64,000 bases of DNA, from NCBI RefSeq assembly GCF_005885635.1, contig NZ_VATY01000002.1, forward strand, positions 186,001 through 250,000, written 5' to 3'. Within the stretch, counting starts at the first letter, position 1. Every line of letters begins with the position of its first letter. This DNA is from Maribacter algarum (ex Zhang et al. 2020) (lineage in GTDB: Bacteria; Bacteroidota; Bacteroidia; Flavobacteriales; Flavobacteriaceae). Under the pieces are notes generated by a model. The model saw nothing but the letters and a program-made list of their open reading frames with translations. It searched no databases and was not told the origin of the DNA. The translations under genes and the position numbers were made by a program. Below are positions 1 to 64,000 of the stretch, one piece after another.

Positions 1-353
1 AGAAACTGAATCAAGACTCAAATCGAAAAATTGATTTAATCCAAAACTATGTGAATGATAATTTTCAAAACCAAATCACATTAAAAGAAATTTCAAATCT
101 CGTTTTAATGAACGAGGAAACGTTTTGTAGGTTTTTCAAACGCACCTTCGGAAAATCTTTTTTTACTTTTCTGAATGAATATAAAATCAAGTTAGCGAGT
201 AAGCAACTTATCGAAACGAACAAGCAAGTTTCTGAAATTGCTTTCTTATGTGGATACGAAAGTCTTCCTTTTTTCTACAGGCAGTTTAAAAAGTTTATGA
301 ATTGCACGCCCCTGGCATATCGAAAGAAATATGTTAGAGCATTTTCTTTTTAA
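1..353 (+). CDS. AraC-family transcriptional regulator, C-terminal part (cut by window start)
   Basis: Only the DNA-binding end of this protein is in the window. The reading frame stays open to base 1, and upstream of the GTG at 51 it encodes residues such as DLIQNYV that belong to the first helix of an AraC HTH domain, so the GTG is not the real start. Two helix-turn-helix units are visible: ITLKEISNLVLMNEETFCRFFK, with the recognition helix around FCRFFKRTFG, and VSEIAFLCGYESLPFFYRQFKKF followed by TPLAYRKKY, the AraC signature. The effector-binding half lies outside. It reads in the same direction as the fucosidase gene 163 bp downstream and could regulate it, but that is inference from position only. 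Confidence 0.9.
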   Translation, partial: KLNQDSNRKIDLIQNYVNDNFQNQITLKEISNLVLMNEETFCRFFKRTFGKSFFTFLNEYKIKLASKQLIETNKQVSEIAFLCGYESLPFFYRQFKKFMNCTPLAYRKKYVRAFSF

Positions 354-516
354 AGACGTACTCGTTTATATATGAGATGACTAGCTTATTTGTTTTTTAT
401 GCAATAACCATATGTTGCATCTATAAGAACATTAGACGTTTCTGGTTTCCGATAAAAGTATCAATTTTGCGACAACGATTGGCGCTATATTACTAACATT
501 AACCAACCTTCAATAT

Positions 517-2070
517 ATGATTTTTGTTAAAAGAATAATTGTTTTCCTTTTAATAGTCTCTGTATTTTCTTCTTGCGGAGATGAGACCAATAAGAAGATT
601 GCAGAAAACAAAACCAATGATTCTATCCCTGTTTTCGAGGCGAATTGGGAATCCATCCTTAAAAATTACAAAGACCCAGAGTGGTTTAATCAGAAAAAAT
701 TTGGAATTTTTATCCATTGGGGAGTTTATTCTGTACCTGCCCATGGTTCGGAATGGTACCCGAGAAGAATGTATATGGATACCGCAACTTTTAGTGCACA
801 ATTGAAACTACAAAAAGAAGGTCCCAATGAAACTTATTTGTATCACCAAGAAAAGTGGGGTGATCAAAAAGAATTTGGTTATAAAGATTTCATTCCTATG
901 TTCAAGGCCGAGAAGTTCGACCCTGTGGAATGGATTGATCTTTTTAAAAAAGCAGGGGCCAAATACGTTGTACCTGTTGCTGACCATCATGATGGATTTG
1001 CCATGTTCGACTCCAAGACTACCAAATGGAACGCTGTAAATATGGGCCCCAAAAGAGATGTTTTAGGAGAGCTTTTTAAAGAAGGTCGAAAGCAAGGTTT
1101 AATTATGGGAGCTTCATCTCATTATGCCTTTAATTGGTCTTTTTTCAATAAGAAAGATCACTTTGATACAGTTGATCCCGAGTTTTCGGATTTGTATTCC
1201 CCTAAAGGAAAAGATGTTACAGAGCCTGTTTCTGAAGAGTTCAAAAGAATGTGGTGGGATCGCACGACTGACCTAATCGATAACTATAAACCTGAAATTC
1301 TCTGGTTTGATTTTTATTTAGATATACCTGAGTATGAGGAATATCGTCCTAAAATAGCTGCTTACTATTACAATAAAGGTTTAGAGTGGGGCAAGGAAGT
1401 GGTTATCAATGATAAGAATTTGAATCATGAAGCGTTTCCGGAGGGAAGTGTGATTTATGATTTAGAACGAGGAAAACTACCCGGTATTCGAGAGCTTCCT
1501 TGGCAAACGGATACCTCTATTGGAAAGAGATCTTGGGGTTATGTTACGGATGAAGAACCTAAAACGGCCAACGAGTTGGTTGATGATTTAGTGGATATAG
1601 TGTCGAAAAACGGGAATCTTCTATTAAACATAGGGCCCAGGCCTGATGGAACAATTCCCGAAGATCAAAAAGAAACCTTATTGCAAATAGGTAGTTGGTT
1701 AGATATAAACGGAGAAGCTATTTACGATACCAAATACTGGAAAATTTTCGGCGAAGGACCAACGAAGCAAAAAGGAGGGTACATGTCCGAACACGATGTT
1801 CAAGGGTTTTTTACATCAAAAGATATTCGTTTTACACAAAAAGGAGATAAGCTATACGCCACTGTATTAGCTTGGCCTAAAGATGGTAAAGTTGATATAC
1901 AAGCCCTGGGAAGTGCAAGTGAGCATGCAAAAGATATAGAAATTAAAGGTGTTCGACTATTAGGTAGTGATGCCAAAGTGAATTTTGTTCAAAAAGAAAA
2001 GGGATTGTTGATTACAAATATGGGTCCAAAAGTAGGGGACTTTGCCCATGTTCTAGAAATCAGTTTATAA
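517..2070 (+). CDS. GH29 alpha-L-fucosidase, exported lipoprotein
   Basis: Predicted exo-acting alpha-L-fucosidase (some GH29 enzymes also release alpha-L-galactose). The first 20 residues form an SPII signal with lipobox SSC, so Cys20 is the likely lipidation site and the enzyme is membrane-anchored outside the cytoplasm. The catalytic barrel is clear: FGIFIHWGVYS (62-72), the His pair in ADHHDG (155-160), and WFDFY around 263-267, where Asp265 is the expected nucleophile. It is followed by LLLNIGPRPDG, typical of GH29. Length (517 aa) is normal for the family with its C-terminal beta-sandwich. A terminator follows, so it is probably transcribed apart from the operon downstream. It would supply free L-fucose to the FucP and oxidative pathway encoded next to it. 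Confidence 0.95.
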   Translation: MIFVKRIIVFLLIVSVFSSCGDETNKKIAENKTNDSIPVFEANWESILKNYKDPEWFNQKKFGIFIHWGVYSVPAHGSEWYPRRMYMDTATFSAQLKLQKEGPNETYLYHQEKWGDQKEFGYKDFIPMFKAEKFDPVEWIDLFKKAGAKYVVPVADHHDGFAMFDSKTTKWNAVNMGPKRDVLGELFKEGRKQGLIMGASSHYAFNWSFFNKKDHFDTVDPEFSDLYSPKGKDVTEPVSEEFKRMWWDRTTDLIDNYKPEILWFDFYLDIPEYEEYRPKIAAYYYNKGLEWGKEVVINDKNLNHEAFPEGSVIYDLERGKLPGIRELPWQTDTSIGKRSWGYVTDEEPKTANELVDDLVDIVSKNGNLLLNIGPRPDGTIPEDQKETLLQIGSWLDINGEAIYDTKYWKIFGEGPTKQKGGYMSEHDVQGFFTSKDIRFTQKGDKLYATVLAWPKDGKVDIQALGSASEHAKDIEIKGVRLLGSDAKVNFVQKEKGLLITNMGPKVGDFAHVLEISL

Positions 2071-2107
2071 CCCCTTTAAAAAATAGTTAGTGCAATTTTA
2101 GTGTTTG

Positions 2108-2149
2108 AAAAGCGTGCCAAGGTCTGTCTACCCAATGGTGCGCTTTTTT
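2108..2149 (+). terminator. Rho-independent terminator after the GH29 gene
   Basis: A 12-bp stem (left arm 2108-2119, right arm 2136-2147, with two G-U pairs) runs straight into a T tract at 2144-2149. It lies 38 bp after the fucosidase stop and 66 bp before the next start, so it separates the fucosidase transcript from the catabolic operon. Confidence 0.65.
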
Positions 2150-2215
2150 ATAACGATTTTCTGAAGTAAGGATAAAATCAAATACTTAAATTTAACTGCA
2201 ATAAAAGAAACTACT

Positions 2216-3229
2216 GTGAAATATATAGTTTGTGAGAAACCAGGAGAATTCGTTCTTAAAGAAAAAGATTCCCCGAAGCGAAAAGAAGGTGAGGCTTTGT
2301 TAAAAGTTACTAAGGTGGGTATCTGTGGAACAGATTTACATGCCTTTGCTGGCAATCAAGCATTTTTTACCTACCCCAGAATTTTGGGTCATGAATTGGC
2401 TACCCGAATCGAAGCCATAGGTGAAAATAGCAAGGGACTCAAGCCTGGTGATAATGTGGTTGTTATGCCTTATTTAAGTTGTGGTAAATGTGTTGCTTGC
2501 AGAAATAGAAAAACCAATTGTTGTACGAGTTTGCAAGTTTTAGGTATTCACACCGATGGCGGAATGCAAGAATATATCACTGCACCTATCGATATTTTAA
2601 TTCCCTCGAAAAACCTCACCGATAACCAAATGGCACTGGTTGAACCACTTGCCATTGGTGCTCATGCCGTTAGACGCGCTCAACTGAAACCAGAGGAAAC
2701 AGTTGTCGTCATAGGTTGCGGACCGATAGGTTTAGGACTTATGAAATTTGTGCAGATTGCGGGTGCTAAGGTTATCGCCGTTGATATGAATCAACAAAGG
2801 CTTGATTATGCTAAGAAGACAATTGGTGTTGACCATGTGGTTTTGGCTGGCCATAAAGCGATTCAAAATATAAGCGATATAACTGATGGCGACATGGCTG
2901 CTGCTGTGTTTGATGCTACTGGGCATAAGGGAGCTTTGGAATCGGGACCTGATTACATGTCTCACGGAGGCAGATATATTTTAGTTGGGCTGTCAAAAGG
3001 AGAATTGACCTTTAAGCATCCGGCAATACATGCAAAAGAGACCTCTATTTTATGCAGCAGAAATGCCGCACTGGAAGATTTCGAACATGTAATTTCAGTT
3101 TTGGAAAGTGGTATTTTCCCTGTTGAATCTTTTATTACCCATAATGTAGACTATACTGATATGATTGCTAATTTTAATAGCTGGGTGAATCCCGCTACCG
3201 GCGTAATAAAGGCAACAGTGAATTTTTAA
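2216..3229 (+). CDS. Zinc-dependent medium-chain dehydrogenase (sugar/sugar-acid), first gene of the deoxysugar operon
   Basis: NAD(P)-dependent alcohol dehydrogenase of the zinc MDR superfamily. Catalytic zinc ligands are Cys37 in GICGTD and His59/Glu60 in GHE. Structural zinc cysteines sit at 89, 92, 95 and 103 (C-x2-C-x2-C-x7-C). The Rossmann motif GCGPIGLG lies near residues 167-174. The start is GTG at 2216; no better ATG precedes it and the MKYIVCEKPG beginning fits the family. Six bases separate it from the uxaA-like gene. Relatives of this type include L-threonine, sorbitol and galactonate dehydrogenases. Beside UxaA and UxaB homologues it could oxidise C5 of L-galactonate or L-fuconate as E. 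coli LgoD does, or oxidise 2-keto-3-deoxy-L-fuconate. Substrate is inferred, family is certain. Confidence 0.88.
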   Translation: MKYIVCEKPGEFVLKEKDSPKRKEGEALLKVTKVGICGTDLHAFAGNQAFFTYPRILGHELATRIEAIGENSKGLKPGDNVVVMPYLSCGKCVACRNRKTNCCTSLQVLGIHTDGGMQEYITAPIDILIPSKNLTDNQMALVEPLAIGAHAVRRAQLKPEETVVVIGCGPIGLGLMKFVQIAGAKVIAVDMNQQRLDYAKKTIGVDHVVLAGHKAIQNISDITDGDMAAAVFDATGHKGALESGPDYMSHGGRYILVGLSKGELTFKHPAIHAKETSILCSRNAALEDFEHVISVLESGIFPVESFITHNVDYTDMIANFNSWVNPATGVIKATVNF

Positions 3230-3235
3230 TAGACC

Positions 3236-4888
3236 ATGTCCAAACAATTTTTACAAATACATCCGAAAGACAATGTTCTGGCTGCTTTGCGCGATATTGA
3301 TAAAGGAGATGTTGTTGATTTTCAAGGCAATTCTTTTAGTGCTATTGAACGTATTCCAGCAAAGCACAAATTTACTTTTCAAGATTTTTACCAAGGAGAC
3401 GAAATCATTATGTATGGTGTTCTTGTTGGTGAGGCAACGAAGGCTATTGTCAAAGGTGGGCGAATTTCAATGGAAAATTGTGTTCATGCCTCCATGGAAT
3501 ATGGGGTAAGTTCAGAACAATTTATCTGGGAAGCGCCCAATGTAACAAAATGGAAAGATGCTACTTTCAAAGGCTATCACCGAGCTGATGGTAGCGTAGG
3601 TACGGCCAATAATTGGCTCATTATTCCCATGGTTTTTTGTGAAAATCGAAATGTTGAGGTTTTAAAGTCTGCTTTGCAAGAATCATTGGGGTATCATACT
3701 ACAAACGATTTTGTGGTGGACACGGATGCATTGGTAAGTCAGTATAAAAATGGTGCGTCAACGGAAGATTTAATGAATTCTGAAATCATTCGGTCACCAG
3801 AAGAAATTAAGCAAAATAGAACTTTCCCTAATGTAGACGGGATCAAATTTTTGACCCACGATGGTGGCTGTGGCGGTTTTCGGCTTGACTCGGAAACACT
3901 TACAAGCCTATTAGCAGGTTATATAACAAACTCCAATGTAGCGGGAGCGACAATTTTGAGTTTGGGCTGTCAAAATGCCGAGGTGAAAAACTTGCTAGAA
4001 GGCATAAAGAAAAGGGATTCGAATTTCTCCAAGCCCCTATATGTGCTAGAACAACAAAAGAGTAAAAGCGAACGTCACTTCATTGAAGAAGCGGTCAAAA
4101 AGACTTTTTTAGGATTAATTGAGGCCAATAAAGTAGAACGTAAACCAGCTCCATTGTATCACTTGAACCTCGGTCTGGAATGTGGTGGTTCAGATGGTTT
4201 TTCGGGAATATCGGCTAATCCAGCTTTGGGCTATGCTTCTGACTTATTAGTTGCTTTAGGTGCTACAACGGTGTTGTCTGAATTTCCGGAGTTGAACGGG
4301 GTAGAGCAAGAGTTGATAAATAGATGCGAATCCCAAGAGAACAAGAAGAAATTTGCACGTCTGATGGATACCTATGCGGCCAGAGCGATTGCCCTAGGTT
4401 CGGCATTTAAAAACAATCCATCCCCTGGAAATATTAAAGATGGACTTATAACAGACGCAATGAAATCCGCTGGTGCCGCAAAGAAGGGCGGAACCTCTTT
4501 GATAACCGATGTTTTGGATTACACCGAAAAGTGCACCAAAAAAGGACTCAATCTTTTATGCACACCTGGCAATGATGTTGAAAGTACCACAGGACTGGCG
4601 GGCTCCGGTTGTAACATTATCTGCTTTACTACAGGATTAGGGACACCTACCGGAAATCCGGTTGCACCAGTTATCAAAATGTCTAGTAACAATATTCTGA
4701 GCGAAAAGATGAACGACATTATTGATTTCAATACCGGAACCATAATTACTGGTGAAGATACCATTAAGTCCAAAGGGGAGGAGCTTTTGGAGTATATAAT
4801 TAAAGTGGCGAGTGGAGAAGAAATTCCTGCAGCTGTTCGATTGGGCCAAGACGATTTTATTCCTTGGAAACGTGGTATATCCCTTTAA
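3236..4888 (+). CDS. UxaA/GarD-family sugar-acid dehydratase (altronate dehydratase type)
   Basis: Iron-dependent sugar-acid dehydratase of the altronate/galactarate family, removing water from C2-C3 to give a 2-keto-3-deoxy acid. Residues 1 to about 95 form the SAF domain, and the rest is the catalytic GD_AH region, with GYHRADGSVGTANNW near 115-129, a GGCGG stretch near 211 and GLECGGSDGFSG near 315. At 550 aa it is a fused full-length form; Campylobacter splits the same protein into two genes. Cytosolic. In this operon the substrate is probably L-fuconate, or D-altronate/6-deoxy-altronate if the neighbouring UxaB-like enzyme works first. It sits 6 bp after the MDR gene and 9 bp before the UxaB-like gene, so co-transcription is very likely. 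Confidence 0.9.
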   Translation: MSKQFLQIHPKDNVLAALRDIDKGDVVDFQGNSFSAIERIPAKHKFTFQDFYQGDEIIMYGVLVGEATKAIVKGGRISMENCVHASMEYGVSSEQFIWEAPNVTKWKDATFKGYHRADGSVGTANNWLIIPMVFCENRNVEVLKSALQESLGYHTTNDFVVDTDALVSQYKNGASTEDLMNSEIIRSPEEIKQNRTFPNVDGIKFLTHDGGCGGFRLDSETLTSLLAGYITNSNVAGATILSLGCQNAEVKNLLEGIKKRDSNFSKPLYVLEQQKSKSERHFIEEAVKKTFLGLIEANKVERKPAPLYHLNLGLECGGSDGFSGISANPALGYASDLLVALGATTVLSEFPELNGVEQELINRCESQENKKKFARLMDTYAARAIALGSAFKNNPSPGNIKDGLITDAMKSAGAAKKGGTSLITDVLDYTEKCTKKGLNLLCTPGNDVESTTGLAGSGCNIICFTTGLGTPTGNPVAPVIKMSSNNILSEKMNDIIDFNTGTIITGEDTIKSKGEELLEYIIKVASGEEIPAAVRLGQDDFIPWKRGISL

Positions 4889-4897
4889 AAAGAATTT

Positions 4898-6346
4898 ATG
4901 CAAGAACTAAACAGACAAACCACAAGCACTCCTAAAAATTTGCCTTTAAAAGTGATGCAATTTGGTGGAGGTAATTTTCTTCGTGCTTTTGTAGATTGGA
5001 TGGTTCAGGTTCTAAATCAAGAAACAGATTTCAAAGGAGGAGTTGTTGTAATTAAGCCTACTGTACGAGGTGATTACCAAGTTCTAAAATCCCAAGATGG
5101 TTTATTTACAGTGGTTTTAGATGGGATTAGAAACGGTGAATTGGTTGCTGAGAGAACCTTGGTTGATTGTGTTCAAGATGTTATCAACCCCTATTCTGAA
5201 TGGGATACCTATTTGGAACTGGCAAAAAATCCTGAAATCCGATTCATAGTTTCCAATACTACTGAAGCAGGTATCAAATTCGATGTAGCAGATACATTTG
5301 AAGATAATCCTCCGAAAGAATTTCCAGCCAAATTGACCATTTGGCTTTACCACCGTTTTCAGCATTTTGGTAATGATAAGACCAAAGGATGCATCTTATT
5401 GCCTTGTGAGCTTATCGAGGATAATGGCACAACTTTAAAATCCGTTATATTGAAGTATGCTGAGCATTGGAACCTTGAAAGGGACTTCGTGAATTGGATA
5501 TATACTGCAAATCACTTTTGCGATACCTTGGTGGATAGAATCGTTTCAGGCTACCCAAATGACAGAGCTGAAGAGATTCGATCGGAAATGGGTTATGAAG
5601 ATGCTTTGTTGGTGGCTGGTGAATATTATCATAGCTGGGTGATTCGAGGACCTGAGTTGGTGCAGAACGAACTTCCTTTCAAACTTACAGATTTGAATGT
5701 TGAATTTGTTAAGGATTTGGTTTCTTACCGAGAGATGAAAGTCCGTATTTTAAATGGAGCACATACAGCAATGGTTCCTGTTGGTTACCTAGGAGGGCTA
5801 AGACTGGTAAACGAAGTAATGGATGACACTGTAGTTTGTGATTTCGTGGAATCACTGTTGATGAATGAAGTGGCCAAAACATTAGACTTTCCTGATAGGG
5901 TCTTAAACAAGTTCGTCCAAGATGTTCTAGACCGATTTCGCAACCCATTATTGAAGCATCAATTGATTAGCATTTCACTAAATAGCACTTCGAAATTCTT
6001 TGCTCGCTTGCTACCGACTTTAACGGATTATTATGTAACTCAAGGAAGTCTTCCCAAGCGAATCGTATTTGGACTTTCAGCACTAATTTGTTTTTATAAG
6101 GGGGAGTTCGGGGGAAAGAGAATTAATCTAAAAGACGACCCTAAAGTATTAAATTTCTTCGCTTCGAATTGGAAAGAATACGAAAGTAATAAATTGAAAA
6201 TAAATATATTAGTTGGAATTATATTGAGTAATACTTCTATATGGGGAAAAGACTTAACTAGGTTCGAAGGCCTCGTTGAGACGGTCTCTGAAAATATTAT
6301 TTCAATTGAAGATAATGGCGTACTGGCAACCTTAAAAAAATTATAG
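4898..6346 (+). CDS. UxaB-like tagaturonate reductase (mannitol dehydrogenase superfamily)
   Basis: Belongs to the polyol-specific long-chain dehydrogenase group that contains tagaturonate reductase (altronate oxidoreductase, UxaB) and mannitol dehydrogenase. Seen in the sequence: an N-terminal nucleotide-binding start (LKVMQFGGGNFLRAFVDWMV, residues about 18-37) and the family block KVRILNGAHTAMVPVGYLGG (about 281-300) containing the catalytic-site KxxxLNxxH arrangement. Length of 482 aa matches UxaB. In E. coli the enzyme interconverts D-tagaturonate and D-altronate. Here, between an MDR dehydrogenase, a UxaA-type dehydratase and a lactonase, it may reduce a 5-keto sugar acid derived from L-galactonate or L-fuconate. 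It is not part of the textbook fucose pathway, which makes its presence notable. Confidence 0.88.
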   Translation: MQELNRQTTSTPKNLPLKVMQFGGGNFLRAFVDWMVQVLNQETDFKGGVVVIKPTVRGDYQVLKSQDGLFTVVLDGIRNGELVAERTLVDCVQDVINPYSEWDTYLELAKNPEIRFIVSNTTEAGIKFDVADTFEDNPPKEFPAKLTIWLYHRFQHFGNDKTKGCILLPCELIEDNGTTLKSVILKYAEHWNLERDFVNWIYTANHFCDTLVDRIVSGYPNDRAEEIRSEMGYEDALLVAGEYYHSWVIRGPELVQNELPFKLTDLNVEFVKDLVSYREMKVRILNGAHTAMVPVGYLGGLRLVNEVMDDTVVCDFVESLLMNEVAKTLDFPDRVLNKFVQDVLDRFRNPLLKHQLISISLNSTSKFFARLLPTLTDYYVTQGSLPKRIVFGLSALICFYKGEFGGKRINLKDDPKVLNFFASNWKEYESNKLKINILVGIILSNTSIWGKDLTRFEGLVETVSENIISIEDNGVLATLKKL

Positions 6347-6347
6347 G

Positions 6348-7175
6348 ATGACAATTGATTCACACCAACATTTTTGGAAATATGAGCCCATCAAGCACGA
6401 ATGGATTGATGATTCGATGTCTGTAATCAGAAGAGATTTCCTTCCATCTGATTTAATCGAAGTTTACAAGGCAAATGGAATTGATGGTTGTGTGGCGGTG
6501 CAAGCTGATCAAACACTCGTTGAAACAGATTTCCTATTGGATTTAGCAAAAGAAAATGCTTTCATCAAAGGAGTTGTAGGTTGGGCGGATTTAAGGTCCG
6601 AAAATATAGATGCTTTATTAGAAGAGTACCACTCTAATCAAAAATTGAAAGGATGGCGTCATATTGTTCAAGGTGAAGCGGACCATAATTTTTTGTTGCG
6701 CCCAGATTTCTTAAGGGGTATTTCTTATTTGGAGAAATACGATTATGCGTATGATATTTTGATTTTTCCTCATCAATTAGGGGCTACTTTGGAATTTGTA
6801 AAACAGTTTCCACATCAAAAATTTGTAATCGACCATATTGCAAAGCCTTGCATCAAAGACGGATTCTTTGAAGGTTGGGCCGTGTTAATGAAAGAAATTG
6901 CCAAACACGAGAATGTAAGCTGTAAAATTTCCGGGATGATTACTGAAGCCGATTTTGATTCATGGAAGCCAACGGAAATTACACCGTATATGGATTTGGT
7001 TTTGAGTGCTTTCGGTGCTGATAGATTGATGTTTGGCTCCGATTGGCCCGTTTGTTTGGTAGCCGGAAACTATGGCGATGTTAAAGGTTTGGTCACTGAC
7101 TTTATAAGTGGATTGTCGGAAAACGAGCAAAAAGCAATAATGGGAGATAATGCCCTAAAATTTTATAATTTATAG
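6348..7175 (+). CDS. Amidohydrolase-2 family lactonase, probable L-fuconolactonase
   Basis: TIM-barrel amidohydrolase of the family that holds L-fuconolactonase and L-rhamnono-lactonase. Metal-binding HxH is at His6 and His8 (DSHQHFW); DHIAKP (near 163) and FGSDWPVC (near 228) carry the later active-site His and Asp. It would open the L-fucono- or L-galactono-lactone made by the SDR next door to the free acid. The ATG lies one base past the previous stop. The homologous protein in the Campylobacter jejuni fucose locus (Cj0487) does this step. Cytosolic, no signal peptide. Family assignment is firm, substrate is inferred from the operon. Confidence 0.88.
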   Translation: MTIDSHQHFWKYEPIKHEWIDDSMSVIRRDFLPSDLIEVYKANGIDGCVAVQADQTLVETDFLLDLAKENAFIKGVVGWADLRSENIDALLEEYHSNQKLKGWRHIVQGEADHNFLLRPDFLRGISYLEKYDYAYDILIFPHQLGATLEFVKQFPHQKFVIDHIAKPCIKDGFFEGWAVLMKEIAKHENVSCKISGMITEADFDSWKPTEITPYMDLVLSAFGADRLMFGSDWPVCLVAGNYGDVKGLVTDFISGLSENEQKAIMGDNALKFYNL

Positions 7176-7176
7176 G

Positions 7177-7968
7177 ATGGATTTAGGATTAAAAGATAAG
7201 GTCGTCGTTGTAACGGGAGCTGCCGGTGTCAAAGGTAGTATTGGGGAAACCATCGTACAGTCACTTGCGAATGAAGGAGCTATTCCTGTTATTGTTTGTA
7301 GAAATGACCGTGGTTATGGGTATGAAGAAGAACTTCAAAAGCGGGGAATCGATGCTATTTTTGTTAAGACCGATTTGTCTAAGCCAGACGAAATAAAGGC
7401 CGCTGCTGAAAGAATAGGTGAGAAGTATGGAAGAATCGATGCTTTAATCAATAATGTAGGTGTTAATGATGGGGCCGGACTTGATGCTTCCATGAAAGAT
7501 TTTATGTATTCGTTACAACTGAATTTGGTGAGCTTTTTTGCCATGACCAAATATTGTCTTCCTTATATCACAAAAGCTAAAGGTAACATTCTGAATATTG
7601 GTTCAAAAGTTGGACTAACCGGACAAGGAGGAACTTCGGGCTATGCCGCATCGAAGGGAGGAGTTCTTGGTTTGACGCGAGAGTGGGCCGTAGATTTGAT
7701 TAAGGAGGGGATACGTTCAAATGCTATCATCATTGCTGAGAGTTGGACACCATCATACGACACATGGATAAAGTCTATACCCAACGGTGAAGAAAAATTA
7801 AAAGCTATTACCAAAAAAATTCCGTTAGGAAATCGAATGACGACCCCAGAGGAAATAGCCGATGTTTGTCTGTTTACAATTTCTGAAAAATCTTCCCATA
7901 CTACGGGGCAGTTTATTACTGTTGATGGAGGCTATGTTCACTTAGATCGGGCCTTATTGACGGAATAG
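7177..7968 (+). CDS. Short-chain dehydrogenase, probable L-fucose dehydrogenase
   Basis: Classical SDR with an expanded glycine motif TGAAGVKGSIG (13-23), NNVG (92-95), catalytic Ser143, Tyr156 and Lys160 (YAASK), and the usual VDGGY near the C terminus. It would oxidise C1 of L-fucose (and, as known for related enzymes, D-arabinose or L-galactose) to the lactone; the Campylobacter FucX enzyme is the functional analogue. An alternative role is 2-keto-3-deoxy-L-fuconate dehydrogenase, also an SDR. It starts one base after the lactonase stop. After it there is an 89-bp gap before the transporter, with no clear terminator. Confidence 0.87.
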   Translation: MDLGLKDKVVVVTGAAGVKGSIGETIVQSLANEGAIPVIVCRNDRGYGYEEELQKRGIDAIFVKTDLSKPDEIKAAAERIGEKYGRIDALINNVGVNDGAGLDASMKDFMYSLQLNLVSFFAMTKYCLPYITKAKGNILNIGSKVGLTGQGGTSGYAASKGGVLGLTREWAVDLIKEGIRSNAIIIAESWTPSYDTWIKSIPNGEEKLKAITKKIPLGNRMTTPEEIADVCLFTISEKSSHTTGQFITVDGGYVHLDRALLTE

Positions 7969-8057
7969 GCCATATGTTTCTGTTTTTCAAACATTCTGCT
8001 CTTATCACGAGCTGTATATTTTATAAATTGTAAGGATAATCCAACCCACTTTAAATT

Positions 8058-9389
8058 ATGAGCAATTCGACTAAAATACCTGTAGTTCGCAAAGAGTTAC
8101 TCTTTCCATTTATCATTATTACTTCGCTTTTTGCACTTTGGGGAATTGCCAATGATTTGACAAATCCCATGGTGTCTGCGTTCAAGAAAGTAATGCCGGA
8201 ACTCTCTAATGTTCAGGCTTCTTTAGTGCAATTTGCTTTTTATTTCGGCTATTTTTTTATGGCCTTACCAGCGGCCTTGTTTATTCGAAAGTACAGCTAT
8301 AAGTCAGGTATCATTTTAGGATTGATATTATATGCTATTGGGGCATTTTTGTTTTATCCAGCAGCGGCTTACGAAGAATATAACTACTTCTTAATTTCAC
8401 TTTGGGTACTTACTTGTGGTTTAGCGTTTTTGGAGACTACCTCGAACCCCTTAGTATTAGCGCTGGGAGATAAAGAAACTTCTACGAGACGTTTAAATCT
8501 TGCCCAGGCCTTCAACCCAATGGGCTCTTTAACTGGAATGATAATAGCTCAGGTTTTTGTAATTGGGGCATTGCGCTCCGATGATTATACAGCAGATGCT
8601 TATAATGCACTTACTTCTGATGAGCTAGCTGTTATTCGTGAAAATGACCTTGGTATAATCAGTATTCCCTATATAGGATTGGGAATTCTTGTCCTGGTTA
8701 TTATGGCAATTATCATTTTTACGAAAATGCCAAAAACCGCAGCGGAAGATAAAATGTCACTATCCGAGTCGTTTAAAAAGTTATTCGCCAACAATAATTA
8801 CGTTAGGGGAGTAATTGCTCAGGCTTTTTATGTAGGGGCTCAAATCATGTGCTGGACGTATATCTTCCAGTATGTTGATAATATAAATTCATCTTTACCC
8901 GAAGGAGAACAGTTGACGGCAACTTGGTTTAATGTTGCGGCTATGATTGTATTCTTGGCCGGAAGGTGGATTGGTACCATATTAATGCGGAGCATCGACC
9001 CTTCTAAATTGTTAATGTTATTTGGAATTGGAGGAGTGATAATGTCTGCGGGTGCTATTTTACTTCCGGGTATGGTAGGATTGATTTCCTTGGTTGGTAT
9101 TTCTGTATTTATGTCAATCATGTTCCCTACAATCTATGGAATTGCATTAAAGGATATGGGTGATGAAGCTAAAATCGGTTCTGCGGGACTCGTTATGGCT
9201 ATCGTGGGCGGAGCTTTGATGCCCGTATTACAAGGGAGTATTTTAGATTGGGGAGGAAGTGGTTTTGCCGATGTTGAAGTTCTTGGATTTATCCCTGAAG
9301 TGAAATTCTCTTTCATCCTTCCTTTGATTTGTTTAGCCGTGGTAGCTTGGTATGGCTATTCTAGCTACAATAACAATAAAGTTTCATAG
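8058..9389 (+). CDS. fucP: FucP-type L-fucose:H+ symporter (MFS)
   Basis: Major facilitator of the fucose permease family with about 12 hydrophobic segments across 443 aa. Acidic residues aligned with the proton- and sugar-coupling positions of E. coli FucP are visible: Asp33 in IANDLTNP and Glu126 in FLETTSNP. Inner-membrane uptake of L-fucose; E. coli FucP also takes L-galactose and D-arabinose. It is placed directly before the mutarotase gene (no spacer) and after the SDR, so the operon imports and then oxidises the sugar. Confidence 0.9.
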   Translation: MSNSTKIPVVRKELLFPFIIITSLFALWGIANDLTNPMVSAFKKVMPELSNVQASLVQFAFYFGYFFMALPAALFIRKYSYKSGIILGLILYAIGAFLFYPAAAYEEYNYFLISLWVLTCGLAFLETTSNPLVLALGDKETSTRRLNLAQAFNPMGSLTGMIIAQVFVIGALRSDDYTADAYNALTSDELAVIRENDLGIISIPYIGLGILVLVIMAIIIFTKMPKTAAEDKMSLSESFKKLFANNNYVRGVIAQAFYVGAQIMCWTYIFQYVDNINSSLPEGEQLTATWFNVAAMIVFLAGRWIGTILMRSIDPSKLLMLFGIGGVIMSAGAILLPGMVGLISLVGISVFMSIMFPTIYGIALKDMGDEAKIGSAGLVMAIVGGALMPVLQGSILDWGGSGFADVEVLGFIPEVKFSFILPLICLAVVAWYGYSSYNNNKVS

Positions 9390-9740
9390 ATGAGCGACCT
9401 AAGAAGATTTTGTTTTTCCTGTGATTTAAAAGAAGATTCTCAATTAATCAAAGAGTATAAAGAATATCATGCTCAAGGTAATGCCTGGCCAGAAATCACG
9501 AAAAGTATAACCGATGCTGGAATTATTGATCTACAAATATATATTTCAGGCAATCGTATGTTCATGATTATGGATGTTGACCCTAGCTTTGATCCAGTCA
9601 AAAAATCAAAAATGGACGCTGCAAATACCAAGGTTCAAGAATGGGAGGACCTCATGTGGAAATATCAACAAGCCTTACCTTGGGCAAAAGAAGGTGAAAA
9701 ATGGGTCGGGATGGAAAAAATTTTCCAACTCGGATGGTAG
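9390..9740 (+). CDS. L-rhamnose/L-fucose mutarotase family protein (DUF718)
   Basis: Small (116 aa) ferredoxin-like protein of the RhaM family, which interconverts sugar anomers. A Tyr23-x3-His27 pair (YKEYH) corresponds to the active-site Tyr/His of E. coli RhaM. The ALPWAKEGEKWVGMEKIF ending is typical. It abuts the transporter gene: the TAG of fucP is followed directly by this ATG. In oxidative fucose loci this family supplies the anomer used by the dehydrogenase. Its stop codon touches the stop of the opposite-strand sulfatase gene, leaving no room for a dedicated terminator. Confidence 0.88.
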   Translation: MSDLRRFCFSCDLKEDSQLIKEYKEYHAQGNAWPEITKSITDAGIIDLQIYISGNRMFMIMDVDPSFDPVKKSKMDAANTKVQEWEDLMWKYQQALPWAKEGEKWVGMEKIFQLGW

Positions 9741-11399
9741 TTATTTAGGTTCGATTACCACTCCACGTTCGGATTCGCTATCAGCTGTATAGCGAATTAC
9801 TTTGGTAGAACCTTTGCCTCTGGCAAATTCGATTTCTTTTTTCCAAACAGAACGCATCTTTTGAAGAATAGCCTGATTCGATTGATTACCAACTAGATTG
9901 CCCTTTTCTTGCGGGTCGGTTTTTAGATGATACAGTTCTTCATATACTGCAGTCTCTCCCTCAAGAGGACTTTCTACGAAAGAACGGTATAGCGCCAACT
10001 GTTTGTCATATACGTTGTAAAGTAAATTTTTTAAGGGAATACCCATTTCCTTAGCGGTTTTAATCTGTTCAGCTGCGGAAGCGTTTTTATTTTTATAATA
10101 TCGAATGTATTTCCATTCCTTATCTTGAACCGATTCGCACCTCGGATTTCCAAAAGAAGTCGACCATAGATTTTCAGTGTAGAGATAATCTCGTACTTTT
10201 TTCTCTTCTTGTTGTAGAAGCCTTGATAAATCCCTTCCTTGATAACTTTCTGGGATTGGAATTCCAGCTAAGGACAGTAGAGTGGGAGCTATATCAATGG
10301 TTTGGACTAAGGCATCTGATGTTCTTCCGCTATGCTTTTTTTTAACCGTTGGGTTATAAACCATCATGGGAACGTGTGTTGTAATTTCATAGCACAAGGC
10401 CTTTCCTCCCAAACCAAATTGGCCTGAAAATAGTCCGTGGTCAGAGGTGAAAACGATAATGGTATTTTTATCTAGTTTTTGCTTTTTCAAGGACTCTCTT
10501 AATTGTCCAACCAAACGGTCAATACCAGTCATCGTTTGCATCTGACGAATCATGCGATCACGATAAGCTTCAGGAGTATTGACCCAATCATAACTTGCTT
10601 GACGGTCTTCCGCGTGATGAATCGCTTCGGGCAGTTTCGGATTTGTTATATCAGCTTTAGCTACATAATTATCGGGTAATGGTATTTCTTTATCGCGATA
10701 TAAAGTACGATAGATTTCATCATCTGTCTCTCGCATTTCCATAGTTGAAGTTCCTGCTCCATGAGGCAGGTTGAAACTAACCGAAAGTATAAAAGGTTGG
10801 TCTTGTGGACGTTGGTCAATAAACTTTACGGCACCTTGAAGTTTTTGTTCATTAGAAAGGAAATCTTTAATGCCTTCCCCAACTATTTCGGCTTGGGTGT
10901 CATGCTTTGCATTTTTGAATATTTCATGAACTTCTTTCGGATAAAAACGTAAATGACCATGACCAGCATACCAATAGTCAAAGCTCTTTTCCATGAGTCC
11001 GCTTGAATAACCGCCTTCTCCTACAGGCACATGATTTTTACCAATCCAGCCGGTATAATATCCGTTTTCTCTCATGACCATGGGATAGGTAGTGGCCCAT
11101 CCTTCTTCGGACATACTTGTACCCGAATTGAAATTGATACCGTGCTTCCGTTCAAATTGACTTGTCAAAATACTCGCTCTACTCGGAGTACAAATCGCAC
11201 TAGTGACATGGGCATTGGTAAAGAGAACTCCGTCGGAGGCTAATTTATCAAGGTTGGGAGTTTGCACAATGGAATTCCCCGTACAACCCATCAAACCGTA
11301 TTGTTGGTCATCCGTAAGGATAAAAATAAAGTTTGGTTTTTCCTGAGCGAATAAGACGGATTGTGCCAGTAGGCACCAAGCAAGAAGGAAATATCTCAT
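9741..11399 (-). CDS. S1-family sulfatase, secreted
   Basis: Formylglycine sulfatase with an SPI-like signal peptide (residues 1-19, cleavage after LFAQ). Metal-binding Asp pair is at 30-31 (LTDDQQ). The maturation motif CTPSR puts the formylglycine precursor at Cys70. FTSDHG near residue 316 supplies later metal ligands. Removes sulfate esters from a carbohydrate outside the cytoplasm; subfamily and regiochemistry cannot be read here. Last gene of the - strand island block, 10 bp after the propeller gene, so probably co-transcribed with it. Length (552 aa) is normal. Confidence 0.92.
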   Translation of the reverse strand: MRYFLLAWCLLAQSVLFAQEKPNFIFILTDDQQYGLMGCTGNSIVQTPNLDKLASDGVLFTNAHVTSAICTPSRASILTSQFERKHGINFNSGTSMSEEGWATTYPMVMRENGYYTGWIGKNHVPVGEGGYSSGLMEKSFDYWYAGHGHLRFYPKEVHEIFKNAKHDTQAEIVGEGIKDFLSNEQKLQGAVKFIDQRPQDQPFILSVSFNLPHGAGTSTMEMRETDDEIYRTLYRDKEIPLPDNYVAKADITNPKLPEAIHHAEDRQASYDWVNTPEAYRDRMIRQMQTMTGIDRLVGQLRESLKKQKLDKNTIIVFTSDHGLFSGQFGLGGKALCYEITTHVPMMVYNPTVKKKHSGRTSDALVQTIDIAPTLLSLAGIPIPESYQGRDLSRLLQQEEKKVRDYLYTENLWSTSFGNPRCESVQDKEWKYIRYYKNKNASAAEQIKTAKEMGIPLKNLLYNVYDKQLALYRSFVESPLEGETAVYEELYHLKTDPQEKGNLVGNQSNQAILQKMRSVWKKEIEFARGKGSTKVIRYTADSESERGVVIEPK

Positions 11400-11409
11400 A
11401 AAATATATC

Positions 11410-12516
11410 TTAAATCCGTTCCAGCTTCACCGGAGGCGTATGATGTGCATTCCATTGACAGACATATACATTTTTGTCTTCATCAACAAAAACATCATGT
11501 CCATGATTGAAAACCGGCTTTTCAGACTGAAACATTTGCTGAAGCTTTCCATTTTCATATGCTGGAGCTTCTCCTCCAGGATTGGAAACCACTTTGTTGT
11601 CGCCATCTAAAATCGTTACAAAACCGGTATCCCGCACATAGTCCTTTCCTTCTCTTGTACGGGACCAACAGACTCCCGCGTAAATATTGGAATCGTCAAG
11701 AACAGGTCTACAAACAAAAGCTCCCGGAAGTTCAATCGTCTTCAGATATTTTCCTTCCAATGTAAAAAACTTGAAACTATTAGTGGCTCTAGATGTGATT
11801 ATCAAAACAGGATTGTCTTTATCACGGTAATCGACCGCCACCCCATGCGCATTTCTTATGTTGAGGTTTTCATCGGAATTGTTATGACCGCCCCATTTGC
11901 GAATAAATTCACCACTCGCACTAAATTGCAAAATATAGTCTGAACCATAACCATCAGCGACATAGATATCTCCATTGGGTCCAATAGCCGTCTCTGTGGG
12001 CATGTATTCTTCTTCCGAAGTATAAACTCCGATGGTATGCGGGTCGGGAAGCATGAAAAGTAATCGTCCATCTACAGTTGTTTTACTTATCGTACCTGCT
12101 TGCTTGTTCCATTTCCCGTTTCGGTCTTGGTACCAGCCACAATCAACAATATATAGCATGTCTTCACCACCTTCGTCATTTAAGGTAAGTCCGTGACCTC
12201 CGGGATATCGAGTTCCCCAATAATCTAATAGCTTTCCAGATTTATCGAAAACCAAGATATTATTATCCGTATGGTCGCCCAACATGATTAAACGGCCTTT
12301 GCTGTCCATTTGCATTTCATGGCAGTTTAAAATGGGATTGTGACCTACGGTCATTTTCGCCCAATCTTTGACCACCTTGTATTTGAAATCTCCATGGCCA
12401 ATAATTTCATCTTCCGGCATGGGTTTTTTGAGTATATTAAATCCAAAGGAAGGGACGGTAGTTAGGGCAGCTGCCCCTAAACCTGTTTTTTTAAGGAAGT
12501 TTCTTCTAGTACTCAT
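11410..12516 (-). CDS. Tat-exported NHL/six-bladed beta-propeller protein
   Basis: The N terminus MSTRRNFLKKTGLGAAAL is a twin-arginine signal. The remainder shows repeated propeller strands (ILVFDKSGKLLDYWG, IYVADGYGSDYILQFSASG, VYVCQWNAHHTPP) like those in peptidyl-alpha-hydroxyglycine lyase-type NHL proteins. The conserved phrases GPNGDIYVADGYG and HGHDVFVDEDKNVYVCQW are common to a group found next to PSCyt1/DUF1501 genes in Planctomycetes and Verrucomicrobia. No catalytic role is established for this group; binding or lyase activity in the periplasm is possible. It lies between the DUF1501 and sulfatase genes, with gaps of 14 and 10 bp. Confidence 0.8.
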   Translation of the reverse strand: MSTRRNFLKKTGLGAAALTTVPSFGFNILKKPMPEDEIIGHGDFKYKVVKDWAKMTVGHNPILNCHEMQMDSKGRLIMLGDHTDNNILVFDKSGKLLDYWGTRYPGGHGLTLNDEGGEDMLYIVDCGWYQDRNGKWNKQAGTISKTTVDGRLLFMLPDPHTIGVYTSEEEYMPTETAIGPNGDIYVADGYGSDYILQFSASGEFIRKWGGHNNSDENLNIRNAHGVAVDYRDKDNPVLIITSRATNSFKFFTLEGKYLKTIELPGAFVCRPVLDDSNIYAGVCWSRTREGKDYVRDTGFVTILDGDNKVVSNPGGEAPAYENGKLQQMFQSEKPVFNHGHDVFVDEDKNVYVCQWNAHHTPPVKLERI

Positions 12517-12530
12517 TGTTTTTGGTTGGT

Positions 12531-14057
12531 TTAGGTCAATATATCTTTAACTACATGGCCGTGTACATCGGTCAGACGATAACGTCTTCCTTGATGTTTG
12601 AATGTCAAACGTTCATGGTCAATTCCGAATAGGTGCATTAATGTCGCATGAAAGTCATGAACATGAACTGGGTCTTTCACCACATTATAACTGAAATCGT
12701 CGGTTTCGCCGTGAGTGTGTCCTGCTTTTACTCCTGCACCTGCCATCCACATAGTGAAGGCTTTTGGGTGGTGGTCGCGACCATAATTTTCTGGGGTCAA
12801 TTGCCCTTGGGAATACACGGTTCTACCAAATTCTCCACCCCAAACAACTAAAGTATCCTCAAGCATGCCACGTTGTTTTAAATCTTTTATCAAAGCTGCG
12901 TTCGCTTGGTCGGTTCGTAAGCATTGGGACTTAACACCGCCGGGGCAATAGCTATGCTGGTCCCAACCTTGATGATATAACTGAACGAATTTCACGTCCT
13001 TTTCCAAAAGCTTTCGAGCCATCAAACAATTGGCTGCATACGTTCCGGGGTCTCTACTATCTTCGCCATACATATCAAAAATATAATCGGGTTCGTCAGA
13101 CATGTCTGTCACTTCGGGAACTGAGGTCTGCATTCGGAATGCCATTTCATACTGTGCCATTCTCGCTTGAATTTCGGGGTCTCCGTAAGCGTCATGTTGC
13201 ACTTCGTTGAGTTTTCCTAGATAATCCAACATCTGTCTTCTATCGTGTCCATCATAATTTTCAGGATCGCTCAAGTAGAGCACAGGGTCTTTTCCCGAAC
13301 GAAATTGAACCCCCTGGTGTTCAGTAGGTAAAAAACCATTGCCCCATAGTCGGGAATACAAAGGTTGACCACCCATGTTTTTTGTAATCAAAGTAATAAA
13401 GGTGGGCAAGTTCTCGTTGTCTGAACCCAATCCATAGCTTAACCAAGAACCAATAGATGGCCTTCCCGGAAGCTGATTTCCGGTTTGCATAAAAGTAATG
13501 GCAGGGTCATGGTTGATTTGGTCCGTTTGCATCGATTTAATAAAACAGAGCTCATCAACCACCTCCGCGGTGTACGGAAGAAGTTCACTGGCCCAAGTTC
13601 CTGATTCCCCATACTGTTGGAAATCAAAAATGGAAGGTGCCATAGGAAACGTGGTCTGCTCAGCACTCATTGCTGTCAGCCGTTGCCCTTGCCGAACCGA
13701 ATCGGGCAAATCTTGTCCGAACATATTTTTCAACTTCGGTTTATAGTCCCACATTTCTAGTTGTGAAGGTCCACCGCTTTGAAAAAGGTAAACGATACGT
13801 TTGGCTTTTGGTAAATGATGCGGAAGCCCTAAACGGTTCTTGTTATATGATTTCAAGAGAGCCTCAGAACTTGAAGTGTCCAATGCACCATTCTTGACAG
13901 ATGCAAAAGCCTTATCGGTCTTTAGTAAAGAACCTAGAGCAATAGCACCTAAGCCCATAGAGGTCTTTGTTAGGAAGTTACGACGATCCATTTGATGTTC
14001 TACTTCCTGTAGGTCTTTGTTGTTTGACCTTAAAATATCATCGTGATTGTGACACAT
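12531..14057 (-). CDS. DUF1501 protein, Tat-exported (alkaline-phosphatase/sulfatase-fold relative)
   Basis: DUF1501 protein of 508 aa. After a 22-residue leader there is a Tat motif (MDRRNFLTKTSMG) and a hydrophobic segment, so it should be exported folded. Family blocks seen: YLFQSGGPSQLEMWDYKP, VVWGGEFGRT and GRDHHPKAF, the last two being putative metal-site regions of the phosphatase-like fold. DUF1501 proteins are nearly always encoded beside PSCyt1-DUF1549-DUF1553 proteins, as here, and the pair is thought to act together, but no reaction has been proved. The spacing to the upstream cytochrome gene is 23 bp. This pairing is abundant in Planctomycetes and much rarer in Flavobacteria. Confidence 0.9.
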   Translation of the reverse strand: MCHNHDDILRSNNKDLQEVEHQMDRRNFLTKTSMGLGAIALGSLLKTDKAFASVKNGALDTSSSEALLKSYNKNRLGLPHHLPKAKRIVYLFQSGGPSQLEMWDYKPKLKNMFGQDLPDSVRQGQRLTAMSAEQTTFPMAPSIFDFQQYGESGTWASELLPYTAEVVDELCFIKSMQTDQINHDPAITFMQTGNQLPGRPSIGSWLSYGLGSDNENLPTFITLITKNMGGQPLYSRLWGNGFLPTEHQGVQFRSGKDPVLYLSDPENYDGHDRRQMLDYLGKLNEVQHDAYGDPEIQARMAQYEMAFRMQTSVPEVTDMSDEPDYIFDMYGEDSRDPGTYAANCLMARKLLEKDVKFVQLYHQGWDQHSYCPGGVKSQCLRTDQANAALIKDLKQRGMLEDTLVVWGGEFGRTVYSQGQLTPENYGRDHHPKAFTMWMAGAGVKAGHTHGETDDFSYNVVKDPVHVHDFHATLMHLFGIDHERLTFKHQGRRYRLTDVHGHVVKDILT

Positions 14058-14080
14058 ATTAGATGAGTTTAATCAATAAT

Positions 14081-17000
14081 TTATCGCTTTGTAATTGCTG
14101 CATCCGAATTGATAATCGTACTTGCGACAACAGCGTTTGCAGCCACTAAGGCTTCGTCATTATCATTTGAAATACGGAATTCACCAGAGTTTAACCATCC
14201 TTCTGTCTTGGATTTCTTGGATTTGAATTTTTTATATTCTTCTAGTTGCAAATCAGCCAATAGGTTCAATTCTTTATCTTGAATTGTTCTTCCTGTTAAT
14301 TTTTTGAAAGTATCAGCGATGCCAGCTTTTGGGTCGGAATATTGCATCATATTATAGCCTAATACACGCGATGCTTCTACATAGGTCGGATCATTCATCA
14401 AAACCAAAGCTTGTAATGGCGTATTGGTTTCTTGACGTCTAACGGCACAGAAAGATCTTTCAGGAGCATCGAATGTTGCTATGGTTGGGTGCGGTACCGA
14501 ACGTTTCCAAATCGTATACATGCTTTTGCGATATAATTTTTCTCCCTGGTCTTCTTCATAGGCTGCTCCGTTGATTTTCCAGAGTCCAGCGGGCTGATAG
14601 GGTTTTACGCTTTTTCCACCGACCTTTCGATTCAATAAACCGGAAGCCAACAATGCGTTGTTTCGCAACATTTCACCTGTCAATCTACCGGATGGTCCTC
14701 GCGCCAGCAATCGATTTGCTTTGTCCCTAGCCATCAATTCTTCCGTTGGTAAAGAAGATTGCCGGTAGGTTTTGGACATAACCATGAGCTTGTGTAATGC
14801 TTTTACATCCCAACCCGATTCCATAAATTGAATGGCCAGCCAATCCAATAAAGCGGGATGGCTTGGCAATTCCCCTTGGTTTCCGAAATCTTCCACAGTC
14901 CGGACGATTCCCGTTCCGAATAAATTCTTCCAATAGCGGTTTACCGTGACCCGGGCGGTTAGCGGATTTTCCTTACTGGTTACCCATTTGGCCAATCCCA
15001 AGCGATTTTTTTCAAGACTATCAGGAAACGCGAATATTTTATCTGGAGTATTCGGATAAACCTGCTCGCCATATTGGTCGTACAATCCGCGCTCTAAAAC
15101 AAAAGTTTCACGGGGTTTGTCCATCTCCTTCATTATCATAATCTCCTGAACTCTTTCCGCACTATCCGCCTGTATTTGCCGTGCCTTTCTAAGCTCAGTT
15201 AAAGAACTTTTAAAAGATGTGGACCTGTTTGCTAAATAGTAATTCTCTAACTCCTTTTTATCAAGGTCGCTCAATTGATCTTTGTTCTTCGCCACTAATG
15301 ATTGAACTCTTTTCTGGTTTCCTATTTGACCGACTTCTAAAGAGGTCAGTTCTTTGTTGAATACCAATATGTCATCCACTACGGCACCACCAATACCTTT
15401 TCCGCGCCAGCGAGCTCCAATGGCTAATCCAGGTTCGATGGGGTGCTTGTAAATAAAATCCTCGTAGGAATTGAAGATGATGTCCCGATACAGATTATCT
15501 ACTTCGACCTCGGTTTGCAGTTCTTCCCCATCCATGTAAATTTTTAGGCCATCAGCTTTGCTCGAGCCATCATAGGTCATGGTAAGTTGTATCCACTGGT
15601 TTTTTGGAACTTCCTTCGTACTAAGTTCTACAATAGCATTATCAGGCCATACATGTGCCATGATAAGGTCTAATTTATTTTCCTTTAATCCCAAATGATA
15701 TCCTCTATAACTATGTAATCGTGTACCGAAGTTTTTATGGAATATTACGCCATTTTCTAAATCCTCAGGAATTTTAACACGAATTCCAATGCTAAAAGGT
15801 TCATTGCGCCTGAAAACACCAATCGGATTCAAATCCAACCAAGCATCACCATCTAATTCCAATCCCTTTCCGGAATACCCATCAACGATTTTTGCAATTT
15901 GTTTTGGCGCGAATTGCCGGTCCATTTTTCCTTTTTGTGATGGATTCAAGGCGTTGTTGAGGCTTCCATTTTTGAAATCTACTTTGGCTACCAGATTACT
16001 TGGAGTTCCTTTTGGACTTATTTTCTTATATCCTTCAGATGCTATCCAATCCGTACCTTTTACACCTTCAGACTTTGTAACTTGAGCAACAACCTCTTCC
16101 TTTTCATCAATTAGACCGTCGACGTAAGTCATAAATTTTTCCTGTTCATCTGTGGGAAGTTGCATATTAGGAACGGGCATTGACCAGTCCCATGGAATTT
16201 GTCCTGATTCGTTCACATTATTGAAGAAACTATACATTTCATAATAGTTCTTTTGGGAGATTGGATCATACTTATGGTCGTGGCATTTGGCACAGGCCAT
16301 TGTGAGCCCTAAAAAGCCCTCACTCACCACATTTGTGCGATCAGCCACATATTCTGAACGGAATTCTTCATCAACAATACCACCCTCCAAATTTTGTGGG
16401 TGTAAGCGATTAAAGGTGGTTGCCAATAGCTGTTCTTTAGTAGGGTTTTTCATCATATCACCGGCCAACTGCCAACGAATAAATTCGTCATAGGGCATAT
16501 TTTTGTCGAAAGCTTTTATGACCCAGTCGCGATAAGGGGAAACATCGCGGTAACGGTCAACAGTATAACCATGTGTGTCTGCATAGCGTGATAAGTCCAT
16601 CCAATCCAAAGTCATTTGCTCTGCGTAATGAGAGGAAGCTAAAAGTCTATCTACTTGCTTTTCATAGGCATTTGACGAACTATCCTTTGAAAAGGTTTCA
16701 ATTTCATTTAGGGTAGGAGGCAATCCGGTTAGATCAAAAGACAATCTTCGCAACAGGGTTTCTTTGTCCGCGGATTCAGATGGTTGTAAACCTTCTACCT
16801 CCAATTTAGCTAAGACAAAATTATCTATAGTATTGCCCACTTTGTCCGCTAACTCAACTTTGGGAGGTTCTTGTTTTAAGGGAGGAATAAATGCCCAATG
16901 GTCTTTATATTCGGCACCTTCCTCAATCCATCTAACCAACATTGCTTTTTCGTAATCAGTCAAGAAGAGGTGTGTTTCAGGTTCTGGCATCACTAGTTCA

Positions 17001-17323
17001 GGGTCTTCGGAAAGAATACGGTCGACAAGAAGGCTTTTTCCTGCATTTCCGGGAACTATGGCATATTTGCCAGGGGTATTTTCCGATTCTTTGTAGGCCA
17101 AATCCGGAAGATGTAATTGCAAGCCAGCGGATATTTTATTCTTATCAGGTCCGTGACATAAATAGCACTTGTCTGAAAGTATAGGTTTTACATGTTGATT
17201 GAAGTCGATTTGCTCGGGAAGCTTTTCATAGGCCAATTGTACATCTTCGGGCATATCAGGGCCTCCGCATGAAATCAAGGTTATTAAACCGACTATTAAT
17301 ATGTAAACAAAATTTTTAGGCAT
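14081..17323 (-). CDS. PSCyt1-DUF1549-LamG-DUF1553 multidomain lipoprotein (c-type heme)
   Basis: Large 1080-aa exported protein. Lipobox LISC gives lipid-modified Cys19. A planctomycete-type cytochrome domain follows, with heme motif CYLCH (53-57). DUF1549 runs from about 155 to 365 and contains a second CxxCH, CAKCH, near 341-345. A concanavalin/LamG-like insertion with WIQLTMTYDGSS lies at about 505-660, then a short helical stretch, then DUF1553 at about 780-1040 with TARVTVNRYW and AVRRQETNTPLQAL. The LamG insertion suggests carbohydrate contact. The heme motifs imply redox work in the periplasm or at the outer membrane, perhaps oxidising a sugar. Its partner DUF1501 follows directly. 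Function unproven in any organism; the domain reading is firm. Confidence 0.9.
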   Translation of the reverse strand: MPKNFVYILIVGLITLISCGGPDMPEDVQLAYEKLPEQIDFNQHVKPILSDKCYLCHGPDKNKISAGLQLHLPDLAYKESENTPGKYAIVPGNAGKSLLVDRILSEDPELVMPEPETHLFLTDYEKAMLVRWIEEGAEYKDHWAFIPPLKQEPPKVELADKVGNTIDNFVLAKLEVEGLQPSESADKETLLRRLSFDLTGLPPTLNEIETFSKDSSSNAYEKQVDRLLASSHYAEQMTLDWMDLSRYADTHGYTVDRYRDVSPYRDWVIKAFDKNMPYDEFIRWQLAGDMMKNPTKEQLLATTFNRLHPQNLEGGIVDEEFRSEYVADRTNVVSEGFLGLTMACAKCHDHKYDPISQKNYYEMYSFFNNVNESGQIPWDWSMPVPNMQLPTDEQEKFMTYVDGLIDEKEEVVAQVTKSEGVKGTDWIASEGYKKISPKGTPSNLVAKVDFKNGSLNNALNPSQKGKMDRQFAPKQIAKIVDGYSGKGLELDGDAWLDLNPIGVFRRNEPFSIGIRVKIPEDLENGVIFHKNFGTRLHSYRGYHLGLKENKLDLIMAHVWPDNAIVELSTKEVPKNQWIQLTMTYDGSSKADGLKIYMDGEELQTEVEVDNLYRDIIFNSYEDFIYKHPIEPGLAIGARWRGKGIGGAVVDDILVFNKELTSLEVGQIGNQKRVQSLVAKNKDQLSDLDKKELENYYLANRSTSFKSSLTELRKARQIQADSAERVQEIMIMKEMDKPRETFVLERGLYDQYGEQVYPNTPDKIFAFPDSLEKNRLGLAKWVTSKENPLTARVTVNRYWKNLFGTGIVRTVEDFGNQGELPSHPALLDWLAIQFMESGWDVKALHKLMVMSKTYRQSSLPTEELMARDKANRLLARGPSGRLTGEMLRNNALLASGLLNRKVGGKSVKPYQPAGLWKINGAAYEEDQGEKLYRKSMYTIWKRSVPHPTIATFDAPERSFCAVRRQETNTPLQALVLMNDPTYVEASRVLGYNMMQYSDPKAGIADTFKKLTGRTIQDKELNLLADLQLEEYKKFKSKKSKTEGWLNSGEFRISNDNDEALVAANAVVASTIINSDAAITKR

Positions 17324-17339
17324 AAAGAACTTTGAACGT

Positions 17340-18647
17340 TTAAAACTTCCTATACTTTCTTTTCTTCATCTTATTCGCTTCCTTATCACCTATAAATTTT
17401 TCCTTTTCAGGGTTCCAATCCAAAGATCTTCCCAGTTGGTAAGCAATATTGCAAATATTTCCAATGGAAGCTGAGCGGTGTCCAATTTCCACATCGCAAA
17501 TCGGCTGACTTCTATTTTTGATGGCATCAATCCAGTTTTGATAGTGATTCCCACGGGACTCATCAAGTGTGGTATTCGAAGCTTCCAGTTCAGCAGTTAA
17601 AATACTTGCAGGGTTTGTTTCAAGGTATTGACGGCTAACATCTAAGGTGCCTTCGCTTCCAATAAAACGAACACCCCAGCCACGACCAAAATCTTCATGA
17701 ATCATTTCAATTCCGTTTTGGTATACCATTCGCATACCACGAACGGCGTTACGGTCTTTTGGTGGTTCAAAACGAACAGGACCAGACCGGTCCATTCCCA
17801 ATCCCCATTGTGCAATGTCAAACATATGGGCTCCCCAGTCAGTCAAGATGCCACCACCAGTTTCTTTGAACTTCCGCCAATCCGGGAAAAATTCTTCGCT
17901 CGTTGGTGGTGAAAGGCGATAATTGTATGGTAGAAGTGGGGCAGGACCACACCATGCATTCCAGTCCACTTCTTTCGGAACCTCTTCCGAAGGCATATTA
18001 AAAGGAATGGCAGGATCTCCAACATTTACCAATACCTTGGTTACTTCTCCAATATATCCTTTACCTACCAAATCAACTGCTTTCTGGAATTTTTGCCATG
18101 ATCGTTGCATACTGCCCACTTGCAGAACAGCTCCCGTTTTTTTGGTGATATTAACCATGTCTTGCCCTTCTTTGATGGTTAAAGTCATTGGCTTTTCACA
18201 GTAAACATCCTTGCCAGATTCCATAGCTGCAATCGCTTGAATCGCATGCCAATGGTCTGGAGTTGCGACTATCACCGCGTCGATATCGGGCCGAGCTAAA
18301 AGTTCTTTATACTTCCTAGTGGTAAATACACCTTTGTAACCAGTCTTCTTGCGTTTATCAGCATATACTTTTTCGACATGGCTTTTGAACCATTCATTTT
18401 TTGTAGTCCAAACGTCAGATCCAGCTACTATTTGGGCATTTGTGTTTTCGGTAAACGCCCTAGCTAAACCAGCACTTTGCTTCCCCAAACCAATAAACCC
18501 TAGGTTGATTTTATCATTTGGAGCAATAAAACCCCTTCCCAAAACGTGTCTTGGAACTATGGTAATTGCCCCAACTACAAGACTAGCTCTCTTGATGAAT
18601 TTTCGTCTGCTCTCAGATTTGATTTTGCTGTTTTTCAAGGTTTCCAT
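17340..18647 (-). CDS. Tat-exported Gfo/Idh/MocA-family protein
   Basis: Residues 13-30 (ESRRKFIKRASLVVGA) form a Tat signal. The NAD(P)-binding fold begins at INLGFIGLGKQSAG, with the hallmark EKP in DVYCEKPMT and ATPDHWHAIQA just before it. The second domain contains LTDWGAHMFDIAQWGLG, where Asp and His are the usual catalytic dyad. Cytosolic members are sugar dehydrogenases. Exported ones must carry tightly bound nucleotide, and some, such as GH109, are NAD-dependent glycosidases. That makes a redox-neutral glycan-cleaving role plausible here. It appears to head the transcription unit running through the PSCyt1, DUF1501, propeller and sulfatase genes. Confidence 0.88.
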   Translation of the reverse strand: METLKNSKIKSESRRKFIKRASLVVGAITIVPRHVLGRGFIAPNDKINLGFIGLGKQSAGLARAFTENTNAQIVAGSDVWTTKNEWFKSHVEKVYADKRKKTGYKGVFTTRKYKELLARPDIDAVIVATPDHWHAIQAIAAMESGKDVYCEKPMTLTIKEGQDMVNITKKTGAVLQVGSMQRSWQKFQKAVDLVGKGYIGEVTKVLVNVGDPAIPFNMPSEEVPKEVDWNAWCGPAPLLPYNYRLSPPTSEEFFPDWRKFKETGGGILTDWGAHMFDIAQWGLGMDRSGPVRFEPPKDRNAVRGMRMVYQNGIEMIHEDFGRGWGVRFIGSEGTLDVSRQYLETNPASILTAELEASNTTLDESRGNHYQNWIDAIKNRSQPICDVEIGHRSASIGNICNIAYQLGRSLDWNPEKEKFIGDKEANKMKKRKYRKF

Positions 18648-18669
18648 TGTGAATATAAATTTACCTTAC

Positions 18670-18701
18670 TAAAGGTACGATTTTAGGGAGGCAGTATCAA
18701 T
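18670..18701 (-). promoter_or_regulatory. Candidate Bacteroidota promoter for the Gfo/PSCyt1/DUF1501 unit
   Basis: On the - strand, ATTG (18701-18698) and TACCTTTA (18677-18670) are separated by 20 bases, close to the TTTG-N17-23-TAnnTTTG consensus (3/4 and 7/8 matches). The -7 box lies 22 bp from the ATG at 18647. It suggests a separate promoter for this subset of the - strand block. Confidence 0.4.
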
Positions 18702-18801
18702 AGTAATTACTGGACAAGATATAGACATTTACTGTATTGAATTTATACGGATGTCTTATTATGAGGTACAAATGATTAAATGAAAATATTAGTTCGAAGT
18801 G

Positions 18802-20316
18802 TTACTTATTAGTAACCGCTTTTTGATATATTTCGCTTAAATCGAGGGGGTCGTTGAGTTCTTTTTGAAGCTGTTGAAGGTCTGCAAAAAGTGACTGAAT
18901 CTTTTCTTGGTATTCTTGCTTTTCAGACAGGTTATTCATTTCTTCAGGGTCATTTTTCATGTCAAACAATAGTACGGTATTCCCTTTTGGATAAACCATT
19001 AACTTAAATCCGTCTTTTCGTATCATGCGTTGGAAATTGATATAACCATTGTAAATACCGTTGTAATGGCTTTCAGTACGACTTCCATATACCAAATCTA
19101 GGACACTGTTGAAGTAAACATAATCTGGCTTATCTACTCCCGCCAATTCGAGACTAGTGGCCATTGCGTCTTGTAAATAGATATCTGCATCTACTTTTTT
19201 ATTAGCAGGAATATCAGGCCCAACAATCATAAACGGGGGTCTTATACTATGGTCAAATTGTGTTTGCTTACCTAATAAGCCATGACGCCCCATAGCTAAT
19301 CCGTGATCAGAGGTAAATAAGATGTAGGTGTTGTCCATTTTTCCCGTAGCTTCCAACCCATTCAAAATCTCGCCTATTTGGTCATCTAAATGGGTAATAA
19401 GTGCATAATATTCCTTGATATGGGTTTTAACGGCGTATTCTGTTCTTGGGAAAGGCGCCAATGCCTCATCCCGTAAATCGGGTCCATTGCCAATGCTATC
19501 CTTAAAGGGATACATGGGGAGAAAACTTTCAGGAACACTTATGTTCTCTAACGGATACAGATCCAGATATTTCTGTGGAGCCTGTCTTGGGTCATGAGGC
19601 GCATTGAATGCCAAATACATAAAGAAAGGTTTATCGCTTGATTTGGTCTGATCAATAAAACCTAGAGCGTCATCTTTTAAAACTTCACTCCAATGTTTTC
19701 CATCTTGCCAAAATCCTCCAAATACCTTGTTTGTGGGTGTCCAAAGTGTGTCGTTTTCATTTAGTGGACGATTGTAACCAATGGCCCGTATCTCTTCTTC
19801 TGATTTCCCTTCTTTAAGCATTTTGTTGATATAGGGAATTGTACCTTGATGACTCCACGCATCCCTAGGCATTCCGGGTCGAATATGGACCACATTTTGA
19901 AAAACTGAATCTGCGGGAGCATCAACATGCCATTTTCCAGTCATATACGTTTCATAGCCAGCACCCTCCATGAGTTTACCCCAAGTTTTATCAAAATTCT
20001 TGTTCTCCTTCCATCCTTGACGGAAATCATCCACATCCCAAACACTTCTTCCTGAAATTATCATTGCTCGGGAAGCAGCACAAACAGCACCGTTCCATGC
20101 CCCCATGTTATAGGTATGCGTAAAGGTGGTCCCTTTTTTTACCAATCGATTTAAATTCGGTGTTTGCACTTCATTATTTCCTAGGGCATTAATTGCAGTG
20201 TAAGTCAGGTCATCGGCAAAAACAAAAACGATATTAGGTTTTTTGGGTGTTTCTTTTTCTTCGGATTGGCATCCGAGTAGTAGTACGAAGCCCAGCAAGA
20301 AAAATACCTTTTTCAT
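18802..20316 (-). CDS. S1-family sulfatase, lipoprotein
   Basis: Sulfatase of 504 aa with a lipoprotein signal (LLGC, Cys16). Metal-binding Asp35-Asp36 lie in FADDLTY. The maturation motif is CAASR with formylglycine Cys79, preceded by NMGAWNGAV, a context seen in choline-sulfatase-like and several polysaccharide sulfatase subfamilies. FTSDHGLAMGRHGLLGKQ near 320-337 supplies metal and sulfate-binding residues. Ala replaces the usual Pro at the third position of CxPSR; this CxAxR variant is known to be recognised by sulfatase-maturing enzymes. Located 3 bp downstream of the next sulfatase gene, hence co-transcribed with it. Exact substrate unknown. Confidence 0.92.
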   Translation of the reverse strand: MKKVFFLLGFVLLLGCQSEEKETPKKPNIVFVFADDLTYTAINALGNNEVQTPNLNRLVKKGTTFTHTYNMGAWNGAVCAASRAMIISGRSVWDVDDFRQGWKENKNFDKTWGKLMEGAGYETYMTGKWHVDAPADSVFQNVVHIRPGMPRDAWSHQGTIPYINKMLKEGKSEEEIRAIGYNRPLNENDTLWTPTNKVFGGFWQDGKHWSEVLKDDALGFIDQTKSSDKPFFMYLAFNAPHDPRQAPQKYLDLYPLENISVPESFLPMYPFKDSIGNGPDLRDEALAPFPRTEYAVKTHIKEYYALITHLDDQIGEILNGLEATGKMDNTYILFTSDHGLAMGRHGLLGKQTQFDHSIRPPFMIVGPDIPANKKVDADIYLQDAMATSLELAGVDKPDYVYFNSVLDLVYGSRTESHYNGIYNGYINFQRMIRKDGFKLMVYPKGNTVLLFDMKNDPEEMNNLSEKQEYQEKIQSLFADLQQLQKELNDPLDLSEIYQKAVTNK

Positions 20317-20319
20317 ATG

Positions 20320-22140
20320 TTATAGCTTTTCGATTTCGGTATAATAGGCAGATAGCTCTGTGCCATCTTGTGTCAAAAAATTACTTTTCAGTTCATAACT
20401 GCCTTTAGATAGGTTGGCCTTAACGACGATAAAATTATCGGATGTATGAGCGTCGGATTTAAACCTGGAGTTTCCTATCTGAATAAAACCAGTGTCTATT
20501 TTAAGAGTTTTTCCTTCTGGAAGCCCATCCATAAATGATGTTCCTTCAATTTTCTCGACCGATGTATTCAAACCGAGTCTTGACTCTGGAGAATAACGGT
20601 ATAGTTTGAACTGATAAGCCCCATCCTCAACTACATTGATACTATAAAACCCATTAGGATGTGCTTCACCTTTTCGAATCTGTACTTGATTCCAAGGCAG
20701 ATTATCTGCAGTATGCATATCATGAATGGTTATAAGTACGGGATTTGCAGCTTCTTCTCCAACAGGAATTTCAGCATATCGAATATCGGACTCTATACTT
20801 TTCCACCAGGTATCGTAAAACTCCTGCATTTTTTTAACTTGATCAGGATATTTTTCGGCGATATCGTTTTGTTGTCCGACATCTTCAAGCGTATTATAAA
20901 GCTCTTTGCCATTGACCAAGCGCCATTCGCCTTGCATGACAGATGGGTTTCTGCCTTTTTCGGGAAGTTGATTTCGTTGTGTATCTACTACCAGCATTCG
21001 TTCGCTGTCTTTCTCTTCACCTTTCAAAGTGGCGGCCATACTTTTACCGTCTAAAGGTTTTTTTGAAGTATATGGAAGATTGGCTAATTCCGCCAAGGTT
21101 GGTAATAAGTCTACATGGGCCACTAAATCATTGCTTTTCCCTTTCTGCTGAATATTTCCATTTGGCCAACTTATAAAGAAAGGAACTTTATGCCCACCAT
21201 CGTAGTGGCTACCCTTTGTTCCTCTTAATCCTGAATTGTATCCTAGAACTTCGCCACTTTCTTTTAAGGTTGCAATTCCTCTAGCTGTTCCATTATCTGT
21301 GGTGAAAATCAGAATAGTATTATCGAATTGGTCCGTTTCTTTGAGATGTGACACTAGTCTTCCGAAGTTATCGTCTATGTTAGAAACCATTCCGTAAAAC
21401 CTCTTTTGGATAGCGGTCAATGGAGTCGATGCATACATTTGTTCATATTTCTCAGGAACGTTAAAAGGTCCGTGGGCTGCATTCAATGCCAAATACATGA
21501 AGAAAGGCTCATCTTTGCGTTCTTTCGTATAATCGATAGCCTCATCGAACCAAACATCCGTGCAGTATCCTTTGGTTTTTTCTGGAACGCCATTTCTAAA
21601 ATAGGTATCATCAAAGTAATTGTTGTTCCAGTAGTCTGGAGTTTGTTGAACACCTCCACCACCGTGATAAAAAGCTTCTTGAAAACCCCTGTCGTGTGGT
21701 CTGAACGGATAATTATCACCTAAATGCCATTTCCCCAGCATTGCGGTTTGGTAACTATTTCGTAAGAACACTTCGGCCATGGTTTCTTCATCTTCCAATA
21801 AAATAGAACAGCCTGCAATCGTATGCCACGCATTATTTCTATTGGCGTTTCTTCCCGTCATGATTCCAGCCCTTGTTGGAGCGCAAGTAGTTCCTACATG
21901 AAAGTTTGTAAGCTCCATCGACTCTTTTGCAAAGGCATCAAGATGCGGTGTCTTGACAATTGGGTTGCCATGATACCCTAAATCACCATAACCTTGGTCG
22001 TCGGTAACTATGACTATTATGTTTGGTTTTTTAGAAGTCTCGGTAGTCTTATTTTGTATTTCGGTTTTTTTCTCGCCACATGAAAGAAGGAGTAGGGAAA
22101 ATAAAAAAAGAAATGGTTTTAAAAGGCGGGTTTTGGTCAT
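20320..22140 (-). CDS. S1-family arylsulfatase-like sulfatase, lipoprotein
   Basis: A 606-aa sulfatase with lipobox LLSC (Cys21). Asp47-Asp48 (VTDDQGYGDLG) bind the metal. The maturation motif is CAPTR with formylglycine Cys86; Thr in place of Ser is a common variant. The family pattern GKWHLGDNYPFRPHDRGF follows. A C-terminal extension of about 130 residues (from VLITIHDMHTADNLPWNQ onward) forms a beta-rich domain seen in some marine arylsulfatases. It lies 9 bp downstream of the HTCS regulator gene on the same strand, so regulator and sulfatases may share a transcript. Confidence 0.92.
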   Translation of the reverse strand: MTKTRLLKPFLFLFSLLLLSCGEKKTEIQNKTTETSKKPNIIVIVTDDQGYGDLGYHGNPIVKTPHLDAFAKESMELTNFHVGTTCAPTRAGIMTGRNANRNNAWHTIAGCSILLEDEETMAEVFLRNSYQTAMLGKWHLGDNYPFRPHDRGFQEAFYHGGGGVQQTPDYWNNNYFDDTYFRNGVPEKTKGYCTDVWFDEAIDYTKERKDEPFFMYLALNAAHGPFNVPEKYEQMYASTPLTAIQKRFYGMVSNIDDNFGRLVSHLKETDQFDNTILIFTTDNGTARGIATLKESGEVLGYNSGLRGTKGSHYDGGHKVPFFISWPNGNIQQKGKSNDLVAHVDLLPTLAELANLPYTSKKPLDGKSMAATLKGEEKDSERMLVVDTQRNQLPEKGRNPSVMQGEWRLVNGKELYNTLEDVGQQNDIAEKYPDQVKKMQEFYDTWWKSIESDIRYAEIPVGEEAANPVLITIHDMHTADNLPWNQVQIRKGEAHPNGFYSINVVEDGAYQFKLYRYSPESRLGLNTSVEKIEGTSFMDGLPEGKTLKIDTGFIQIGNSRFKSDAHTSDNFIVVKANLSKGSYELKSNFLTQDGTELSAYYTEIEKL

Positions 22141-22149
22141 TACCGAAGT

Positions 22150-25100
22150 TTATATTTTAATGGGTTTTCTTTCTGCCTTTCGTTTGGCTACATATTCACT
22201 GGGAATCACTCCAAACTGCTTTTTGAAACATTTTGAAAAATAAGAAGCCGTATTGAACCCCGTCATATACATGATTTCCTTGACTGAAAGGTCACTTTGG
22301 TCAAATAACTGTACAGCTCTTTTAAGTCGAATATTGCGAATGAACTCGCTAGATGATAGTCCTGTGATTTCCTTGAACTTTAAATATAGGTTACTTCTAC
22401 TGTGACCCATTTCCTTTACCATCATCTCTACATTGAAATCCGTATTGGTCATATGTTTTTCAACAATTTCAATTGCATTTTGAAGGAACAATTCATCAGT
22501 TGAGGTTACGGTGACTTCTTTGGGTTGCAAGGTAATTTCCCGATTAAAGCGTCTGCGGAGATCTTCTCTCTGCTTGACAATATTGTTCAGCTTTAGTTGT
22601 AACAACTCAATATCAAATGGCTTTCGGATGTAATCATCAGCACCATTTTGGAGCCCTTCAACTTCACTCTCTTGAGATGATTTCGCGGTTATCATTATTA
22701 CCGGAATATGACTGGTGGCCGTTTTTGTCTTAATTTTCTCGCAGAGTTCTAAGCCATCCATAACGGGCATTACAACATCAGTCAATATGATGTTTGGAAC
22801 AATTGAAATGGCCTTTTCAAGACCTTCTTTTCCATTTTCAGCTTCATATATGGTGTATTGGTCTTCGAGCATATTCTTGATAAACGAGCGGATATCTGGG
22901 TTATCATCAACCACTAATAGCACGGGAGATTTAGACCTATTATTCGATAATTCCGTATCTAAAATTTCATCGTTTAAGCTCACTGCGAATGATTCGGCTT
23001 CCGACGAACGCATTTTGAAATCACTTTCCGATTCTTCCTTAATTGTTATTTCTTCAATGTTTTCATAGGCCTCTTTTTGAATAGGCAGTGCAATTGTAAA
23101 ATTAGTCTCTACATTGGGTTCGCTGACAACAGTAATTTTCCCTTGGTGTAGCTCTACCAGATTTTTAACAAAAGAAAGCCCTATTCCGGCCCCATTTAGG
23201 TTTTTCTTGCTTTTCTCTTTTTCGACATAAAAACGTTCGAAAATATGTGAAACATTTTCCTTTGGAATACCAGTACCAGAGTCCTTAACCTGAATAAAGA
23301 CATAGGACGATGGGTTTTTCTCAAGTGGGAGGAGTTCTTTGAGGTCTTCATTAGCGCCTTCACTTATTTCAATGGTTATTTTACCAAATTCTGAAGTGAA
23401 CTTAAAAGCATTGGATAATAAATTATTCATAACCTTTTCAAGTGCTTCATGGTCAAACCAACTGGTGAGGTTTTTTACTGATGAGGTTACGTTGAAGTCA
23501 ATTCCTCTTTTATGGGCCGTAAATTGGAAGGGTTCACCAATTTCTTTTATAAAAGAAACAATGTTTGTGTTTCGTACTACTAAATGCAGTTTACCCTGTC
23601 CCATCTTTCTGAAGTCAAGAAGTTGGTTCACCAATCGCATTAAATAGTCCGTGTTTTTTTGCATTAGGCTATACTGCTCGTTAGCTTTTTCGGGCGATAG
23701 TTTGTGTCCTTTTTTCTTTAGATATTCCAAAGGCCCTTTAATGAGGGTAAGAGGTGTTCTGAATTCATGTGAAATGTTAGTAAAGAACTCCAATTTCATC
23801 TGTTGCATGTCCTCGAATTTTTCTTTCTCAAGATGTTCAAGTTGTAGACTGTGTTTTTCGGTGGTCTTTATTATGGTAAACTTTCTATACGCGAAGAGCG
23901 CCAGAATACCTAAAATGCCGTATAACAAGTAGGCCCATGTAGTCTGCCAAAACGGTGGTACAATAGTAAGTTTTATTGAAGATGGGGTCTTATCCCATAA
24001 ACCATCATTATTCGATGCTTTGACTTTTAGGATGTATTCACCAGGTTCGAGATTCGTATAGGTTGCAAAACGTTTGCTAGAACTAGTGTTTATCCAATCC
24101 TCATCAAAACCTTCTAACATATAAGCGAAATTGTTTTTTTGCGGCGCAGCGAAATGTAGTGATGCAAATTCAAATGAAAAACTATTTTCCCAGTGTTTCA
24201 ATTGAATTTCCTCAGTTTCATATAGGGGTTTTTCCAAAATTATACGGTTATTGACTTCGCCACCAACTTTTACGGATGTATTGAAAATCGAAAAATCAGT
24301 AATCACCGTTTCAGCGGGATGTGGGTTTTCTATAATTTGATTGGGATAGAATGCGTTAAAGCCGTTAACCCCTCCGAACAGCATTTCGCCATTCCGTCGT
24401 TTCAAGGCGGCCAGCTCTTGAAATTCATTGCTTTGCAAACCATCATTAACATCGAAGTTTTTAAATTCACCCGCTTTTGAATCGAAGCGAGTCAATCCTT
24501 GGTTTGTTGAAAGCCAGAGATTTTGGTTTTCATCTTCCAGAATACCTTTAATAACATTATTGGGAAGGCCTTGTGATTCCGTGTAGGATATAAAGCTGGG
24601 TTTACCATCCTGTGAAACCGAAACGAACTTGTTAATACCACCACCAAATGTACCTATCCAAAAATCCCCCATAGTGCTCTCATAAAGCGCTAATATGTAG
24701 TTGTGGCTGAGGGAGTTCTTATTCTGTGGGTCATTTTGAAAAACTTCAAATTGGGGGTTAGGGCTCAAAACTTGATCCGGCGATAACCTGCATAACCCGT
24801 TGGCTGTCCCAAACCAGATATTCCCTTCGCTGTCCTCAAAAATGCTTCTAATGATATTGCTCGGAATACTTTGTGTATTACCCTCACTGTATACAAACTG
24901 ATTTTTAACATAACCTTCTCCATTTTGATTTGGCACCCACCTTTGGACTCCGCCCCCATAAGTGCCTACCCAAACATTTTGATTACTGTCTGTGAGCAAA
25001 GCAAAAACGCTATTGCCTACCTCTTCAAATGGAAGGATGTTTTCGTTCTTGATATTTGCTGGGTTGGAAATATCTAAATGATATAATCCCGGAGTATTTT

Positions 25101-26418
25101 CGACACCTATTAAGAGGCTCTTCTTATTTCCAACATTTGTTTCGGTTATTGCGAAAGGTTTCAAAGTAGCATTGAAAGTTTTAAAGCGGGAGTAGCCCAA
25201 TGTATTTTCATTATCTAATAAATTTAAGCCGCCACCTTCAGTACCAATCCAAATGTTTCCGTTACTATCCTCAAAAATTGAACGTATTTTGTCATAGCTG
25301 AGACTATTAGGATCCAATGTTTTTCTAATGTGTGCAAACTGTTTTCGATCTGGATCGAACTTACTTACACCTCCACCATTTGTTCCAACCCATACAATGC
25401 CGGTCTTATCAACCGCAAGTGATTTGATAATATTTTTTTTAATACTGTTAGGTTGAAGTGGATTATAAGTGAATCGTTGTTCGAATGTTGGTAATTCATT
25501 TTGGGCCGAGTTATCAAAAAGTAATAACCCGTTGTTGGTTCCGCACCATATATTATGGTTTTGGTCAAGAATGAAATTATTGAAAAGCCCATCAAAAACC
25601 TTACTCATTTTGGTATCGACCACTCCTTTTTTGTGCATGTACATCGCATCTATAGTACCAATTATTAGCCTATTATCCCTGTCCTCGGCTATACTCAGAA
25701 CCGTTGTGTTTTCTAACCCCAATTCCGTATTAATAGATTTGAAATAAAGATTCCCATTTCTATCTCTTGAAAGTTTAAAAATTCCTCCGATACCCCCCAC
25801 TAATAATTGATTCTTACTATTTTCAAAAATCTTGTAAATACGTCGACCATCGAAATTCGGAAGCAGAGACTCTTGATTAAATGGAATATGCTCAAATACG
25901 GCACTATCCAAAGGCTTTTTTAGATCCAGCATATCAACACCTCTATTTGTACCTATCCATAATAATTCATTGTGATCTTTATATAGGGTGGAGATATGAT
26001 TATTTATTAAACTCTTCGGATCGTCCTTTTTATGCTTGAAAGCTCTAAACTTTTCACTAGACCTATCAAAGAGATTTAGACCGCTACCTGTGGTCCCAAT
26101 CCATAGGTTTTTATTTTTATCACCTACAATATCAAAAATCAGATTACTATTGATACTTTCAGAATCATTAGGATCAGGATTATAGACGGTAAATTCATAA
26201 CCGTCATATTTGTTTAGACCATCATGTGTAGCAAACCACATGAAACCTTGGTCATCTTGGTAAATAGAATTGATATCGCTCTGGGAAAGACCATCTTCAG
26301 TAGTTAAGTGATCAAAAAATATGTTTTCTTGGGCAAAACAGGAATTGTTACCAAAAATGAATACTAACAACACGATTGCTAGTTTGTAAATAATTATATA
26401 GGGGCCTTTCTCCTTCAT
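22150..26418 (-). CDS. Hybrid two-component system regulator (HTCS)
   Basis: Single-protein sensor/regulator of the kind that controls polysaccharide utilisation loci. I prefer ATG at 26418 over a start 33 bp upstream because a GAGAAAA stretch precedes it and the signal/TM segment then starts normally. In order (numbered from the longer frame): signal or TM at 19-40; a two-component-regulator propeller with repeated WIGT.GGGLN units to about 745; a Y_Y_Y domain; TM at about 833-852; HisKA with NISHEFRTPL (His near 892); an HATPase domain with GAGIGLSFVKNLV; a receiver domain with VVDDNPD and phospho-acceptor in LTDVVMPVMDG (near 1223); and an AraC HTH at about 1323-1427. It would sense an oligosaccharide in the periplasm and switch the island genes. 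Confidence 0.95.
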   Translation of the reverse strand: MKEKGPYIIIYKLAIVLLVFIFGNNSCFAQENIFFDHLTTEDGLSQSDINSIYQDDQGFMWFATHDGLNKYDGYEFTVYNPDPNDSESINSNLIFDIVGDKNKNLWIGTTGSGLNLFDRSSEKFRAFKHKKDDPKSLINNHISTLYKDHNELLWIGTNRGVDMLDLKKPLDSAVFEHIPFNQESLLPNFDGRRIYKIFENSKNQLLVGGIGGIFKLSRDRNGNLYFKSINTELGLENTTVLSIAEDRDNRLIIGTIDAMYMHKKGVVDTKMSKVFDGLFNNFILDQNHNIWCGTNNGLLLFDNSAQNELPTFEQRFTYNPLQPNSIKKNIIKSLAVDKTGIVWVGTNGGGVSKFDPDRKQFAHIRKTLDPNSLSYDKIRSIFEDSNGNIWIGTEGGGLNLLDNENTLGYSRFKTFNATLKPFAITETNVGNKKSLLIGVENTPGLYHLDISNPANIKNENILPFEEVGNSVFALLTDSNQNVWVGTYGGGVQRWVPNQNGEGYVKNQFVYSEGNTQSIPSNIIRSIFEDSEGNIWFGTANGLCRLSPDQVLSPNPQFEVFQNDPQNKNSLSHNYILALYESTMGDFWIGTFGGGINKFVSVSQDGKPSFISYTESQGLPNNVIKGILEDENQNLWLSTNQGLTRFDSKAGEFKNFDVNDGLQSNEFQELAALKRRNGEMLFGGVNGFNAFYPNQIIENPHPAETVITDFSIFNTSVKVGGEVNNRIILEKPLYETEEIQLKHWENSFSFEFASLHFAAPQKNNFAYMLEGFDEDWINTSSSKRFATYTNLEPGEYILKVKASNNDGLWDKTPSSIKLTIVPPFWQTTWAYLLYGILGILALFAYRKFTIIKTTEKHSLQLEHLEKEKFEDMQQMKLEFFTNISHEFRTPLTLIKGPLEYLKKKGHKLSPEKANEQYSLMQKNTDYLMRLVNQLLDFRKMGQGKLHLVVRNTNIVSFIKEIGEPFQFTAHKRGIDFNVTSSVKNLTSWFDHEALEKVMNNLLSNAFKFTSEFGKITIEISEGANEDLKELLPLEKNPSSYVFIQVKDSGTGIPKENVSHIFERFYVEKEKSKKNLNGAGIGLSFVKNLVELHQGKITVVSEPNVETNFTIALPIQKEAYENIEEITIKEESESDFKMRSSEAESFAVSLNDEILDTELSNNRSKSPVLLVVDDNPDIRSFIKNMLEDQYTIYEAENGKEGLEKAISIVPNIILTDVVMPVMDGLELCEKIKTKTATSHIPVIMITAKSSQESEVEGLQNGADDYIRKPFDIELLQLKLNNIVKQREDLRRRFNREITLQPKEVTVTSTDELFLQNAIEIVEKHMTNTDFNVEMMVKEMGHSRSNLYLKFKEITGLSSSEFIRNIRLKRAVQLFDQSDLSVKEIMYMTGFNTASYFSKCFKKQFGVIPSEYVAKRKAERKPIKI

Positions 26419-26501
26419 TCGTATTTTCTCTAAGGTATTTAAATATACCAAATTAAAATTATCGTTGTTACTATGTAAATATTCAATTACCCTTCAAAAA
26501 A

Positions 26502-29330
26502 TTAATTCTTGATTTCCTTGATTTTGAACCCATTCAATATAACTGGATTTGTACTTTCATCCGAACCAATGGTAATCAAAACAGGAACATTGCCGTTAGA
26601 CTGAATTTCATAACTTTTAGAAGCGGGTTTCGAGTTTCCTAAGCGATTGCCTGAAGTAGGTTTAATTGACACCGTTGTGTCCACTCCTGAACTATCTAAA
26701 ATATGTATGGTGTAGTTTGGTACGTTCTTTTGCTCTTCCATCAGGTGATGATAGGAAGTTATGGAGTAGGTGCCCTTGGCGAGATTGGATAATACAATGG
26801 TAATATCTTTATAACTTTCAATTCCATCAGCACCAACATAGGCTAAATCTGCAGATAAACCCCAGCCGTTTCTCCACTCCAATTGCGAATCGCTTTCAAT
26901 TCCAATACTAAGTTTAGGAAAGTCCTTTAGCTTTGGTTTAAGGGAAGGGTTCCATTCCGACCATCCAAATTGGACCAGGCGTTCCTTGCCTCCTCCAAAG
27001 TCAATTTTAGCTTCTTTTAGTTCATAATAAGGTTTTATATCTGTTTTGCTGCGATTCGAATTATATGGAACGGAATTAATCGAAACCTTAGATGATTTTA
27101 AACCAACTGCAGAAGCCTCAACTGTTATCATACCTGCTGTGGATTTTGATTTAATGAATGCTGTGGCAACTCCGTGGTATGCCTTAAAGGGATTAGCACC
27201 CAATGCGGCATCACCTATGATTTTTCCAGCTCCTTTTATAGTAAAGGTCACGGCTGTGGAATCTTTGGTTACATGATTTCCTGCTTTATCAAGAACATAT
27301 GCTTTTACTACTTTGATATCCGATGCATTGGCATTAAAAGGTTTGTTGTCATCTTCAATAAGAACTTTCAAACGGTATGGACTTTTACTTTTACCTAAGG
27401 AATGGGTTTTGACTATTTTTCCATTGGAAATTCCTTTTGCAGTCAACTCACCCTCTTTCCAATCATAGTCAAATGTAAATGAAGGATGTTCAATGTACGG
27501 ACGGTCATCATTCTGGTCGGGAAATTGTCGTGCAATTACTTTTCCATCCTTACTAAGTTCTATTTCTTCGGAATTACTAAAAACCAGTACTTGTTTATCT
27601 TCAGATGCACGTTCGTCAGCAATATGTACAATCGGCCTTTCAAGCATTTCAGATTGATACCAATAATACACAGGATTTGGCTCGCGATACATCGAAAATA
27701 TTCTACGTGGATACAATCCTCGATTGGGTTTAAATGCTTGGTAATCATGAGCTGTCCAAACAGCAACACCAAGATGATTCGCGGATGCCCTTGCTTTTGA
27801 AACTTCAAATTGGTTTCTTGAAGCATCAGCCGAGCTACCGTGTTCGCAGAGGAAGGTGAATTCGTTGGGATTGATATCCATATTCTGATAATCCATAGGG
27901 GTGTAGATATCGGTGACTCCTGAATTTCTAGGGCCACTCCAAGGACTCCCATTTGATGCTGTCATTCTTGTCGGGTCCTCTTGTTTACAAGCATAATGTA
28001 ATTGAGGCACTGGTCCGCGGTGGTTTAAAGAACCTCCCCACATCAATATTGATGGGTGATTTCTATGATTTCGAATCATTCTTCGCGTGGCCTCTTCGAG
28101 ATTTGAAAACCAAGCATCATCGCCGATACCGATCCAACTGGGTGGTTCTTCGTAAACCAAGATGCCCAACTCATCACAGGCTTCTATAAAAGAATTATCA
28201 TGTGGATAATGCGCCAGTCGCACTATATTAAAACCAGCTTGTTTGAACTGCCAAGCGTCTTTCCAATGCAGGGAATTAGGAACAGCATCCCCAATAAATG
28301 GATAGGCTTGATGTCTGTTGGCTCCGACTAATTCGACTTCCTTTCCGTTTAGCAGGAATCCCTTGTCCCTGATATACTCAAATTTTCGAATCCCTAATTT
28401 GTTTTCAACCACATCAACCGGAACTCCATCTACATACACCGTGGTGTTTACGCGATACAAATAGGGACTTTCAATCGACCATAATCGTAAATTTTCTGAA
28501 ATACCACCGATTTGCGAAAAGGTGTTATCGGAATTTGGGAGAATTGGTTTGTTGGACACCAACTTACTGATTACTAATTCATTGTCGTCAATTATCCGTG
28601 TTATTAGTTTACATTCTTTTGTAGAAGATGTTTCATTTCGAATCGTGGTTCTCACATCAATGGTGGCATTTTGAGGGGTGACTGACGGGGTTGTCATGAA
28701 CACACCAGCATATTGGTCTTCCCAAGGAAAAGTCACATATACTTCGTTAGTAGTTACTAGATAAACATCACGGTACAATCCGCTGAATTTAATATAGTCA
28801 TATTGATTTCCGTCTGGCGGAACGGAGGCATTTAGACGATTGTCAGCACTTAAAAGAAATTCGTTTTCTCTACCATCTTTGAAAACGAAATCGGTGATAT
28901 CAAAATGGAAGGGCGTATATCCACCAATGGAATGTTCTCCAACATGTTTTCCATTGACCCAAAGATTCGTGACCTGATGGACACCTTCAAACTCAATAAA
29001 TACTTTTAGGTTTGCGCTGATTTTGGTAGAAATCCGTTTTTTATACCACCCGACATTTCGGTGAAATTTGGTTTGATAGGTGGAGTCGAGTCCAGTAACA
29101 TCGATAGGAACTAATTCCAAGGTATGCGGTACTGAAACACGTTCCCATTTGGCACGATCCGAATGCAGTTCTTGTTGAGTACCCTGATTCTTTTCCAAAT
29201 AGAAATCCCAGTCTTCGTTGATTTCGAGTTTGACCCTTGTTTTTGTATCAAAGTCTTGAGATGATAACATATGGGAAGTAAAAATGAATAGGGTGAGGAT
29301 GATAATGTATTGTGTATAAGAAGCTTTCAA
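26502..29330 (-). CDS. GH2-family glycoside hydrolase (beta-galactosidase-like) with unusual acid/base site
   Basis: Exported protein of 942 aa (hydrophobic leader ending near HMLSSQ). Domains: sugar-binding jelly roll (about 30-200, with VGWYKKRI and YTPFHFDITDFV), an Ig-like domain, a TIM barrel (about 315-600, beginning RDKGFLLNGKEVELVGANRHQ), Ig-like/DUF4982-type modules, and a C-terminal carbohydrate-binding-like region from about 780. The nucleophile is probably the Glu in LCEHGSS, near residue 496. The conserved acid/base segment, normally WxxGNE or WGVRxNE, reads MWGGSLNHRG near 429-438 with no Glu, so the usual proton donor is missing. Gene lies 83 bp upstream of the HTCS gene on the same strand. 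With galactokinase nearby, a galactose-releasing role is reasonable but unproven. Confidence 0.85.
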   Translation of the reverse strand: MKASYTQYIIILTLFIFTSHMLSSQDFDTKTRVKLEINEDWDFYLEKNQGTQQELHSDRAKWERVSVPHTLELVPIDVTGLDSTYQTKFHRNVGWYKKRISTKISANLKVFIEFEGVHQVTNLWVNGKHVGEHSIGGYTPFHFDITDFVFKDGRENEFLLSADNRLNASVPPDGNQYDYIKFSGLYRDVYLVTTNEVYVTFPWEDQYAGVFMTTPSVTPQNATIDVRTTIRNETSSTKECKLITRIIDDNELVISKLVSNKPILPNSDNTFSQIGGISENLRLWSIESPYLYRVNTTVYVDGVPVDVVENKLGIRKFEYIRDKGFLLNGKEVELVGANRHQAYPFIGDAVPNSLHWKDAWQFKQAGFNIVRLAHYPHDNSFIEACDELGILVYEEPPSWIGIGDDAWFSNLEEATRRMIRNHRNHPSILMWGGSLNHRGPVPQLHYACKQEDPTRMTASNGSPWSGPRNSGVTDIYTPMDYQNMDINPNEFTFLCEHGSSADASRNQFEVSKARASANHLGVAVWTAHDYQAFKPNRGLYPRRIFSMYREPNPVYYWYQSEMLERPIVHIADERASEDKQVLVFSNSEEIELSKDGKVIARQFPDQNDDRPYIEHPSFTFDYDWKEGELTAKGISNGKIVKTHSLGKSKSPYRLKVLIEDDNKPFNANASDIKVVKAYVLDKAGNHVTKDSTAVTFTIKGAGKIIGDAALGANPFKAYHGVATAFIKSKSTAGMITVEASAVGLKSSKVSINSVPYNSNRSKTDIKPYYELKEAKIDFGGGKERLVQFGWSEWNPSLKPKLKDFPKLSIGIESDSQLEWRNGWGLSADLAYVGADGIESYKDITIVLSNLAKGTYSITSYHHLMEEQKNVPNYTIHILDSSGVDTTVSIKPTSGNRLGNSKPASKSYEIQSNGNVPVLITIGSDESTNPVILNGFKIKEIKN

Positions 29331-29586
29331 AAGATATGGAACAGGTTTTGGTTATTACTTTAATAAACTTAGTTGAAAGTATGGTTGTTTATGAATGTAA
29401 ATGGTTTTGAAAGCAGAACAAATGGTTATGACCCCAGTATTGTGTGAACTTTTAAGTAATTTATAAGCTTAGGTCTTGAAGAAACGAAATTTCACAAAAG
29501 CCGTATTTACTAAATGATTTTTTCTTTTTAACTTACAAACAACTTCATAATCAGATTAATAACCGATACGATATAAATACGCTACG
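29331..29586. promoter_or_regulatory. Divergent control region with three in-phase ATGGTT direct repeats
   Basis: This 256-bp gap separates the GH2/HTCS block (- strand) from the Gfo/sulfatase/FGE/galK operon (+ strand) and must hold both promoters. Three ATGGTT copies (AACCAT on the - strand) start at 29381, 29401 and 29422, spaced 20 and 21 bp, about two helical turns. AraC-type domains bind direct half-sites at that spacing, so these are candidate HTCS sites. I could not place convincing -33/-7 boxes. Confidence 0.4.
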
Positions 29587-30924
29587 ATGAAAAATGATAA
29601 AAAAAATGGGGATTCAAAGAAATCTAGAAGGGACTTCGTTAAAAAATCCGCTTTGTTTACGGGAGGAGCGGTGCTCTTGCCTAATGTGCAAATGAGCGGC
29701 ATGGTAAATCTTTTCAATGATAAAAAATTGAAGATTGCCTTGGTGGGATGTGGAGGACGTGGAACAGGGGCAGCTGTTCAAGCACTAAATGCCGATGATA
29801 ATGTTGAGTTGGTCGCAATGGCGGATGCCTTTGAAGACAGACTTCAAGGAAGTTTGGCCAACATTTCCAAAGAAATGGGCGAAACTAAGAAGATAAATGT
29901 TCCAGAGAAAAATCGTTTTGTTGGTTTTGATGGCGCTCAAAAAGCAATGGATTTGGCTGATGTTGTGATTTTGGCAACACCTCCAGGGTTTAGACCTCAG
30001 CATTTTGAGTATGCTATAAATAACGGCAAGCATGTGTTTATGGAGAAACCTGTGGCTACTGATGTTCCTGGGGTTCGAAAGGTTTTGGCAGCTGCGAAGA
30101 AGGCCAAGGACAACAAGTTAAATGTAGTTGTTGGTCTACAACGCCACTACCAAGACAATTACCTGGCAGCTCTGGATCAACTAAAACAGGATAAAATCGG
30201 GAAAATTGTTTCTGGACAAGTGTATTGGAATAGTGCAGGGGTATGGGTGCGTGAGCGACAAGCAGGTCAAACCGAACTGGAATATCAAATGAGAAACTGG
30301 TACTATTTCAATTGGTTGTGTGGAGACCACATTTTAGAACAGCACATTCACAATATTGATGTAGCGAATTGGTTTATAGGCGAATATCCTATTTCTGCTC
30401 AAGGAATGGGTGGTCGCCAAGTTCGAACAGGTAAAGACCATGGAGAAATTTTCGATCACCACTTTGTGGAATTCACATACCCTAGTGGTGCGGTAATTGC
30501 AAGTCAATGTAGGCATCAACCGGACACCATGCGTCGAGTTTCAGAATTTTTCCAAGGTACAAAAGGAACGGTTTCTACAGCCGGAGATAATGCCACAATA
30601 AAAGGCTGGGACGGTAGTACCATTTTTGAACATAGAGGAAAAGATGACCCCAATCCCTATGAAGTGGAGCATGTTAAACTTTTTGAATCCATTCGAAACG
30701 GTGGTGTCATTGCCAATGGGGAAAACGGAGCCAAAAGTACTATGACCGCTATTTTAGGAAGAATGGCCACTTATTCTGGAAAAGTTGTGAAATGGGATGA
30801 GGCGATGCAATCGAATTTAGCATTGGTGCCTGATAACTTAACTTGGGATTCTCCCGCACCGGTAAAGCCCAATGCGGATGGCTGGTATGATATACCAACA
30901 CCAGGAAAATGTGTTGTAATATAG
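29587..30924 (+). CDS. Tat-exported Gfo/Idh/MocA-family protein (second copy type)
   Basis: Tat signal KSRRDFVKKSALFTGGAVLL at residues 12-31. The Rossmann start KIALVGCGGRGTGAA and the EKP motif in VFMEKPVATD identify the family. The second domain has GDHILEQHIHNIDVANWFIG, whose Asp/His residues are the probable catalytic pair. It differs strongly from the other exported Gfo/Idh/MocA protein of the window, so they are not recent duplicates. This subgroup is common next to sulfatases and glycoside hydrolases in marine Bacteroidota. An NAD-dependent glycosidase or epimerase role on sulfated sugars is possible. First gene of a four-gene + strand operon; the next start is 18 bp downstream. Confidence 0.88.
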   Translation: MKNDKKNGDSKKSRRDFVKKSALFTGGAVLLPNVQMSGMVNLFNDKKLKIALVGCGGRGTGAAVQALNADDNVELVAMADAFEDRLQGSLANISKEMGETKKINVPEKNRFVGFDGAQKAMDLADVVILATPPGFRPQHFEYAINNGKHVFMEKPVATDVPGVRKVLAAAKKAKDNKLNVVVGLQRHYQDNYLAALDQLKQDKIGKIVSGQVYWNSAGVWVRERQAGQTELEYQMRNWYYFNWLCGDHILEQHIHNIDVANWFIGEYPISAQGMGGRQVRTGKDHGEIFDHHFVEFTYPSGAVIASQCRHQPDTMRRVSEFFQGTKGTVSTAGDNATIKGWDGSTIFEHRGKDDPNPYEVEHVKLFESIRNGGVIANGENGAKSTMTAILGRMATYSGKVVKWDEAMQSNLALVPDNLTWDSPAPVKPNADGWYDIPTPGKCVVI

Positions 30925-30942
30925 TTTTCAAAACCAGATTAT

Positions 30943-32520
30943 ATGTTTTTTAAAAAATCAATTTTGTCCCTGCTACTAGCAGGGACATTCTTTTTGTCCT
31001 GCAAAGAGCAGGTAAAAGAGACCACCAGCGAAAATCAATCTGTTAAACCGAATATCATCTACATACTTGCAGATGATTTAGGTTATGCTGAAGTTGGCGC
31101 ATATGCTCAAGAAAAGATAGAAACGCCAAATATTGATGCCTTGGCAAAAGGAGGTATGCTTTTTACACAACATTATAGCAGCGCACCGGTTTGTGCACCC
31201 GCAAGAAATATGTTCTTAACGGGAAAACATGCCGGCCATGCCTACATTAGAAGCAATAGTGAATGGAAGGAGCGAGGTGCTGTTTGGGATCATTATGCCA
31301 TGGCTAAGGATTCCACATTAGAAGGACAAGGACCTATGCCAGCGAACACTGTTACAATGGCCCATAAGCTCAAAGAAGTAGGATATACGACCGCAATAGT
31401 TGGTAAATGGGGACTTGGAGCTCCGCATACAAAATCAGTCCCTAACGATATGGGATTTGACTTTTTCTATGGATATAATTGTCAACGACAGGCACACACC
31501 TATAATCCATTGTTTTTGTATAAGAATAGAAACAGGGTTCATTTTGCCAATGACACAGTGCCACCGGGAACCAAATTGCCCGAAGGAGCTGACCCAAACG
31601 ACCAAGAAAGTTATGCTCAATTTGACCAAGAATATTATAGTCCTGAATTGATGTTTAAAGAATTGACTGATTTTGTGGATCGTAGCAAAGAACAACCTTT
31701 CTTTTTGTATTGGGCAAGCCCCATACCCCATGTAGCATTGCAAGCTCCCCAAAAATGGGTTGATTATTATATTGAGAAATTTGGAGCAGAGGAACCTTAC
31801 TTAGGAGATAAGGGTTATTTTCCTCATAAAAACCCCAGAGCTGCATATGCCGCAATGGTTTCCTATTTGGATGAGAATATTGGGAAATTGGTTCAGCAGC
31901 TGAAAGACGAAGGCATTTACGACAACACCTTAATTGTTTTTACTTCGGATAACGGACCGAGCTATGCTGGAGGTGCGGACCCTGAATTTTTCGAAAGCGC
32001 TAAACCCTTTGCAGGAGAATACGGAAGAGGTAAAGGCTATTTGTATGAAGGAGGAATTCGAGTGCCCATGATTGCATCCTGGCCCGATAAAATAAAAGCT
32101 GGCACCAAGAGCGATCACATTTCTGCACATTATGATATGCTCGCTACTTTTGGCGATGTAGCTGGGTATGAAAATACCGAAACTTCGGATGGCATTAGTA
32201 TACTTCCAGCCATGCTTTCGGATGAAACCCAAAAGGGGCATGATTTCCTGTACTGGGAATTTCCTAGCTATGGAGGCCAAGTTGCAATTCGAATGGGTGA
32301 TTGGAAGGTGGTACGCCAAAACTTAAAAAATGACAAAGAACCTACCTTGGAACTATATAATTTGAAGGATGACCCAACGGAAACAAAAAACATTGCGGCT
32401 TTGCATCCAGAAGTATTAGAAAAAGCTGCTGAAATATTTAAGGCCGAGCGGGAAATTCCAGAATTAGAAAATTTCGAAATTCCTATACTTCAGGAAGGAT
32501 TGCTTGCCGAAAAAAAGTAA
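30943..32520 (+). CDS. S1-family sulfatase, lipoprotein
   Basis: Sulfatase of 525 aa with lipobox FLSC (Cys20). Metal-binding Asp44-Asp45 (LADDLGYAE). The maturation motif is CAPAR with formylglycine Cys84, so the Ser of CxPSR is replaced by Ala, a tolerated position. GKWGLGAPH, FTSDNGPSYAGG and the C-terminal YNLKDDPTETKNIA are family blocks. It is followed, 34 bp later, by an FGE-like gene, which suggests the two are functionally tied. The target sulfate ester is unknown. Confidence 0.92.
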   Translation: MFFKKSILSLLLAGTFFLSCKEQVKETTSENQSVKPNIIYILADDLGYAEVGAYAQEKIETPNIDALAKGGMLFTQHYSSAPVCAPARNMFLTGKHAGHAYIRSNSEWKERGAVWDHYAMAKDSTLEGQGPMPANTVTMAHKLKEVGYTTAIVGKWGLGAPHTKSVPNDMGFDFFYGYNCQRQAHTYNPLFLYKNRNRVHFANDTVPPGTKLPEGADPNDQESYAQFDQEYYSPELMFKELTDFVDRSKEQPFFLYWASPIPHVALQAPQKWVDYYIEKFGAEEPYLGDKGYFPHKNPRAAYAAMVSYLDENIGKLVQQLKDEGIYDNTLIVFTSDNGPSYAGGADPEFFESAKPFAGEYGRGKGYLYEGGIRVPMIASWPDKIKAGTKSDHISAHYDMLATFGDVAGYENTETSDGISILPAMLSDETQKGHDFLYWEFPSYGGQVAIRMGDWKVVRQNLKNDKEPTLELYNLKDDPTETKNIAALHPEVLEKAAEIFKAEREIPELENFEIPILQEGLLAEKK

Positions 32521-32554
32521 ATTAGCCGCTTCCAAAATCTCAATTAAACTTTAA

Positions 32555-33709
32555 ATGAGCCACCCGGTTAAATTATTTGCTTGCCTTTTATTTTTTGGAA
32601 TACTGATTCAGTGTAAAGAAGATAAGAAGGCGAACATCAAAACGGCTACTTCTGATGAAAAAGAAGTTGTTGCGGATAGTAATGTTGAGAAGACGTTAGA
32701 TATATTGGTTGAAAAACCGGAAGCGGTAAGCATTCCAGAAGGAATGGTATGGATACCAGGCGGTACCCTTATGCAGGGCGCCGTAATACAAGATGAGATG
32801 GCGATGGGACATGAAAAACCTGCTCATAAGGTTGCAGTTGATGGATTCTTTATGGATATCACCGAAGTCACCAATGCCCAGTTTAAAAAATTCGTTGCTG
32901 CTACAGGATATAGGACTATAGCGGAAAGAGCGATTGACTGGGAGGAAATGAAAAAACAACTCCCTGTTGGAACGCCAAGACCCCATGACAGTATTATGCA
33001 GCCAGGTTCACTGACTTTTAAAAAAACAAAAAGTTCTGTACCAAATCTCTACGATTTTTCGCAGTGGTGGGAATGGAAAATAGGAGCCAATTGGAAGCAA
33101 CCCAACGGCCCTGGAAGTTCTATAAAAGGAAAAGACAATTATCCTGTAGTGCATATTTCCTATGATGATGCTTTGGCATATTGTAAGTGGTCGGAAAGAA
33201 GGCTTCCAACTGAAGCTGAATGGGAGCGTGCTGCTCGCGGAAACCAAGAGAATACCATTTTTTTCTGGGGAGATGATATTTCAGTACTTCCTAGAATGGC
33301 GAATACTTGGGAAGGGGAATTTCCTGTAAAGAATACCAAAATAGATGGTTTTGAACGCCTGGCCGCAGTGAAATCCTACCCTTCAAATGATTTTGGTTTG
33401 TACGACATGGCAGGAAATGTTTGGGAATGGACGAACGACTGGTATAACACAGGTTATTATAATGAGACGTATCAAAATGGTAAGACCGTTTTGAACCCTC
33501 AAGGGGCCAGTGCTCCATATAATGAAAGAGACCGGTATGCCCGTGAAAGAGTAATCAAAGGGGGTTCATTTTTATGTAGTGAATCCTATTGTGCTAGTTA
33601 TCGTATATCCGCTCGGATGGCGAATAGTTTAGATTCCGCTCAAGAACATTTAGGATTTCGGACGGTAGCCACAATAGCAATGATTGAAGAATCTAAAGAA
33701 AAGAAATAG
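32555..33709 (+). CDS. Exported formylglycine-generating enzyme-like protein (SUMF1/FGE-sulfatase domain)
   Basis: The FGE-sulfatase domain covers about residues 60-375: GMVWIPGGTLMQGA, VDGFFMDITEVTNAQFKKF, LPTEAEWERAARG, YDMAGNVWEWTNDWY. In the C-terminal block GGSFLCSESYCASYR both cysteines of the copper-binding catalytic pair are present (Cys341 and Cys346, four residues apart as in human SUMF1 and Streptomyces FGE), followed by LGFR. Many Bacteroidota SUMF1-domain proteins lack these, so this one may truly convert sulfatase Cys to formylglycine. It carries a signal with a possible lipobox (LIQC, Cys21), which places maturation outside the cytoplasm. It sits directly between a sulfatase gene and galK. 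Confidence 0.88.
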   Translation: MSHPVKLFACLLFFGILIQCKEDKKANIKTATSDEKEVVADSNVEKTLDILVEKPEAVSIPEGMVWIPGGTLMQGAVIQDEMAMGHEKPAHKVAVDGFFMDITEVTNAQFKKFVAATGYRTIAERAIDWEEMKKQLPVGTPRPHDSIMQPGSLTFKKTKSSVPNLYDFSQWWEWKIGANWKQPNGPGSSIKGKDNYPVVHISYDDALAYCKWSERRLPTEAEWERAARGNQENTIFFWGDDISVLPRMANTWEGEFPVKNTKIDGFERLAAVKSYPSNDFGLYDMAGNVWEWTNDWYNTGYYNETYQNGKTVLNPQGASAPYNERDRYARERVIKGGSFLCSESYCASYRISARMANSLDSAQEHLGFRTVATIAMIEESKEKK

Positions 33710-33728
33710 TCCCATATAATTAATACGA

Positions 33729-34853
33729 ATGCAGTTTTTAGAAAATTTCAAACCCGAACTTACGATAGCCTCCCCTGGTAGAATCAATTTTATTGGTGAG
33801 CATACTGATTATAATATGGGTTATGTACTTCCTACCGCAATTGGCAATAAAATTACGTTCAAACTTCAAAAGAATGGATCTGGCGACGTATGCAATATAT
33901 ATTCGGTAGGATATGAGGGATTTTCACTGAATCTTAACAACATTTCAATCAGTGCTACGGAATGGGAAAATTATGTTTTAGGAGTACTTAATGAACTTTC
34001 AAAACTGACCGATAAAGTAAAAGGTTTTGATTGCACCATTGAGAGCGACCTTCCTTTGGGTTCAGGATTAAGTTCGTCAGCTGCAATGGAATGTGGTTTA
34101 GCCTATGGTCTTAATGAACTATTTGATTTAGGACTTTCAAAAATAACGATTGTTGAACTTTCCCAGCGTGCGGAGCATTCTTATGTAGGAACACAATGTG
34201 GAATCATGGATCAATTCGCTTCTGTAATGAGCAAAGAAGGAAATGTTATTCTTTTGGATTGTGAATCTCTTGCATACCAGCACATTCCGATTGATATTTA
34301 TCCATATAAAATTATCATGTTGAACACTAAAGTTGAGCATACTTTAGCTTCTAGTGAATACAATACTCGAAAACAAGAATGTGAAGAAGGTGTTGCCACA
34401 ATGAAGAAAAGAAATCCGCACATTAAATCCCTTAGAGATGCTACGAGGGATATGTTGGAGGCATCTAAGAACGAAATGACCCAAACAGTTTACAATAGAT
34501 GCTCTTTTATAATTGATGAGAATAAAAGAGTACTTGAAATGGTCGAAGCCTTTAAGAAGAAAGATTTGAAAGCTATAGGCAATCTGTTATACAAAGCCCA
34601 TCATGGAATAAGTAAGCTTTATGAAGTAAGTTGTCCGGAGTCTGATTTCTTGGTTGATTTTGCAAAGACCAACGCTGAGGTTTTAGGTGCTCGCCAAACA
34701 GGAGGAGGTTTTGGAGGCTGCACGCTGAATATCGTTCATGAAGATGCCGTCGAAGATTTTAGGAAGGAAGCTACTAATGCTTACAAAAAAACATTTAATA
34801 TTGACTTAGAAGCCTTTGAAGTTCAGCCTAGTGGCGGAACTTCTATTATTTGA
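33729..34853 (+). CDS. galK: Galactokinase
   Basis: GHMP-family sugar kinase phosphorylating D-galactose at C1 with ATP, the entry to the Leloir pathway. The galactokinase signature is at 16-28 (GRINFIGEHTDYN), the ATP-binding glycine motif PLGSGLSSSAA follows near 110-120, GIMDQFAS near 160-167 holds the catalytic Asp, and RQTGGGFGGCTLN is the third GHMP motif. Length of 374 aa is standard. Cytosolic. As last gene of the sulfatase/FGE operon it indicates that D-galactose is a product of the locus. The stop lies 2 bp from the stop of the opposite-strand LytTR gene. Confidence 0.95.
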   Translation: MQFLENFKPELTIASPGRINFIGEHTDYNMGYVLPTAIGNKITFKLQKNGSGDVCNIYSVGYEGFSLNLNNISISATEWENYVLGVLNELSKLTDKVKGFDCTIESDLPLGSGLSSSAAMECGLAYGLNELFDLGLSKITIVELSQRAEHSYVGTQCGIMDQFASVMSKEGNVILLDCESLAYQHIPIDIYPYKIIMLNTKVEHTLASSEYNTRKQECEEGVATMKKRNPHIKSLRDATRDMLEASKNEMTQTVYNRCSFIIDENKRVLEMVEAFKKKDLKAIGNLLYKAHHGISKLYEVSCPESDFLVDFAKTNAEVLGARQTGGGFGGCTLNIVHEDAVEDFRKEATNAYKKTFNIDLEAFEVQPSGGTSII

Positions 34854-34855
34854 TA

Positions 34856-35566
34856 TCAATCTTGCTCTTCATTAAGCAATGCTTCTTCCAATTGTAATTT
34901 TTTATAACGGCTTAACGGAATTTGTTGTCCGGCTACCTCGACCTGTGCACTACTAAATTTTTCGATTTTCTCAAGATTTACGATATAACTCTTGTGAATT
35001 CTCAGAAATTTATCTTGTGGCAATTTTTCTATAAATGCCTTCATAGTCGATAGGACGAGAATATTTGAATCATCGGTCACCAATTTTATATAGTCCCCTA
35101 AACCTTCAATCCATTTGATTTCATTAATAACAACCTTGACCTTTTTCAGATTGCTATTCACATAAATATGAGCTTCATCAGCTTTATTTAGGGATGTTTT
35201 TTCGCTCTTTAAAAGTGCCTTTTTAATTGAAGCAGCAAAACGTGACTTTGTTATGGGTTTTAAAAGATAGTCAGTGACATCATAATCAAAAGCCTTAAGA
35301 GCATAGTCAGGCTTACTGGTTATCAATACGATTTGCGGAATATTAGATAAAGATTCAATGAACTCGAACCCATCTAGAATGGGCATTTCAACATCAAGAA
35401 AAATTAAATCTATTTGATTTTTCTCAACATTTTTATAGGCTTCCATACCATTATTGTACTCAGCAACTAAATCAAGATGGGGGTGGTCGTTTATCAGTTT
35501 ACTAACTGCCATTCGTTGGAGCGAAGAATCATCTACAACAATAGTTCTTAGTTTGTTTGTTTCCAT
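34856..35566 (-). CDS. LytTR-family response regulator
   Basis: Receiver domain (about 5-120; VVDDSS near 10-14, phospho-acceptor Asp58 in IFLDVEMP, KPI near 105) joined to a LytTR DNA-binding domain (about 135-232; FLRIHKSYIVNLEKIEKF, IPLSRYKK). Transcriptional regulator normally paired with a membrane LytS/YpdA-type histidine kinase, but none is encoded next to it in this window, so it is an orphan here. Convergent with galK and not obviously part of the sugar island. Confidence 0.92.
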   Translation of the reverse strand: METNKLRTIVVDDSSLQRMAVSKLINDHPHLDLVAEYNNGMEAYKNVEKNQIDLIFLDVEMPILDGFEFIESLSNIPQIVLITSKPDYALKAFDYDVTDYLLKPITKSRFAASIKKALLKSEKTSLNKADEAHIYVNSNLKKVKVVINEIKWIEGLGDYIKLVTDDSNILVLSTMKAFIEKLPQDKFLRIHKSYIVNLEKIEKFSSAQVEVAGQQIPLSRYKKLQLEEALLNEEQD

Positions 35567-35984
35567 TTGCTAAAAGTCTTTTCACACATCAGTTGGTAAT
35601 TTCTGATGACTTGCGTTCTAAATACCTTATTAAAGTTCTCGGAGGTATTACTTCAACTTTGATGCCAAAGATAACTGAATTCATTTTTTTAAAAGTGTTA
35701 AAACCCCTGTTTTTATTGGAATTACATTTAAATACAAGATTTAAATAGACCGTAACAAAAGGGTGGATTTTGTCTCCGCCTGTTTTTTTAAGGCAACAGG
35801 AGTGATACACTGAAGCAAGAATTGTTTTAAAAAAAAATATAAGAAAGATTAATTTTTTGTGCGAAAAAAGTGAATGTTTGCCCGTTTTGGGTGATTTTTT
35901 GATGAAAAACTTTTAATAACTTAACTGTAAGGTTTTTGTCAAAAAACCTACTTTTGTTTTATATTATTTTAGAAGAATAGGAAT
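35567..35984. other. Intergenic region between the LytTR regulator and trxB
   Basis: This 418-bp stretch holds the outward-facing promoters of the two flanking genes. I see no credible coding sequence; the open frames in it lack family features and are low complexity. Apart from the trxB promoter and the small inverted repeat beside it (35931-35948), nothing is recognisable. It is markedly A/T-rich towards trxB. Confidence 0.5.
35931..35956 (+). promoter_or_regulatory. trxB promoter -7 element with adjacent inverted repeat
   Basis: TACTTTTG at 35949-35956 matches the Bacteroidota -7 consensus TAnnTTTG exactly and ends 28 bp before the trxB ATG. Immediately upstream, GGTTTTT (35931-35937) and AAAAAACC (35941-35948) form an inverted repeat around GTC. 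No TTTG lies at the normal -33 distance, so the repeat may be an operator or activator site. Confidence 0.5.
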
Positions 35985-36953
35985 ATGTCAGAGCAAATTG
36001 AAAGAGTAAAAACATTAATTATTGGTTCAGGCCCTGCGGGTTATACCGCCGCGATTTATGCTGCTAGAGCGGACTTGAAACCCCTATTATATACAGGCAT
36101 GGAGCCTGGTGGGCAATTGACCACCACTACAGAGGTAGACAACTTTCCTGGATATCCAGAAGGTATTGACGGTCCAACAATGATGGTGCAATTACAGCAG
36201 CAGGCCGAACGGTTTGGTACGGAAGTACGAATAGGTATGGTAACTGCAGTGGAACTGAGTAAGGAAGTTGGTGGAATTCACAGAGCAACTATCGATGATT
36301 CAGATAAGGTAATTGAAGCGGAAACTATTATTATTTCCACAGGTGCTACAGCCAAATATTTAAACATACCAAGTGAGCAAAAGCTACGCGGTGGTGGTGT
36401 TTCCGCCTGCGCCGTTTGTGATGGTTTCTTTTATAAGGGTCAAGATGTAGCGATTGTGGGCGCTGGTGATACTGCTGCAGAAGAGGCTTCGTATTTGGCA
36501 AATATTTGTAACAAAGTGACTATGTTAGTGCGTAAAGATTATATGCGAGCTTCTAAGGCGATGCAGCATCGTGTAAACAGCCTCAAGAATATTGAAGTCC
36601 GGTATAATACTGAAGTTGATGAGGTTTTAGGTGACCAAGTGGTTGAAGGTTTACGAATGGTAAATAACCAAACAGGTGAGAAAGAAGATATTGCTATTAC
36701 GGGATTATTTATTGCGATTGGTCACAAGCCTAATACTGATATTTTTAAGGGCCAGTTAGATATGGATGAAACGGGGTATTTGATTACCGAAGGAAAATCT
36801 ACAAAGACAAACCTTCCTGGTGTGTTCGCCAGCGGGGATGCTCAAGACAAGGAATACCGTCAAGCTGTAACTGCGGCGGGTACTGGTTGTATGGCAGCCT
36901 TAGATGCTGAACGCTATCTCGCTTCAGTAGAGACTGCCGAAGAAGTCGTTTAA
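35985..36953 (+). CDS. trxB: Thioredoxin reductase
   Basis: FAD- and NADPH-dependent thioredoxin reductase of 322 aa, cytosolic. FAD-binding GSGPAGYTAA at 14-23; the redox-active disulfide pair is Cys142/Cys145 in ACAVCDG; the NADPH motif GAGDTAAEEA follows near 166; FASGDAQD near 285 closes the FAD site. Full length, with its own promoter upstream and terminator downstream, hence probably monocistronic. Confidence 0.96.
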   Translation: MSEQIERVKTLIIGSGPAGYTAAIYAARADLKPLLYTGMEPGGQLTTTTEVDNFPGYPEGIDGPTMMVQLQQQAERFGTEVRIGMVTAVELSKEVGGIHRATIDDSDKVIEAETIIISTGATAKYLNIPSEQKLRGGGVSACAVCDGFFYKGQDVAIVGAGDTAAEEASYLANICNKVTMLVRKDYMRASKAMQHRVNSLKNIEVRYNTEVDEVLGDQVVEGLRMVNNQTGEKEDIAITGLFIAIGHKPNTDIFKGQLDMDETGYLITEGKSTKTNLPGVFASGDAQDKEYRQAVTAAGTGCMAALDAERYLASVETAEEVV

Positions 36954-36970
36954 ATAAAAAGATACTTTAT

Positions 36971-37003
36971 AAAAAAGCCGGTATTGTAAATAGCGGCTTT
37001 TTT
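36971..37003. terminator. Bidirectional Rho-independent terminator
   Basis: A perfect 10-bp stem (36971-36980 with 36994-37003, AAAAAAGCCG and CGGCTTTTTT) has a 13-nt loop and T runs on both strands. It lies between the convergent trxB and lipocalin-like genes and can serve both. Confidence 0.8.
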
Positions 37004-37019
37004 ATTGGGATAAATATGA

Positions 37020-37469
37020 TTAATCTATTCGCTTGTAGTTTTCAGAGGATTCAGGACTTCCATTTTCATCTAAAGAAATTTGACTAAAACTATCTTCATA
37101 TAGATGCAGTTCAAATTTGAAAACTTGAACTGTATCCTGAATAGCCATCATGGTTGCTGAACCATATTCTAGCCTTTCCTCCAATTCGTCAGCTGTATTC
37201 GTGTAAGACCCATATCCAAACCACTCGTTAGGATCATCAGGGGAGTGGCGCGTCCACATCACTTTTCCTTTACTATAAATTTTGATTTGTCGATATCCGT
37301 TTACATTTAAAAGGGTATCTGTAACATTGCCTTGATCGTAGTTGTAACGATTAACAAGTTCCCACGTGCCTTCTAATGAATTTGCTGTTGTCTGTTGTTT
37401 TGAAGATGTGAATTCGGTAAAAGATACAAGAATTAACATCAAAAAAACCAATCCGAGTAGTTTTTTCAT
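37020..37469 (-). CDS. Exported lipocalin-like protein of unknown function
   Basis: A 149-aa protein with a hydrophobic signal (MKKLLGLVFLMLILVSF). The mature part starts with SLEGTWELVNRYNYDQG and contains YRQIKIYSKGKVMWTR, the order of strands seen in small lipocalin-like or DUF4488-type periplasmic proteins of Bacteroidota. No catalytic motif. Monocistronic, ending at a shared terminator. I do not recognise a specific function. Confidence 0.7.
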   Translation of the reverse strand: MKKLLGLVFLMLILVSFTEFTSSKQQTTANSLEGTWELVNRYNYDQGNVTDTLLNVNGYRQIKIYSKGKVMWTRHSPDDPNEWFGYGSYTNTADELEERLEYGSATMMAIQDTVQVFKFELHLYEDSFSQISLDENGSPESSENYKRID

Positions 37470-37600
37470 AGTAGTAGATTTTAGTGTTATCAGTACTGGG
37501 GAACTCTAAAAAGTTACGAAAATTTTAACAAATTATCAATATTTTTGTAAATAATTAAGAATAGTGAAATTAAGGAGTAATTATTTTTAGGAAATGATAT

Positions 37601-38641
37601 TTACAGAGAATTTAAAAGTTCAGCTAGAACAGCGATATCTTCCTTGGTATGAGCTGCTGAAAGTACGATTCGACTCATTAATGGAGAATCTTCATTTGGA
37701 TAGTTGAAGTTAGTAATCAAGACATTATTTTTTTCAAGGAAAGAAGCAATTTTTGGATTTGAAAAATAGAAAGCTGGATAGTTATCTAAATAGTTCAATA
37801 ACTTCAGATTTTTCAAAGACTTCACAAACCATTGAATATTTTGATTCAATAGCTTCCTTTTTTCTTCGAATATCTTTTCTCCCTTAAAAAGAGTTGCCAT
37901 CGCAGCAGGGGGTGCGGGACTGGCTCCACCAAAAAAATCAGTATTTTTAAAATGTTCTATCCGGCTTTTTGTGCCAAAGATTCCTCCAGCTTGTATGCCA
38001 TATGCCTTGCCTAAAGAACAACAGACAATCACTTCTTTTGCATTGAGTTGTTTAACCCTTTCATAGGCGCCATTTCCATTTTTTCCAACGATACCTATTC
38101 CATGAGAATCGTCAATGACAAGAATGATTTCTTCCAATGGAAGCTTTCTAAGTCCCAAAAAATCTGGGTATGCACCTTCCAAAACTAGTATAGAATCTGT
38201 AAAAACCACTGGAGTGCTTTTGCTCGACTTAAAATGGGCAGTAATGGCTGTACCTAAATCGCCAAAATTTTGATAAGTTTCCTTACCAGGAATATGAACC
38301 GCAGAATGTGATTCTGGAGCATAAAACAATTCATGGGTATCTGAATTCAGACTTTGCGCGACCAATTGTCCTGCCAAATACCCAGAGGACATTGTGATAC
38401 AACTTTCACTACCCACCAAACCTGCTAAATAAGCTTCTACTTCCTCAAAAACAGAAATTTGCACATTGGCTTTCCGAGAGGCAGCATAGTTCGTGCCGTA
38501 ATTTTTCAGATTCTCAAGATATATTTCTTGAAAAGCTGCATCTGTTTGAAGTCCCAGATAGGAGGTTCCTCCAAAATACAAATAGGATTTTCCGTTTACG
38601 GAAATGGTTCTTCCAGGAAATGCATCAATAGAATAGGTCAT
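37601..38641 (-). CDS. AONS/KBL-type PLP-dependent enzyme (alpha-oxoamine synthase fold)
   Basis: Fold-type I PLP enzyme resembling 8-amino-7-oxononanoate synthase and 2-amino-3-ketobutyrate CoA ligase: YLGLQTDAAF start, IDDSHGIGIVG (the Asp that contacts the pyridine nitrogen and the His stacking region), and the Schiff-base Lys in CCSLGKAYG near residue 212. At 346 aa it is about 40 residues shorter than BioF and lacks the long N-terminal arm, so a biotin role is doubtful. Its start overlaps the stop of the dipeptide epimerase gene by 4 bp (ATGA), implying translational coupling and a shared pathway, perhaps in alanine or peptidoglycan-peptide metabolism. The reaction is unknown. Confidence 0.82.
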   Translation of the reverse strand: MTYSIDAFPGRTISVNGKSYLYFGGTSYLGLQTDAAFQEIYLENLKNYGTNYAASRKANVQISVFEEVEAYLAGLVGSESCITMSSGYLAGQLVAQSLNSDTHELFYAPESHSAVHIPGKETYQNFGDLGTAITAHFKSSKSTPVVFTDSILVLEGAYPDFLGLRKLPLEEIILVIDDSHGIGIVGKNGNGAYERVKQLNAKEVIVCCSLGKAYGIQAGGIFGTKSRIEHFKNTDFFGGASPAPPAAMATLFKGEKIFEEKRKLLNQNIQWFVKSLKNLKLLNYLDNYPAFYFSNPKIASFLEKNNVLITNFNYPNEDSPLMSRIVLSAAHTKEDIAVLAELLNSL

Positions 38642-39651
38642 GAATTCATAGTTACGCCGCTTCCTCCCAATGCAGGAAAGATTACTTTTCCACCTGAAGA
38701 AATGACAACTCCTTGAGCAATATCGTCATTAAGAAGCATAGCCCCGTCCATGTCAACATAATCTAGTTGTGGGAGTAATTGTGCAATTGCCGAGATACCA
38801 ACTGTAGATTCTGTCATGCAGCCTACCATAACTTTAAGACCTAAAGCTCTGGCCTTTTTAATCATTCGAAGGGCAGGAGTAAGACCCCCGCATTTTGTAA
38901 GTTTGATATTAATTCCGGAGAAATGGAGCGCACATTTTTCTACATCAGTTTCTTCAATACAACTCTCATCTGCAATCACCGGCAGTACACTTTGATGCAT
39001 GACCTGCTCCATGCCTTCCCAGTCATCTGCTTTTAAGGGCTGCTCTAGAAATTCCACACCCAAATCTTTAAGTAAGGGGGCGTTAAAAATAGCTTCTTTT
39101 GCTGACCACGCGCAATTCGCATCAATGCGAAAGGTAGCATCTGTATGCTTTCGTAATGCTTTTATAATCGCGACGTCATTATCCGTGCCCAATTTGATTT
39201 TATAGATAGGCCAAGGGGTTTCCTTCATTTTGGCCACCATTTCATCAATGGATGCCAAGCCAATAGTATAATTTGTAATAGGGTAGTTGTCTATGTTTGT
39301 TTTCCAAATTTTATGGAGCGGTTTGCCCTCTAGTTTTCCATATAAATCATGTGCAGCGAGATCCAAGGCACAAATGGCAAAGTTGCTCAATGCTTTGGAA
39401 ATTAAAAAGGCATGTAGTACCTCGGGAGTTGTAAAATCGAATGTTGCCAAATCACCTTCAACAGCTGTAATTTCAGCTATCATACTCTCTATGGAAATTT
39501 TATAATAGGGATTAGTGGTTGCTTCACCATATCCCGTTTTTCCATTTAAAGAGAGACCAACTACTAGGGTATCTTGCTTATCATGGGCTTCTCTTGAAAT
39601 GCGGAACGTATGTTTGAGACTGAGTGTATACTTTTTTAATGATAGTTGCAT
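38638..39651 (-). CDS. Dipeptide epimerase (L-Ala-D/L-Glu epimerase type)
   Basis: Enolase-superfamily enzyme of 337 aa. Acid/base lysine pair in IYKIKLGT (near 158-165), metal ligands in RIDANCAW, LEQPL and DESCIE, and the second catalytic Lys in NIKLTKCGG near 262. The family epimerises L-Ala-D-Glu from peptidoglycan turnover or other dipeptides. Translationally coupled to the PLP enzyme downstream. Cytosolic. Substrate specificity within the family varies widely and cannot be read here. Confidence 0.9.
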   Translation of the reverse strand: MQLSLKKYTLSLKHTFRISREAHDKQDTLVVGLSLNGKTGYGEATTNPYYKISIESMIAEITAVEGDLATFDFTTPEVLHAFLISKALSNFAICALDLAAHDLYGKLEGKPLHKIWKTNIDNYPITNYTIGLASIDEMVAKMKETPWPIYKIKLGTDNDVAIIKALRKHTDATFRIDANCAWSAKEAIFNAPLLKDLGVEFLEQPLKADDWEGMEQVMHQSVLPVIADESCIEETDVEKCALHFSGINIKLTKCGGLTPALRMIKKARALGLKVMVGCMTESTVGISAIAQLLPQLDYVDMDGAMLLNDDIAQGVVISSGGKVIFPALGGSGVTMNS

Positions 39652-39774
39652 TGGTCAAAATAGATTTCCTCTAAGATATAAAGACCGAATAGGTTTCCAA
39701 AATACAATGGCTTTAAAAAGAAAACCCATCAAAATTTGATATATTCATGACCATTGAAGTCCAAAAATATGAAT

Positions 39775-41040
39775 CTAAAAGAGACTGATAACACGACTAT
39801 ATGCGTTGTGCCAACGATGTGCTAATTTATCACCAGAAGTGGCATTAGGGTTGTTTAGAATTACATGATCCCCTAGACTTACCAATGTATTAAATATTAA
39901 TATATGGTTAGATCTATTTGCCTCTGACTGCCCCGTATTTCAAATAAAAACATAGCCTATTTCGGTTACCGGGTCAAATTGAAATATAGTATTTATGCAG
40001 TAATCTCCTCCATTATAACCAGTTAGTTGATAGTTAACACCATATTGATTTCTGTCTATCATCCAAAAAATACCTTGATTGTCAGTATTTTTGCCACTTA
40101 CGGAACCTTTTAGTCTTTTGCTTAGCATAAGTTCATATGAATCTTTCGTTAGTAGATGAGCATCTATACCTAATATGCTTTGACCATAACGTGTTAAATC
40201 TTCAACATTGGTATGCATGTCTCTTGCAGGATATAGAATAACCCCATTGTTTTCTACTTTTTTTATCCCACCAGCTTCCTGGGGTTCATAATAAGAGGAA
40301 ACATAATTGCTATCTGCTTCGGATGCAAACCAATGCGTACTTTTCATTTCAAGAGGTTTGAAAATGTATTTTTTAGTAAAATCATCGTATGACAGTCCAG
40401 ATTTATATTCAATAATATAAGCAGCAAGGGCAGCGCCGATGTTAGAGTAGTTCCAGTTATCGCCTGGTTTATTCTTGGTAAATAGAACTTTTCCATAGGA
40501 TCCATTTACAAAGTAGTTTTCCATAAAGGGTCGTAGTAATTTATTCTTCAAAGAGTCTTCAATGTAAAGTGATTCAACGACGGCTTCATTGTAATTTAAA
40601 GATGATGTGTGCGTGGCCAAATGGGCAATAGTAATTTCATCATTTGGAAAACTAAGATTCTTAACTTCAAAAGGTAAGTGCATGTTAATTGCGTCAGTAA
40701 TCTTCAAAAACCCCAATTCTTGAGCTTTTAGAAGGGCGATACCAATACTTGTTTTGGATACTGAAGCGATATATTGTTGTGTTTTTGTGGTATACGGAAT
40801 TCCTTTTTCTATATCAGCATACCCGAAGCCTTTACTATACAAAATGCTATCCTTTGTGAATACGGATACAGCAAACCCTCCCATTCGTTCTGAATTATAG
40901 AAAGATTCAAGGTGAGCTTCTACGTTATCTGATGTGGCATTGATTTCATCTTTAGTTAGATAAAGAATAACAGAAATCCCAATAAGTAATAAAATGGCAA
41001 GTACAAGCGTACAGCGCTTGATTTTTTTCTTTAAAGACAT
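39775..41040 (-). pseudogene. Class C beta-lactamase-family serine hydrolase, interrupted by an in-frame TGA
   Basis: Exported or membrane-anchored penicillin-binding-protein-like hydrolase: N-terminal TM (about 10-29), SxxK in ASVSKTS, YSN in WNYSNIGAAL. The frame stops at TGA (39942-39940) after 366 aa, just after IGYVFI, where relatives continue IGNTGQ. Read through that TGA, the same frame continues for 54 more residues (NTGQSEANRSN through HNAYSRVISLF) to TAG at 39777-39775. The continuation is exactly what the family's last strand and C-terminal helix look like. A single GGA to TGA change would explain it. The shortened product might lack stability. A sequencing error or real nonsense mutation cannot be told apart here. 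Confidence 0.75.
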
Positions 41041-41144
41041 GATTGATTGATTTGATGCCTACAACTAGGTAGGAAGATTGATGAAATTGAAAAGAAGAGG
41101 CCCAACCATTTCTGAGTGTGCCCCTTACAACCTAAAAATGTATT

Positions 41145-41876
41145 TTAGTATTTATGTACACTGCCAGAAACCGATTTCTTTTTTTCGACATTTGGATCAC
41201 CTGAATATGAAATGTTTCCGCCACTACTTGCGTCAGCTACAAGAGATTTTGAAACTTGTATTTTTACGTTTCCACCACTACTGGCGTCTGCATTGCATGT
41301 TCGAGTCTCAAGGTTTTTTGCATTTATGTTGCCGCCACTACTCACGTCAACCACAGCTTCATCTGCGGTACCGGTAACACTAAGATTAGCGCCACTACTA
41401 GCATCAATGTCAATTTCATTGGTAGCTACATCTAAATCTAATTGTGCACCACTACTAGCATCTATTTCAAGTTCATTCGTCTTGATGGTGTTTTTTGTGG
41501 TCAGATGTGCTCCACTTGAACTTCTAAGTACGGTAACCTTTGGTAAGGAGACGTAAATGTTTTTAGTAGCCCTACCAATATTTTGCTCAGCATGAATGCG
41601 AAGCTTACCATCTCTAATATCAGTTTCAATGAGGTCTATCACATTTTCGTCGGCTTCTACCTCAATGCTGAATTCATTTGCTTGGGTCACATAGACCATT
41701 AAGCCCTCTGAGGCTGATACTTTTGTGAAATCCTCGGAAACCGTTCGTGTGTCGGTTACTACTACTCCATTTCCTTTTTTACCTGTTCCAAAATTGCCGA
41801 TTTGAATATCAAATCCACAGGACGATAAAAATAAGCTCATTAAGAGAGCGATTGCGATTCTTACTAATGTTGTCAT
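41145..41876 (-). CDS. GIN-domain (DUF2807) lipoprotein
   Basis: Lipoprotein signal with lipobox LSSC (Cys20). The remaining 220 residues form one GIN (head GIN, putative auto-transporter adhesin) domain of stacked beta-strands, visible as repeated turns DASSGA, DASSGG, DVSSGGN and RSSSGAHL about every 18-22 residues. Usually exported; function unknown, probably envelope-associated. Third member of the PadR-PspC-GIN operon, a common arrangement in Bacteroidota, with 149 bp to the PspC gene. The Ser-Ser-Gly repeat gives a visible DNA repeat of about 55-65 bp through 41210-41480. Confidence 0.88.
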   Translation of the reverse strand: MTTLVRIAIALLMSLFLSSCGFDIQIGNFGTGKKGNGVVVTDTRTVSEDFTKVSASEGLMVYVTQANEFSIEVEADENVIDLIETDIRDGKLRIHAEQNIGRATKNIYVSLPKVTVLRSSSGAHLTTKNTIKTNELEIDASSGAQLDLDVATNEIDIDASSGANLSVTGTADEAVVDVSSGGNINAKNLETRTCNADASSGGNVKIQVSKSLVADASSGGNISYSGDPNVEKKKSVSGSVHKY

Positions 41877-42025
41877 GACTGATGTTTTTGTGCTGAACCT
41901 GTTTCGGTATCTGTAACAAGTTCACTGATTAATTGATTGTTTTTTGTTGATGTAAAATTGTTGTTTTTCTTTCTATTTGTACAATAGGATTAACTGAACT
42001 GTCAAAAATTTATGATGAACTGTAT

Positions 42026-43822
42026 TTAAAAGTTGTCATTATCCTTTGCTTTCAGCTTTACGCCATCTTCATTGATTTCGATATCAAGGTTTTCGTTTTC
42101 TTCATTCTCATCTTTGGCCTTGATATCAATACCATCTTCTCCTATTTTCATTTTGAAAGATTCTTCACCATCTTTGATATCGATGTCTATACCGTCTTCA
42201 TTAATGATAATCTTATTATCCTCTTCATCGTTCTCATCATCATCCTTTTCTGGACATTCTTGACATTTTAATTCGCCATCAAAGCCCATTTTCCAAACTG
42301 CTTCATCCAATTCAACGTCTCCTCTGTTCCTTTCGCTTCGAACGACCCAATTTCGACTACTTGAAGGTGTATATTTTATAGTTGTTCCTACTGGTAAATA
42401 AAGGTTTACCCTTATTTCTTGATCATTGAACCTACTTTTATCCGAAGTAGTCAAAAAATCATTTAAAACTAAATTATTTCCGTTTAGACTATAACTATAT
42501 TCTATTTTTTCAGCCGTACTTCGAGCATCATCGTACGATGGACCGTTGGCTTCTTTGCGAATTGAAATTCGTATCGTCGAATCTTGCGACTTCTTCAGGT
42601 TGAATCTGACATCATCAGAGAGTAAAACAGGAGTTCCATCATTGTCATAGACCATTACCATATCGTTCACTCGCATTTGTTTTTGTTGGTCCCACAATTC
42701 CGTTGCTGCCAACTGAATGTTCAAAGGGTCTGATTGATTCTCTAAAAACAGTTCACTTTCTTGTGTTATGCTTCCAGTAAACGCATGCGAGGCTGCCTCA
42801 CGAACTCCCATAACAATTAATGAAATCAAAGAGATCAACCATAGACCAAGTAAAGAGAATTTGGCAATATTCCCTATGGATTTTAGATTGTTCACTAATA
42901 TTTTCAATCCTAAATACAAGAGGAAGAAAAATGGGATTCCAATAGCGAAGAAAATTAGCAGGGATACCAACCAAATTGGTGTTCCAGTTAGGTTATTTAA
43001 AACGCCATCTAGCCCAGGCAGGTGAAACCAGTCTAAGGTTCCTAAAGTCAGCATGCCAATGAACATTCCTATTATAGTGGCGGCACCTACGATTATCAAA
43101 ATAATGCCGATGAACTTTCCAAAGATTTTAAAGAAAAACATTATAATGTCTCCAATAGTATCGAAGAAGGTTTTTCCACCATTTTTTACTTTGTTGCCAA
43201 CTTCGGAATAGTCGACATTTTTTACTTTTTCCGCAACATCATCAAAGCCTTCCTTGACCTTACGCTCTATATTGCTGATGTTGATATCCTCCCCCCGCAT
43301 ATCCAATTTTTGCGAGGTTGTGGTAGCCTCCGGAATTAAAATCCATAGTAAACCATAGAGCAAGATGAAACCACCTCCAGAACCAATGGTTAGTACAATC
43401 CATAATAATCGGACCCATAATGGGTCTACACCTACATAGTGAGCAAGACCTGACGAGACACCAGCTACATACTTCATTTCAGTATCTCTGTATAGTTTTT
43501 TGCTTCTTCTTTGTACTGACGAGCGTTTTGCTTTTGGTTCATCTTCGAAAATATCCTCGTCAACCATATAATCTTCGGGTTGCCCCATGATGGTTATGAC
43601 TTCGTCTACTTCTTTATCGGTAATAACCTGTCTTTCGTTTTCCAATTTTTCATGGAATAGTTCTGCGATACGTGCTTCGATATCCGCTAGTATTTCGTCA
43701 CTACCGGGAGTGTTGGCAAAGGATCGTCTTATCGATTCTAAGTAAAGCCGCATTTTATTGAATGCCCCTTCATCAATGTGAAAGAGGATGTTGGCTAGAT
43801 TTATGTTGACTGTCTTGTTCAT
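42026..43822 (-). CDS. PspC-domain membrane protein with acidic C-terminal tail
   Basis: A 598-aa inner-membrane protein. Residues 1-90 form a helical segment (IDEGAFNKMRLYLESIRRSF, ITIMGQPEDYM). The PspC domain (about 110-170, KLYRDTEMKYVAGVSSGLAHYVG) is followed by about four or five membrane segments to residue 350, then a beta-rich exported part (SITQESELFLENQSDPLNIQL) resembling a GIN-type fold, and a very acidic tail with three copies of an INEDGIDI/GEDGIDI unit. PspC relatives take part in envelope stress sensing. Sits between PadR and GIN genes, 61 bp after PadR. Confidence 0.88.
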   Translation of the reverse strand: MNKTVNINLANILFHIDEGAFNKMRLYLESIRRSFANTPGSDEILADIEARIAELFHEKLENERQVITDKEVDEVITIMGQPEDYMVDEDIFEDEPKAKRSSVQRRSKKLYRDTEMKYVAGVSSGLAHYVGVDPLWVRLLWIVLTIGSGGGFILLYGLLWILIPEATTTSQKLDMRGEDINISNIERKVKEGFDDVAEKVKNVDYSEVGNKVKNGGKTFFDTIGDIIMFFFKIFGKFIGIILIIVGAATIIGMFIGMLTLGTLDWFHLPGLDGVLNNLTGTPIWLVSLLIFFAIGIPFFFLLYLGLKILVNNLKSIGNIAKFSLLGLWLISLISLIVMGVREAASHAFTGSITQESELFLENQSDPLNIQLAATELWDQQKQMRVNDMVMVYDNDGTPVLLSDDVRFNLKKSQDSTIRISIRKEANGPSYDDARSTAEKIEYSYSLNGNNLVLNDFLTTSDKSRFNDQEIRVNLYLPVGTTIKYTPSSSRNWVVRSERNRGDVELDEAVWKMGFDGELKCQECPEKDDDENDEEDNKIIINEDGIDIDIKDGEESFKMKIGEDGIDIKAKDENEENENLDIEINEDGVKLKAKDNDNF

Positions 43823-43836
43823 TTTTTGATGTTTTC

Positions 43837-43859
43837 ACCCTGAACTTGTTTCAAGGTTT
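43837..43859. repeat. Small dispersed palindrome (CCTGAACTTGTTTCAAGG type)
   Basis: An imperfect inverted repeat centred in the PadR-PspC spacer. Similar CTGAAC..GTTTC stretches occur at 41889-41905, and the CACCCTGAAC half is also found, inverted, at 45419-45431. Such elements are scattered between genes in many flavobacterial genomes. Function unknown; possibly transcript-end hairpins. Confidence 0.5.
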
Positions 43860-43883
43860 AGTTATTTAACTGCTAGTTTTAAA

Positions 43884-44213
43884 CTATTTATTTTTAGTTA
43901 CCAGATTTGTTGCGCTTCGTAATTCGTCCCAGGTAGAATCTAATTCCTTAAGAAAAAGCTTGCCTGTTTCGGTCAAGGTATAATATTTTCGAGGCGGTCC
44001 TGAGGTTGATTCTTCCCAACGGTAATTGAGTAGCCCCGCGTTTTTCAACCTTGTTAATAGCGGATAAATGGTTCCCTCGACCACCAGCATTTTTGCGTCT
44101 TTGAGGGTACTGAGAATCTCGGAGGCGTACTTGTCATGTCCGTTAAGGATAGATAGTATGCAGTACTCCAACACTCCTTTGCGCATTTGTGCTTTTGTGT
44201 TTTCTACGTTCAT
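43884..44213 (-). CDS. PadR-family transcriptional regulator
   Basis: Winged-helix repressor of 109 aa from the ATG at 44213. A start 60 bp further upstream is open, but its added residues (KSRHKKQK) look like spacer translation, and family members begin MNxENTKAQMRKG as here. The PadR domain shows GVLEYCILSILNGHDKYASEIL, then EGTIYPLLTRLKNAGLL and the beta-wing RKYYTLTETGK. Expected to dimerise and repress its own operon (PspC, GIN and perhaps the upstream DUF4870/DUF4440 genes). A candidate operator lies at 45480-45502. Confidence 0.93.
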   Translation of the reverse strand: MNVENTKAQMRKGVLEYCILSILNGHDKYASEILSTLKDAKMLVVEGTIYPLLTRLKNAGLLNYRWEESTSGPPRKYYTLTETGKLFLKELDSTWDELRSATNLVTKNK

Positions 44214-44392
44214 AACTTCTTTTTGCTTTTTATGCCGAGACTTCCCTTTTGTGTTTGATGTGATTGTCTGCATAGATTAACTGTTCGTTTTTTGAATGAT
44301 AAATAAACATCCTGATTAATTTTTGATTGATGATGAAAAACTCTTGTTCTTGATTGATGAATAAACTCTTAATGGTATGATTAACACCTTGC

Positions 44393-44911
44393 TTATTCCG
44401 GTTTATATTGATGGTCGTAACTTAGTTCGCGTTTTACTTTCCATATATTGTTTTCTTTTATCCAAACATGAGTGAATTTAGCAACATCTCCTTTTTGGTA
44501 ATCCTTGTTCTGATCCAGTGATTCGAAACGGTGGATACCGTGCTGAATTGCTCCATAAAGCTCTCCGTTTTTATATAGCGGAAATACTTTCAAACTGTTG
44601 GGCATCAGAATTCTTCTGGAAGGTTGTGGCTCTTTGGAATTCCAATTTGCACAATTCACCTTCATTGGGTTAAGAAATGCATCTCTCCCCTCGCTGAATC
44701 CACCTTTATCATGATAAAATTCAAAATCTTCGGTAAACATGCCTTCCAATGTATTCGTGTCGCAGGTATTGAATGCCGCGTTGAATAAAATACTATCCTG
44801 CTTTTTTAATACCTGGTACAACTCAGAGCTTTCTGCTACTTGAGCCGAGGCAGTAATGATAGTTAATAACATCATTACTATTATGGTGACTATGTGTTTT
44901 AGTAGTAGCAT
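44393..44911 (-). CDS. Exported DUF4440 (NTF2/SnoaL-like) protein
   Basis: A signal peptide (to about residue 23, TASAQ) precedes a cone-shaped NTF2-like domain: LYQVLKKQDSILFNAAFNTCDTNTLEGMFTEDFEFYHD is typical of DUF4440, and the C-terminal WKVKRELSYDHQY strand completes it. Role unknown; members bind small ligands or are hydrolases. Its ATG overlaps the stop of the DUF4870 gene by one base (TAATG), so the two are translationally coupled. Confidence 0.83.
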   Translation of the reverse strand: MLLLKHIVTIIVMMLLTIITASAQVAESSELYQVLKKQDSILFNAAFNTCDTNTLEGMFTEDFEFYHDKGGFSEGRDAFLNPMKVNCANWNSKEPQPSRRILMPNSLKVFPLYKNGELYGAIQHGIHRFESLDQNKDYQKGDVAKFTHVWIKENNIWKVKRELSYDHQYKPE

Positions 44912-45384
44912 TACTTTATAAATTTTATGGTGATAGGGTACTCAAAAGTTTGCCCCTCGTTTGTTCGTATCGTTGCCAAAATGGTATATACAATATTGAC
45001 GATGAACAAAGCTCCTTGTAGCAATCCAGCTATGCCTACAGGTAATAACCAAGAGCCGAATCGAAAATCATCGCTATCAAAGCTTATATTAAAATCGTTT
45101 AGGTGATTAAAACCGAATGGGTCAAAATCAAAAACATCAGGAAAGAAACCTATGAAAAACGGAATGCTGATAATACCCAAAACAATAGAGTAGAGGAGTA
45201 GGCTTATTTGAAAGTTCAAAGCTTGCTTTCCGTTATGGTCCACAAACTCATGTTCTTTCTTATTGGCTGTCCATAAAACTAAAGGAAGAATGAAATTCCC
45301 AAATGGAATAAAGAACTTGGAAAATGTAGAAGCATGTATTACAGCTGCTAAATTTCTTTCGTGCTTTGTTAATGTTTCAGTCAT
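44911..45384 (-). CDS. DUF4870 membrane protein
   Basis: Small inner-membrane protein of about 157 aa with three or four hydrophobic segments. The DUF4870 block FGNFILPLVLWTANKKEHEFVDHNGKQALNFQ is clear. Start ATG at 45384 (MTETLTKHERN) is preferred; the longer frame to 45462 would translate a dispersed repeat (CHPERRRRAS) and is not credible. First gene after a good promoter with an overlapping palindrome, and it could begin the transcript that runs through DUF4440 to PadR-PspC-GIN. Confidence 0.87.
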   Translation of the reverse strand: MTETLTKHERNLAAVIHASTFSKFFIPFGNFILPLVLWTANKKEHEFVDHNGKQALNFQISLLLYSIVLGIISIPFFIGFFPDVFDFDPFGFNHLNDFNISFDSDDFRFGSWLLPVGIAGLLQGALFIVNIVYTILATIRTNEGQTFEYPITIKFIK

Positions 45385-45406
45385 GATTATTCGTTTTTTG
45401 ATTGAT

Positions 45407-45433
45407 GCCCTTCGTCTGCGTTCAGGGTGACAT
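45407..45433. repeat. Dispersed intergenic element (GTCACCCTGAAC type)
   Basis: On the - strand this reads GTCACCCTGAAC followed by ACGAAGGG, a version of the GTCACCCTGAG..GAAGGG element found scattered between genes in flavobacteria. It lies in the 5' leader of the DUF4870 gene and explains the arginine-rich false N-terminal extension there. Confidence 0.55.
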
Positions 45434-45459
45434 TTAGATATACCTAATATCTGTCTATG

Positions 45460-45502
45460 CAAATATATGTTTAAAAAACAGTACTATGCAACACATAGTA
45501 CT
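45460..45502 (-). promoter_or_regulatory. Promoter with perfect 9-bp inverted repeat over the -33 box (candidate PadR operator)
   Basis: On the - strand, GTTG (-33) is followed after 21 bases by TATATTTG (45467-45460), a full match to the TAnnTTTG -7 element. The -33 box lies inside the spacer of an inverted repeat whose arms AGTACTATG (45480-45488) and CATAGTACT (45494-45502) pair perfectly around five bases. A dimeric repressor bound there would block sigma access. PadR is encoded in the same block, so it is the natural candidate. Confidence 0.6.
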
Positions 45503-45573
45503 TAAATTTAACATAATATTAACAAATACTATCTTGATTATTTTAAGTATTTTTAGCCTCTAAATATTTGAAA

Positions 45574-46029
45574 ATGGCAGTATCTGCGGGCAAAGTCAAT
45601 ACTTTTATGTTCTTTAAATTACCCTCCGCGTGGTGGAGTGGGGTTCGCCTGAAATATATGGATGACTCCAAAGCTGTGGCTAGTGTGAAGTATGGATGGC
45701 GAAATCAAAATCCGTTTAACTCTATGTTTTGGGCGGTGCAAGGTATGGCGGCAGAGTTAGCCACAGGTGCTATGGTAAGTAGCCAAATCGCAGAGAGCGG
45801 ACGGAAAATTTCAATGCTTGTACAGAATAACACAGCAAACTTTACGAAAAAGGCGGTCGGCAGAATTACCTTCACCTGTGAAGACGGTCATTTGATAAAA
45901 GAAGCTTTAGCAAATACAATTGCTACAGGTGAAGGACAAACCATTTGGATGAAGTCCGTCGGCGTAAATTCAGATGGAGTAGTGGTCTCTACTTTTAAGT
46001 TTGAGTGGACGGTTAGGTTGAAGACTTAG
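45574..46029 (+). CDS. DUF4442 hotdog-fold thioesterase-like protein
   Basis: A 151-aa protein whose start MAVSAGKVNTFMFFKLPSAWWSGVRLK is typical of DUF4442, relatives of the PaaI/YiiD hotdog thioesterases. NPFNSMFWAVQGMAAELATG is the central helix of the hotdog. ATG at 45574 is chosen over a TTG two codons upstream. Probably acts on acyl-CoA or acyl-ACP in the cytosol; no direct evidence. It diverges from the DUF4870 gene. Confidence 0.8.
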   Translation: MAVSAGKVNTFMFFKLPSAWWSGVRLKYMDDSKAVASVKYGWRNQNPFNSMFWAVQGMAAELATGAMVSSQIAESGRKISMLVQNNTANFTKKAVGRITFTCEDGHLIKEALANTIATGEGQTIWMKSVGVNSDGVVVSTFKFEWTVRLKT

Positions 46030-46036
46030 ATTATTA

Positions 46037-46573
46037 ATGAACATTAAAACCAGATATTTAATATTTAAAATTCTCTTCAAACAAAATTTCCGGGCTTTTG
46101 TCAGCAAACTTCCATGGAAAAGAAAGAGATTAACAAAATGGGAAAGAGTTAATTTAATTGACTTCCCTCAATTTTATATAATAACAACAGTACATACTGT
46201 GAAAGACAATGGTGGTATTTATTCAGAAAATATTACAAGGTTAGATAAGGATGTAGATTTTTTGAATCTAGAGAATAAGGTTTTAAGACATTTAGATGAT
46301 TCTATTTGGCATATTAAACAGGACTTCGCAAGAAATTGGTATCGGAAAGTTGGCGAACTAACCAATCAGAAAAATGTCAATCGACTATTAAAAAATTCCA
46401 AAATGGTTTCAATAAATAGAAATAATCAATTTTTAGAAATTAATTCGACTATTAATCGTGGTTCAGGAAAGTATGACTTCAAAAAAAAATCTATTCGATT
46501 GAATCTACCGATTAACTCAGGAGAATTATACGACGGTATTGAAGAGGCATTATCCGCATGTAATAAATTATAA
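46037..46573 (+). CDS. Hypothetical protein, unrecognised
   Basis: A 178-aa basic, Asn/Lys/Ile-rich protein with no signal peptide, membrane segment or motif I can name. The base composition is more A/T-rich than its neighbours, suggesting recent acquisition. It begins 7 bp after the DUF4442 stop, so it may be carried on the same transcript. The frame is clean with no internal stop, but coding status rests on length and position only. Confidence 0.6.
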   Translation: MNIKTRYLIFKILFKQNFRAFVSKLPWKRKRLTKWERVNLIDFPQFYIITTVHTVKDNGGIYSENITRLDKDVDFLNLENKVLRHLDDSIWHIKQDFARNWYRKVGELTNQKNVNRLLKNSKMVSINRNNQFLEINSTINRGSGKYDFKKKSIRLNLPINSGELYDGIEEALSACNKL

Positions 46574-46684
46574 TGTAACAAAAATTGAGATTTTCGCACC
46601 AATAGGCATCAATCAATAATAGATTCCCTTCTTTACTGAAATGAATTCAGCACGGGCTTGGGAATGAAATTAAAATCATTATTT

Positions 46685-47482
46685 ATGAACGCACACGAAA
46701 TAGATTACGAGATTTACGGAGAAGAAATGCAGTATGTTGAAATAGAACTTGACCCGCAAGAGGCTGTTGTAGCTGAAGCCGGAAGTTTTATGATGATGGA
46801 TTCAGATATTAAAATGGACACCATTTTTGGAGACGGCTCTAATCAAGAAAAAGGAGTTCTCGGAAAGATTTTTTCAGCTGGAAAGCGAATGCTTACAGGG
46901 GAGAGTTTATTTATGACCGCTTTCCTGAATATTGGACAAGGAAAAAAGAAAGTAAGCTTCGCTTCTCCGTATCCCGGAAAAATCCTACCTATAGATTTAT
47001 CTGAAAAGCAAGGCAAGTTCATCTGTCAAAAGGATGCTTTTCTTTGCGCTGCCAAAGGTGTTCAAGTTGGAATCGAATTCTCTAAAAAACTTGGAAGAGG
47101 CCTATTTGGGGGTGAAGGTTTTATCATGCAAAAATTAGAGGGTGATGGTATGGCTTTTGTTCACGCCGGCGGAACCATGGCCAAAAAAGAACTTAAAGCT
47201 GGAGAAGTTTTAAAAGTAGATACAGGCTGTATTGTAGGATTTAGTCAAACGGTGGATTATGATATCGAGTTTGTTGGAGGAATCAAAAATACCGTCTTTG
47301 GAGGCGAAGGACTCTTCTTTGCAACGCTGCGTGGTCCAGGAACAGTATATGTGCAATCATTGCCATTTAGCAGATTAGCCGGTAGGGTACTGGCTTCAAT
47401 TCCCAGAGGCGGTAAGGACAAAGGTGAAGGAAGTATATTAGGAACCCTTGGTGATATAGTTGGAGGTGATAGAGGGTTTTAA
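46685..47482 (+). CDS. AIM24/TIGR00266 family protein
   Basis: Beta-rich cytosolic protein of the TIGR00266 (YcaO-unrelated, AIM24-like) family: EMQYVEIELDPQEAVVAEAGSFMMMD at the start, KGVQVGIEFSKKLGRGLFGGEGFIMQKLEGDG in the middle, and GLFFATLRGPGTVYVQSLPFSRLA near the end. Start ATG 46685 (MNAHEIDY) matches relatives; an ATG at 46664 and TTG at 46658 are alternatives. Two pseudo-symmetric halves form a trefoil-like fold. The biochemical role is not established. A long palindrome follows the stop. Confidence 0.85.
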   Translation: MNAHEIDYEIYGEEMQYVEIELDPQEAVVAEAGSFMMMDSDIKMDTIFGDGSNQEKGVLGKIFSAGKRMLTGESLFMTAFLNIGQGKKKVSFASPYPGKILPIDLSEKQGKFICQKDAFLCAAKGVQVGIEFSKKLGRGLFGGEGFIMQKLEGDGMAFVHAGGTMAKKELKAGEVLKVDTGCIVGFSQTVDYDIEFVGGIKNTVFGGEGLFFATLRGPGTVYVQSLPFSRLAGRVLASIPRGGKDKGEGSILGTLGDIVGGDRGF

Positions 47483-47500
47483 AATTTCTTTTTAACTCTA

Positions 47501-47570
47501 CAGTCAGTTCGAGCGGAGTCGAGAACGGGTTTAGGAACCCAGCAAATCTTGACTCCGCTCGATGTGACTG
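47501..47570. repeat. Long imperfect palindrome (REP-like hairpin, possible terminator)
   Basis: Two 24-nt arms, 47501-47524 and 47547-47570, are nearly perfect inverted copies (three mismatched positions). The loop holds a smaller GGGTTTAGGAACCC hairpin. The arm core is TCGAGCGGAGTC, a dispersed flavobacterial motif. A run of T follows at 47573-47577, so it could end transcription of the AIM24-like gene. Confidence 0.75.
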
Positions 47571-47622
47571 CCTTTTTGATTTAACTTTGTATTTCTAACC
47601 TCGTATTTCGTACTTTCAATTT

Positions 47623-48276
47623 ATGGATTTCCAAAACCAAATCAACTTCCTCAAAGCACTTCAAAAGAACAACAACAAGGAATGGATGGATGCCAATCGA
47701 AAGTGGTACAAGGAAGTACGTGATGATTTTATTGGCTGGTTGGATGAAATGAATGTCAAACTAGCGGCTATTGATAACGAATATTACGATACGCCCGGTA
47801 AAAAAGGAATCAACCGCATCAATAACAATTTAATGTTCCATCCCAACAAACCTATTTATAAAGACCATTTTGGGGCGGGATTGGACAAACGCCCGAACAC
47901 GGGAGACTTCTATGTTGAAATCGGAATAGAACGTTGCATGTTTGCTGGTGGACTTTGGCGCCCCGACCCAAAACGACTGCGAAGTATTCGAGATGCTATT
48001 GATTACGATGGGGAGGAATTGCAGAAGATCCTGAATAAAAAATCCTTCAAAAAGACCTTTGGCGGTTTGTATGAAGATGTAAAGCTCACAAATGCTCCCA
48101 AAGGCTTTTCAAATGACCATCTGCATATTGATTTATTACGAAATAAAACCTTTGCAGTCGCAATGGAGTTTTCTTCAAAAGAAGTACTCAAAAAAGACTT
48201 TGGTAAAAAGCTGATTTCGGTTTACAAAGAAATGCTTCCATTTCGTAGGTATTTGAATCAGGCGGTTACGGTTTAG
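47623..48276 (+). CDS. DUF2461 family protein (TIGR02453)
   Basis: A 217-aa cytosolic protein: FLKALQKNNNKEWMDANRKWY at the start, then INNNLMFHPNKPIYKDHFGAGLDKRP and YVEIGIERCMFAGGLWRPDP, all typical DUF2461 blocks. Function unknown; widespread in bacteria and fungi. Full length with an ATG start. No operon partner on its strand. Confidence 0.9.
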   Translation: MDFQNQINFLKALQKNNNKEWMDANRKWYKEVRDDFIGWLDEMNVKLAAIDNEYYDTPGKKGINRINNNLMFHPNKPIYKDHFGAGLDKRPNTGDFYVEIGIERCMFAGGLWRPDPKRLRSIRDAIDYDGEELQKILNKKSFKKTFGGLYEDVKLTNAPKGFSNDHLHIDLLRNKTFAVAMEFSSKEVLKKDFGKKLISVYKEMLPFRRYLNQAVTV

Positions 48277-48472
48277 TTTTTTACAGACAGATGCAATTTT
48301 GATTCCATACGGCTTTTTTGATTTTTCTTAGTTCTTCTAAAAAGCAACCCCGTAGCGTCGGGGCCAAATATTGAGGGGACTTTATCAACTTGACTGCCTG
48401 TAGCAGGAGTGCACAAACCATTCGTTTAAGTCTGAAACCCATATCGTTTGCAGGTTTGGTTGTGTGGTGGTT
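48277..48472. other. Intergenic region with a GC-rich hairpin
   Basis: The space between the convergent DUF2461 and GNAT genes holds a short perfect hairpin, CCCCG at 48348-48352 with CGGGG at 48359-48363. It lacks a good T run. Otherwise nothing recognisable. Possibly a remnant of a dispersed repeat. Confidence 0.4.
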
Positions 48473-48883
48473 TTATTTTTTCAATTTGTTTATGTCGTCC
48501 AAAAAATAACAAAATTCATATTGTGTCATTCCTATTTTTGGGTAATACGGAATAGCCTCCGGAGCAGCAAGTAAAATGAGTTTTGCTTTTGGTGCATTTA
48601 ATTTGGTTTGTCGTATTAATTCTTTTCCAATCCCTTGTTTTTGATAATCTTTATTAACTGCTAAATCCGACAAATAGGTGCAGAACATAAAATCAGTCAT
48701 TGAGCGACTGATTCCAACAAGTTTTCCATTATCCCGTGCAGTTATTATTAAATTTCCATGTTCCAACATTTTGGCAAGTCGGTCAGGATCATTTACGGGT
48801 CTTCTATCTCCAAGAGTAGAATTGACTAAAACTTCTTTGAATTCGTCAACACCCAATTTATATTCTATTTTATATTCAATCAT
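48473..48883 (-). CDS. GNAT-family N-acetyltransferase
   Basis: A 136-aa acetyltransferase. The acetyl-CoA pyrophosphate loop QKQGIGKELIRQT (about 86-98) follows the strand CTYLSDLAVNKDYQ. ITARDNGKLVGISRSMTDF forms the preceding beta-strands. Acceptor unknown. A/T-rich and flanked by loosely packed genes, in an accessory-like stretch. Confidence 0.88.
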   Translation of the reverse strand: MIEYKIEYKLGVDEFKEVLVNSTLGDRRPVNDPDRLAKMLEHGNLIITARDNGKLVGISRSMTDFMFCTYLSDLAVNKDYQKQGIGKELIRQTKLNAPKAKLILLAAPEAIPYYPKIGMTQYEFCYFLDDINKLKK

Positions 48884-49123
48884 TGTTCTTTCTCAACTGA
48901 CATACAACTGCCTTGTAAACTTACTAGTCTATATACAGTTGCTCATCATAAATTATTAACTATTCTCCTATTTGTAGATTTTATATTGTTTTTAAATAGT
49001 GTTATTCAAATTGGTTTTTACCATAATTCCAATGCGCTTTAAACCGAATAGTTAATTTAGTTATGTCTTTGGCATCTGCTTTTGTACTTTTTGATTTTTA
49101 TTCTGGTATTAGCTTCTTATTTT
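48884..49123. other. Intergenic region, nothing recognised
   Basis: A 240-bp A/T-rich gap between the GNAT and DUF6434-type genes. I see no RNA gene, strong hairpin or coding frame beyond a shadow frame at its left end. Confidence 0.4.
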
Positions 49124-49702
49124 CTATAATTTTAGGTCAGTTTTAGAATATTTATTGTCTCCTCGTTTTGATTTCTTAATCATCCAAAACTTAATGGCGT
49201 CATTTCTGGTCTTATTCGGATTGTCTTTTAAAAAATCCCTTATGTAAGTATTATATTCAAATTGCGGGGCTATTACTTTTAAGAAATTAGGATCTCTTTT
49301 TAATCGCTGTTCTTTATGCCATTCATTTATCAAATCTGAATACGTTTTTTTGCCCGTATTCTTTTTGAAATAGTCTAATAGGTGTGTAGTAAAGTGAAAT
49401 TTATTACCAACAATAGCTTTAAAAAAAGCTTTCTTTTCTCGATAACTTCTATATTCAATACCAATGATAGTTTCCTTTGTTATTGGTTCAGTTGGATTTG
49501 GTAGTTTTTGTCTTTTTATAGATTTTGTTTTTGGAATTTTTCCTGTTTCAAGATATGCTATAATTCTATTTGATATTTCTATTTTTCCTCCGTCACTATT
49601 AATTCCATTTTTACTGCAAAATTTAGTTAATTCCACTTTTAGCCAATAAAAATCTTTGAAATTTTGAACAGTAATTTTTTTGTCTAAAATAGGTCTTCCC
49701 AT
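49124..49702 (-). CDS. SAP-like/DUF6434 domain protein
   Basis: A 192-aa basic protein in two parts. The N-terminal 60 residues (FYWLKVELTKFCSKNGINSDGGKIEISNRIIAYLETG) have the helix-turn-helix-like pattern of a SAP DNA-binding motif. From about 90 (FFKAIVGNKFHFTTHLLDYFKKN, then TYSDLINEWHKEQ) it resembles DUF6434. The pattern repeats once more near the C terminus (YIRDFLKDNPNKTRNDAIKFWMIKK). Nucleic-acid binding is likely, a specific role is not known. ATG at 49702 lies 21 bp after the epimerase stop. Confidence 0.7.
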   Translation of the reverse strand: MGRPILDKKITVQNFKDFYWLKVELTKFCSKNGINSDGGKIEISNRIIAYLETGKIPKTKSIKRQKLPNPTEPITKETIIGIEYRSYREKKAFFKAIVGNKFHFTTHLLDYFKKNTGKKTYSDLINEWHKEQRLKRDPNFLKVIAPQFEYNTYIRDFLKDNPNKTRNDAIKFWMIKKSKRGDNKYSKTDLKL

Positions 49703-49723
49703 GTTCGTAATTATATTCAGTTT

Positions 49724-50455
49724 TTAATCCGCCACAAGTCTGAACAAGGTGAACGAATCATACTTTGGCTGATATCCAACTTTTTCTATAGACTCTGTTA
49801 TATCTAGTCTTTTGTGTCTATTATTTGAAATTGCGTTTAGCACTTCGTATTGGATATTAGTTGTTTCTATACATCCAATCAATAATTGGTTAAAATCATC
49901 AGGATGCAAAAATGCAGATAAATCACGTGCATTCATTTCGGTAAAGTCCTTTGGAAACTCGTAAGCTCCAATTCTCAAGCAAATTGCAGAAATGCCATTA
50001 TTATTCGCATGGTATGCTGCCAACGCTTCTCCGAAACATTTTGAAACTCCGTAAATGTTTTTCGGTTTTACAAGCATATCCTTGGTAACTTGCACGTCAA
50101 TCGGATAACTTTCGATTGTCTGGGCACTACTGGCAAAAATTAACCTTTTACACTTTGATTCTACGGCCGCTTTAAAAATATTCTGTGTTGTTTTTATGTT
50201 TGTTTCTAGAATTTTTTCTGATTCTGAAACTGGGTCAACTATTCCTGCTAAATGGATAATGGTGTCAATTCCTCGGCATAGTTTTGAGCAAATTCTAAAA
50301 TCCATTAAATCCGCTCTTTCAATTCGTACATTTTCGGTAAAAGTCTTGTCATCTGTTATAATGTCAGCAAGGGTTATTTCATATTTATGATTGAAATTTT
50401 GAACAAAATGTTTTGCTATTTTACCAAACCCTCCAGTTATCAAGATTTTCTTCAT
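49724..50455 (-). CDS. NAD-dependent epimerase/dehydratase (extended SDR)
   Basis: A 243-aa SDR-type protein with GxxGxxG-like motif TGGFGKIAKH (8-17), DTIIHLAG near 66, and YGVSK (catalytic Tyr and Lys) near 134-138. It resembles UDP-sugar or uronate epimerases and dehydrogenases but is short, lacking part of the substrate-binding domain. Substrate unknown. Confidence 0.83.
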   Translation of the reverse strand: MKKILITGGFGKIAKHFVQNFNHKYEITLADIITDDKTFTENVRIERADLMDFRICSKLCRGIDTIIHLAGIVDPVSESEKILETNIKTTQNIFKAAVESKCKRLIFASSAQTIESYPIDVQVTKDMLVKPKNIYGVSKCFGEALAAYHANNNGISAICLRIGAYEFPKDFTEMNARDLSAFLHPDDFNQLLIGCIETTNIQYEVLNAISNNRHKRLDITESIEKVGYQPKYDSFTLFRLVAD

Positions 50456-50578
50456 CTAATATATTGTGTTTTGAATATGGGTAATAGCAATTGAATAGAT
50501 TTACGAATGTACTCACACAAATACTAACCATAAAATCGTAAATATTTTTCTATTGTACAGGTTTTAAATCAAAATAGA

Positions 50579-51667
50579 CTATTCATTTATAGTCGTCTTA
50601 CTTAAAGATAATCGCAATAAATCATTCGCAATGGGATTAACACTAGATTGTGCTCGTGAAGTATTTGAAAGAATAATACTTACCGCTTTTTTCTCTGGAA
50701 CAATAAAAAGAAACGAAGTACATCCAGTTTGTGCTCCAGAATGTCCTATAATAGCACCTTCATAGGGTTTCGGGTTGTACAAAAACCAACCGAATCCATA
50801 GGCATTATTTTCTTTTTCTAAACTGTGATGTTGGCGCATCTCTTTAAGTGTTTCTTTTTTTACTAGTGTGTGGTTGATAACCGCATCGCCAAACTTTAGC
50901 ATATCACCTATTGTCGTATAAAAACCACCGGCAGGAATTCTATTACTCAAATTATTTTCTTTGGCAGGTTTTGCCTTTCCCTTACCATTATTTCGAGTGT
51001 ATAGTTTTGATTCGTTTTCCAATACTTCTCCAAATTTTTCAACGCCCGTATGGGTCATTCCCGCTTTAACGAAAATATTTTGGTGCATATAGGCTTCAAA
51101 AGTTTGCTCAGTAACTTTTTCCAGGATTGCACCCAATACCGTATAGCCATAGGTAGTATACGAATATTGAGTGCCCGGCTCAAACAACAAGTCACGGTCT
51201 TTAAATAGGCTCAGTGCATCATACAAAGTTGGGTACTCTGTGGTTGTATTTGACTCCCGACCATCTTTATACCCCGAAATACCAGAGGTATGTGATAATA
51301 GGTGTCTTATGGTTATTTGTGTTTTTTTATGTTTGGGATAATCGGGTAAATAAGTTTGTATAGGAGCATCTAAGTCAATTTTCTCTCGTTCAACCAATTG
51401 CATAACCGCCAAAGCCGTCATTGTTTTAGCTATGGAACCCATTCGCATTTTAGTATTGGAGTCCAAAAGCTTTCCTGTATCTTTATCTGTATAACCGGCT
51501 GTAGCTTGTTCAATAATTTCACCATCTACAGCATAAGCTGCAGCAACACCCATCACCATTTTATCTTCAACTATTTTATCAAGTTGGCTCTGAATATTAT
51601 TGTTTTTTTCTTGTGCGATGCCATTAAAAGCAACGAGTAGTAGAATTAAAATACTATATCTTTTCAT
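50579..51667 (-). CDS. Exported class C beta-lactamase-family serine hydrolase
   Basis: Signal peptide (KRYSILILLLVAFNGIAQ) from the ATG at 51667; a frame extension to 51694 has no supporting features. Catalytic SxxK is GSIAKTM, the second element is YSYTTYGY (Tyr-Thr-Thr instead of Tyr-x-Asn), and HSGAQTG is the KTG-equivalent. Family members are D-aminopeptidases, esterases or DD-peptidases rather than true beta-lactamases. Part of a run of - strand exported hydrolases. Confidence 0.88.
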   Translation of the reverse strand: MKRYSILILLLVAFNGIAQEKNNNIQSQLDKIVEDKMVMGVAAAYAVDGEIIEQATAGYTDKDTGKLLDSNTKMRMGSIAKTMTALAVMQLVEREKIDLDAPIQTYLPDYPKHKKTQITIRHLLSHTSGISGYKDGRESNTTTEYPTLYDALSLFKDRDLLFEPGTQYSYTTYGYTVLGAILEKVTEQTFEAYMHQNIFVKAGMTHTGVEKFGEVLENESKLYTRNNGKGKAKPAKENNLSNRIPAGGFYTTIGDMLKFGDAVINHTLVKKETLKEMRQHHSLEKENNAYGFGWFLYNPKPYEGAIIGHSGAQTGCTSFLFIVPEKKAVSIILSNTSRAQSSVNPIANDLLRLSLSKTTINE

Positions 51668-51767
51668 TTCGAATGGATTTAAAAGTTGAAACAAATTTAG
51701 AGAGACATTTTAAGTTAGCTATTGATTTTATTGGGTTTGGGACGAATGACTTCCTTTTAGGGGCGAA

Positions 51768-52982
51768 TTAATTGTCAATTGATTTTACAATTGCGCGTAA
51801 GAACGCTATTGATTCTTTTTCTCTAAAACTACTTTCATCATTTGTGATACCATAATTATTATTTGCTGCCGATTTTACAATGATAATATTGCGTTTTGGA
51901 TTAATATATATTAATTGATTGTATATACCCATAGCTGCATACTCTCCTTCGCCCCCTTCAAAGACCCACCATTGAAATCCATAACCGAAATCATTATTTG
52001 AATTTTCATTTTCACCAGGAAGGAGATGGGGTGCATCGGGAGTAATGGATTGCGACACCCATTTTTTTGGAATTAGTTGTTTACCATTCCAGTTACCTTC
52101 ATGTAGAAATAACAATCCGAATTTAGCGTAATCCACAAGGGAAGCACTTAAACCGGCTGCTGCGAATTCATTGCCCTGATTGTCAATAACCCAATATCCT
52201 TTTCGCTCCATTCCCAATGGTTGCCATAATTTTTTCTCTAGATAGTTGGATACTGTAGTACCTGTTGCCCTCGAGACTATCATACCTAAAACCTGCGTAT
52301 CAGAACTATTATAGCGGTTGAAAGTGCCTTGCGGTTTGTCGTATTTTAAGGTTTTTACAAAGGATTCAAACGAACGCCCTAATGCCAGAGTTCTACCAAA
52401 CCGATTGATGTCGGAATCGCTATCACTATAATCTTCATTCCAACTCACACCTGATGACATTTGCAAAAGATTCTTTATGGTGACATGCTCGTAGGCTGAA
52501 CCCTTTAATTCTGGTAAATACTGATTTACGGAATCATTGACACCTTTTATATGACCTTCTTTAAGAGCAATGCCTACTAGTGCTGAAACAATTGATTTGG
52601 TTACAGACCATCCTATAGTGTGGTCTTCCGGTGTATTTTCTTGATAATACTTTTCAAAAAGAATAGTGTCATTTTTTAGCACCATTAATCCCGTAATATC
52701 TGTTTCTTGAATTAAATCTTCAGTTTTATGAGACTTACCATTGAATATATAAGTCTCAGGTAAATCAATCAAATTCTTTTTGAGAATGCTAACTGGATTG
52801 CCACTAGGCATGATTTCTCTGGTTGGGAAATAGTCTTCAATAGCCCGAAAGCGTTCCACTTGTTCCTTTCCGGAGAACATATTCATAGCAAATTGAAGAC
52901 GAGCTATTTTATTTCGGTTAATTATAAGTATGATAATAATAACCCCAACAACAGCAATTGAAATTTTTATAGATTTTTTCAT
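51768..52982 (-). CDS. Membrane-anchored class C beta-lactamase-family serine hydrolase
   Basis: A 404-aa protein with an N-terminal TM anchor (SIKISIAVVGVIIIILII). SxxK is WSVTKSI, Tyr-Asn-Ser follows in NRYNSSDTQVLG, and the C-terminal part has YAAMGIYNQLIYINPKRNIIIV, typical of 6-aminohexanoate-dimer hydrolase-like members. Its ATG lies directly against the stop of the preceding amidohydrolase gene (zero spacing), so the two are co-transcribed. Substrate unknown. Confidence 0.88.
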   Translation of the reverse strand: MKKSIKISIAVVGVIIIILIINRNKIARLQFAMNMFSGKEQVERFRAIEDYFPTREIMPSGNPVSILKKNLIDLPETYIFNGKSHKTEDLIQETDITGLMVLKNDTILFEKYYQENTPEDHTIGWSVTKSIVSALVGIALKEGHIKGVNDSVNQYLPELKGSAYEHVTIKNLLQMSSGVSWNEDYSDSDSDINRFGRTLALGRSFESFVKTLKYDKPQGTFNRYNSSDTQVLGMIVSRATGTTVSNYLEKKLWQPLGMERKGYWVIDNQGNEFAAAGLSASLVDYAKFGLLFLHEGNWNGKQLIPKKWVSQSITPDAPHLLPGENENSNNDFGYGFQWWVFEGGEGEYAAMGIYNQLIYINPKRNIIIVKSAANNNYGITNDESSFREKESIAFLRAIVKSIDN

Positions 52983-54518
52983 TTAGTCTATTTGCATGTA
53001 AGAGGTTATATCAACAGTTCTGCTAGTATCATTCGCGTCTTTTACGGCGTTGAGCATACTGTCTAACAATTTTCTATCAAAGACTTGACCTCTTACAATT
53101 ACTGTATTAATGGTCTTCGTATTCATAATATTTTCTAACGGATTTTTATTCAGCAGTACTAAATTCGCTTTATAGCCCGAATCAATGATGCCAGCATTGT
53201 TGTTCAACCATACAGCTGGTGCGGAAGTCGCAGAACGAATTACTTCTGAAGTAGACATTCCCATTTTATGTAATGATTGCAGTTCTTGATGTAAAGAAAA
53301 CCCGGGTACTTTAACGGATAAATTATTATCTGTTCCTGCAAGTATTTTTACACCCCTATCGTGCAGATTTTTACCGACCCGTTCGCAGGCTTCGGCATAG
53401 ATGCTCCAAAATAGTCTGCGTTTATTCTTTGATTCCTCACTAAGTCCCTCAGGGTATTTAACTCTATTAAATTGAGGTAACCAACCCAAACCTCCTTCCG
53501 GAATATATTTAATTCCTTCACTAATCCCTGGGTTAACATATTCAATTTCTACCTCGCTTAATAAACCATCTAAATCTTCCTTTTGTCTGAGATGTGTATG
53601 CCATCCCCATAAAACCGAAGTGACTGCGATATCATTTTTCAGTAAAGCTTCAGAAACAGCATCGCTACGCTCATCAATAAAATTGAAAAAAGTTTCCTTG
53701 TTTTCTCTAAGTTGAGGATTACCAAACTCACGAAACAGACCATTCATTATTTCCTCAAAATGGGCTACTTCGCGTTGATTTCCATTCCAGACATCTTTTA
53801 AATCCAGATGAATTGGAATGTGCCCAACAACATCAATTTCTTTTATTTCTGAAATGGCTAAGTAGCTTTCCCTATTCAATTGGCTGTATATTTTTATGCC
53901 ATCATATCCTTGTTCAATGTATTTGACTACTTTTTCTTTTGCATCTGAAGCATTAGTCACATTGCTGTAGCCTTGTGTGTATGACATGAACAATCCCTCC
54001 CAAAAATCAAAACTGGCTAATCGGGGAGAAGCTACATATAAGTCAGGACCAATGCCCCCTTTTTTAATTTCTTCGCGCCAGCTGAGATGTTCTTCTGTAC
54101 CAATCATTTCACGTACATGCGTAACACCATTGGCCAAATAAAGCAATAAATCATTTGGGCTTTGAAACATATGTACATGGGAGTCTATCAATCCGGGAAT
54201 CAAGTATTTTCCGTTCCCATCTATTGTTTTGGTTTGTTTCGGGATATTTGATATGGTGTCAATAGTTGTAATGAGTCCTTTTTCGATTACAATGGTTCGA
54301 TTAGGAAGTAGACTATCCCCTTCGGGGGATAAAATAGTTACATTCTTAATGGCAAATGAACCTTCATAGGGTGTGAACTGCCTCGTATCTACAACCTCAG
54401 TAAGACCACCATACATACGCGAACGTTCTCGATTTGCTAAAAAGGCAAAGATGATTAGTAAAACTATATTTAATAGAAAGAAGTATTTAAGCCATTTGAA
54501 GATTTTCTTTTTGCTCAT
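52983..54518 (-). CDS. Membrane-anchored amidohydrolase (copy 1 of a tandem pair)
   Basis: Metal-dependent amidohydrolase with an N-terminal TM (about 12-27). HxH in GLIDSHVHMFQ (near 109-119), later His in VVGHIPIH, and the metal Asp in AGTDNN near 398. The imidazolonepropionase/prolidase-like C terminus NLVLLNKNPLENI follows. It shares long identical blocks with the next gene (SPNDLLLYLANGVT, NTKTINTVI), so they arose by duplication. The active site faces the periplasm. It is followed without gap by a serine hydrolase. Substrate may be a peptide or cyclic amide; unproven. Confidence 0.88.
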   Translation of the reverse strand: MSKKKIFKWLKYFFLLNIVLLIIFAFLANRERSRMYGGLTEVVDTRQFTPYEGSFAIKNVTILSPEGDSLLPNRTIVIEKGLITTIDTISNIPKQTKTIDGNGKYLIPGLIDSHVHMFQSPNDLLLYLANGVTHVREMIGTEEHLSWREEIKKGGIGPDLYVASPRLASFDFWEGLFMSYTQGYSNVTNASDAKEKVVKYIEQGYDGIKIYSQLNRESYLAISEIKEIDVVGHIPIHLDLKDVWNGNQREVAHFEEIMNGLFREFGNPQLRENKETFFNFIDERSDAVSEALLKNDIAVTSVLWGWHTHLRQKEDLDGLLSEVEIEYVNPGISEGIKYIPEGGLGWLPQFNRVKYPEGLSEESKNKRRLFWSIYAEACERVGKNLHDRGVKILAGTDNNLSVKVPGFSLHQELQSLHKMGMSTSEVIRSATSAPAVWLNNNAGIIDSGYKANLVLLNKNPLENIMNTKTINTVIVRGQVFDRKLLDSMLNAVKDANDTSRTVDITSYMQID

Positions 54519-54545
54519 GGGTATTGATTTTATGGTTGTATGGTA

Positions 54546-56093
54546 CTATTCTTGAAACTGTGAAATATCTACCTTTCTGCTCGTATCATTGGCTTCTTTT
54601 ACACCATTGAGAATACTATCTAATAAATCCCTGTCAAAGACTTGACCTTTTTTAATTACAGTATTAATAGTCTTGGTATTTGTGATATTTTCTAATGGAT
54701 TTTTATCAAGTAATATCAAATTCGCTTCATAACCCAAAGCTATTTTTCCAGTTTTACTTTTCAGATATGCGGCTGGGATAGTTGTAGCAGATTGTAATGC
54801 TTGTACATTTGACATACCAGCATTATGAAGACTTATTAATTCATCATGAAGTGAGAAACCCGGAACCACAGGAGGCAAATTCGCATCTGTACCGGCCATA
54901 ATTTTGACACCATTTTTAATACAAGCACTTGCAATGAGTTGACAGCCCCGAGCATATGCATTCCAGAATTTTTTATACCCCTTTTGCTTTTCTTCACTTA
55001 GGCCTTCTGGAAGTTTATAGCGGTTGATTTCTGGTAACCAACCTATAGCTTGTGGAATATAAGAAACGCCTTCACTTATGCCTGGGTTTTCATATTCCAG
55101 TTCAACTTCTTTGAGTATTTGTTTGATTTCAAAAGGCTGTCTCGCAAAACTTTCGTTCAGCCATAATGTGGAGCTCAGTAGAATTTGGTTTTCTACCAGT
55201 TTACGGGTTAATTCAGTAATGCGCAGCTGTACAAATTTTAAGAACTCTTCTTCTTCACCGAAAAAACCGCCCAATTCTCTATCAGGCTTAAACTCTCTGC
55301 TCAAGGCATTCATCAACTCTTCAAAGTGTACAATGTTTTTTTGATTGCTGACCCATATATCAGTTAGCTTTAACTTCCATGGAATATGACCCACGACAGG
55401 CATTTTTAAATCAGTAGCCGTTTCGTTCACAGCATCATAAACTTCTGGGGTTATTTGACTGTAAATTTTGATTCCGTCATAACCTTCATCATGAAATTTC
55501 TTTACCATTTCTTTCGCTTCGGTTGTATTTTGAATGTTAGCATAACCCTGTGAATATTCCATAAACCAACCTTCTATGGGTTCAAAGCTTGCTATTCTAG
55601 GGGAATAGACGTGCATTTTAGGGCCAATTCTGCCATTTTCAATTTCATCTCTCCATTTCAAATGGTCACTTTCACCAATAAGTTCTCGTATTTCAGTAAC
55701 CCCATTGGCGAGATATAACAATAAATCATTCGGACTTTGAAGCAGATGTACATGGGTATCTATCAATCCAGGAATCAAATATTTTCCTGTGCCGTCAATT
55801 ATAATGGCTTCTAATGAGGTATTTATGATACTATCAATAGAGGTAATTAACCCATTTTCAATTAAGATATTTTGATTGGCTTTTAAGCTATCTCCTTCCT
55901 GGGAAAGTAGATGTACATTTTTAATAACTACAGTTCCCGTTTTCGGTTTAAACAGATTGTATTCAACATGGTCGGTAAGTCCCCCGTACATGCGCATTCC
56001 ATCTCTGTGTAGCAGTATTCCCCCTATGATTAAAAGCACAGTAAAAAATAGGCCAATATATTTAAGCCATTTGAAAAATTTTTTCCAGTTCAT
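54546..56093 (-). CDS. Membrane-anchored amidohydrolase (copy 2 of a tandem pair)
   Basis: Paralogue of the downstream gene, 27 bp apart. TM anchor at about 11-27; HxH in GLIDTHVHLLQ; VVGHIPWK; AGTDANLPPVVPGFSLHDEL. 515 aa, full length. All metal-ligand motifs are kept in both copies, so neither looks like a decaying duplicate. The central region (about 240-330) differs most, which is where substrate choice would be set. Adjacent LytTR regulators may control the pair. Confidence 0.88.
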   Translation of the reverse strand: MNWKKFFKWLKYIGLFFTVLLIIGGILLHRDGMRMYGGLTDHVEYNLFKPKTGTVVIKNVHLLSQEGDSLKANQNILIENGLITSIDSIINTSLEAIIIDGTGKYLIPGLIDTHVHLLQSPNDLLLYLANGVTEIRELIGESDHLKWRDEIENGRIGPKMHVYSPRIASFEPIEGWFMEYSQGYANIQNTTEAKEMVKKFHDEGYDGIKIYSQITPEVYDAVNETATDLKMPVVGHIPWKLKLTDIWVSNQKNIVHFEELMNALSREFKPDRELGGFFGEEEEFLKFVQLRITELTRKLVENQILLSSTLWLNESFARQPFEIKQILKEVELEYENPGISEGVSYIPQAIGWLPEINRYKLPEGLSEEKQKGYKKFWNAYARGCQLIASACIKNGVKIMAGTDANLPPVVPGFSLHDELISLHNAGMSNVQALQSATTIPAAYLKSKTGKIALGYEANLILLDKNPLENITNTKTINTVIKKGQVFDRDLLDSILNGVKEANDTSRKVDISQFQE

Positions 56094-56240
56094 GGTTTGG
56101 TGGTTTAATGGTTTGCCTAAATCTATTCAAGCCAGTATTCAAAACCAATCATAATGTGACGAATGGTTACATTGGGACGAAATGCAAGCCCAAAGTGATA
56201 ATTAACGAGGCTCGTGATTCGCCAATTGAAAAGAAAAATC

Positions 56241-57068
56241 TTAGCTTTTTCGAAATAAGGGAACCCAAGTTCTCGAAACGGGAATTACCTTATTACAATC
56301 AGATAGTGTAAGTAATAAACCTTGCGAATTCCCCTTATAATCTATAATATAATTAGTATTCACTAGATACGAACGATGGCATTTCACGACTGGTCCTCCT
56401 TCAATTTTGGCTTGAATTTCTTTGAGGGTTACACGTTCGGTTTGAATTTTCAATTGCCCCTCGGTATTGATGTAAGCTATTTTAACATAGTTCTGCAATG
56501 CTTCAATATATTTAACTTGATGTAATGGAATCTCAAAGAGAAAAATACTTTCACCTTTTGAGTAATCTCCAGATGGATTAATTTCTGTTGTTGTATTTTG
56601 ATTCTTTTTTTCTTGGGTCAATAAAACGAATCCCCCAATCATAGTTAGTGGAATGATGCCTATCATAAAGGTCGCATACAACATCGTTGGAAAAAGGCTC
56701 CATTCAAAATATCCGAAATACACGAGTCGGGCAAAAACGAAGTTCGCCAAACTTATACAAAACATGACACCAAGGTTGTTCAAAGACCAAGTACCAAACG
56801 TATAGTTTTTGTAGGTTTTTTTAAAACTTCTAAGTTGATGGATACTGATTTCGTATAGTGCAGCCCCCAGAAAGGTCATGGCGCCAAAACCCAAACACAT
56901 TAAAAATGGATTGGTTGGAAGTCTATGTATTCCAAAAGGCTTAAAAATATAGAGGAATACGACTACAAAGAGACTTAAGAAACTCATCGCCCCATAATAC
57001 CAAGATCTATTTTCTCCTTGAGGGAAAGGTTTATTAAGAAATTCTATTACTTTTTTAAAAATCGGCAT
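56241..57068 (-). CDS. Membrane LytTR transcriptional regulator (copy 1)
   Basis: Four hydrophobic segments (from about SFLSLFVVVFLYIF to LTMIGGFVLL) followed by a LytTR DNA-binding domain (about 195-290: VKYIEALQNYVKIAYI, VKCHRSYLVNTNYIIDY, VIPVSRTWVP). It lacks a receiver domain, so the membrane part is probably the sensor. ATG 57068 (MPIFKKVIEF) is preferred; a TTG at 57113 is an upstream option. Next to a gene of the same design, 33 to 78 bp apart. Confidence 0.87.
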   Translation of the reverse strand: MPIFKKVIEFLNKPFPQGENRSWYYGAMSFLSLFVVVFLYIFKPFGIHRLPTNPFLMCLGFGAMTFLGAALYEISIHQLRSFKKTYKNYTFGTWSLNNLGVMFCISLANFVFARLVYFGYFEWSLFPTMLYATFMIGIIPLTMIGGFVLLTQEKKNQNTTTEINPSGDYSKGESIFLFEIPLHQVKYIEALQNYVKIAYINTEGQLKIQTERVTLKEIQAKIEGGPVVKCHRSYLVNTNYIIDYKGNSQGLLLTLSDCNKVIPVSRTWVPLFRKS

Positions 57069-57146
57069 GCTCAAAAGGGATTCTTTTAATGAAACAGTAT
57101 TTGCTGTTCTCAAAAATAAAAACCAAAATGAGCTTCAAGTATTATT

Positions 57147-57941
57147 CTAATGTGATTGTGGCGAATTACTAGCTTTTAGGGACGAATGATTAAGTGACTC
57201 AAATACATCTTTTTTATAGTTCTTGGAAACGGGTACTTCAAGTTGTGTTAAGCGTATCAAACTCGAATTTTTCCAATCTTTAAAATGTAGCGGATTAATT
57301 AGATACGAACGGTGTGTTTTTAGCAAACTAGGAACTTGCGGATGTACATTCTTCAACGTAATTCGCAATAGCTTTTTGTGTAATTCATTTTTAATCAGAT
57401 AAGCTATTTCTACGTAATTATCAGCACTTGAGATACAAACCAAATCGGAAAGGTGTATTTGCAATACGTCCAACTTGTTCTCACCGGTCAAAATAATTTT
57501 ATCAGAATTTTGTTCAACTGCCTTTTTGCTTAAAAACCATCGAGTAAATAGAAGAATGGGTAGTATAATCAAGAAAATAGGGTAGTAGACTTCAAACGTG
57601 AATTTCGTAAAAGGAAATTCACCATTAATTATACCCGACTTATAGTAGGTATAACTGCCCATTAAAACAATGACATTGAATAATACAATTACTACTATTT
57701 CCAAGAATAGTGTCCATTTGCCTAACTTTTTAAAAATGAAATTTTGGATGGGTATCAGCATCATGTAGGAAATGAAAGAAATTAATCCGTAGAGTGGCAT
57801 AATTTCTAATCGCACGGAAAAGGGTACTTCTGCGATATCAAAAGGAGCAATAAGAACTAAAAAAAGTACTAGCCAAACAGCTATTATAAGAGCTACTAAA
57901 AGGTGATGTTTGTATGATGTATTTAACTTCAATGCCAACAT
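57147..57941 (-). CDS. Membrane LytTR transcriptional regulator (copy 2)
   Basis: A 264-aa protein with four membrane segments (LLVALIIAVWLVLFLVLIA first) and a C-terminal LytTR domain (LVCISSADNYVEIAYLI, LKTHRSYLINPLHFKDW, VPVSKNYK). Same architecture as its downstream neighbour but clearly diverged. No kinase or receiver domain. A one-component membrane regulator, signal unknown. It starts 10 bp after the bestrophin gene stop. Confidence 0.87.
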   Translation of the reverse strand: MLALKLNTSYKHHLLVALIIAVWLVLFLVLIAPFDIAEVPFSVRLEIMPLYGLISFISYMMLIPIQNFIFKKLGKWTLFLEIVVIVLFNVIVLMGSYTYYKSGIINGEFPFTKFTFEVYYPIFLIILPILLFTRWFLSKKAVEQNSDKIILTGENKLDVLQIHLSDLVCISSADNYVEIAYLIKNELHKKLLRITLKNVHPQVPSLLKTHRSYLINPLHFKDWKNSSLIRLTQLEVPVSKNYKKDVFESLNHSSLKASNSPQSH

Positions 57942-57951
57942 TTTAAAGGAA

Positions 57952-58992
57952 TTACATCAGAACATCATTTTTAGGCTTGATAGGCTCTGGCAAATCAGTT
58001 TCCCCAAGCATTTCTTTTAAATCGATTTCAATTGTTCTACATAATGAGAGCATGGGAATATCGTTTCCTAATCCTTCGAAGGGGTTTTCAGAGTAATCTC
58101 CTACCAATTCCATCATAACATAAACCCAGCCTACCAAAACGGTAAAAGGGATAGATAGCCAAACCCCAAACTCCCCGAGCTTTGCAAATTCGGAAACCAT
58201 CCCTAAGGGTAGTAAAAAAATAAAGATTCCGACGAAAACTAAACTCATACTTCCGTATTGTCTTGGCAGGGGGAATTTTTTAATGCGTTCACATTGCCCT
58301 TGAAAAGTGTAGAAGTCATTGAGTAATTTTTGCAATTCCATATGACGGAAATCATCGATAATATTCTCCTCTCGCAATTGTTTCAAATCTTGACTCTGTT
58401 GATCTATGATTTGCGTTGCGGTATTTTTGTAATTGATAAGTCTGTTGTATTCGTCGTGAGGCAAGAATTTTTTAAGCTCCAATTCACTCACTTCATCACC
58501 CAACAAGCCAACCCCAAAATCCTTCATTCGTTTTTCTATCATTCGCTTAAAGTGTCTGCCCTGACTAACATGTTCCCATGGCGTGGGTATAAGCAATTGA
58601 CTACGTAATGCGTATAGCCAACCTATATGGCGGTAAATAAGTTTTTTTCGATAAGTGTTTAATTCACTTTCATTGTGTTTTACCGAGCTAAATTGGTTGC
58701 TTAGAAAGGCCTTTGAACTAGCACCCCATGAACGGCTGCCATTGATAATGGCGCCCCATATTTTACGGGCCTCCCACAAACGGTCATAAGCGCTATTATT
58801 TTTGAAACCCACATAAAACGCGACTGCCGTACCAATTACAGATAATGGCAACCATGGTATTACCAACCAAGCCTTTAAAGAAGTATACTGGTAAACAAGA
58901 GCCACTAGTGCTGCCCAAAGCGAAATCCATATGATATGCACTCCACTGAATCTTAATATTGACTTTAGGCCAAAGTTCTTTTTAACGTACAT
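57952..58992 (-). CDS. Bestrophin-family (UPF0187) membrane channel protein
   Basis: A 346-aa inner-membrane protein of the bacterial bestrophin/RFP-TM family. Recognisable blocks: IPWLPLSVIGTAVAFYVGFKNNSAYDRLWEARKIWG (pore-lining N-terminal helices, with the NNSAYDRLWEARK signature) and SIPFTVLVGWVYVMMELVGDYSENPFEGLGNDIPM near the C terminus. Bacterial homologues form pentameric ion channels. Four bases separate it from fabV, so the two are co-transcribed. Confidence 0.93.
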   Translation of the reverse strand: MYVKKNFGLKSILRFSGVHIIWISLWAALVALVYQYTSLKAWLVIPWLPLSVIGTAVAFYVGFKNNSAYDRLWEARKIWGAIINGSRSWGASSKAFLSNQFSSVKHNESELNTYRKKLIYRHIGWLYALRSQLLIPTPWEHVSQGRHFKRMIEKRMKDFGVGLLGDEVSELELKKFLPHDEYNRLINYKNTATQIIDQQSQDLKQLREENIIDDFRHMELQKLLNDFYTFQGQCERIKKFPLPRQYGSMSLVFVGIFIFLLPLGMVSEFAKLGEFGVWLSIPFTVLVGWVYVMMELVGDYSENPFEGLGNDIPMLSLCRTIEIDLKEMLGETDLPEPIKPKNDVLM

Positions 58993-58995
58993 GGT

Positions 58996-60186
58996 TTATT
59001 CCTTTAATCCAGGAATTCGAACTATTTCGTTCGTGTCTTCCTTATAATCAACTCCCTCGACATGAAAACCGAACAGGTTGAAAAAATCCGTTCGATAACC
59101 TTCTAAATCCCCTATTTTAGAAAGATTTTCAGTAGTGGCTTCTTGCCATAGTTTTGCAACTTGTTCTTGCACATCAGCTCTCATTTCCCAGTCGTCAATT
59201 CGTATTCTTCCTTGCTCATCAGTTGGAACAGCATCCAGAAACAAACGATCTTGGTAAAGCCGATGAATTTGCTCAATACACCCTTCGTGAATGCCTTCTC
59301 TCTTCATTATTTTATAAAGTAATGAAATATACAAAGGAATCACAGGGATAGCAGCGCTAGACTGTGTTACAAGTGCCTTATTTACAGAAATATAAGCCTT
59401 ACCGTTGATTTGTTTTAAGGATTCGGTAATGGTAAAGGCCGTTTCTTCCAAATGGTCTTTTGCCATTCCTATGGTCCCTTTTCTGTATACCGGTTCTGTT
59501 AGCTTTGGGCCGATATAAGAGTAGGCAACTGTTTTAAAATTTTCAGAAAGTAAATCCGCTTCCTGCAAAGCGTCAATCCATAGTTGCCAATCTTCACCAC
59601 CCATAACGGTCACGGTATTCGCAACATCATCACCCTCAGCAGGTGCGATAGTAATATCTTTTACTTCCCCCGTGTGAAAATCCACTGTTTTATTAGTGTA
59701 TGAGTTTCCAATGGGCTTTAAAGTTGATTTATAACGAACACCAGTCTCTGGATGCGTTCGAACTGGTGAAGCAAGGCTGTAGACTACCATATCTATTTTT
59801 CCTAAATCCGTTTTTATCAGTTCTAAAGTCTTCGCTTTGATTTCATTAGAAAAAGCATCGCCGTTAATGCTTTTAGCATAAAGCCCTTCTTTATGAGCTT
59901 CCGTTTCAAAAGCAGCAGTATTGTACCAACCCGTGGATGCGGTTCTTCCTTCAGAAGGTGGTTTTTCAAAAAACACCCCAATGGTAGAAGCATTGGAACC
60001 AAAAGCACTTGTTATTCTTGATGCCAGACCGAAGCCCGTTGAAGCACCAATTACCAGTACTTTTTTGGGGCCTTTATTTAGGCCTTTCGATTTTATATAT
60101 CCAATTTGTGCTTTTACATTTTCTGCACAACCTGTCGGATGTGCTGTTGTGCAGATAAATCCGCGGGTTCTAGGTTCTATTATCAT
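58996..60186 (-). CDS. fabV: Enoyl-ACP/trans-2-enoyl-CoA reductase, FabV type
   Basis: NADH-dependent reductase of the last step of fatty-acid elongation. The N terminus MIIEPRTRGFICTTAHPTGC is the FabV hallmark; VIGASTGFGLASR near 46-58 binds NADH; the catalytic Tyr-x8-Lys is YRKGTIGMAK. 396 aa is the normal length and longer than FabI. FabV enzymes are insensitive to triclosan. Cytosolic. Confidence 0.95.
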   Translation of the reverse strand: MIIEPRTRGFICTTAHPTGCAENVKAQIGYIKSKGLNKGPKKVLVIGASTGFGLASRITSAFGSNASTIGVFFEKPPSEGRTASTGWYNTAAFETEAHKEGLYAKSINGDAFSNEIKAKTLELIKTDLGKIDMVVYSLASPVRTHPETGVRYKSTLKPIGNSYTNKTVDFHTGEVKDITIAPAEGDDVANTVTVMGGEDWQLWIDALQEADLLSENFKTVAYSYIGPKLTEPVYRKGTIGMAKDHLEETAFTITESLKQINGKAYISVNKALVTQSSAAIPVIPLYISLLYKIMKREGIHEGCIEQIHRLYQDRLFLDAVPTDEQGRIRIDDWEMRADVQEQVAKLWQEATTENLSKIGDLEGYRTDFFNLFGFHVEGVDYKEDTNEIVRIPGLKE

Positions 60187-60257
60187 ATGTTTTCTAGTGT
60201 AATCGTTTGTGGAGTACTAAATTAAGTTTATCCTAGATATTTTTGGGTTTCATTTGA

Positions 60258-61826
60258 TTATTTCAATTTATTAGATGCAGGAAGTAGTCGGGCACTTAAA
60301 TCAGGGTTGCTCATATCAGAATCTAAAGGAAACATAGGTCTTTTGATGTTCTTATATCCCAATCGCTCTAGATCTTGGTCGACACCTCCTGGCGTTAGCG
60401 CCATAATCCATCCTTTTCGCATATCGTAAAGTTCAGGGACTAAATACCCTATTTTGATTACTAAGATATCTGATTCACGGGGATTCAATCCTAAATCTGT
60501 AAAGTCTTTTTCATGATGGTATGGTTTCCGCTTTTTAGTCACAATCACATTGATGCTTCCAATTTTTACAACAACTTCGACTTCCGCATCACGGTCACCT
60601 TCTTTTATGGCAGTAACGGTTCCCGTTAATTTTAGTGGAGGGGCATAACGGTCATCGACCATTGCTCCGGCCATTGCAGATACTTTTCCGCCCACACCTA
60701 CTTTCAAAGCTTCATCAATTAATTCTGGCCCGGGAATGGAAGCATAAATCAAAGATTTGCCGTTTTCAGATTTAAATTCCGGTCTAGCTAAAAGTTGTTG
60801 TAAAGTCCAAGTGACATCACCGGCACCCCCAGCTGTAGGGTTATCCCCCATATCGCTTATAATATAAGGCTGTTCTTTATGTACTATCGCCATTTTCAGA
60901 CTTTCTTCTAGTGTGGCAACAGGAGCAACAAATTCGAATTCGTTTCGGACATCCCAGAAAGCATTAGCCAATTTTTCTGCTCCGGCCGTAACTTGTTTCT
61001 CGTCATCTCCGGTAACCATAACGACGGCATGATTACGCGCTTCATCGGCCCAAGCATAGCCAATCCAGATTGCTGCATCGATGACACCTTCCAGATTTTC
61101 AACTGATGGTATTTTGGCATAAAGACTCTTGCCGGGTTCAATGCGCGTACTTGTTTTTTCCCCAGGTAAAAGTATGGGAACCGGAATCCATGCTTTGTAT
61201 TTGGGTTTACCTTTTCCACTTTCAAGACGCTCTAACATATTCGTTATAGCTCTTGCTTTTGATTCTAAAGCATCTTCATGGGGTGCCATACGGTAACAGG
61301 TAATCAAATCACTATGTTCGGCCAAACGTTTTGATACATTGCCATGTAAATCCATGGAAGTAGAAACCAAAACTTCTGAACCGATAACTTCCCGAATACG
61401 TTTGATTAAATCTCCTTCGGCATCTTCTAATCCCACGACACTCATGGCACCATGGATGTCAAAAAACAATCCGTCGTACGGGCCATTTTCTTTAAGCATC
61501 GTTAAAGTCTTGGCTACCATGGACTCATACGCTTCTCGAGTAACGATTCCGCCAGGTAATGACTTTCCTAATAATGTAGGAACCCAATCAGCACGTTTTC
61601 TAATTTTGCTACTGTCGGCGAAAAAAGGATAGCGCTTGAAAATCGAATCCCCAATTCTCGCATGAAACGCTTCTTCATGAGTTTGAGCAGGGGAGAAGGT
61701 GCTTGATTCGATGCCTATTCCTGCAATAGCAATACGCGGCAATTCTTGTTTGGACGGACTATTTTCAGTTTTACATCCTGAAAACAAGAAAACAAATAGG
61801 ATTAGATTTAAGAGGATTTTTTTCAT
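60258..61826 (-). CDS. M81-family (MlrC-like) metallopeptidase, lipoprotein
   Basis: Exported form of the MlrC (microcystin-degradation protein, M81) family: IAIAGIGIESSTFSPAQT at the start, GPYDGLFFDIHGAMSV (metal site His/Asp), TSMDLHGNVS, and DMGDNPTAGGAGDVTWTL (second metal region). The lipoprotein signal ends at SGC (Cys18). The classic MlrC is cytosolic, so an envelope-attached version is noteworthy. It lies 16 bp after the TIGR04076-like gene and downstream of an NhaC-family transporter, probably one operon. Substrate probably a small peptide or modified amino acid. Confidence 0.88.
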   Translation of the reverse strand: MKKILLNLILFVFLFSGCKTENSPSKQELPRIAIAGIGIESSTFSPAQTHEEAFHARIGDSIFKRYPFFADSSKIRKRADWVPTLLGKSLPGGIVTREAYESMVAKTLTMLKENGPYDGLFFDIHGAMSVVGLEDAEGDLIKRIREVIGSEVLVSTSMDLHGNVSKRLAEHSDLITCYRMAPHEDALESKARAITNMLERLESGKGKPKYKAWIPVPILLPGEKTSTRIEPGKSLYAKIPSVENLEGVIDAAIWIGYAWADEARNHAVVMVTGDDEKQVTAGAEKLANAFWDVRNEFEFVAPVATLEESLKMAIVHKEQPYIISDMGDNPTAGGAGDVTWTLQQLLARPEFKSENGKSLIYASIPGPELIDEALKVGVGGKVSAMAGAMVDDRYAPPLKLTGTVTAIKEGDRDAEVEVVVKIGSINVIVTKKRKPYHHEKDFTDLGLNPRESDILVIKIGYLVPELYDMRKGWIMALTPGGVDQDLERLGYKNIKRPMFPLDSDMSNPDLSARLLPASNKLK

Positions 61827-61841
61827 TTCATACCATATTAA

Positions 61842-62198
61842 TTAGTCTTTTTTCCATTTCACAGGACTCACATCATCATGATTTAAAACGCGAACTTCAT
61901 CACGGTCAATACGCATCACAAGTTTACATTCGGGATCTGGGCATACCACTCTTGCATCAGTTTCCATCCAATCGGCAGGATGATTTTTACGTTGTTTGGT
62001 TGGAAGCAGAGGCAGTGTTGATTGCAAAGCGTACAAACAGAAATCTGACTTTTCTGGCATGGATAGCTTTCCGCCTTTTAGGTGGAACTTATCACCAACA
62101 GTCATATTACAAGTACAATTGCCTCCAATCTTTTCAACTACAATTGTCAAATCATACAGTTCAAATTGGTCATCTCTGAGTTCTTTTTCTTTATCCAT
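61842..62198 (-). CDS. TIGR04076-family small cysteine-rich protein
   Basis: A 118-aa protein from ATG 62198 (MDKEKELRDD), preceded by an AGAAG site; this start overlaps the end of the NhaC gene by 8 bp. Features: NCTCNMTVGDKFHLKGGKL, FCLYALQSTLPLLPTKQR and a C-terminal CPDPECKLVMRIDR, so two Cys clusters that could bind metal. This matches the TIGR04076 group, of unknown function. Co-transcribed with the antiporter and the MlrC-like lipoprotein. Confidence 0.78.
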   Translation of the reverse strand: MDKEKELRDDQFELYDLTIVVEKIGGNCTCNMTVGDKFHLKGGKLSMPEKSDFCLYALQSTLPLLPTKQRKNHPADWMETDARVVCPDPECKLVMRIDRDEVRVLNHDDVSPVKWKKD

Positions 62199-63600
62199 GT
62201 TCTTCTTTTCTATTTTTAGGTCTTCCCAAACCAAATAACAAGGTAATGATTGCCATGATAAGTAATCCCCATGACATAAAATTGTACAATCCTACCTCTA
62301 ATAGGCTTACCTGAGCAATATCAAATTCTTTTCCGGTGTTTGTCATATTCGCCATTAAAATTACTGGAATAAAATAAGGCAATACAAAAGGGAATATGCA
62401 GGCAATTAAACTTAATAAATTAGCTCGCCTGATTTTTGAAACACCCAGATGTGTTCCCGTTTTTTTAGTAAAATCTGTAACCATTAAAATAGCTACTATA
62501 CTATGAGTGGTTAATAAAACAGCGATACTCATTACGGTCGCAATCCAACCTTCTGCATGTTTTTGGGTTTGGGCACGAGCTGCTGCAAAACCTACTAAAC
62601 GATTCATAAGTCCGCTTGCTTTTAATGTCGCTACTAACCCCATCAAGAGGATAGTAAAAAAACTAAGTCCAACAGCTCTATTGATACCATCGATGATAAA
62701 ACTTTTGGCTGCAAAATTTTCCAAGTCCAAAGAAATGATTTGATTCAAAGGAAGGAGTCCTAAGACAAAACCTAAAATTGTTCCGAACAGTAGGCCAAAG
62801 AGGAGTCCATGTAGTAGGTGTTTTCCCTTTAGGAAGAGATAGATGATAAACGAAGGTACTAGCAACATAGGTAAGCCCTTAGGACTACCCAGCGTTCCCG
62901 TCTCACTAATTTCCATTTCTGTACCGTTTCTAAATGCAACAATCGAATAACAAACCAGTGCGAACAAAGCAGCCGGAAAAACGTATTTCAATCTACTTTT
63001 TATGGTCGCTCCAATCTCCGCATTTTGACTTAAAGCACTGGCAATAGTGGTATCGGAGATCGGAGCAATAAAATCGCCAAAGGTAGCTCCTCCAATAATA
63101 GCTCCGGCAAGTACGGGTAAATGCGCACCCAGAATTCCTCCCGTAGGATAGAGTAGCGGACTACAAATCAAAATTGTGGCAAAACTCGATCCTGTGGATA
63201 ATGAAACAATACAACAGATTATAAATGTGGCAATTACAAAGCCTTTACCTGAAAGGTTTATCTGGTCAGATAACCAAATAAGAGCTTCTACAAAACCTGT
63301 GAGCGTCATTAGTATGCCTATGATGGAGGCTAAAATCCAGGCAGTAATCATAATCATGACTATTTTCTGTGACATCCCTGAAATAACTGCTTCTGAAAAA
63401 GCAGTACGGTCCTTGCAAAGGATAAGACCTAGGCCTAAAGCTAAAATAAGAACAGGCCAAAATCCACGTTCATCTGGAGCACCTGAAAGCGCAATGGTAA
63501 TTACTCCCGTTACGAAAACAAAAAAAGGAAGCAATGCACCAAAGGCACCACCATGAAATTTGATTTGTGGGAGTTTTTCCTCTGTTTCTTCCAGTTTCAA
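62191..63600 (-). CDS. NhaC-family Na+/H+ antiporter-type transporter
   Basis: A 469-aa membrane protein with about 11-12 hydrophobic segments. The family block LSTGSSFATILICSPLLYPTG and GGATFGDFIAPISDTTIASALSQNAEIG is the NhaC signature. It starts with TTG at 63600, two bases past the stop of the aldo/keto reductase gene, with no ATG near. Related NhaC-type proteins import amino acids or peptides with Na+ or H+, which would suit its enzyme neighbours better than pH control. Head of the transporter/TIGR04076/MlrC run. Confidence 0.9.
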   Translation of the reverse strand: MKLEETEEKLPQIKFHGGAFGALLPFFVFVTGVITIALSGAPDERGFWPVLILALGLGLILCKDRTAFSEAVISGMSQKIVMIMITAWILASIIGILMTLTGFVEALIWLSDQINLSGKGFVIATFIICCIVSLSTGSSFATILICSPLLYPTGGILGAHLPVLAGAIIGGATFGDFIAPISDTTIASALSQNAEIGATIKSRLKYVFPAALFALVCYSIVAFRNGTEMEISETGTLGSPKGLPMLLVPSFIIYLFLKGKHLLHGLLFGLLFGTILGFVLGLLPLNQIISLDLENFAAKSFIIDGINRAVGLSFFTILLMGLVATLKASGLMNRLVGFAAARAQTQKHAEGWIATVMSIAVLLTTHSIVAILMVTDFTKKTGTHLGVSKIRRANLLSLIACIFPFVLPYFIPVILMANMTNTGKEFDIAQVSLLEVGLYNFMSWGLLIMAIITLLFGLGRPKNRKEEHG

Positions 63601-63602
63601 GA

Positions 63603-64000
63603 TTAATCTTCGTTTAGGTTATATTTCATTATTGAGCCATGTTTGCCCGTCTTATCACGTTCCAATTCGTAAAAAGGGCCATTGGGACCTCGACTTTGGG
63701 TGACGATAGTTTCTATTTTACTTAGGTCTTTTTCGTCCAAAGAAAATCCATTTAGCCTTTGTAAACTTTCCAAATGATTTCGGTTACGGGCACCAATGAT
63801 GATTCCACCCACCATAGGCTTTTGCAGAATGTATTTACAGGCTACTTCTGCAATGCCGACCTCATATCGATTTGCGACATCGCGGAGTGTTTCCAATGCT
63901 TTTTGAAATAACTCATATCCACCAAACTCGTCGATTATTAACCTGTATTTGGTCAGCGAGCGGTTCTCAAAGGGAGGAAGTGGGTCGGGAGCTTCCAAAT
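63603..64000 (-). CDS. Aldo/keto reductase, C-terminal part (cut by window end)
   Basis: About 131 residues of the C-terminal half of an aldo/keto reductase; the frame is open to the window edge, so the start lies outside. Seen: VGIAEVACKYILQKPMVGGIIIGARNRNHL, the conserved strand and loop that bind the NADP phosphate and adenine (IIGARN..HL), and a final helix with LSKIETIV. The catalytic Asp/Tyr/Lys/His are in the missing part. The stop lies 2 bp before the NhaC TTG start, so they are co-transcribed. Confidence 0.88.
   Translation of the reverse strand, partial: LEAPDPLPPFENRSLTKYRLIIDEFGGYELFQKALETLRDVANRYEVGIAEVACKYILQKPMVGGIIIGARNRNHLESLQRLNGFSLDEKDLSKIETIVTQSRGPNGPFYELERDKTGKHGSIMKYNLNED

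Follow-up and report, generated by a model that had tools for sequence, protein, structure and literature searches.

The epimerising pathway that we propose here for L-galactose is already known from E. coli, Bacteroides vulgatus and Luteolibacter; what is new is the mix of enzymes and the setting. The E. coli L-galactonate pathway consists of LgoD, UxaB, UxaA, KdgK and KdgA, and its first three families recur, in the same inferred order of action, in an operon of the window (the whole 64,000-nucleotide stretch of Maribacter algarum DNA that was analysed). By contrast, E. coli K-12 has lgoD, uxaB and uxaA in distinct parts of its genome, and the window operon has additional genes for uptake, a mutarotase, a 1-dehydrogenase and a lactonase. 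In the available text of the report on Luteolibacter sp. LG18, the same steps are assigned to lguABCDEF (L-glucose/L-galactose) with enzymes and mutants, and the cluster unites L-galactose dehydrogenase, altronate dehydratase, tagaturonate reductase, L-galactonate dehydrogenase and KDPG aldolase (PMC12632266). Its first enzyme, the NADP-dependent LguA, groups with plant L-galactose dehydrogenase; that text does not name an SDR, FucP, RhaM or lactonase in the cluster (PMC12632266), and six of 80 loci related to ours have an AKR at the first step. BVU_0219 and BVU_0222 of Bacteroides vulgatus are described as L-galactose and L-galactonate dehydrogenases within Bacteroidota (PMC12632266, in the part available). 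The available part of a study of Halomonas lgo/fuc loci places lgoD, uxaA and uxaB (or uxaF) with L-fucose/L-fuconate genes; those loci differ in belonging to another phylum, in using TRAP or ABC transport, and in being a genomic prediction (PMC5507952).

The head-to-tail order and Pfam domains of the window genes (Table 1) agree with the initial annotation, which had described adjoining MDR, UxaA-type and UxaB-type open reading frames at 2216-6346. Spacers between open reading frames are 6, 9, 1 and 1 bp along MDR-UxaA-UxaB-lactonase-SDR, followed by 89 bp between SDR and FucP, and the mutarotase frame begins one base past the end of FucP. From its position, the AraC-family protein is likely to be the regulator of the locus.

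Table 1. Genes of the proposed operon and its surroundings, with predicted functions (window positions unless a locus is given)
Feature	Position	Strand	Basis
AraC-family regulator, C-terminal part in window (start lies upstream of window)	51..353	+	HTH_18 (Pfam)
AraC regulator, whole gene, 287 aa	L032:15490-16353		Cupin_2 + HTH_18
GH29, predicted exo-alpha-L-galactosidase	517..2070	+	Alpha_L_fucos (Pfam name: alpha-L-fucosidase) + PDB comparison
MDR, predicted L-galactonate 5-dehydrogenase, LgoD-type	2216..3229	+	ADH_N + ADH_zinc_N (Pfam)
UxaA-type dehydratase, predicted D-altronate dehydratase	3236..4888	+	SAF + GD_AH_second + GD_AH_C (Pfam)
UxaB, predicted D-tagaturonate reductase	4898..6346	+	Mannitol_dh + Mannitol_dh_C (Pfam); NF002969
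Amidohydrolase, fuconolactonase-like, predicted L-galactonolactonase	6348..7175	+	Amidohydro_2 (Pfam)
SDR, L-fucose dehydrogenase type, predicted L-galactose 1-dehydrogenase	7177..7968	+	NF052481
FucP-type sugar:H+ symporter	8058..9389	+	TIGR00885
RhaM-family mutarotase	9390..9740	+	PF05336

The MDR is 38% identical to E. coli LgoD (263 bits) and 34% identical to RspB (172 bits), and its conserved columns include 46 common to LgoD only, compared with 23 common to RspB only. It reaches the cut-off of none of the NCBIfam families shown (the best being NF007489, 218.4 against 376), and has residues C37, H59, E60, C89, C92, C95 and C103, which we take to be zinc ligands. Against the tagaturonate reductase model NF002969 (cut-off 359), the UxaB-like protein reaches 655.7 bits; it is 44% identical to E. 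coli UxaB and has the K-x4-N-x2-H motif at residue 281. The UxaA-like protein is 31% identical to E. coli UxaA; its one NCBIfam match, to galactarate dehydratase (TIGR03248), is under the cut-off (267.6 against 730.85), and its GD_AH Pfam domains are over theirs, an assignment at the level of the family. In a UxaA tree, the window protein is among 60 rows from MDR loci on one side of a branch with SH-aLRT 99, separate from the fucose-type rows and from every row labelled pectin-type; in the corresponding UxaB tree, in-operon proteins did not resolve as a single clade (support 63).

Among 196 genomes of the order, three others have the same gene set, with UxaA 64-77% identical, as judged from the flanks of 19 of the 37 other UxaA places; one of these loci, L035, carries the set without the mutarotase. 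A scan of genome contigs found MDR, UxaA and UxaB together in 47 of the 80 related loci. Given both the recurrence of the set in three genomes and the frequency of the trio, we conclude that the grouping is not due to chance. In favour of the L-galactose operon, 21 genomes with an MDR locus lacking UxaA and/or UxaB were searched; all 21 hold a UxaA, and each also has a close match to UxaB, interrupted in one genome. For comparison, UxaA was found in 34 of the 196 order genomes, although this count comes from a protein search and the 21 of 21 for UxaA from a family search; a Fisher test of the two ignores kinship and sampling, and is descriptive only.

Several relatives suggest how the pathway ends. 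In 13 of the 80 related loci a KdgK gene starts at most 200 bp past the MDR gene, with KdgA downstream in 12 of these; the KdgA of L168 is over the cut-off of the KHG/KDPG aldolase model (375.7 against 275), and the kinase, where scanned, is under the curated KDG-kinase cut-offs. An ending by KdgK and KDPG aldolase requires the C6 hydroxyl (O6), which L-fucose lacks. Counting against this reading, the window's own operon contains neither KdgK nor KdgA, and in agreement with an earlier statement, the proteins scanned, from part of the window, include no KDG kinase, KDPG aldolase or FAH next to it. The genome search for kdgK and kdgA that the initial annotation had proposed found homologues of both in all four operon genomes searched. 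In the window genome, one pair shares the operon's contig, 21 kb upstream, and further homologues are elsewhere; we excluded this pair from the operon because it belongs to a locus of its own, alongside SusC/SusD-like genes. The end point had been called open; since the window genome has KdgK and KdgA homologues, we no longer regard it as such, and the comparison with relatives points to KDG and KDPG. The closeness of MDR to LgoD, the margin by which the reductase exceeds its cut-off, and the KdgK and KdgA genes that 12 of 80 relatives have within the operon support the epimerising LgoD-UxaB-UxaA reading.

Taking gene content, family membership, conservation, linkage and the KdgK and KdgA homologues as directly established, we consider it probable that these genes form an L-galactose operon with an epimerising route to pyruvate and glyceraldehyde 3-phosphate, its substrates, reactions and polymer being predicted from sequence. 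GH29 would release alpha-L-galactose from a galactan, perhaps red-algal, or a similar glycan; FucP would import it, the mutarotase would provide the right anomer, the SDR would oxidise C1 to give a lactone, and the amidohydrolase would open this to L-galactonate. The MDR would then oxidise C5 to yield D-tagaturonate, which UxaB would reduce to D-altronate, with inversion of C5 as the net effect. KdgK and KdgA, from genes elsewhere in the genome, would carry out the last steps to pyruvate and glyceraldehyde 3-phosphate.

The NCBIfam names for the SDR and FucP are those of L-fucose proteins, which counts against L-galactose as the substrate. The SDR is over the cut-off of the L-fucose dehydrogenase model NF052481 (360.3 against 300), and its closest PDB entries are 4gkb/4gvx (254 bits), 4GVX being the L-fucose dehydrogenase of B. 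multivorans; FucP is over the TIGR00885 cut-off (507.8 against 280.4), and the lactonase is under that of NF052480 (276.8 against 400). Enzymes of the L-fucose dehydrogenase family may oxidise L-galactose too. In the six related loci with an AKR, it takes the place of the SDR, and the two never occur together; for the one AKR searched, that of L168, the top PDB match is L-galactose dehydrogenase, at a modest 83 bits, with IolS close behind (79). The window GH29 scores 435 bits against the exo-alpha-L-galactosidase 7ljj/7lk7 compared with 290 against the best other GH29 in PDB, 4ni3. This exo-alpha-L-galactosidase, the closest known structure to the window GH29 (whose own function is predicted), is BpGH29 of Bacteroides plebeius, which belongs to porphyran breakdown according to the available part of PMC12316285. 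The GH29 of G109 is also nearest to exo-alpha-L-galactosidase, and 29 of the 80 related loci have a GH29 at least 60% identical to that of the window or of G109.

A porphyran-type P450 gene, of the kind used in porphyran demethylation, adjoins the whole operon in four Zobellia loci and the MDR-SDR-FucP-RhaM part in four Arenibacter loci, and is near the MDR of L191. On the opposing side, G087 and G072 have a close P450 and no UxaA match, and the P450 has no match in the window genome or G109. One sulfatase of the window was compared with PDB, where GlcNAc-6-sulfatase (152 bits) is a closer match for it than L-galactose-6-sulfatase 7lha (98 bits). For these two reasons we do not claim porphyran as a proven substrate of the organism. 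Also counting against the L-galactose reading, the window and upstream proteins that were scanned included no recognisable porphyranase or agarase, and the names at related loci include fucoidan degraders, e.g. Tamlana fucoidanivorans.

Of the two inputs offered by the initial annotation, L-galactose is supported by the O6-requiring end and by a GH29 nearest to exo-alpha-L-galactosidase, and L-fucose is not: four loci with fucose-type UxaA have FAH and a second SDR, and lack MDR and UxaB. We favour L-galactose because of the KdgK/KdgA ending, the GH29 type, the AKR replacement, the P450 linkage, and the lack of FAH and KDF-type SDR (at least 45% identity) in all 80 related loci within the flanks compared. 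The KDPG end, the missing FAH and the GH29 type likewise lead us to reject L-fucose as sole input. A galacturonate operon is rejected because the cassette lacks UxaC, KduI and KduD, genes of a kind that 10 of the 19 compared UxaA loci do carry; nonetheless, it may serve galacturonate on the side, since the window genome has one UxaA, one close UxaB and two UxaC genes.

It is unlikely, though more plausible than the alternatives below, that the operon serves both sugars, with L-galactose taking the epimerising route and UxaA dehydrating L-fuconate directly, its C2-C4 configuration being that of D-altronate, before an unlinked SDR and FAH finish to pyruvate and L-lactate. The FucDH-type SDR and FucP are consistent with such dual use, as is an FAH gene (62-64%) adjoining a KDF-type SDR gene (60-65%), unlinked to the operon, in the window genome, G109 and G133; in the window genome this pair is on another contig and could serve L-fucose. 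Co-location of L-fuconate and L-galactonate genes has also been proposed for Halomonas (PMC5507952, in the part available). However, G119 has the operon and no close FAH (best 33%), loci L033-L035 contain neither KDF dehydrogenase nor FAH hydrolase of the non-phosphorylative L-fucose pathway, and the window UxaA is apart from fucose-type UxaA in the tree. Furthermore, G133 keeps a separate FucD-like-SDR-FAH-SDR-FucP locus, in which the FucD-like protein is assigned by sequence to the MR_MLE family only; its best match in the window genome, where we looked for a FucD-type dehydratase, is a partial one of 34%. Fucose isomerase (FucI, PF02952), the enzyme of the phosphorylative L-fucose pathway, was found in none of six genomes, with a positive E. 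coli control.

We regard as very unlikely a different order of steps, in which UxaA would act first, on L-galactonate, and MDR and UxaB would invert C5 of the resulting 2-keto-3-deoxy-L-galactonate. The 3,6-anhydro-L-galactose pathway, which has a dehydrogenase pair for this purpose, does invert C5 after dehydration (PMC5943477, available part), and a dehydrogenase of that pathway is listed against PDB 1E3J in the accessible portion of PMC10163077; 1e3j is among the window MDR matches, at 135 bits behind RspB at 173. Nevertheless, second MDRs near KduD-like genes (L140, L176, L185 and L194), which we assign to the anhydrogalactose type, share 28-31% identity with the window MDR, less than its 38% to LgoD, and the reductase far exceeds the NF002969 cut-off for tagaturonate reductase. 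Least probable is an epimerising route for L-fucose, with MDR and UxaB inverting C5 of L-fuconate before dehydration to 6-deoxy-KDG and a split to pyruvate and D-lactaldehyde, for which the family names assigned to SDR, lactonase and FucP are the sole argument. It is opposed by the O6 requirement of KdgK and KDPG aldolase in relatives' operons and by G119, where just one DapA-family gene and no close FAH were found, leaving no obvious aldolase of that family. That the operon takes L-fucose in this way in addition to L-galactose is scarcely more credible; if true, it would add a third route of L-fucose breakdown, with one enzyme set common to both sugars.

Red-algal galactans, including porphyran, contain L-galactose, a rare mirror-image sugar, and enzymes that release it are known. 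We found no description of the fate of L-galactose in marine flavobacteria in the literature searched, which included the available parts of PMC12316285, PMC10033563, PMC8360166 and PMC5613140. For Zobellia galactanivorans, a gene-deletion system has been reported (PMC10033563), as have array data (PMC5613140). The L-galactose operon proposed here is a concrete, testable answer, and would account for GH29 and genes with a 'fucose' label that occur close to genes of the porphyran type. More broadly, where FucDH, FucP or GH29 is annotated in Flavobacteriaceae, the sugar concerned may be L-galactose rather than L-fucose.

The initial annotation had named an MDR + UxaA + UxaB trio, and an ORF and profile search bore this out: the three genes are real, in frame and adjacent, and belong to the families named. 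They open a densely packed gene set, for which we propose L-galactose breakdown via L-galactonate, D-tagaturonate, D-altronate, KDG and KDPG.

Operon genes and upstream neighbours (window positions unless prefixed L032, the region reaching upstream of the window)
Feature	Position	Remark
AraC-family regulator	L032:15490-16353	window 51-353 is its end; upstream of operon
PhyH gene	L032:14456-15340	upstream of operon
GH29	517-2070	upstream of operon
MDR	2216-3229	
UxaA	3236-4888	
UxaB	4898-6346	
Amidohydrolase, lactonase-like	6348-7175	
SDR, FucDH-type	7177-7968	
FucP	8058-9389	
Mutarotase, RhaM-family	9390-9740	

Across the order, 34 of 196 genomes, a set that includes the one holding the window, have UxaA homologues, at 38 places in all; flanks were compared for 19 of the 37 places outside the window. 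Ten are hexuronate loci with UxaB, UxaC, KduI and KduD, in nine of which KdgK and KdgA were recognised. Four (L036, L038, L040, L042) combine a second SDR, an FAH hydrolase, a FucDH-type SDR and RhaM, with no UxaB, MDR or KdgK found in them; we label these fucose-type, their FAH protein scoring 365, below the NCBIfam cut-off of 500. Three are window-type (L033, L034, L035), the last without a mutarotase and with GH29 inside the operon; two (L050, L051) match no locus type. An MDR-alignment scan of genome contigs returned 267 relatives, of which we took the best 80, all from Bacteroidota by record title; two of these loci (L122, L180) share their UxaA with L033 and L034. Among the best 80, tblastn placed MDR, UxaA and UxaB together in 47, and individually matched UxaA in 56, UxaB in 51, lactonase in 68, SDR in 56, FucP in 55 and RhaM in 42. 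Three Arenibacter pairs (L123/L134, L148/L156, L128/L159) divide the cassette between two loci per genome with an MDR copy in each: MDR-SDR-FucP-RhaM lies by GH29, and MDR-UxaA-lactonase, with UxaB in L134, lies elsewhere.

In a 92-row UxaA tree, built by a quick method and containing long branches, a branch with SH-aLRT 99 splits off the 60 MDR-locus rows, which lie apart from the four fucose-type rows and 27 rows that we label pectin-type after reading the neighbourhood of some of them; two of the latter (L019, L022) branch beside the MDR-locus rows. A single clade of MDR-locus UxaB is weakly backed (support 63).

UxaA and/or UxaB was not found in 33 of the best 80 MDR loci. We searched 21 genomes from these loci, and all 21 have a UxaA and a UxaB match of at least 41% identity, as would suit an MDR whose product is D-tagaturonate, where the route would meet the galacturonate pathway. 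In the frame read, a stop breaks up the sole close uxaB of one Maribacter genome (L158, from 11027). The window's genome has two UxaC genes (C14:69817-71208, C1:708846-710228), one UxaA and one close UxaB, the last two both in the window.

On chemical grounds, a KDPG ending requires a C6 hydroxyl, which L-fucose lacks. KdgK starts less than 200 bp past MDR in 13 of the best 80 loci, with KdgA downstream in 12; another gene separates the two in L165, the contig of L118 ends within KdgK, and L154, where the pair lies upstream of MDR, was left out of the count. The L168 aldolase exceeds the KHG/KDPG aldolase model cut-off (375.7 bits versus 275); the kinase resembles KDG/KDGal kinases, with scores under their cut-offs. 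All four operon genomes searched have KdgK and KdgA homologues. One such pair of the window's genome (C12:165107-166865) lies 21 kb before MDR, accompanied by SusC/SusD-like genes, in what we take for an alginate locus.

L-fucose might also be used by the window's genome. Counting against the L-galactose reading, SDR and FucP score over L-fucose model cut-offs, and an adjacent FAH and KDF-type SDR pair on another contig makes use of L-fucose conceivable, given a promiscuous UxaA. No close FAH was found in the operon genome G119. FucI was found in none of six genomes searched, nor did the window's genome give a close FucD match. DUF1501 and PSD1/PSCyt genes adjoin both the SDR-FAH pair of the window's genome (L102:3899-9138; L104) and the window operon (12531-17323); in G109, genes of similar size precede the SDR-FAH pair.

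GH29 and aldo-keto reductase comparisons favour L-galactose as the probable substrate. The window GH29 scores 435 bits to the exo-alpha-L-galactosidase 7ljj versus 290 to the best other GH29 in the PDB, and 442 bits to 7snk; according to PMC12316285, both structures are one Bacteroides plebeius enzyme. The GH29 within the G109 operon gives 343 versus 269 bits, and 29 of the best 80 loci have a GH29 at least 60% identical to one of these two. An aldo-keto reductase is present in the operon and SDR absent in six of the best 80 loci (Pfam-checked in two); for the one compared with the PDB, the top match is L-galactose dehydrogenase 7lh6 (83 bits), narrowly ahead of IolS (79). Downstream, window 17340-34853 contains sulfatases, a sulfatase-modifying-factor-type gene, GH2, a hybrid two-component regulator and a galactokinase-like gene, and is possibly a sulfated-galactan locus. 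One sulfatase (18802-20316) tells against the L-galactose reading, being closer to GlcNAc-6-sulfatase than to L-galactose-6-sulfatase, and the polymer source of the sugar is unproven.

A P450 homologue adjoins the operon in four Zobellia loci (L119-L122) and the MDR-SDR-FucP-RhaM part, without UxaA, UxaB or lactonase, in four Arenibacter loci (L123, L128, L149, L156). Ferredoxin, reductase, ADH and an esterase-family gene accompany it in seven of the eight; in L123 the P450 lies at the edge. Such a set serves demethylation of 6-O-methyl-D-galactose of porphyran, according to PMC10033563. Close P450 homologues (67-100%) occur in four of the 196 genomes: G133 and G119, which also have the operon (with the P450 on a separate contig in G119), and G087 and G072, which gave no UxaA match; none matched in the window's genome or G109. 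In L126, L130, L152 and L158, the demethylation ADH and esterase stand with a PhyH-family dioxygenase and no P450 was matched. The dioxygenase may substitute for P450; however, PhyH also adjoins P450 in L119-L121.

The pathway itself is already known from E. coli, Luteolibacter LG18 and B. vulgatus. In PMC12632266, enzymes and mutants back it in LG18, the B. vulgatus pathway is cited as known, and among Luteolibacter species just some seem to have the full LG18-like set; PMC5507952 describes pathway genes co-located with fuconate genes in Halomonas. Since the pathway is known elsewhere, and we found no description of the operon in marine flavobacteria in the open literature, whose coverage leaves out most subscription papers, we regard this operon as a new form of a known pathway.
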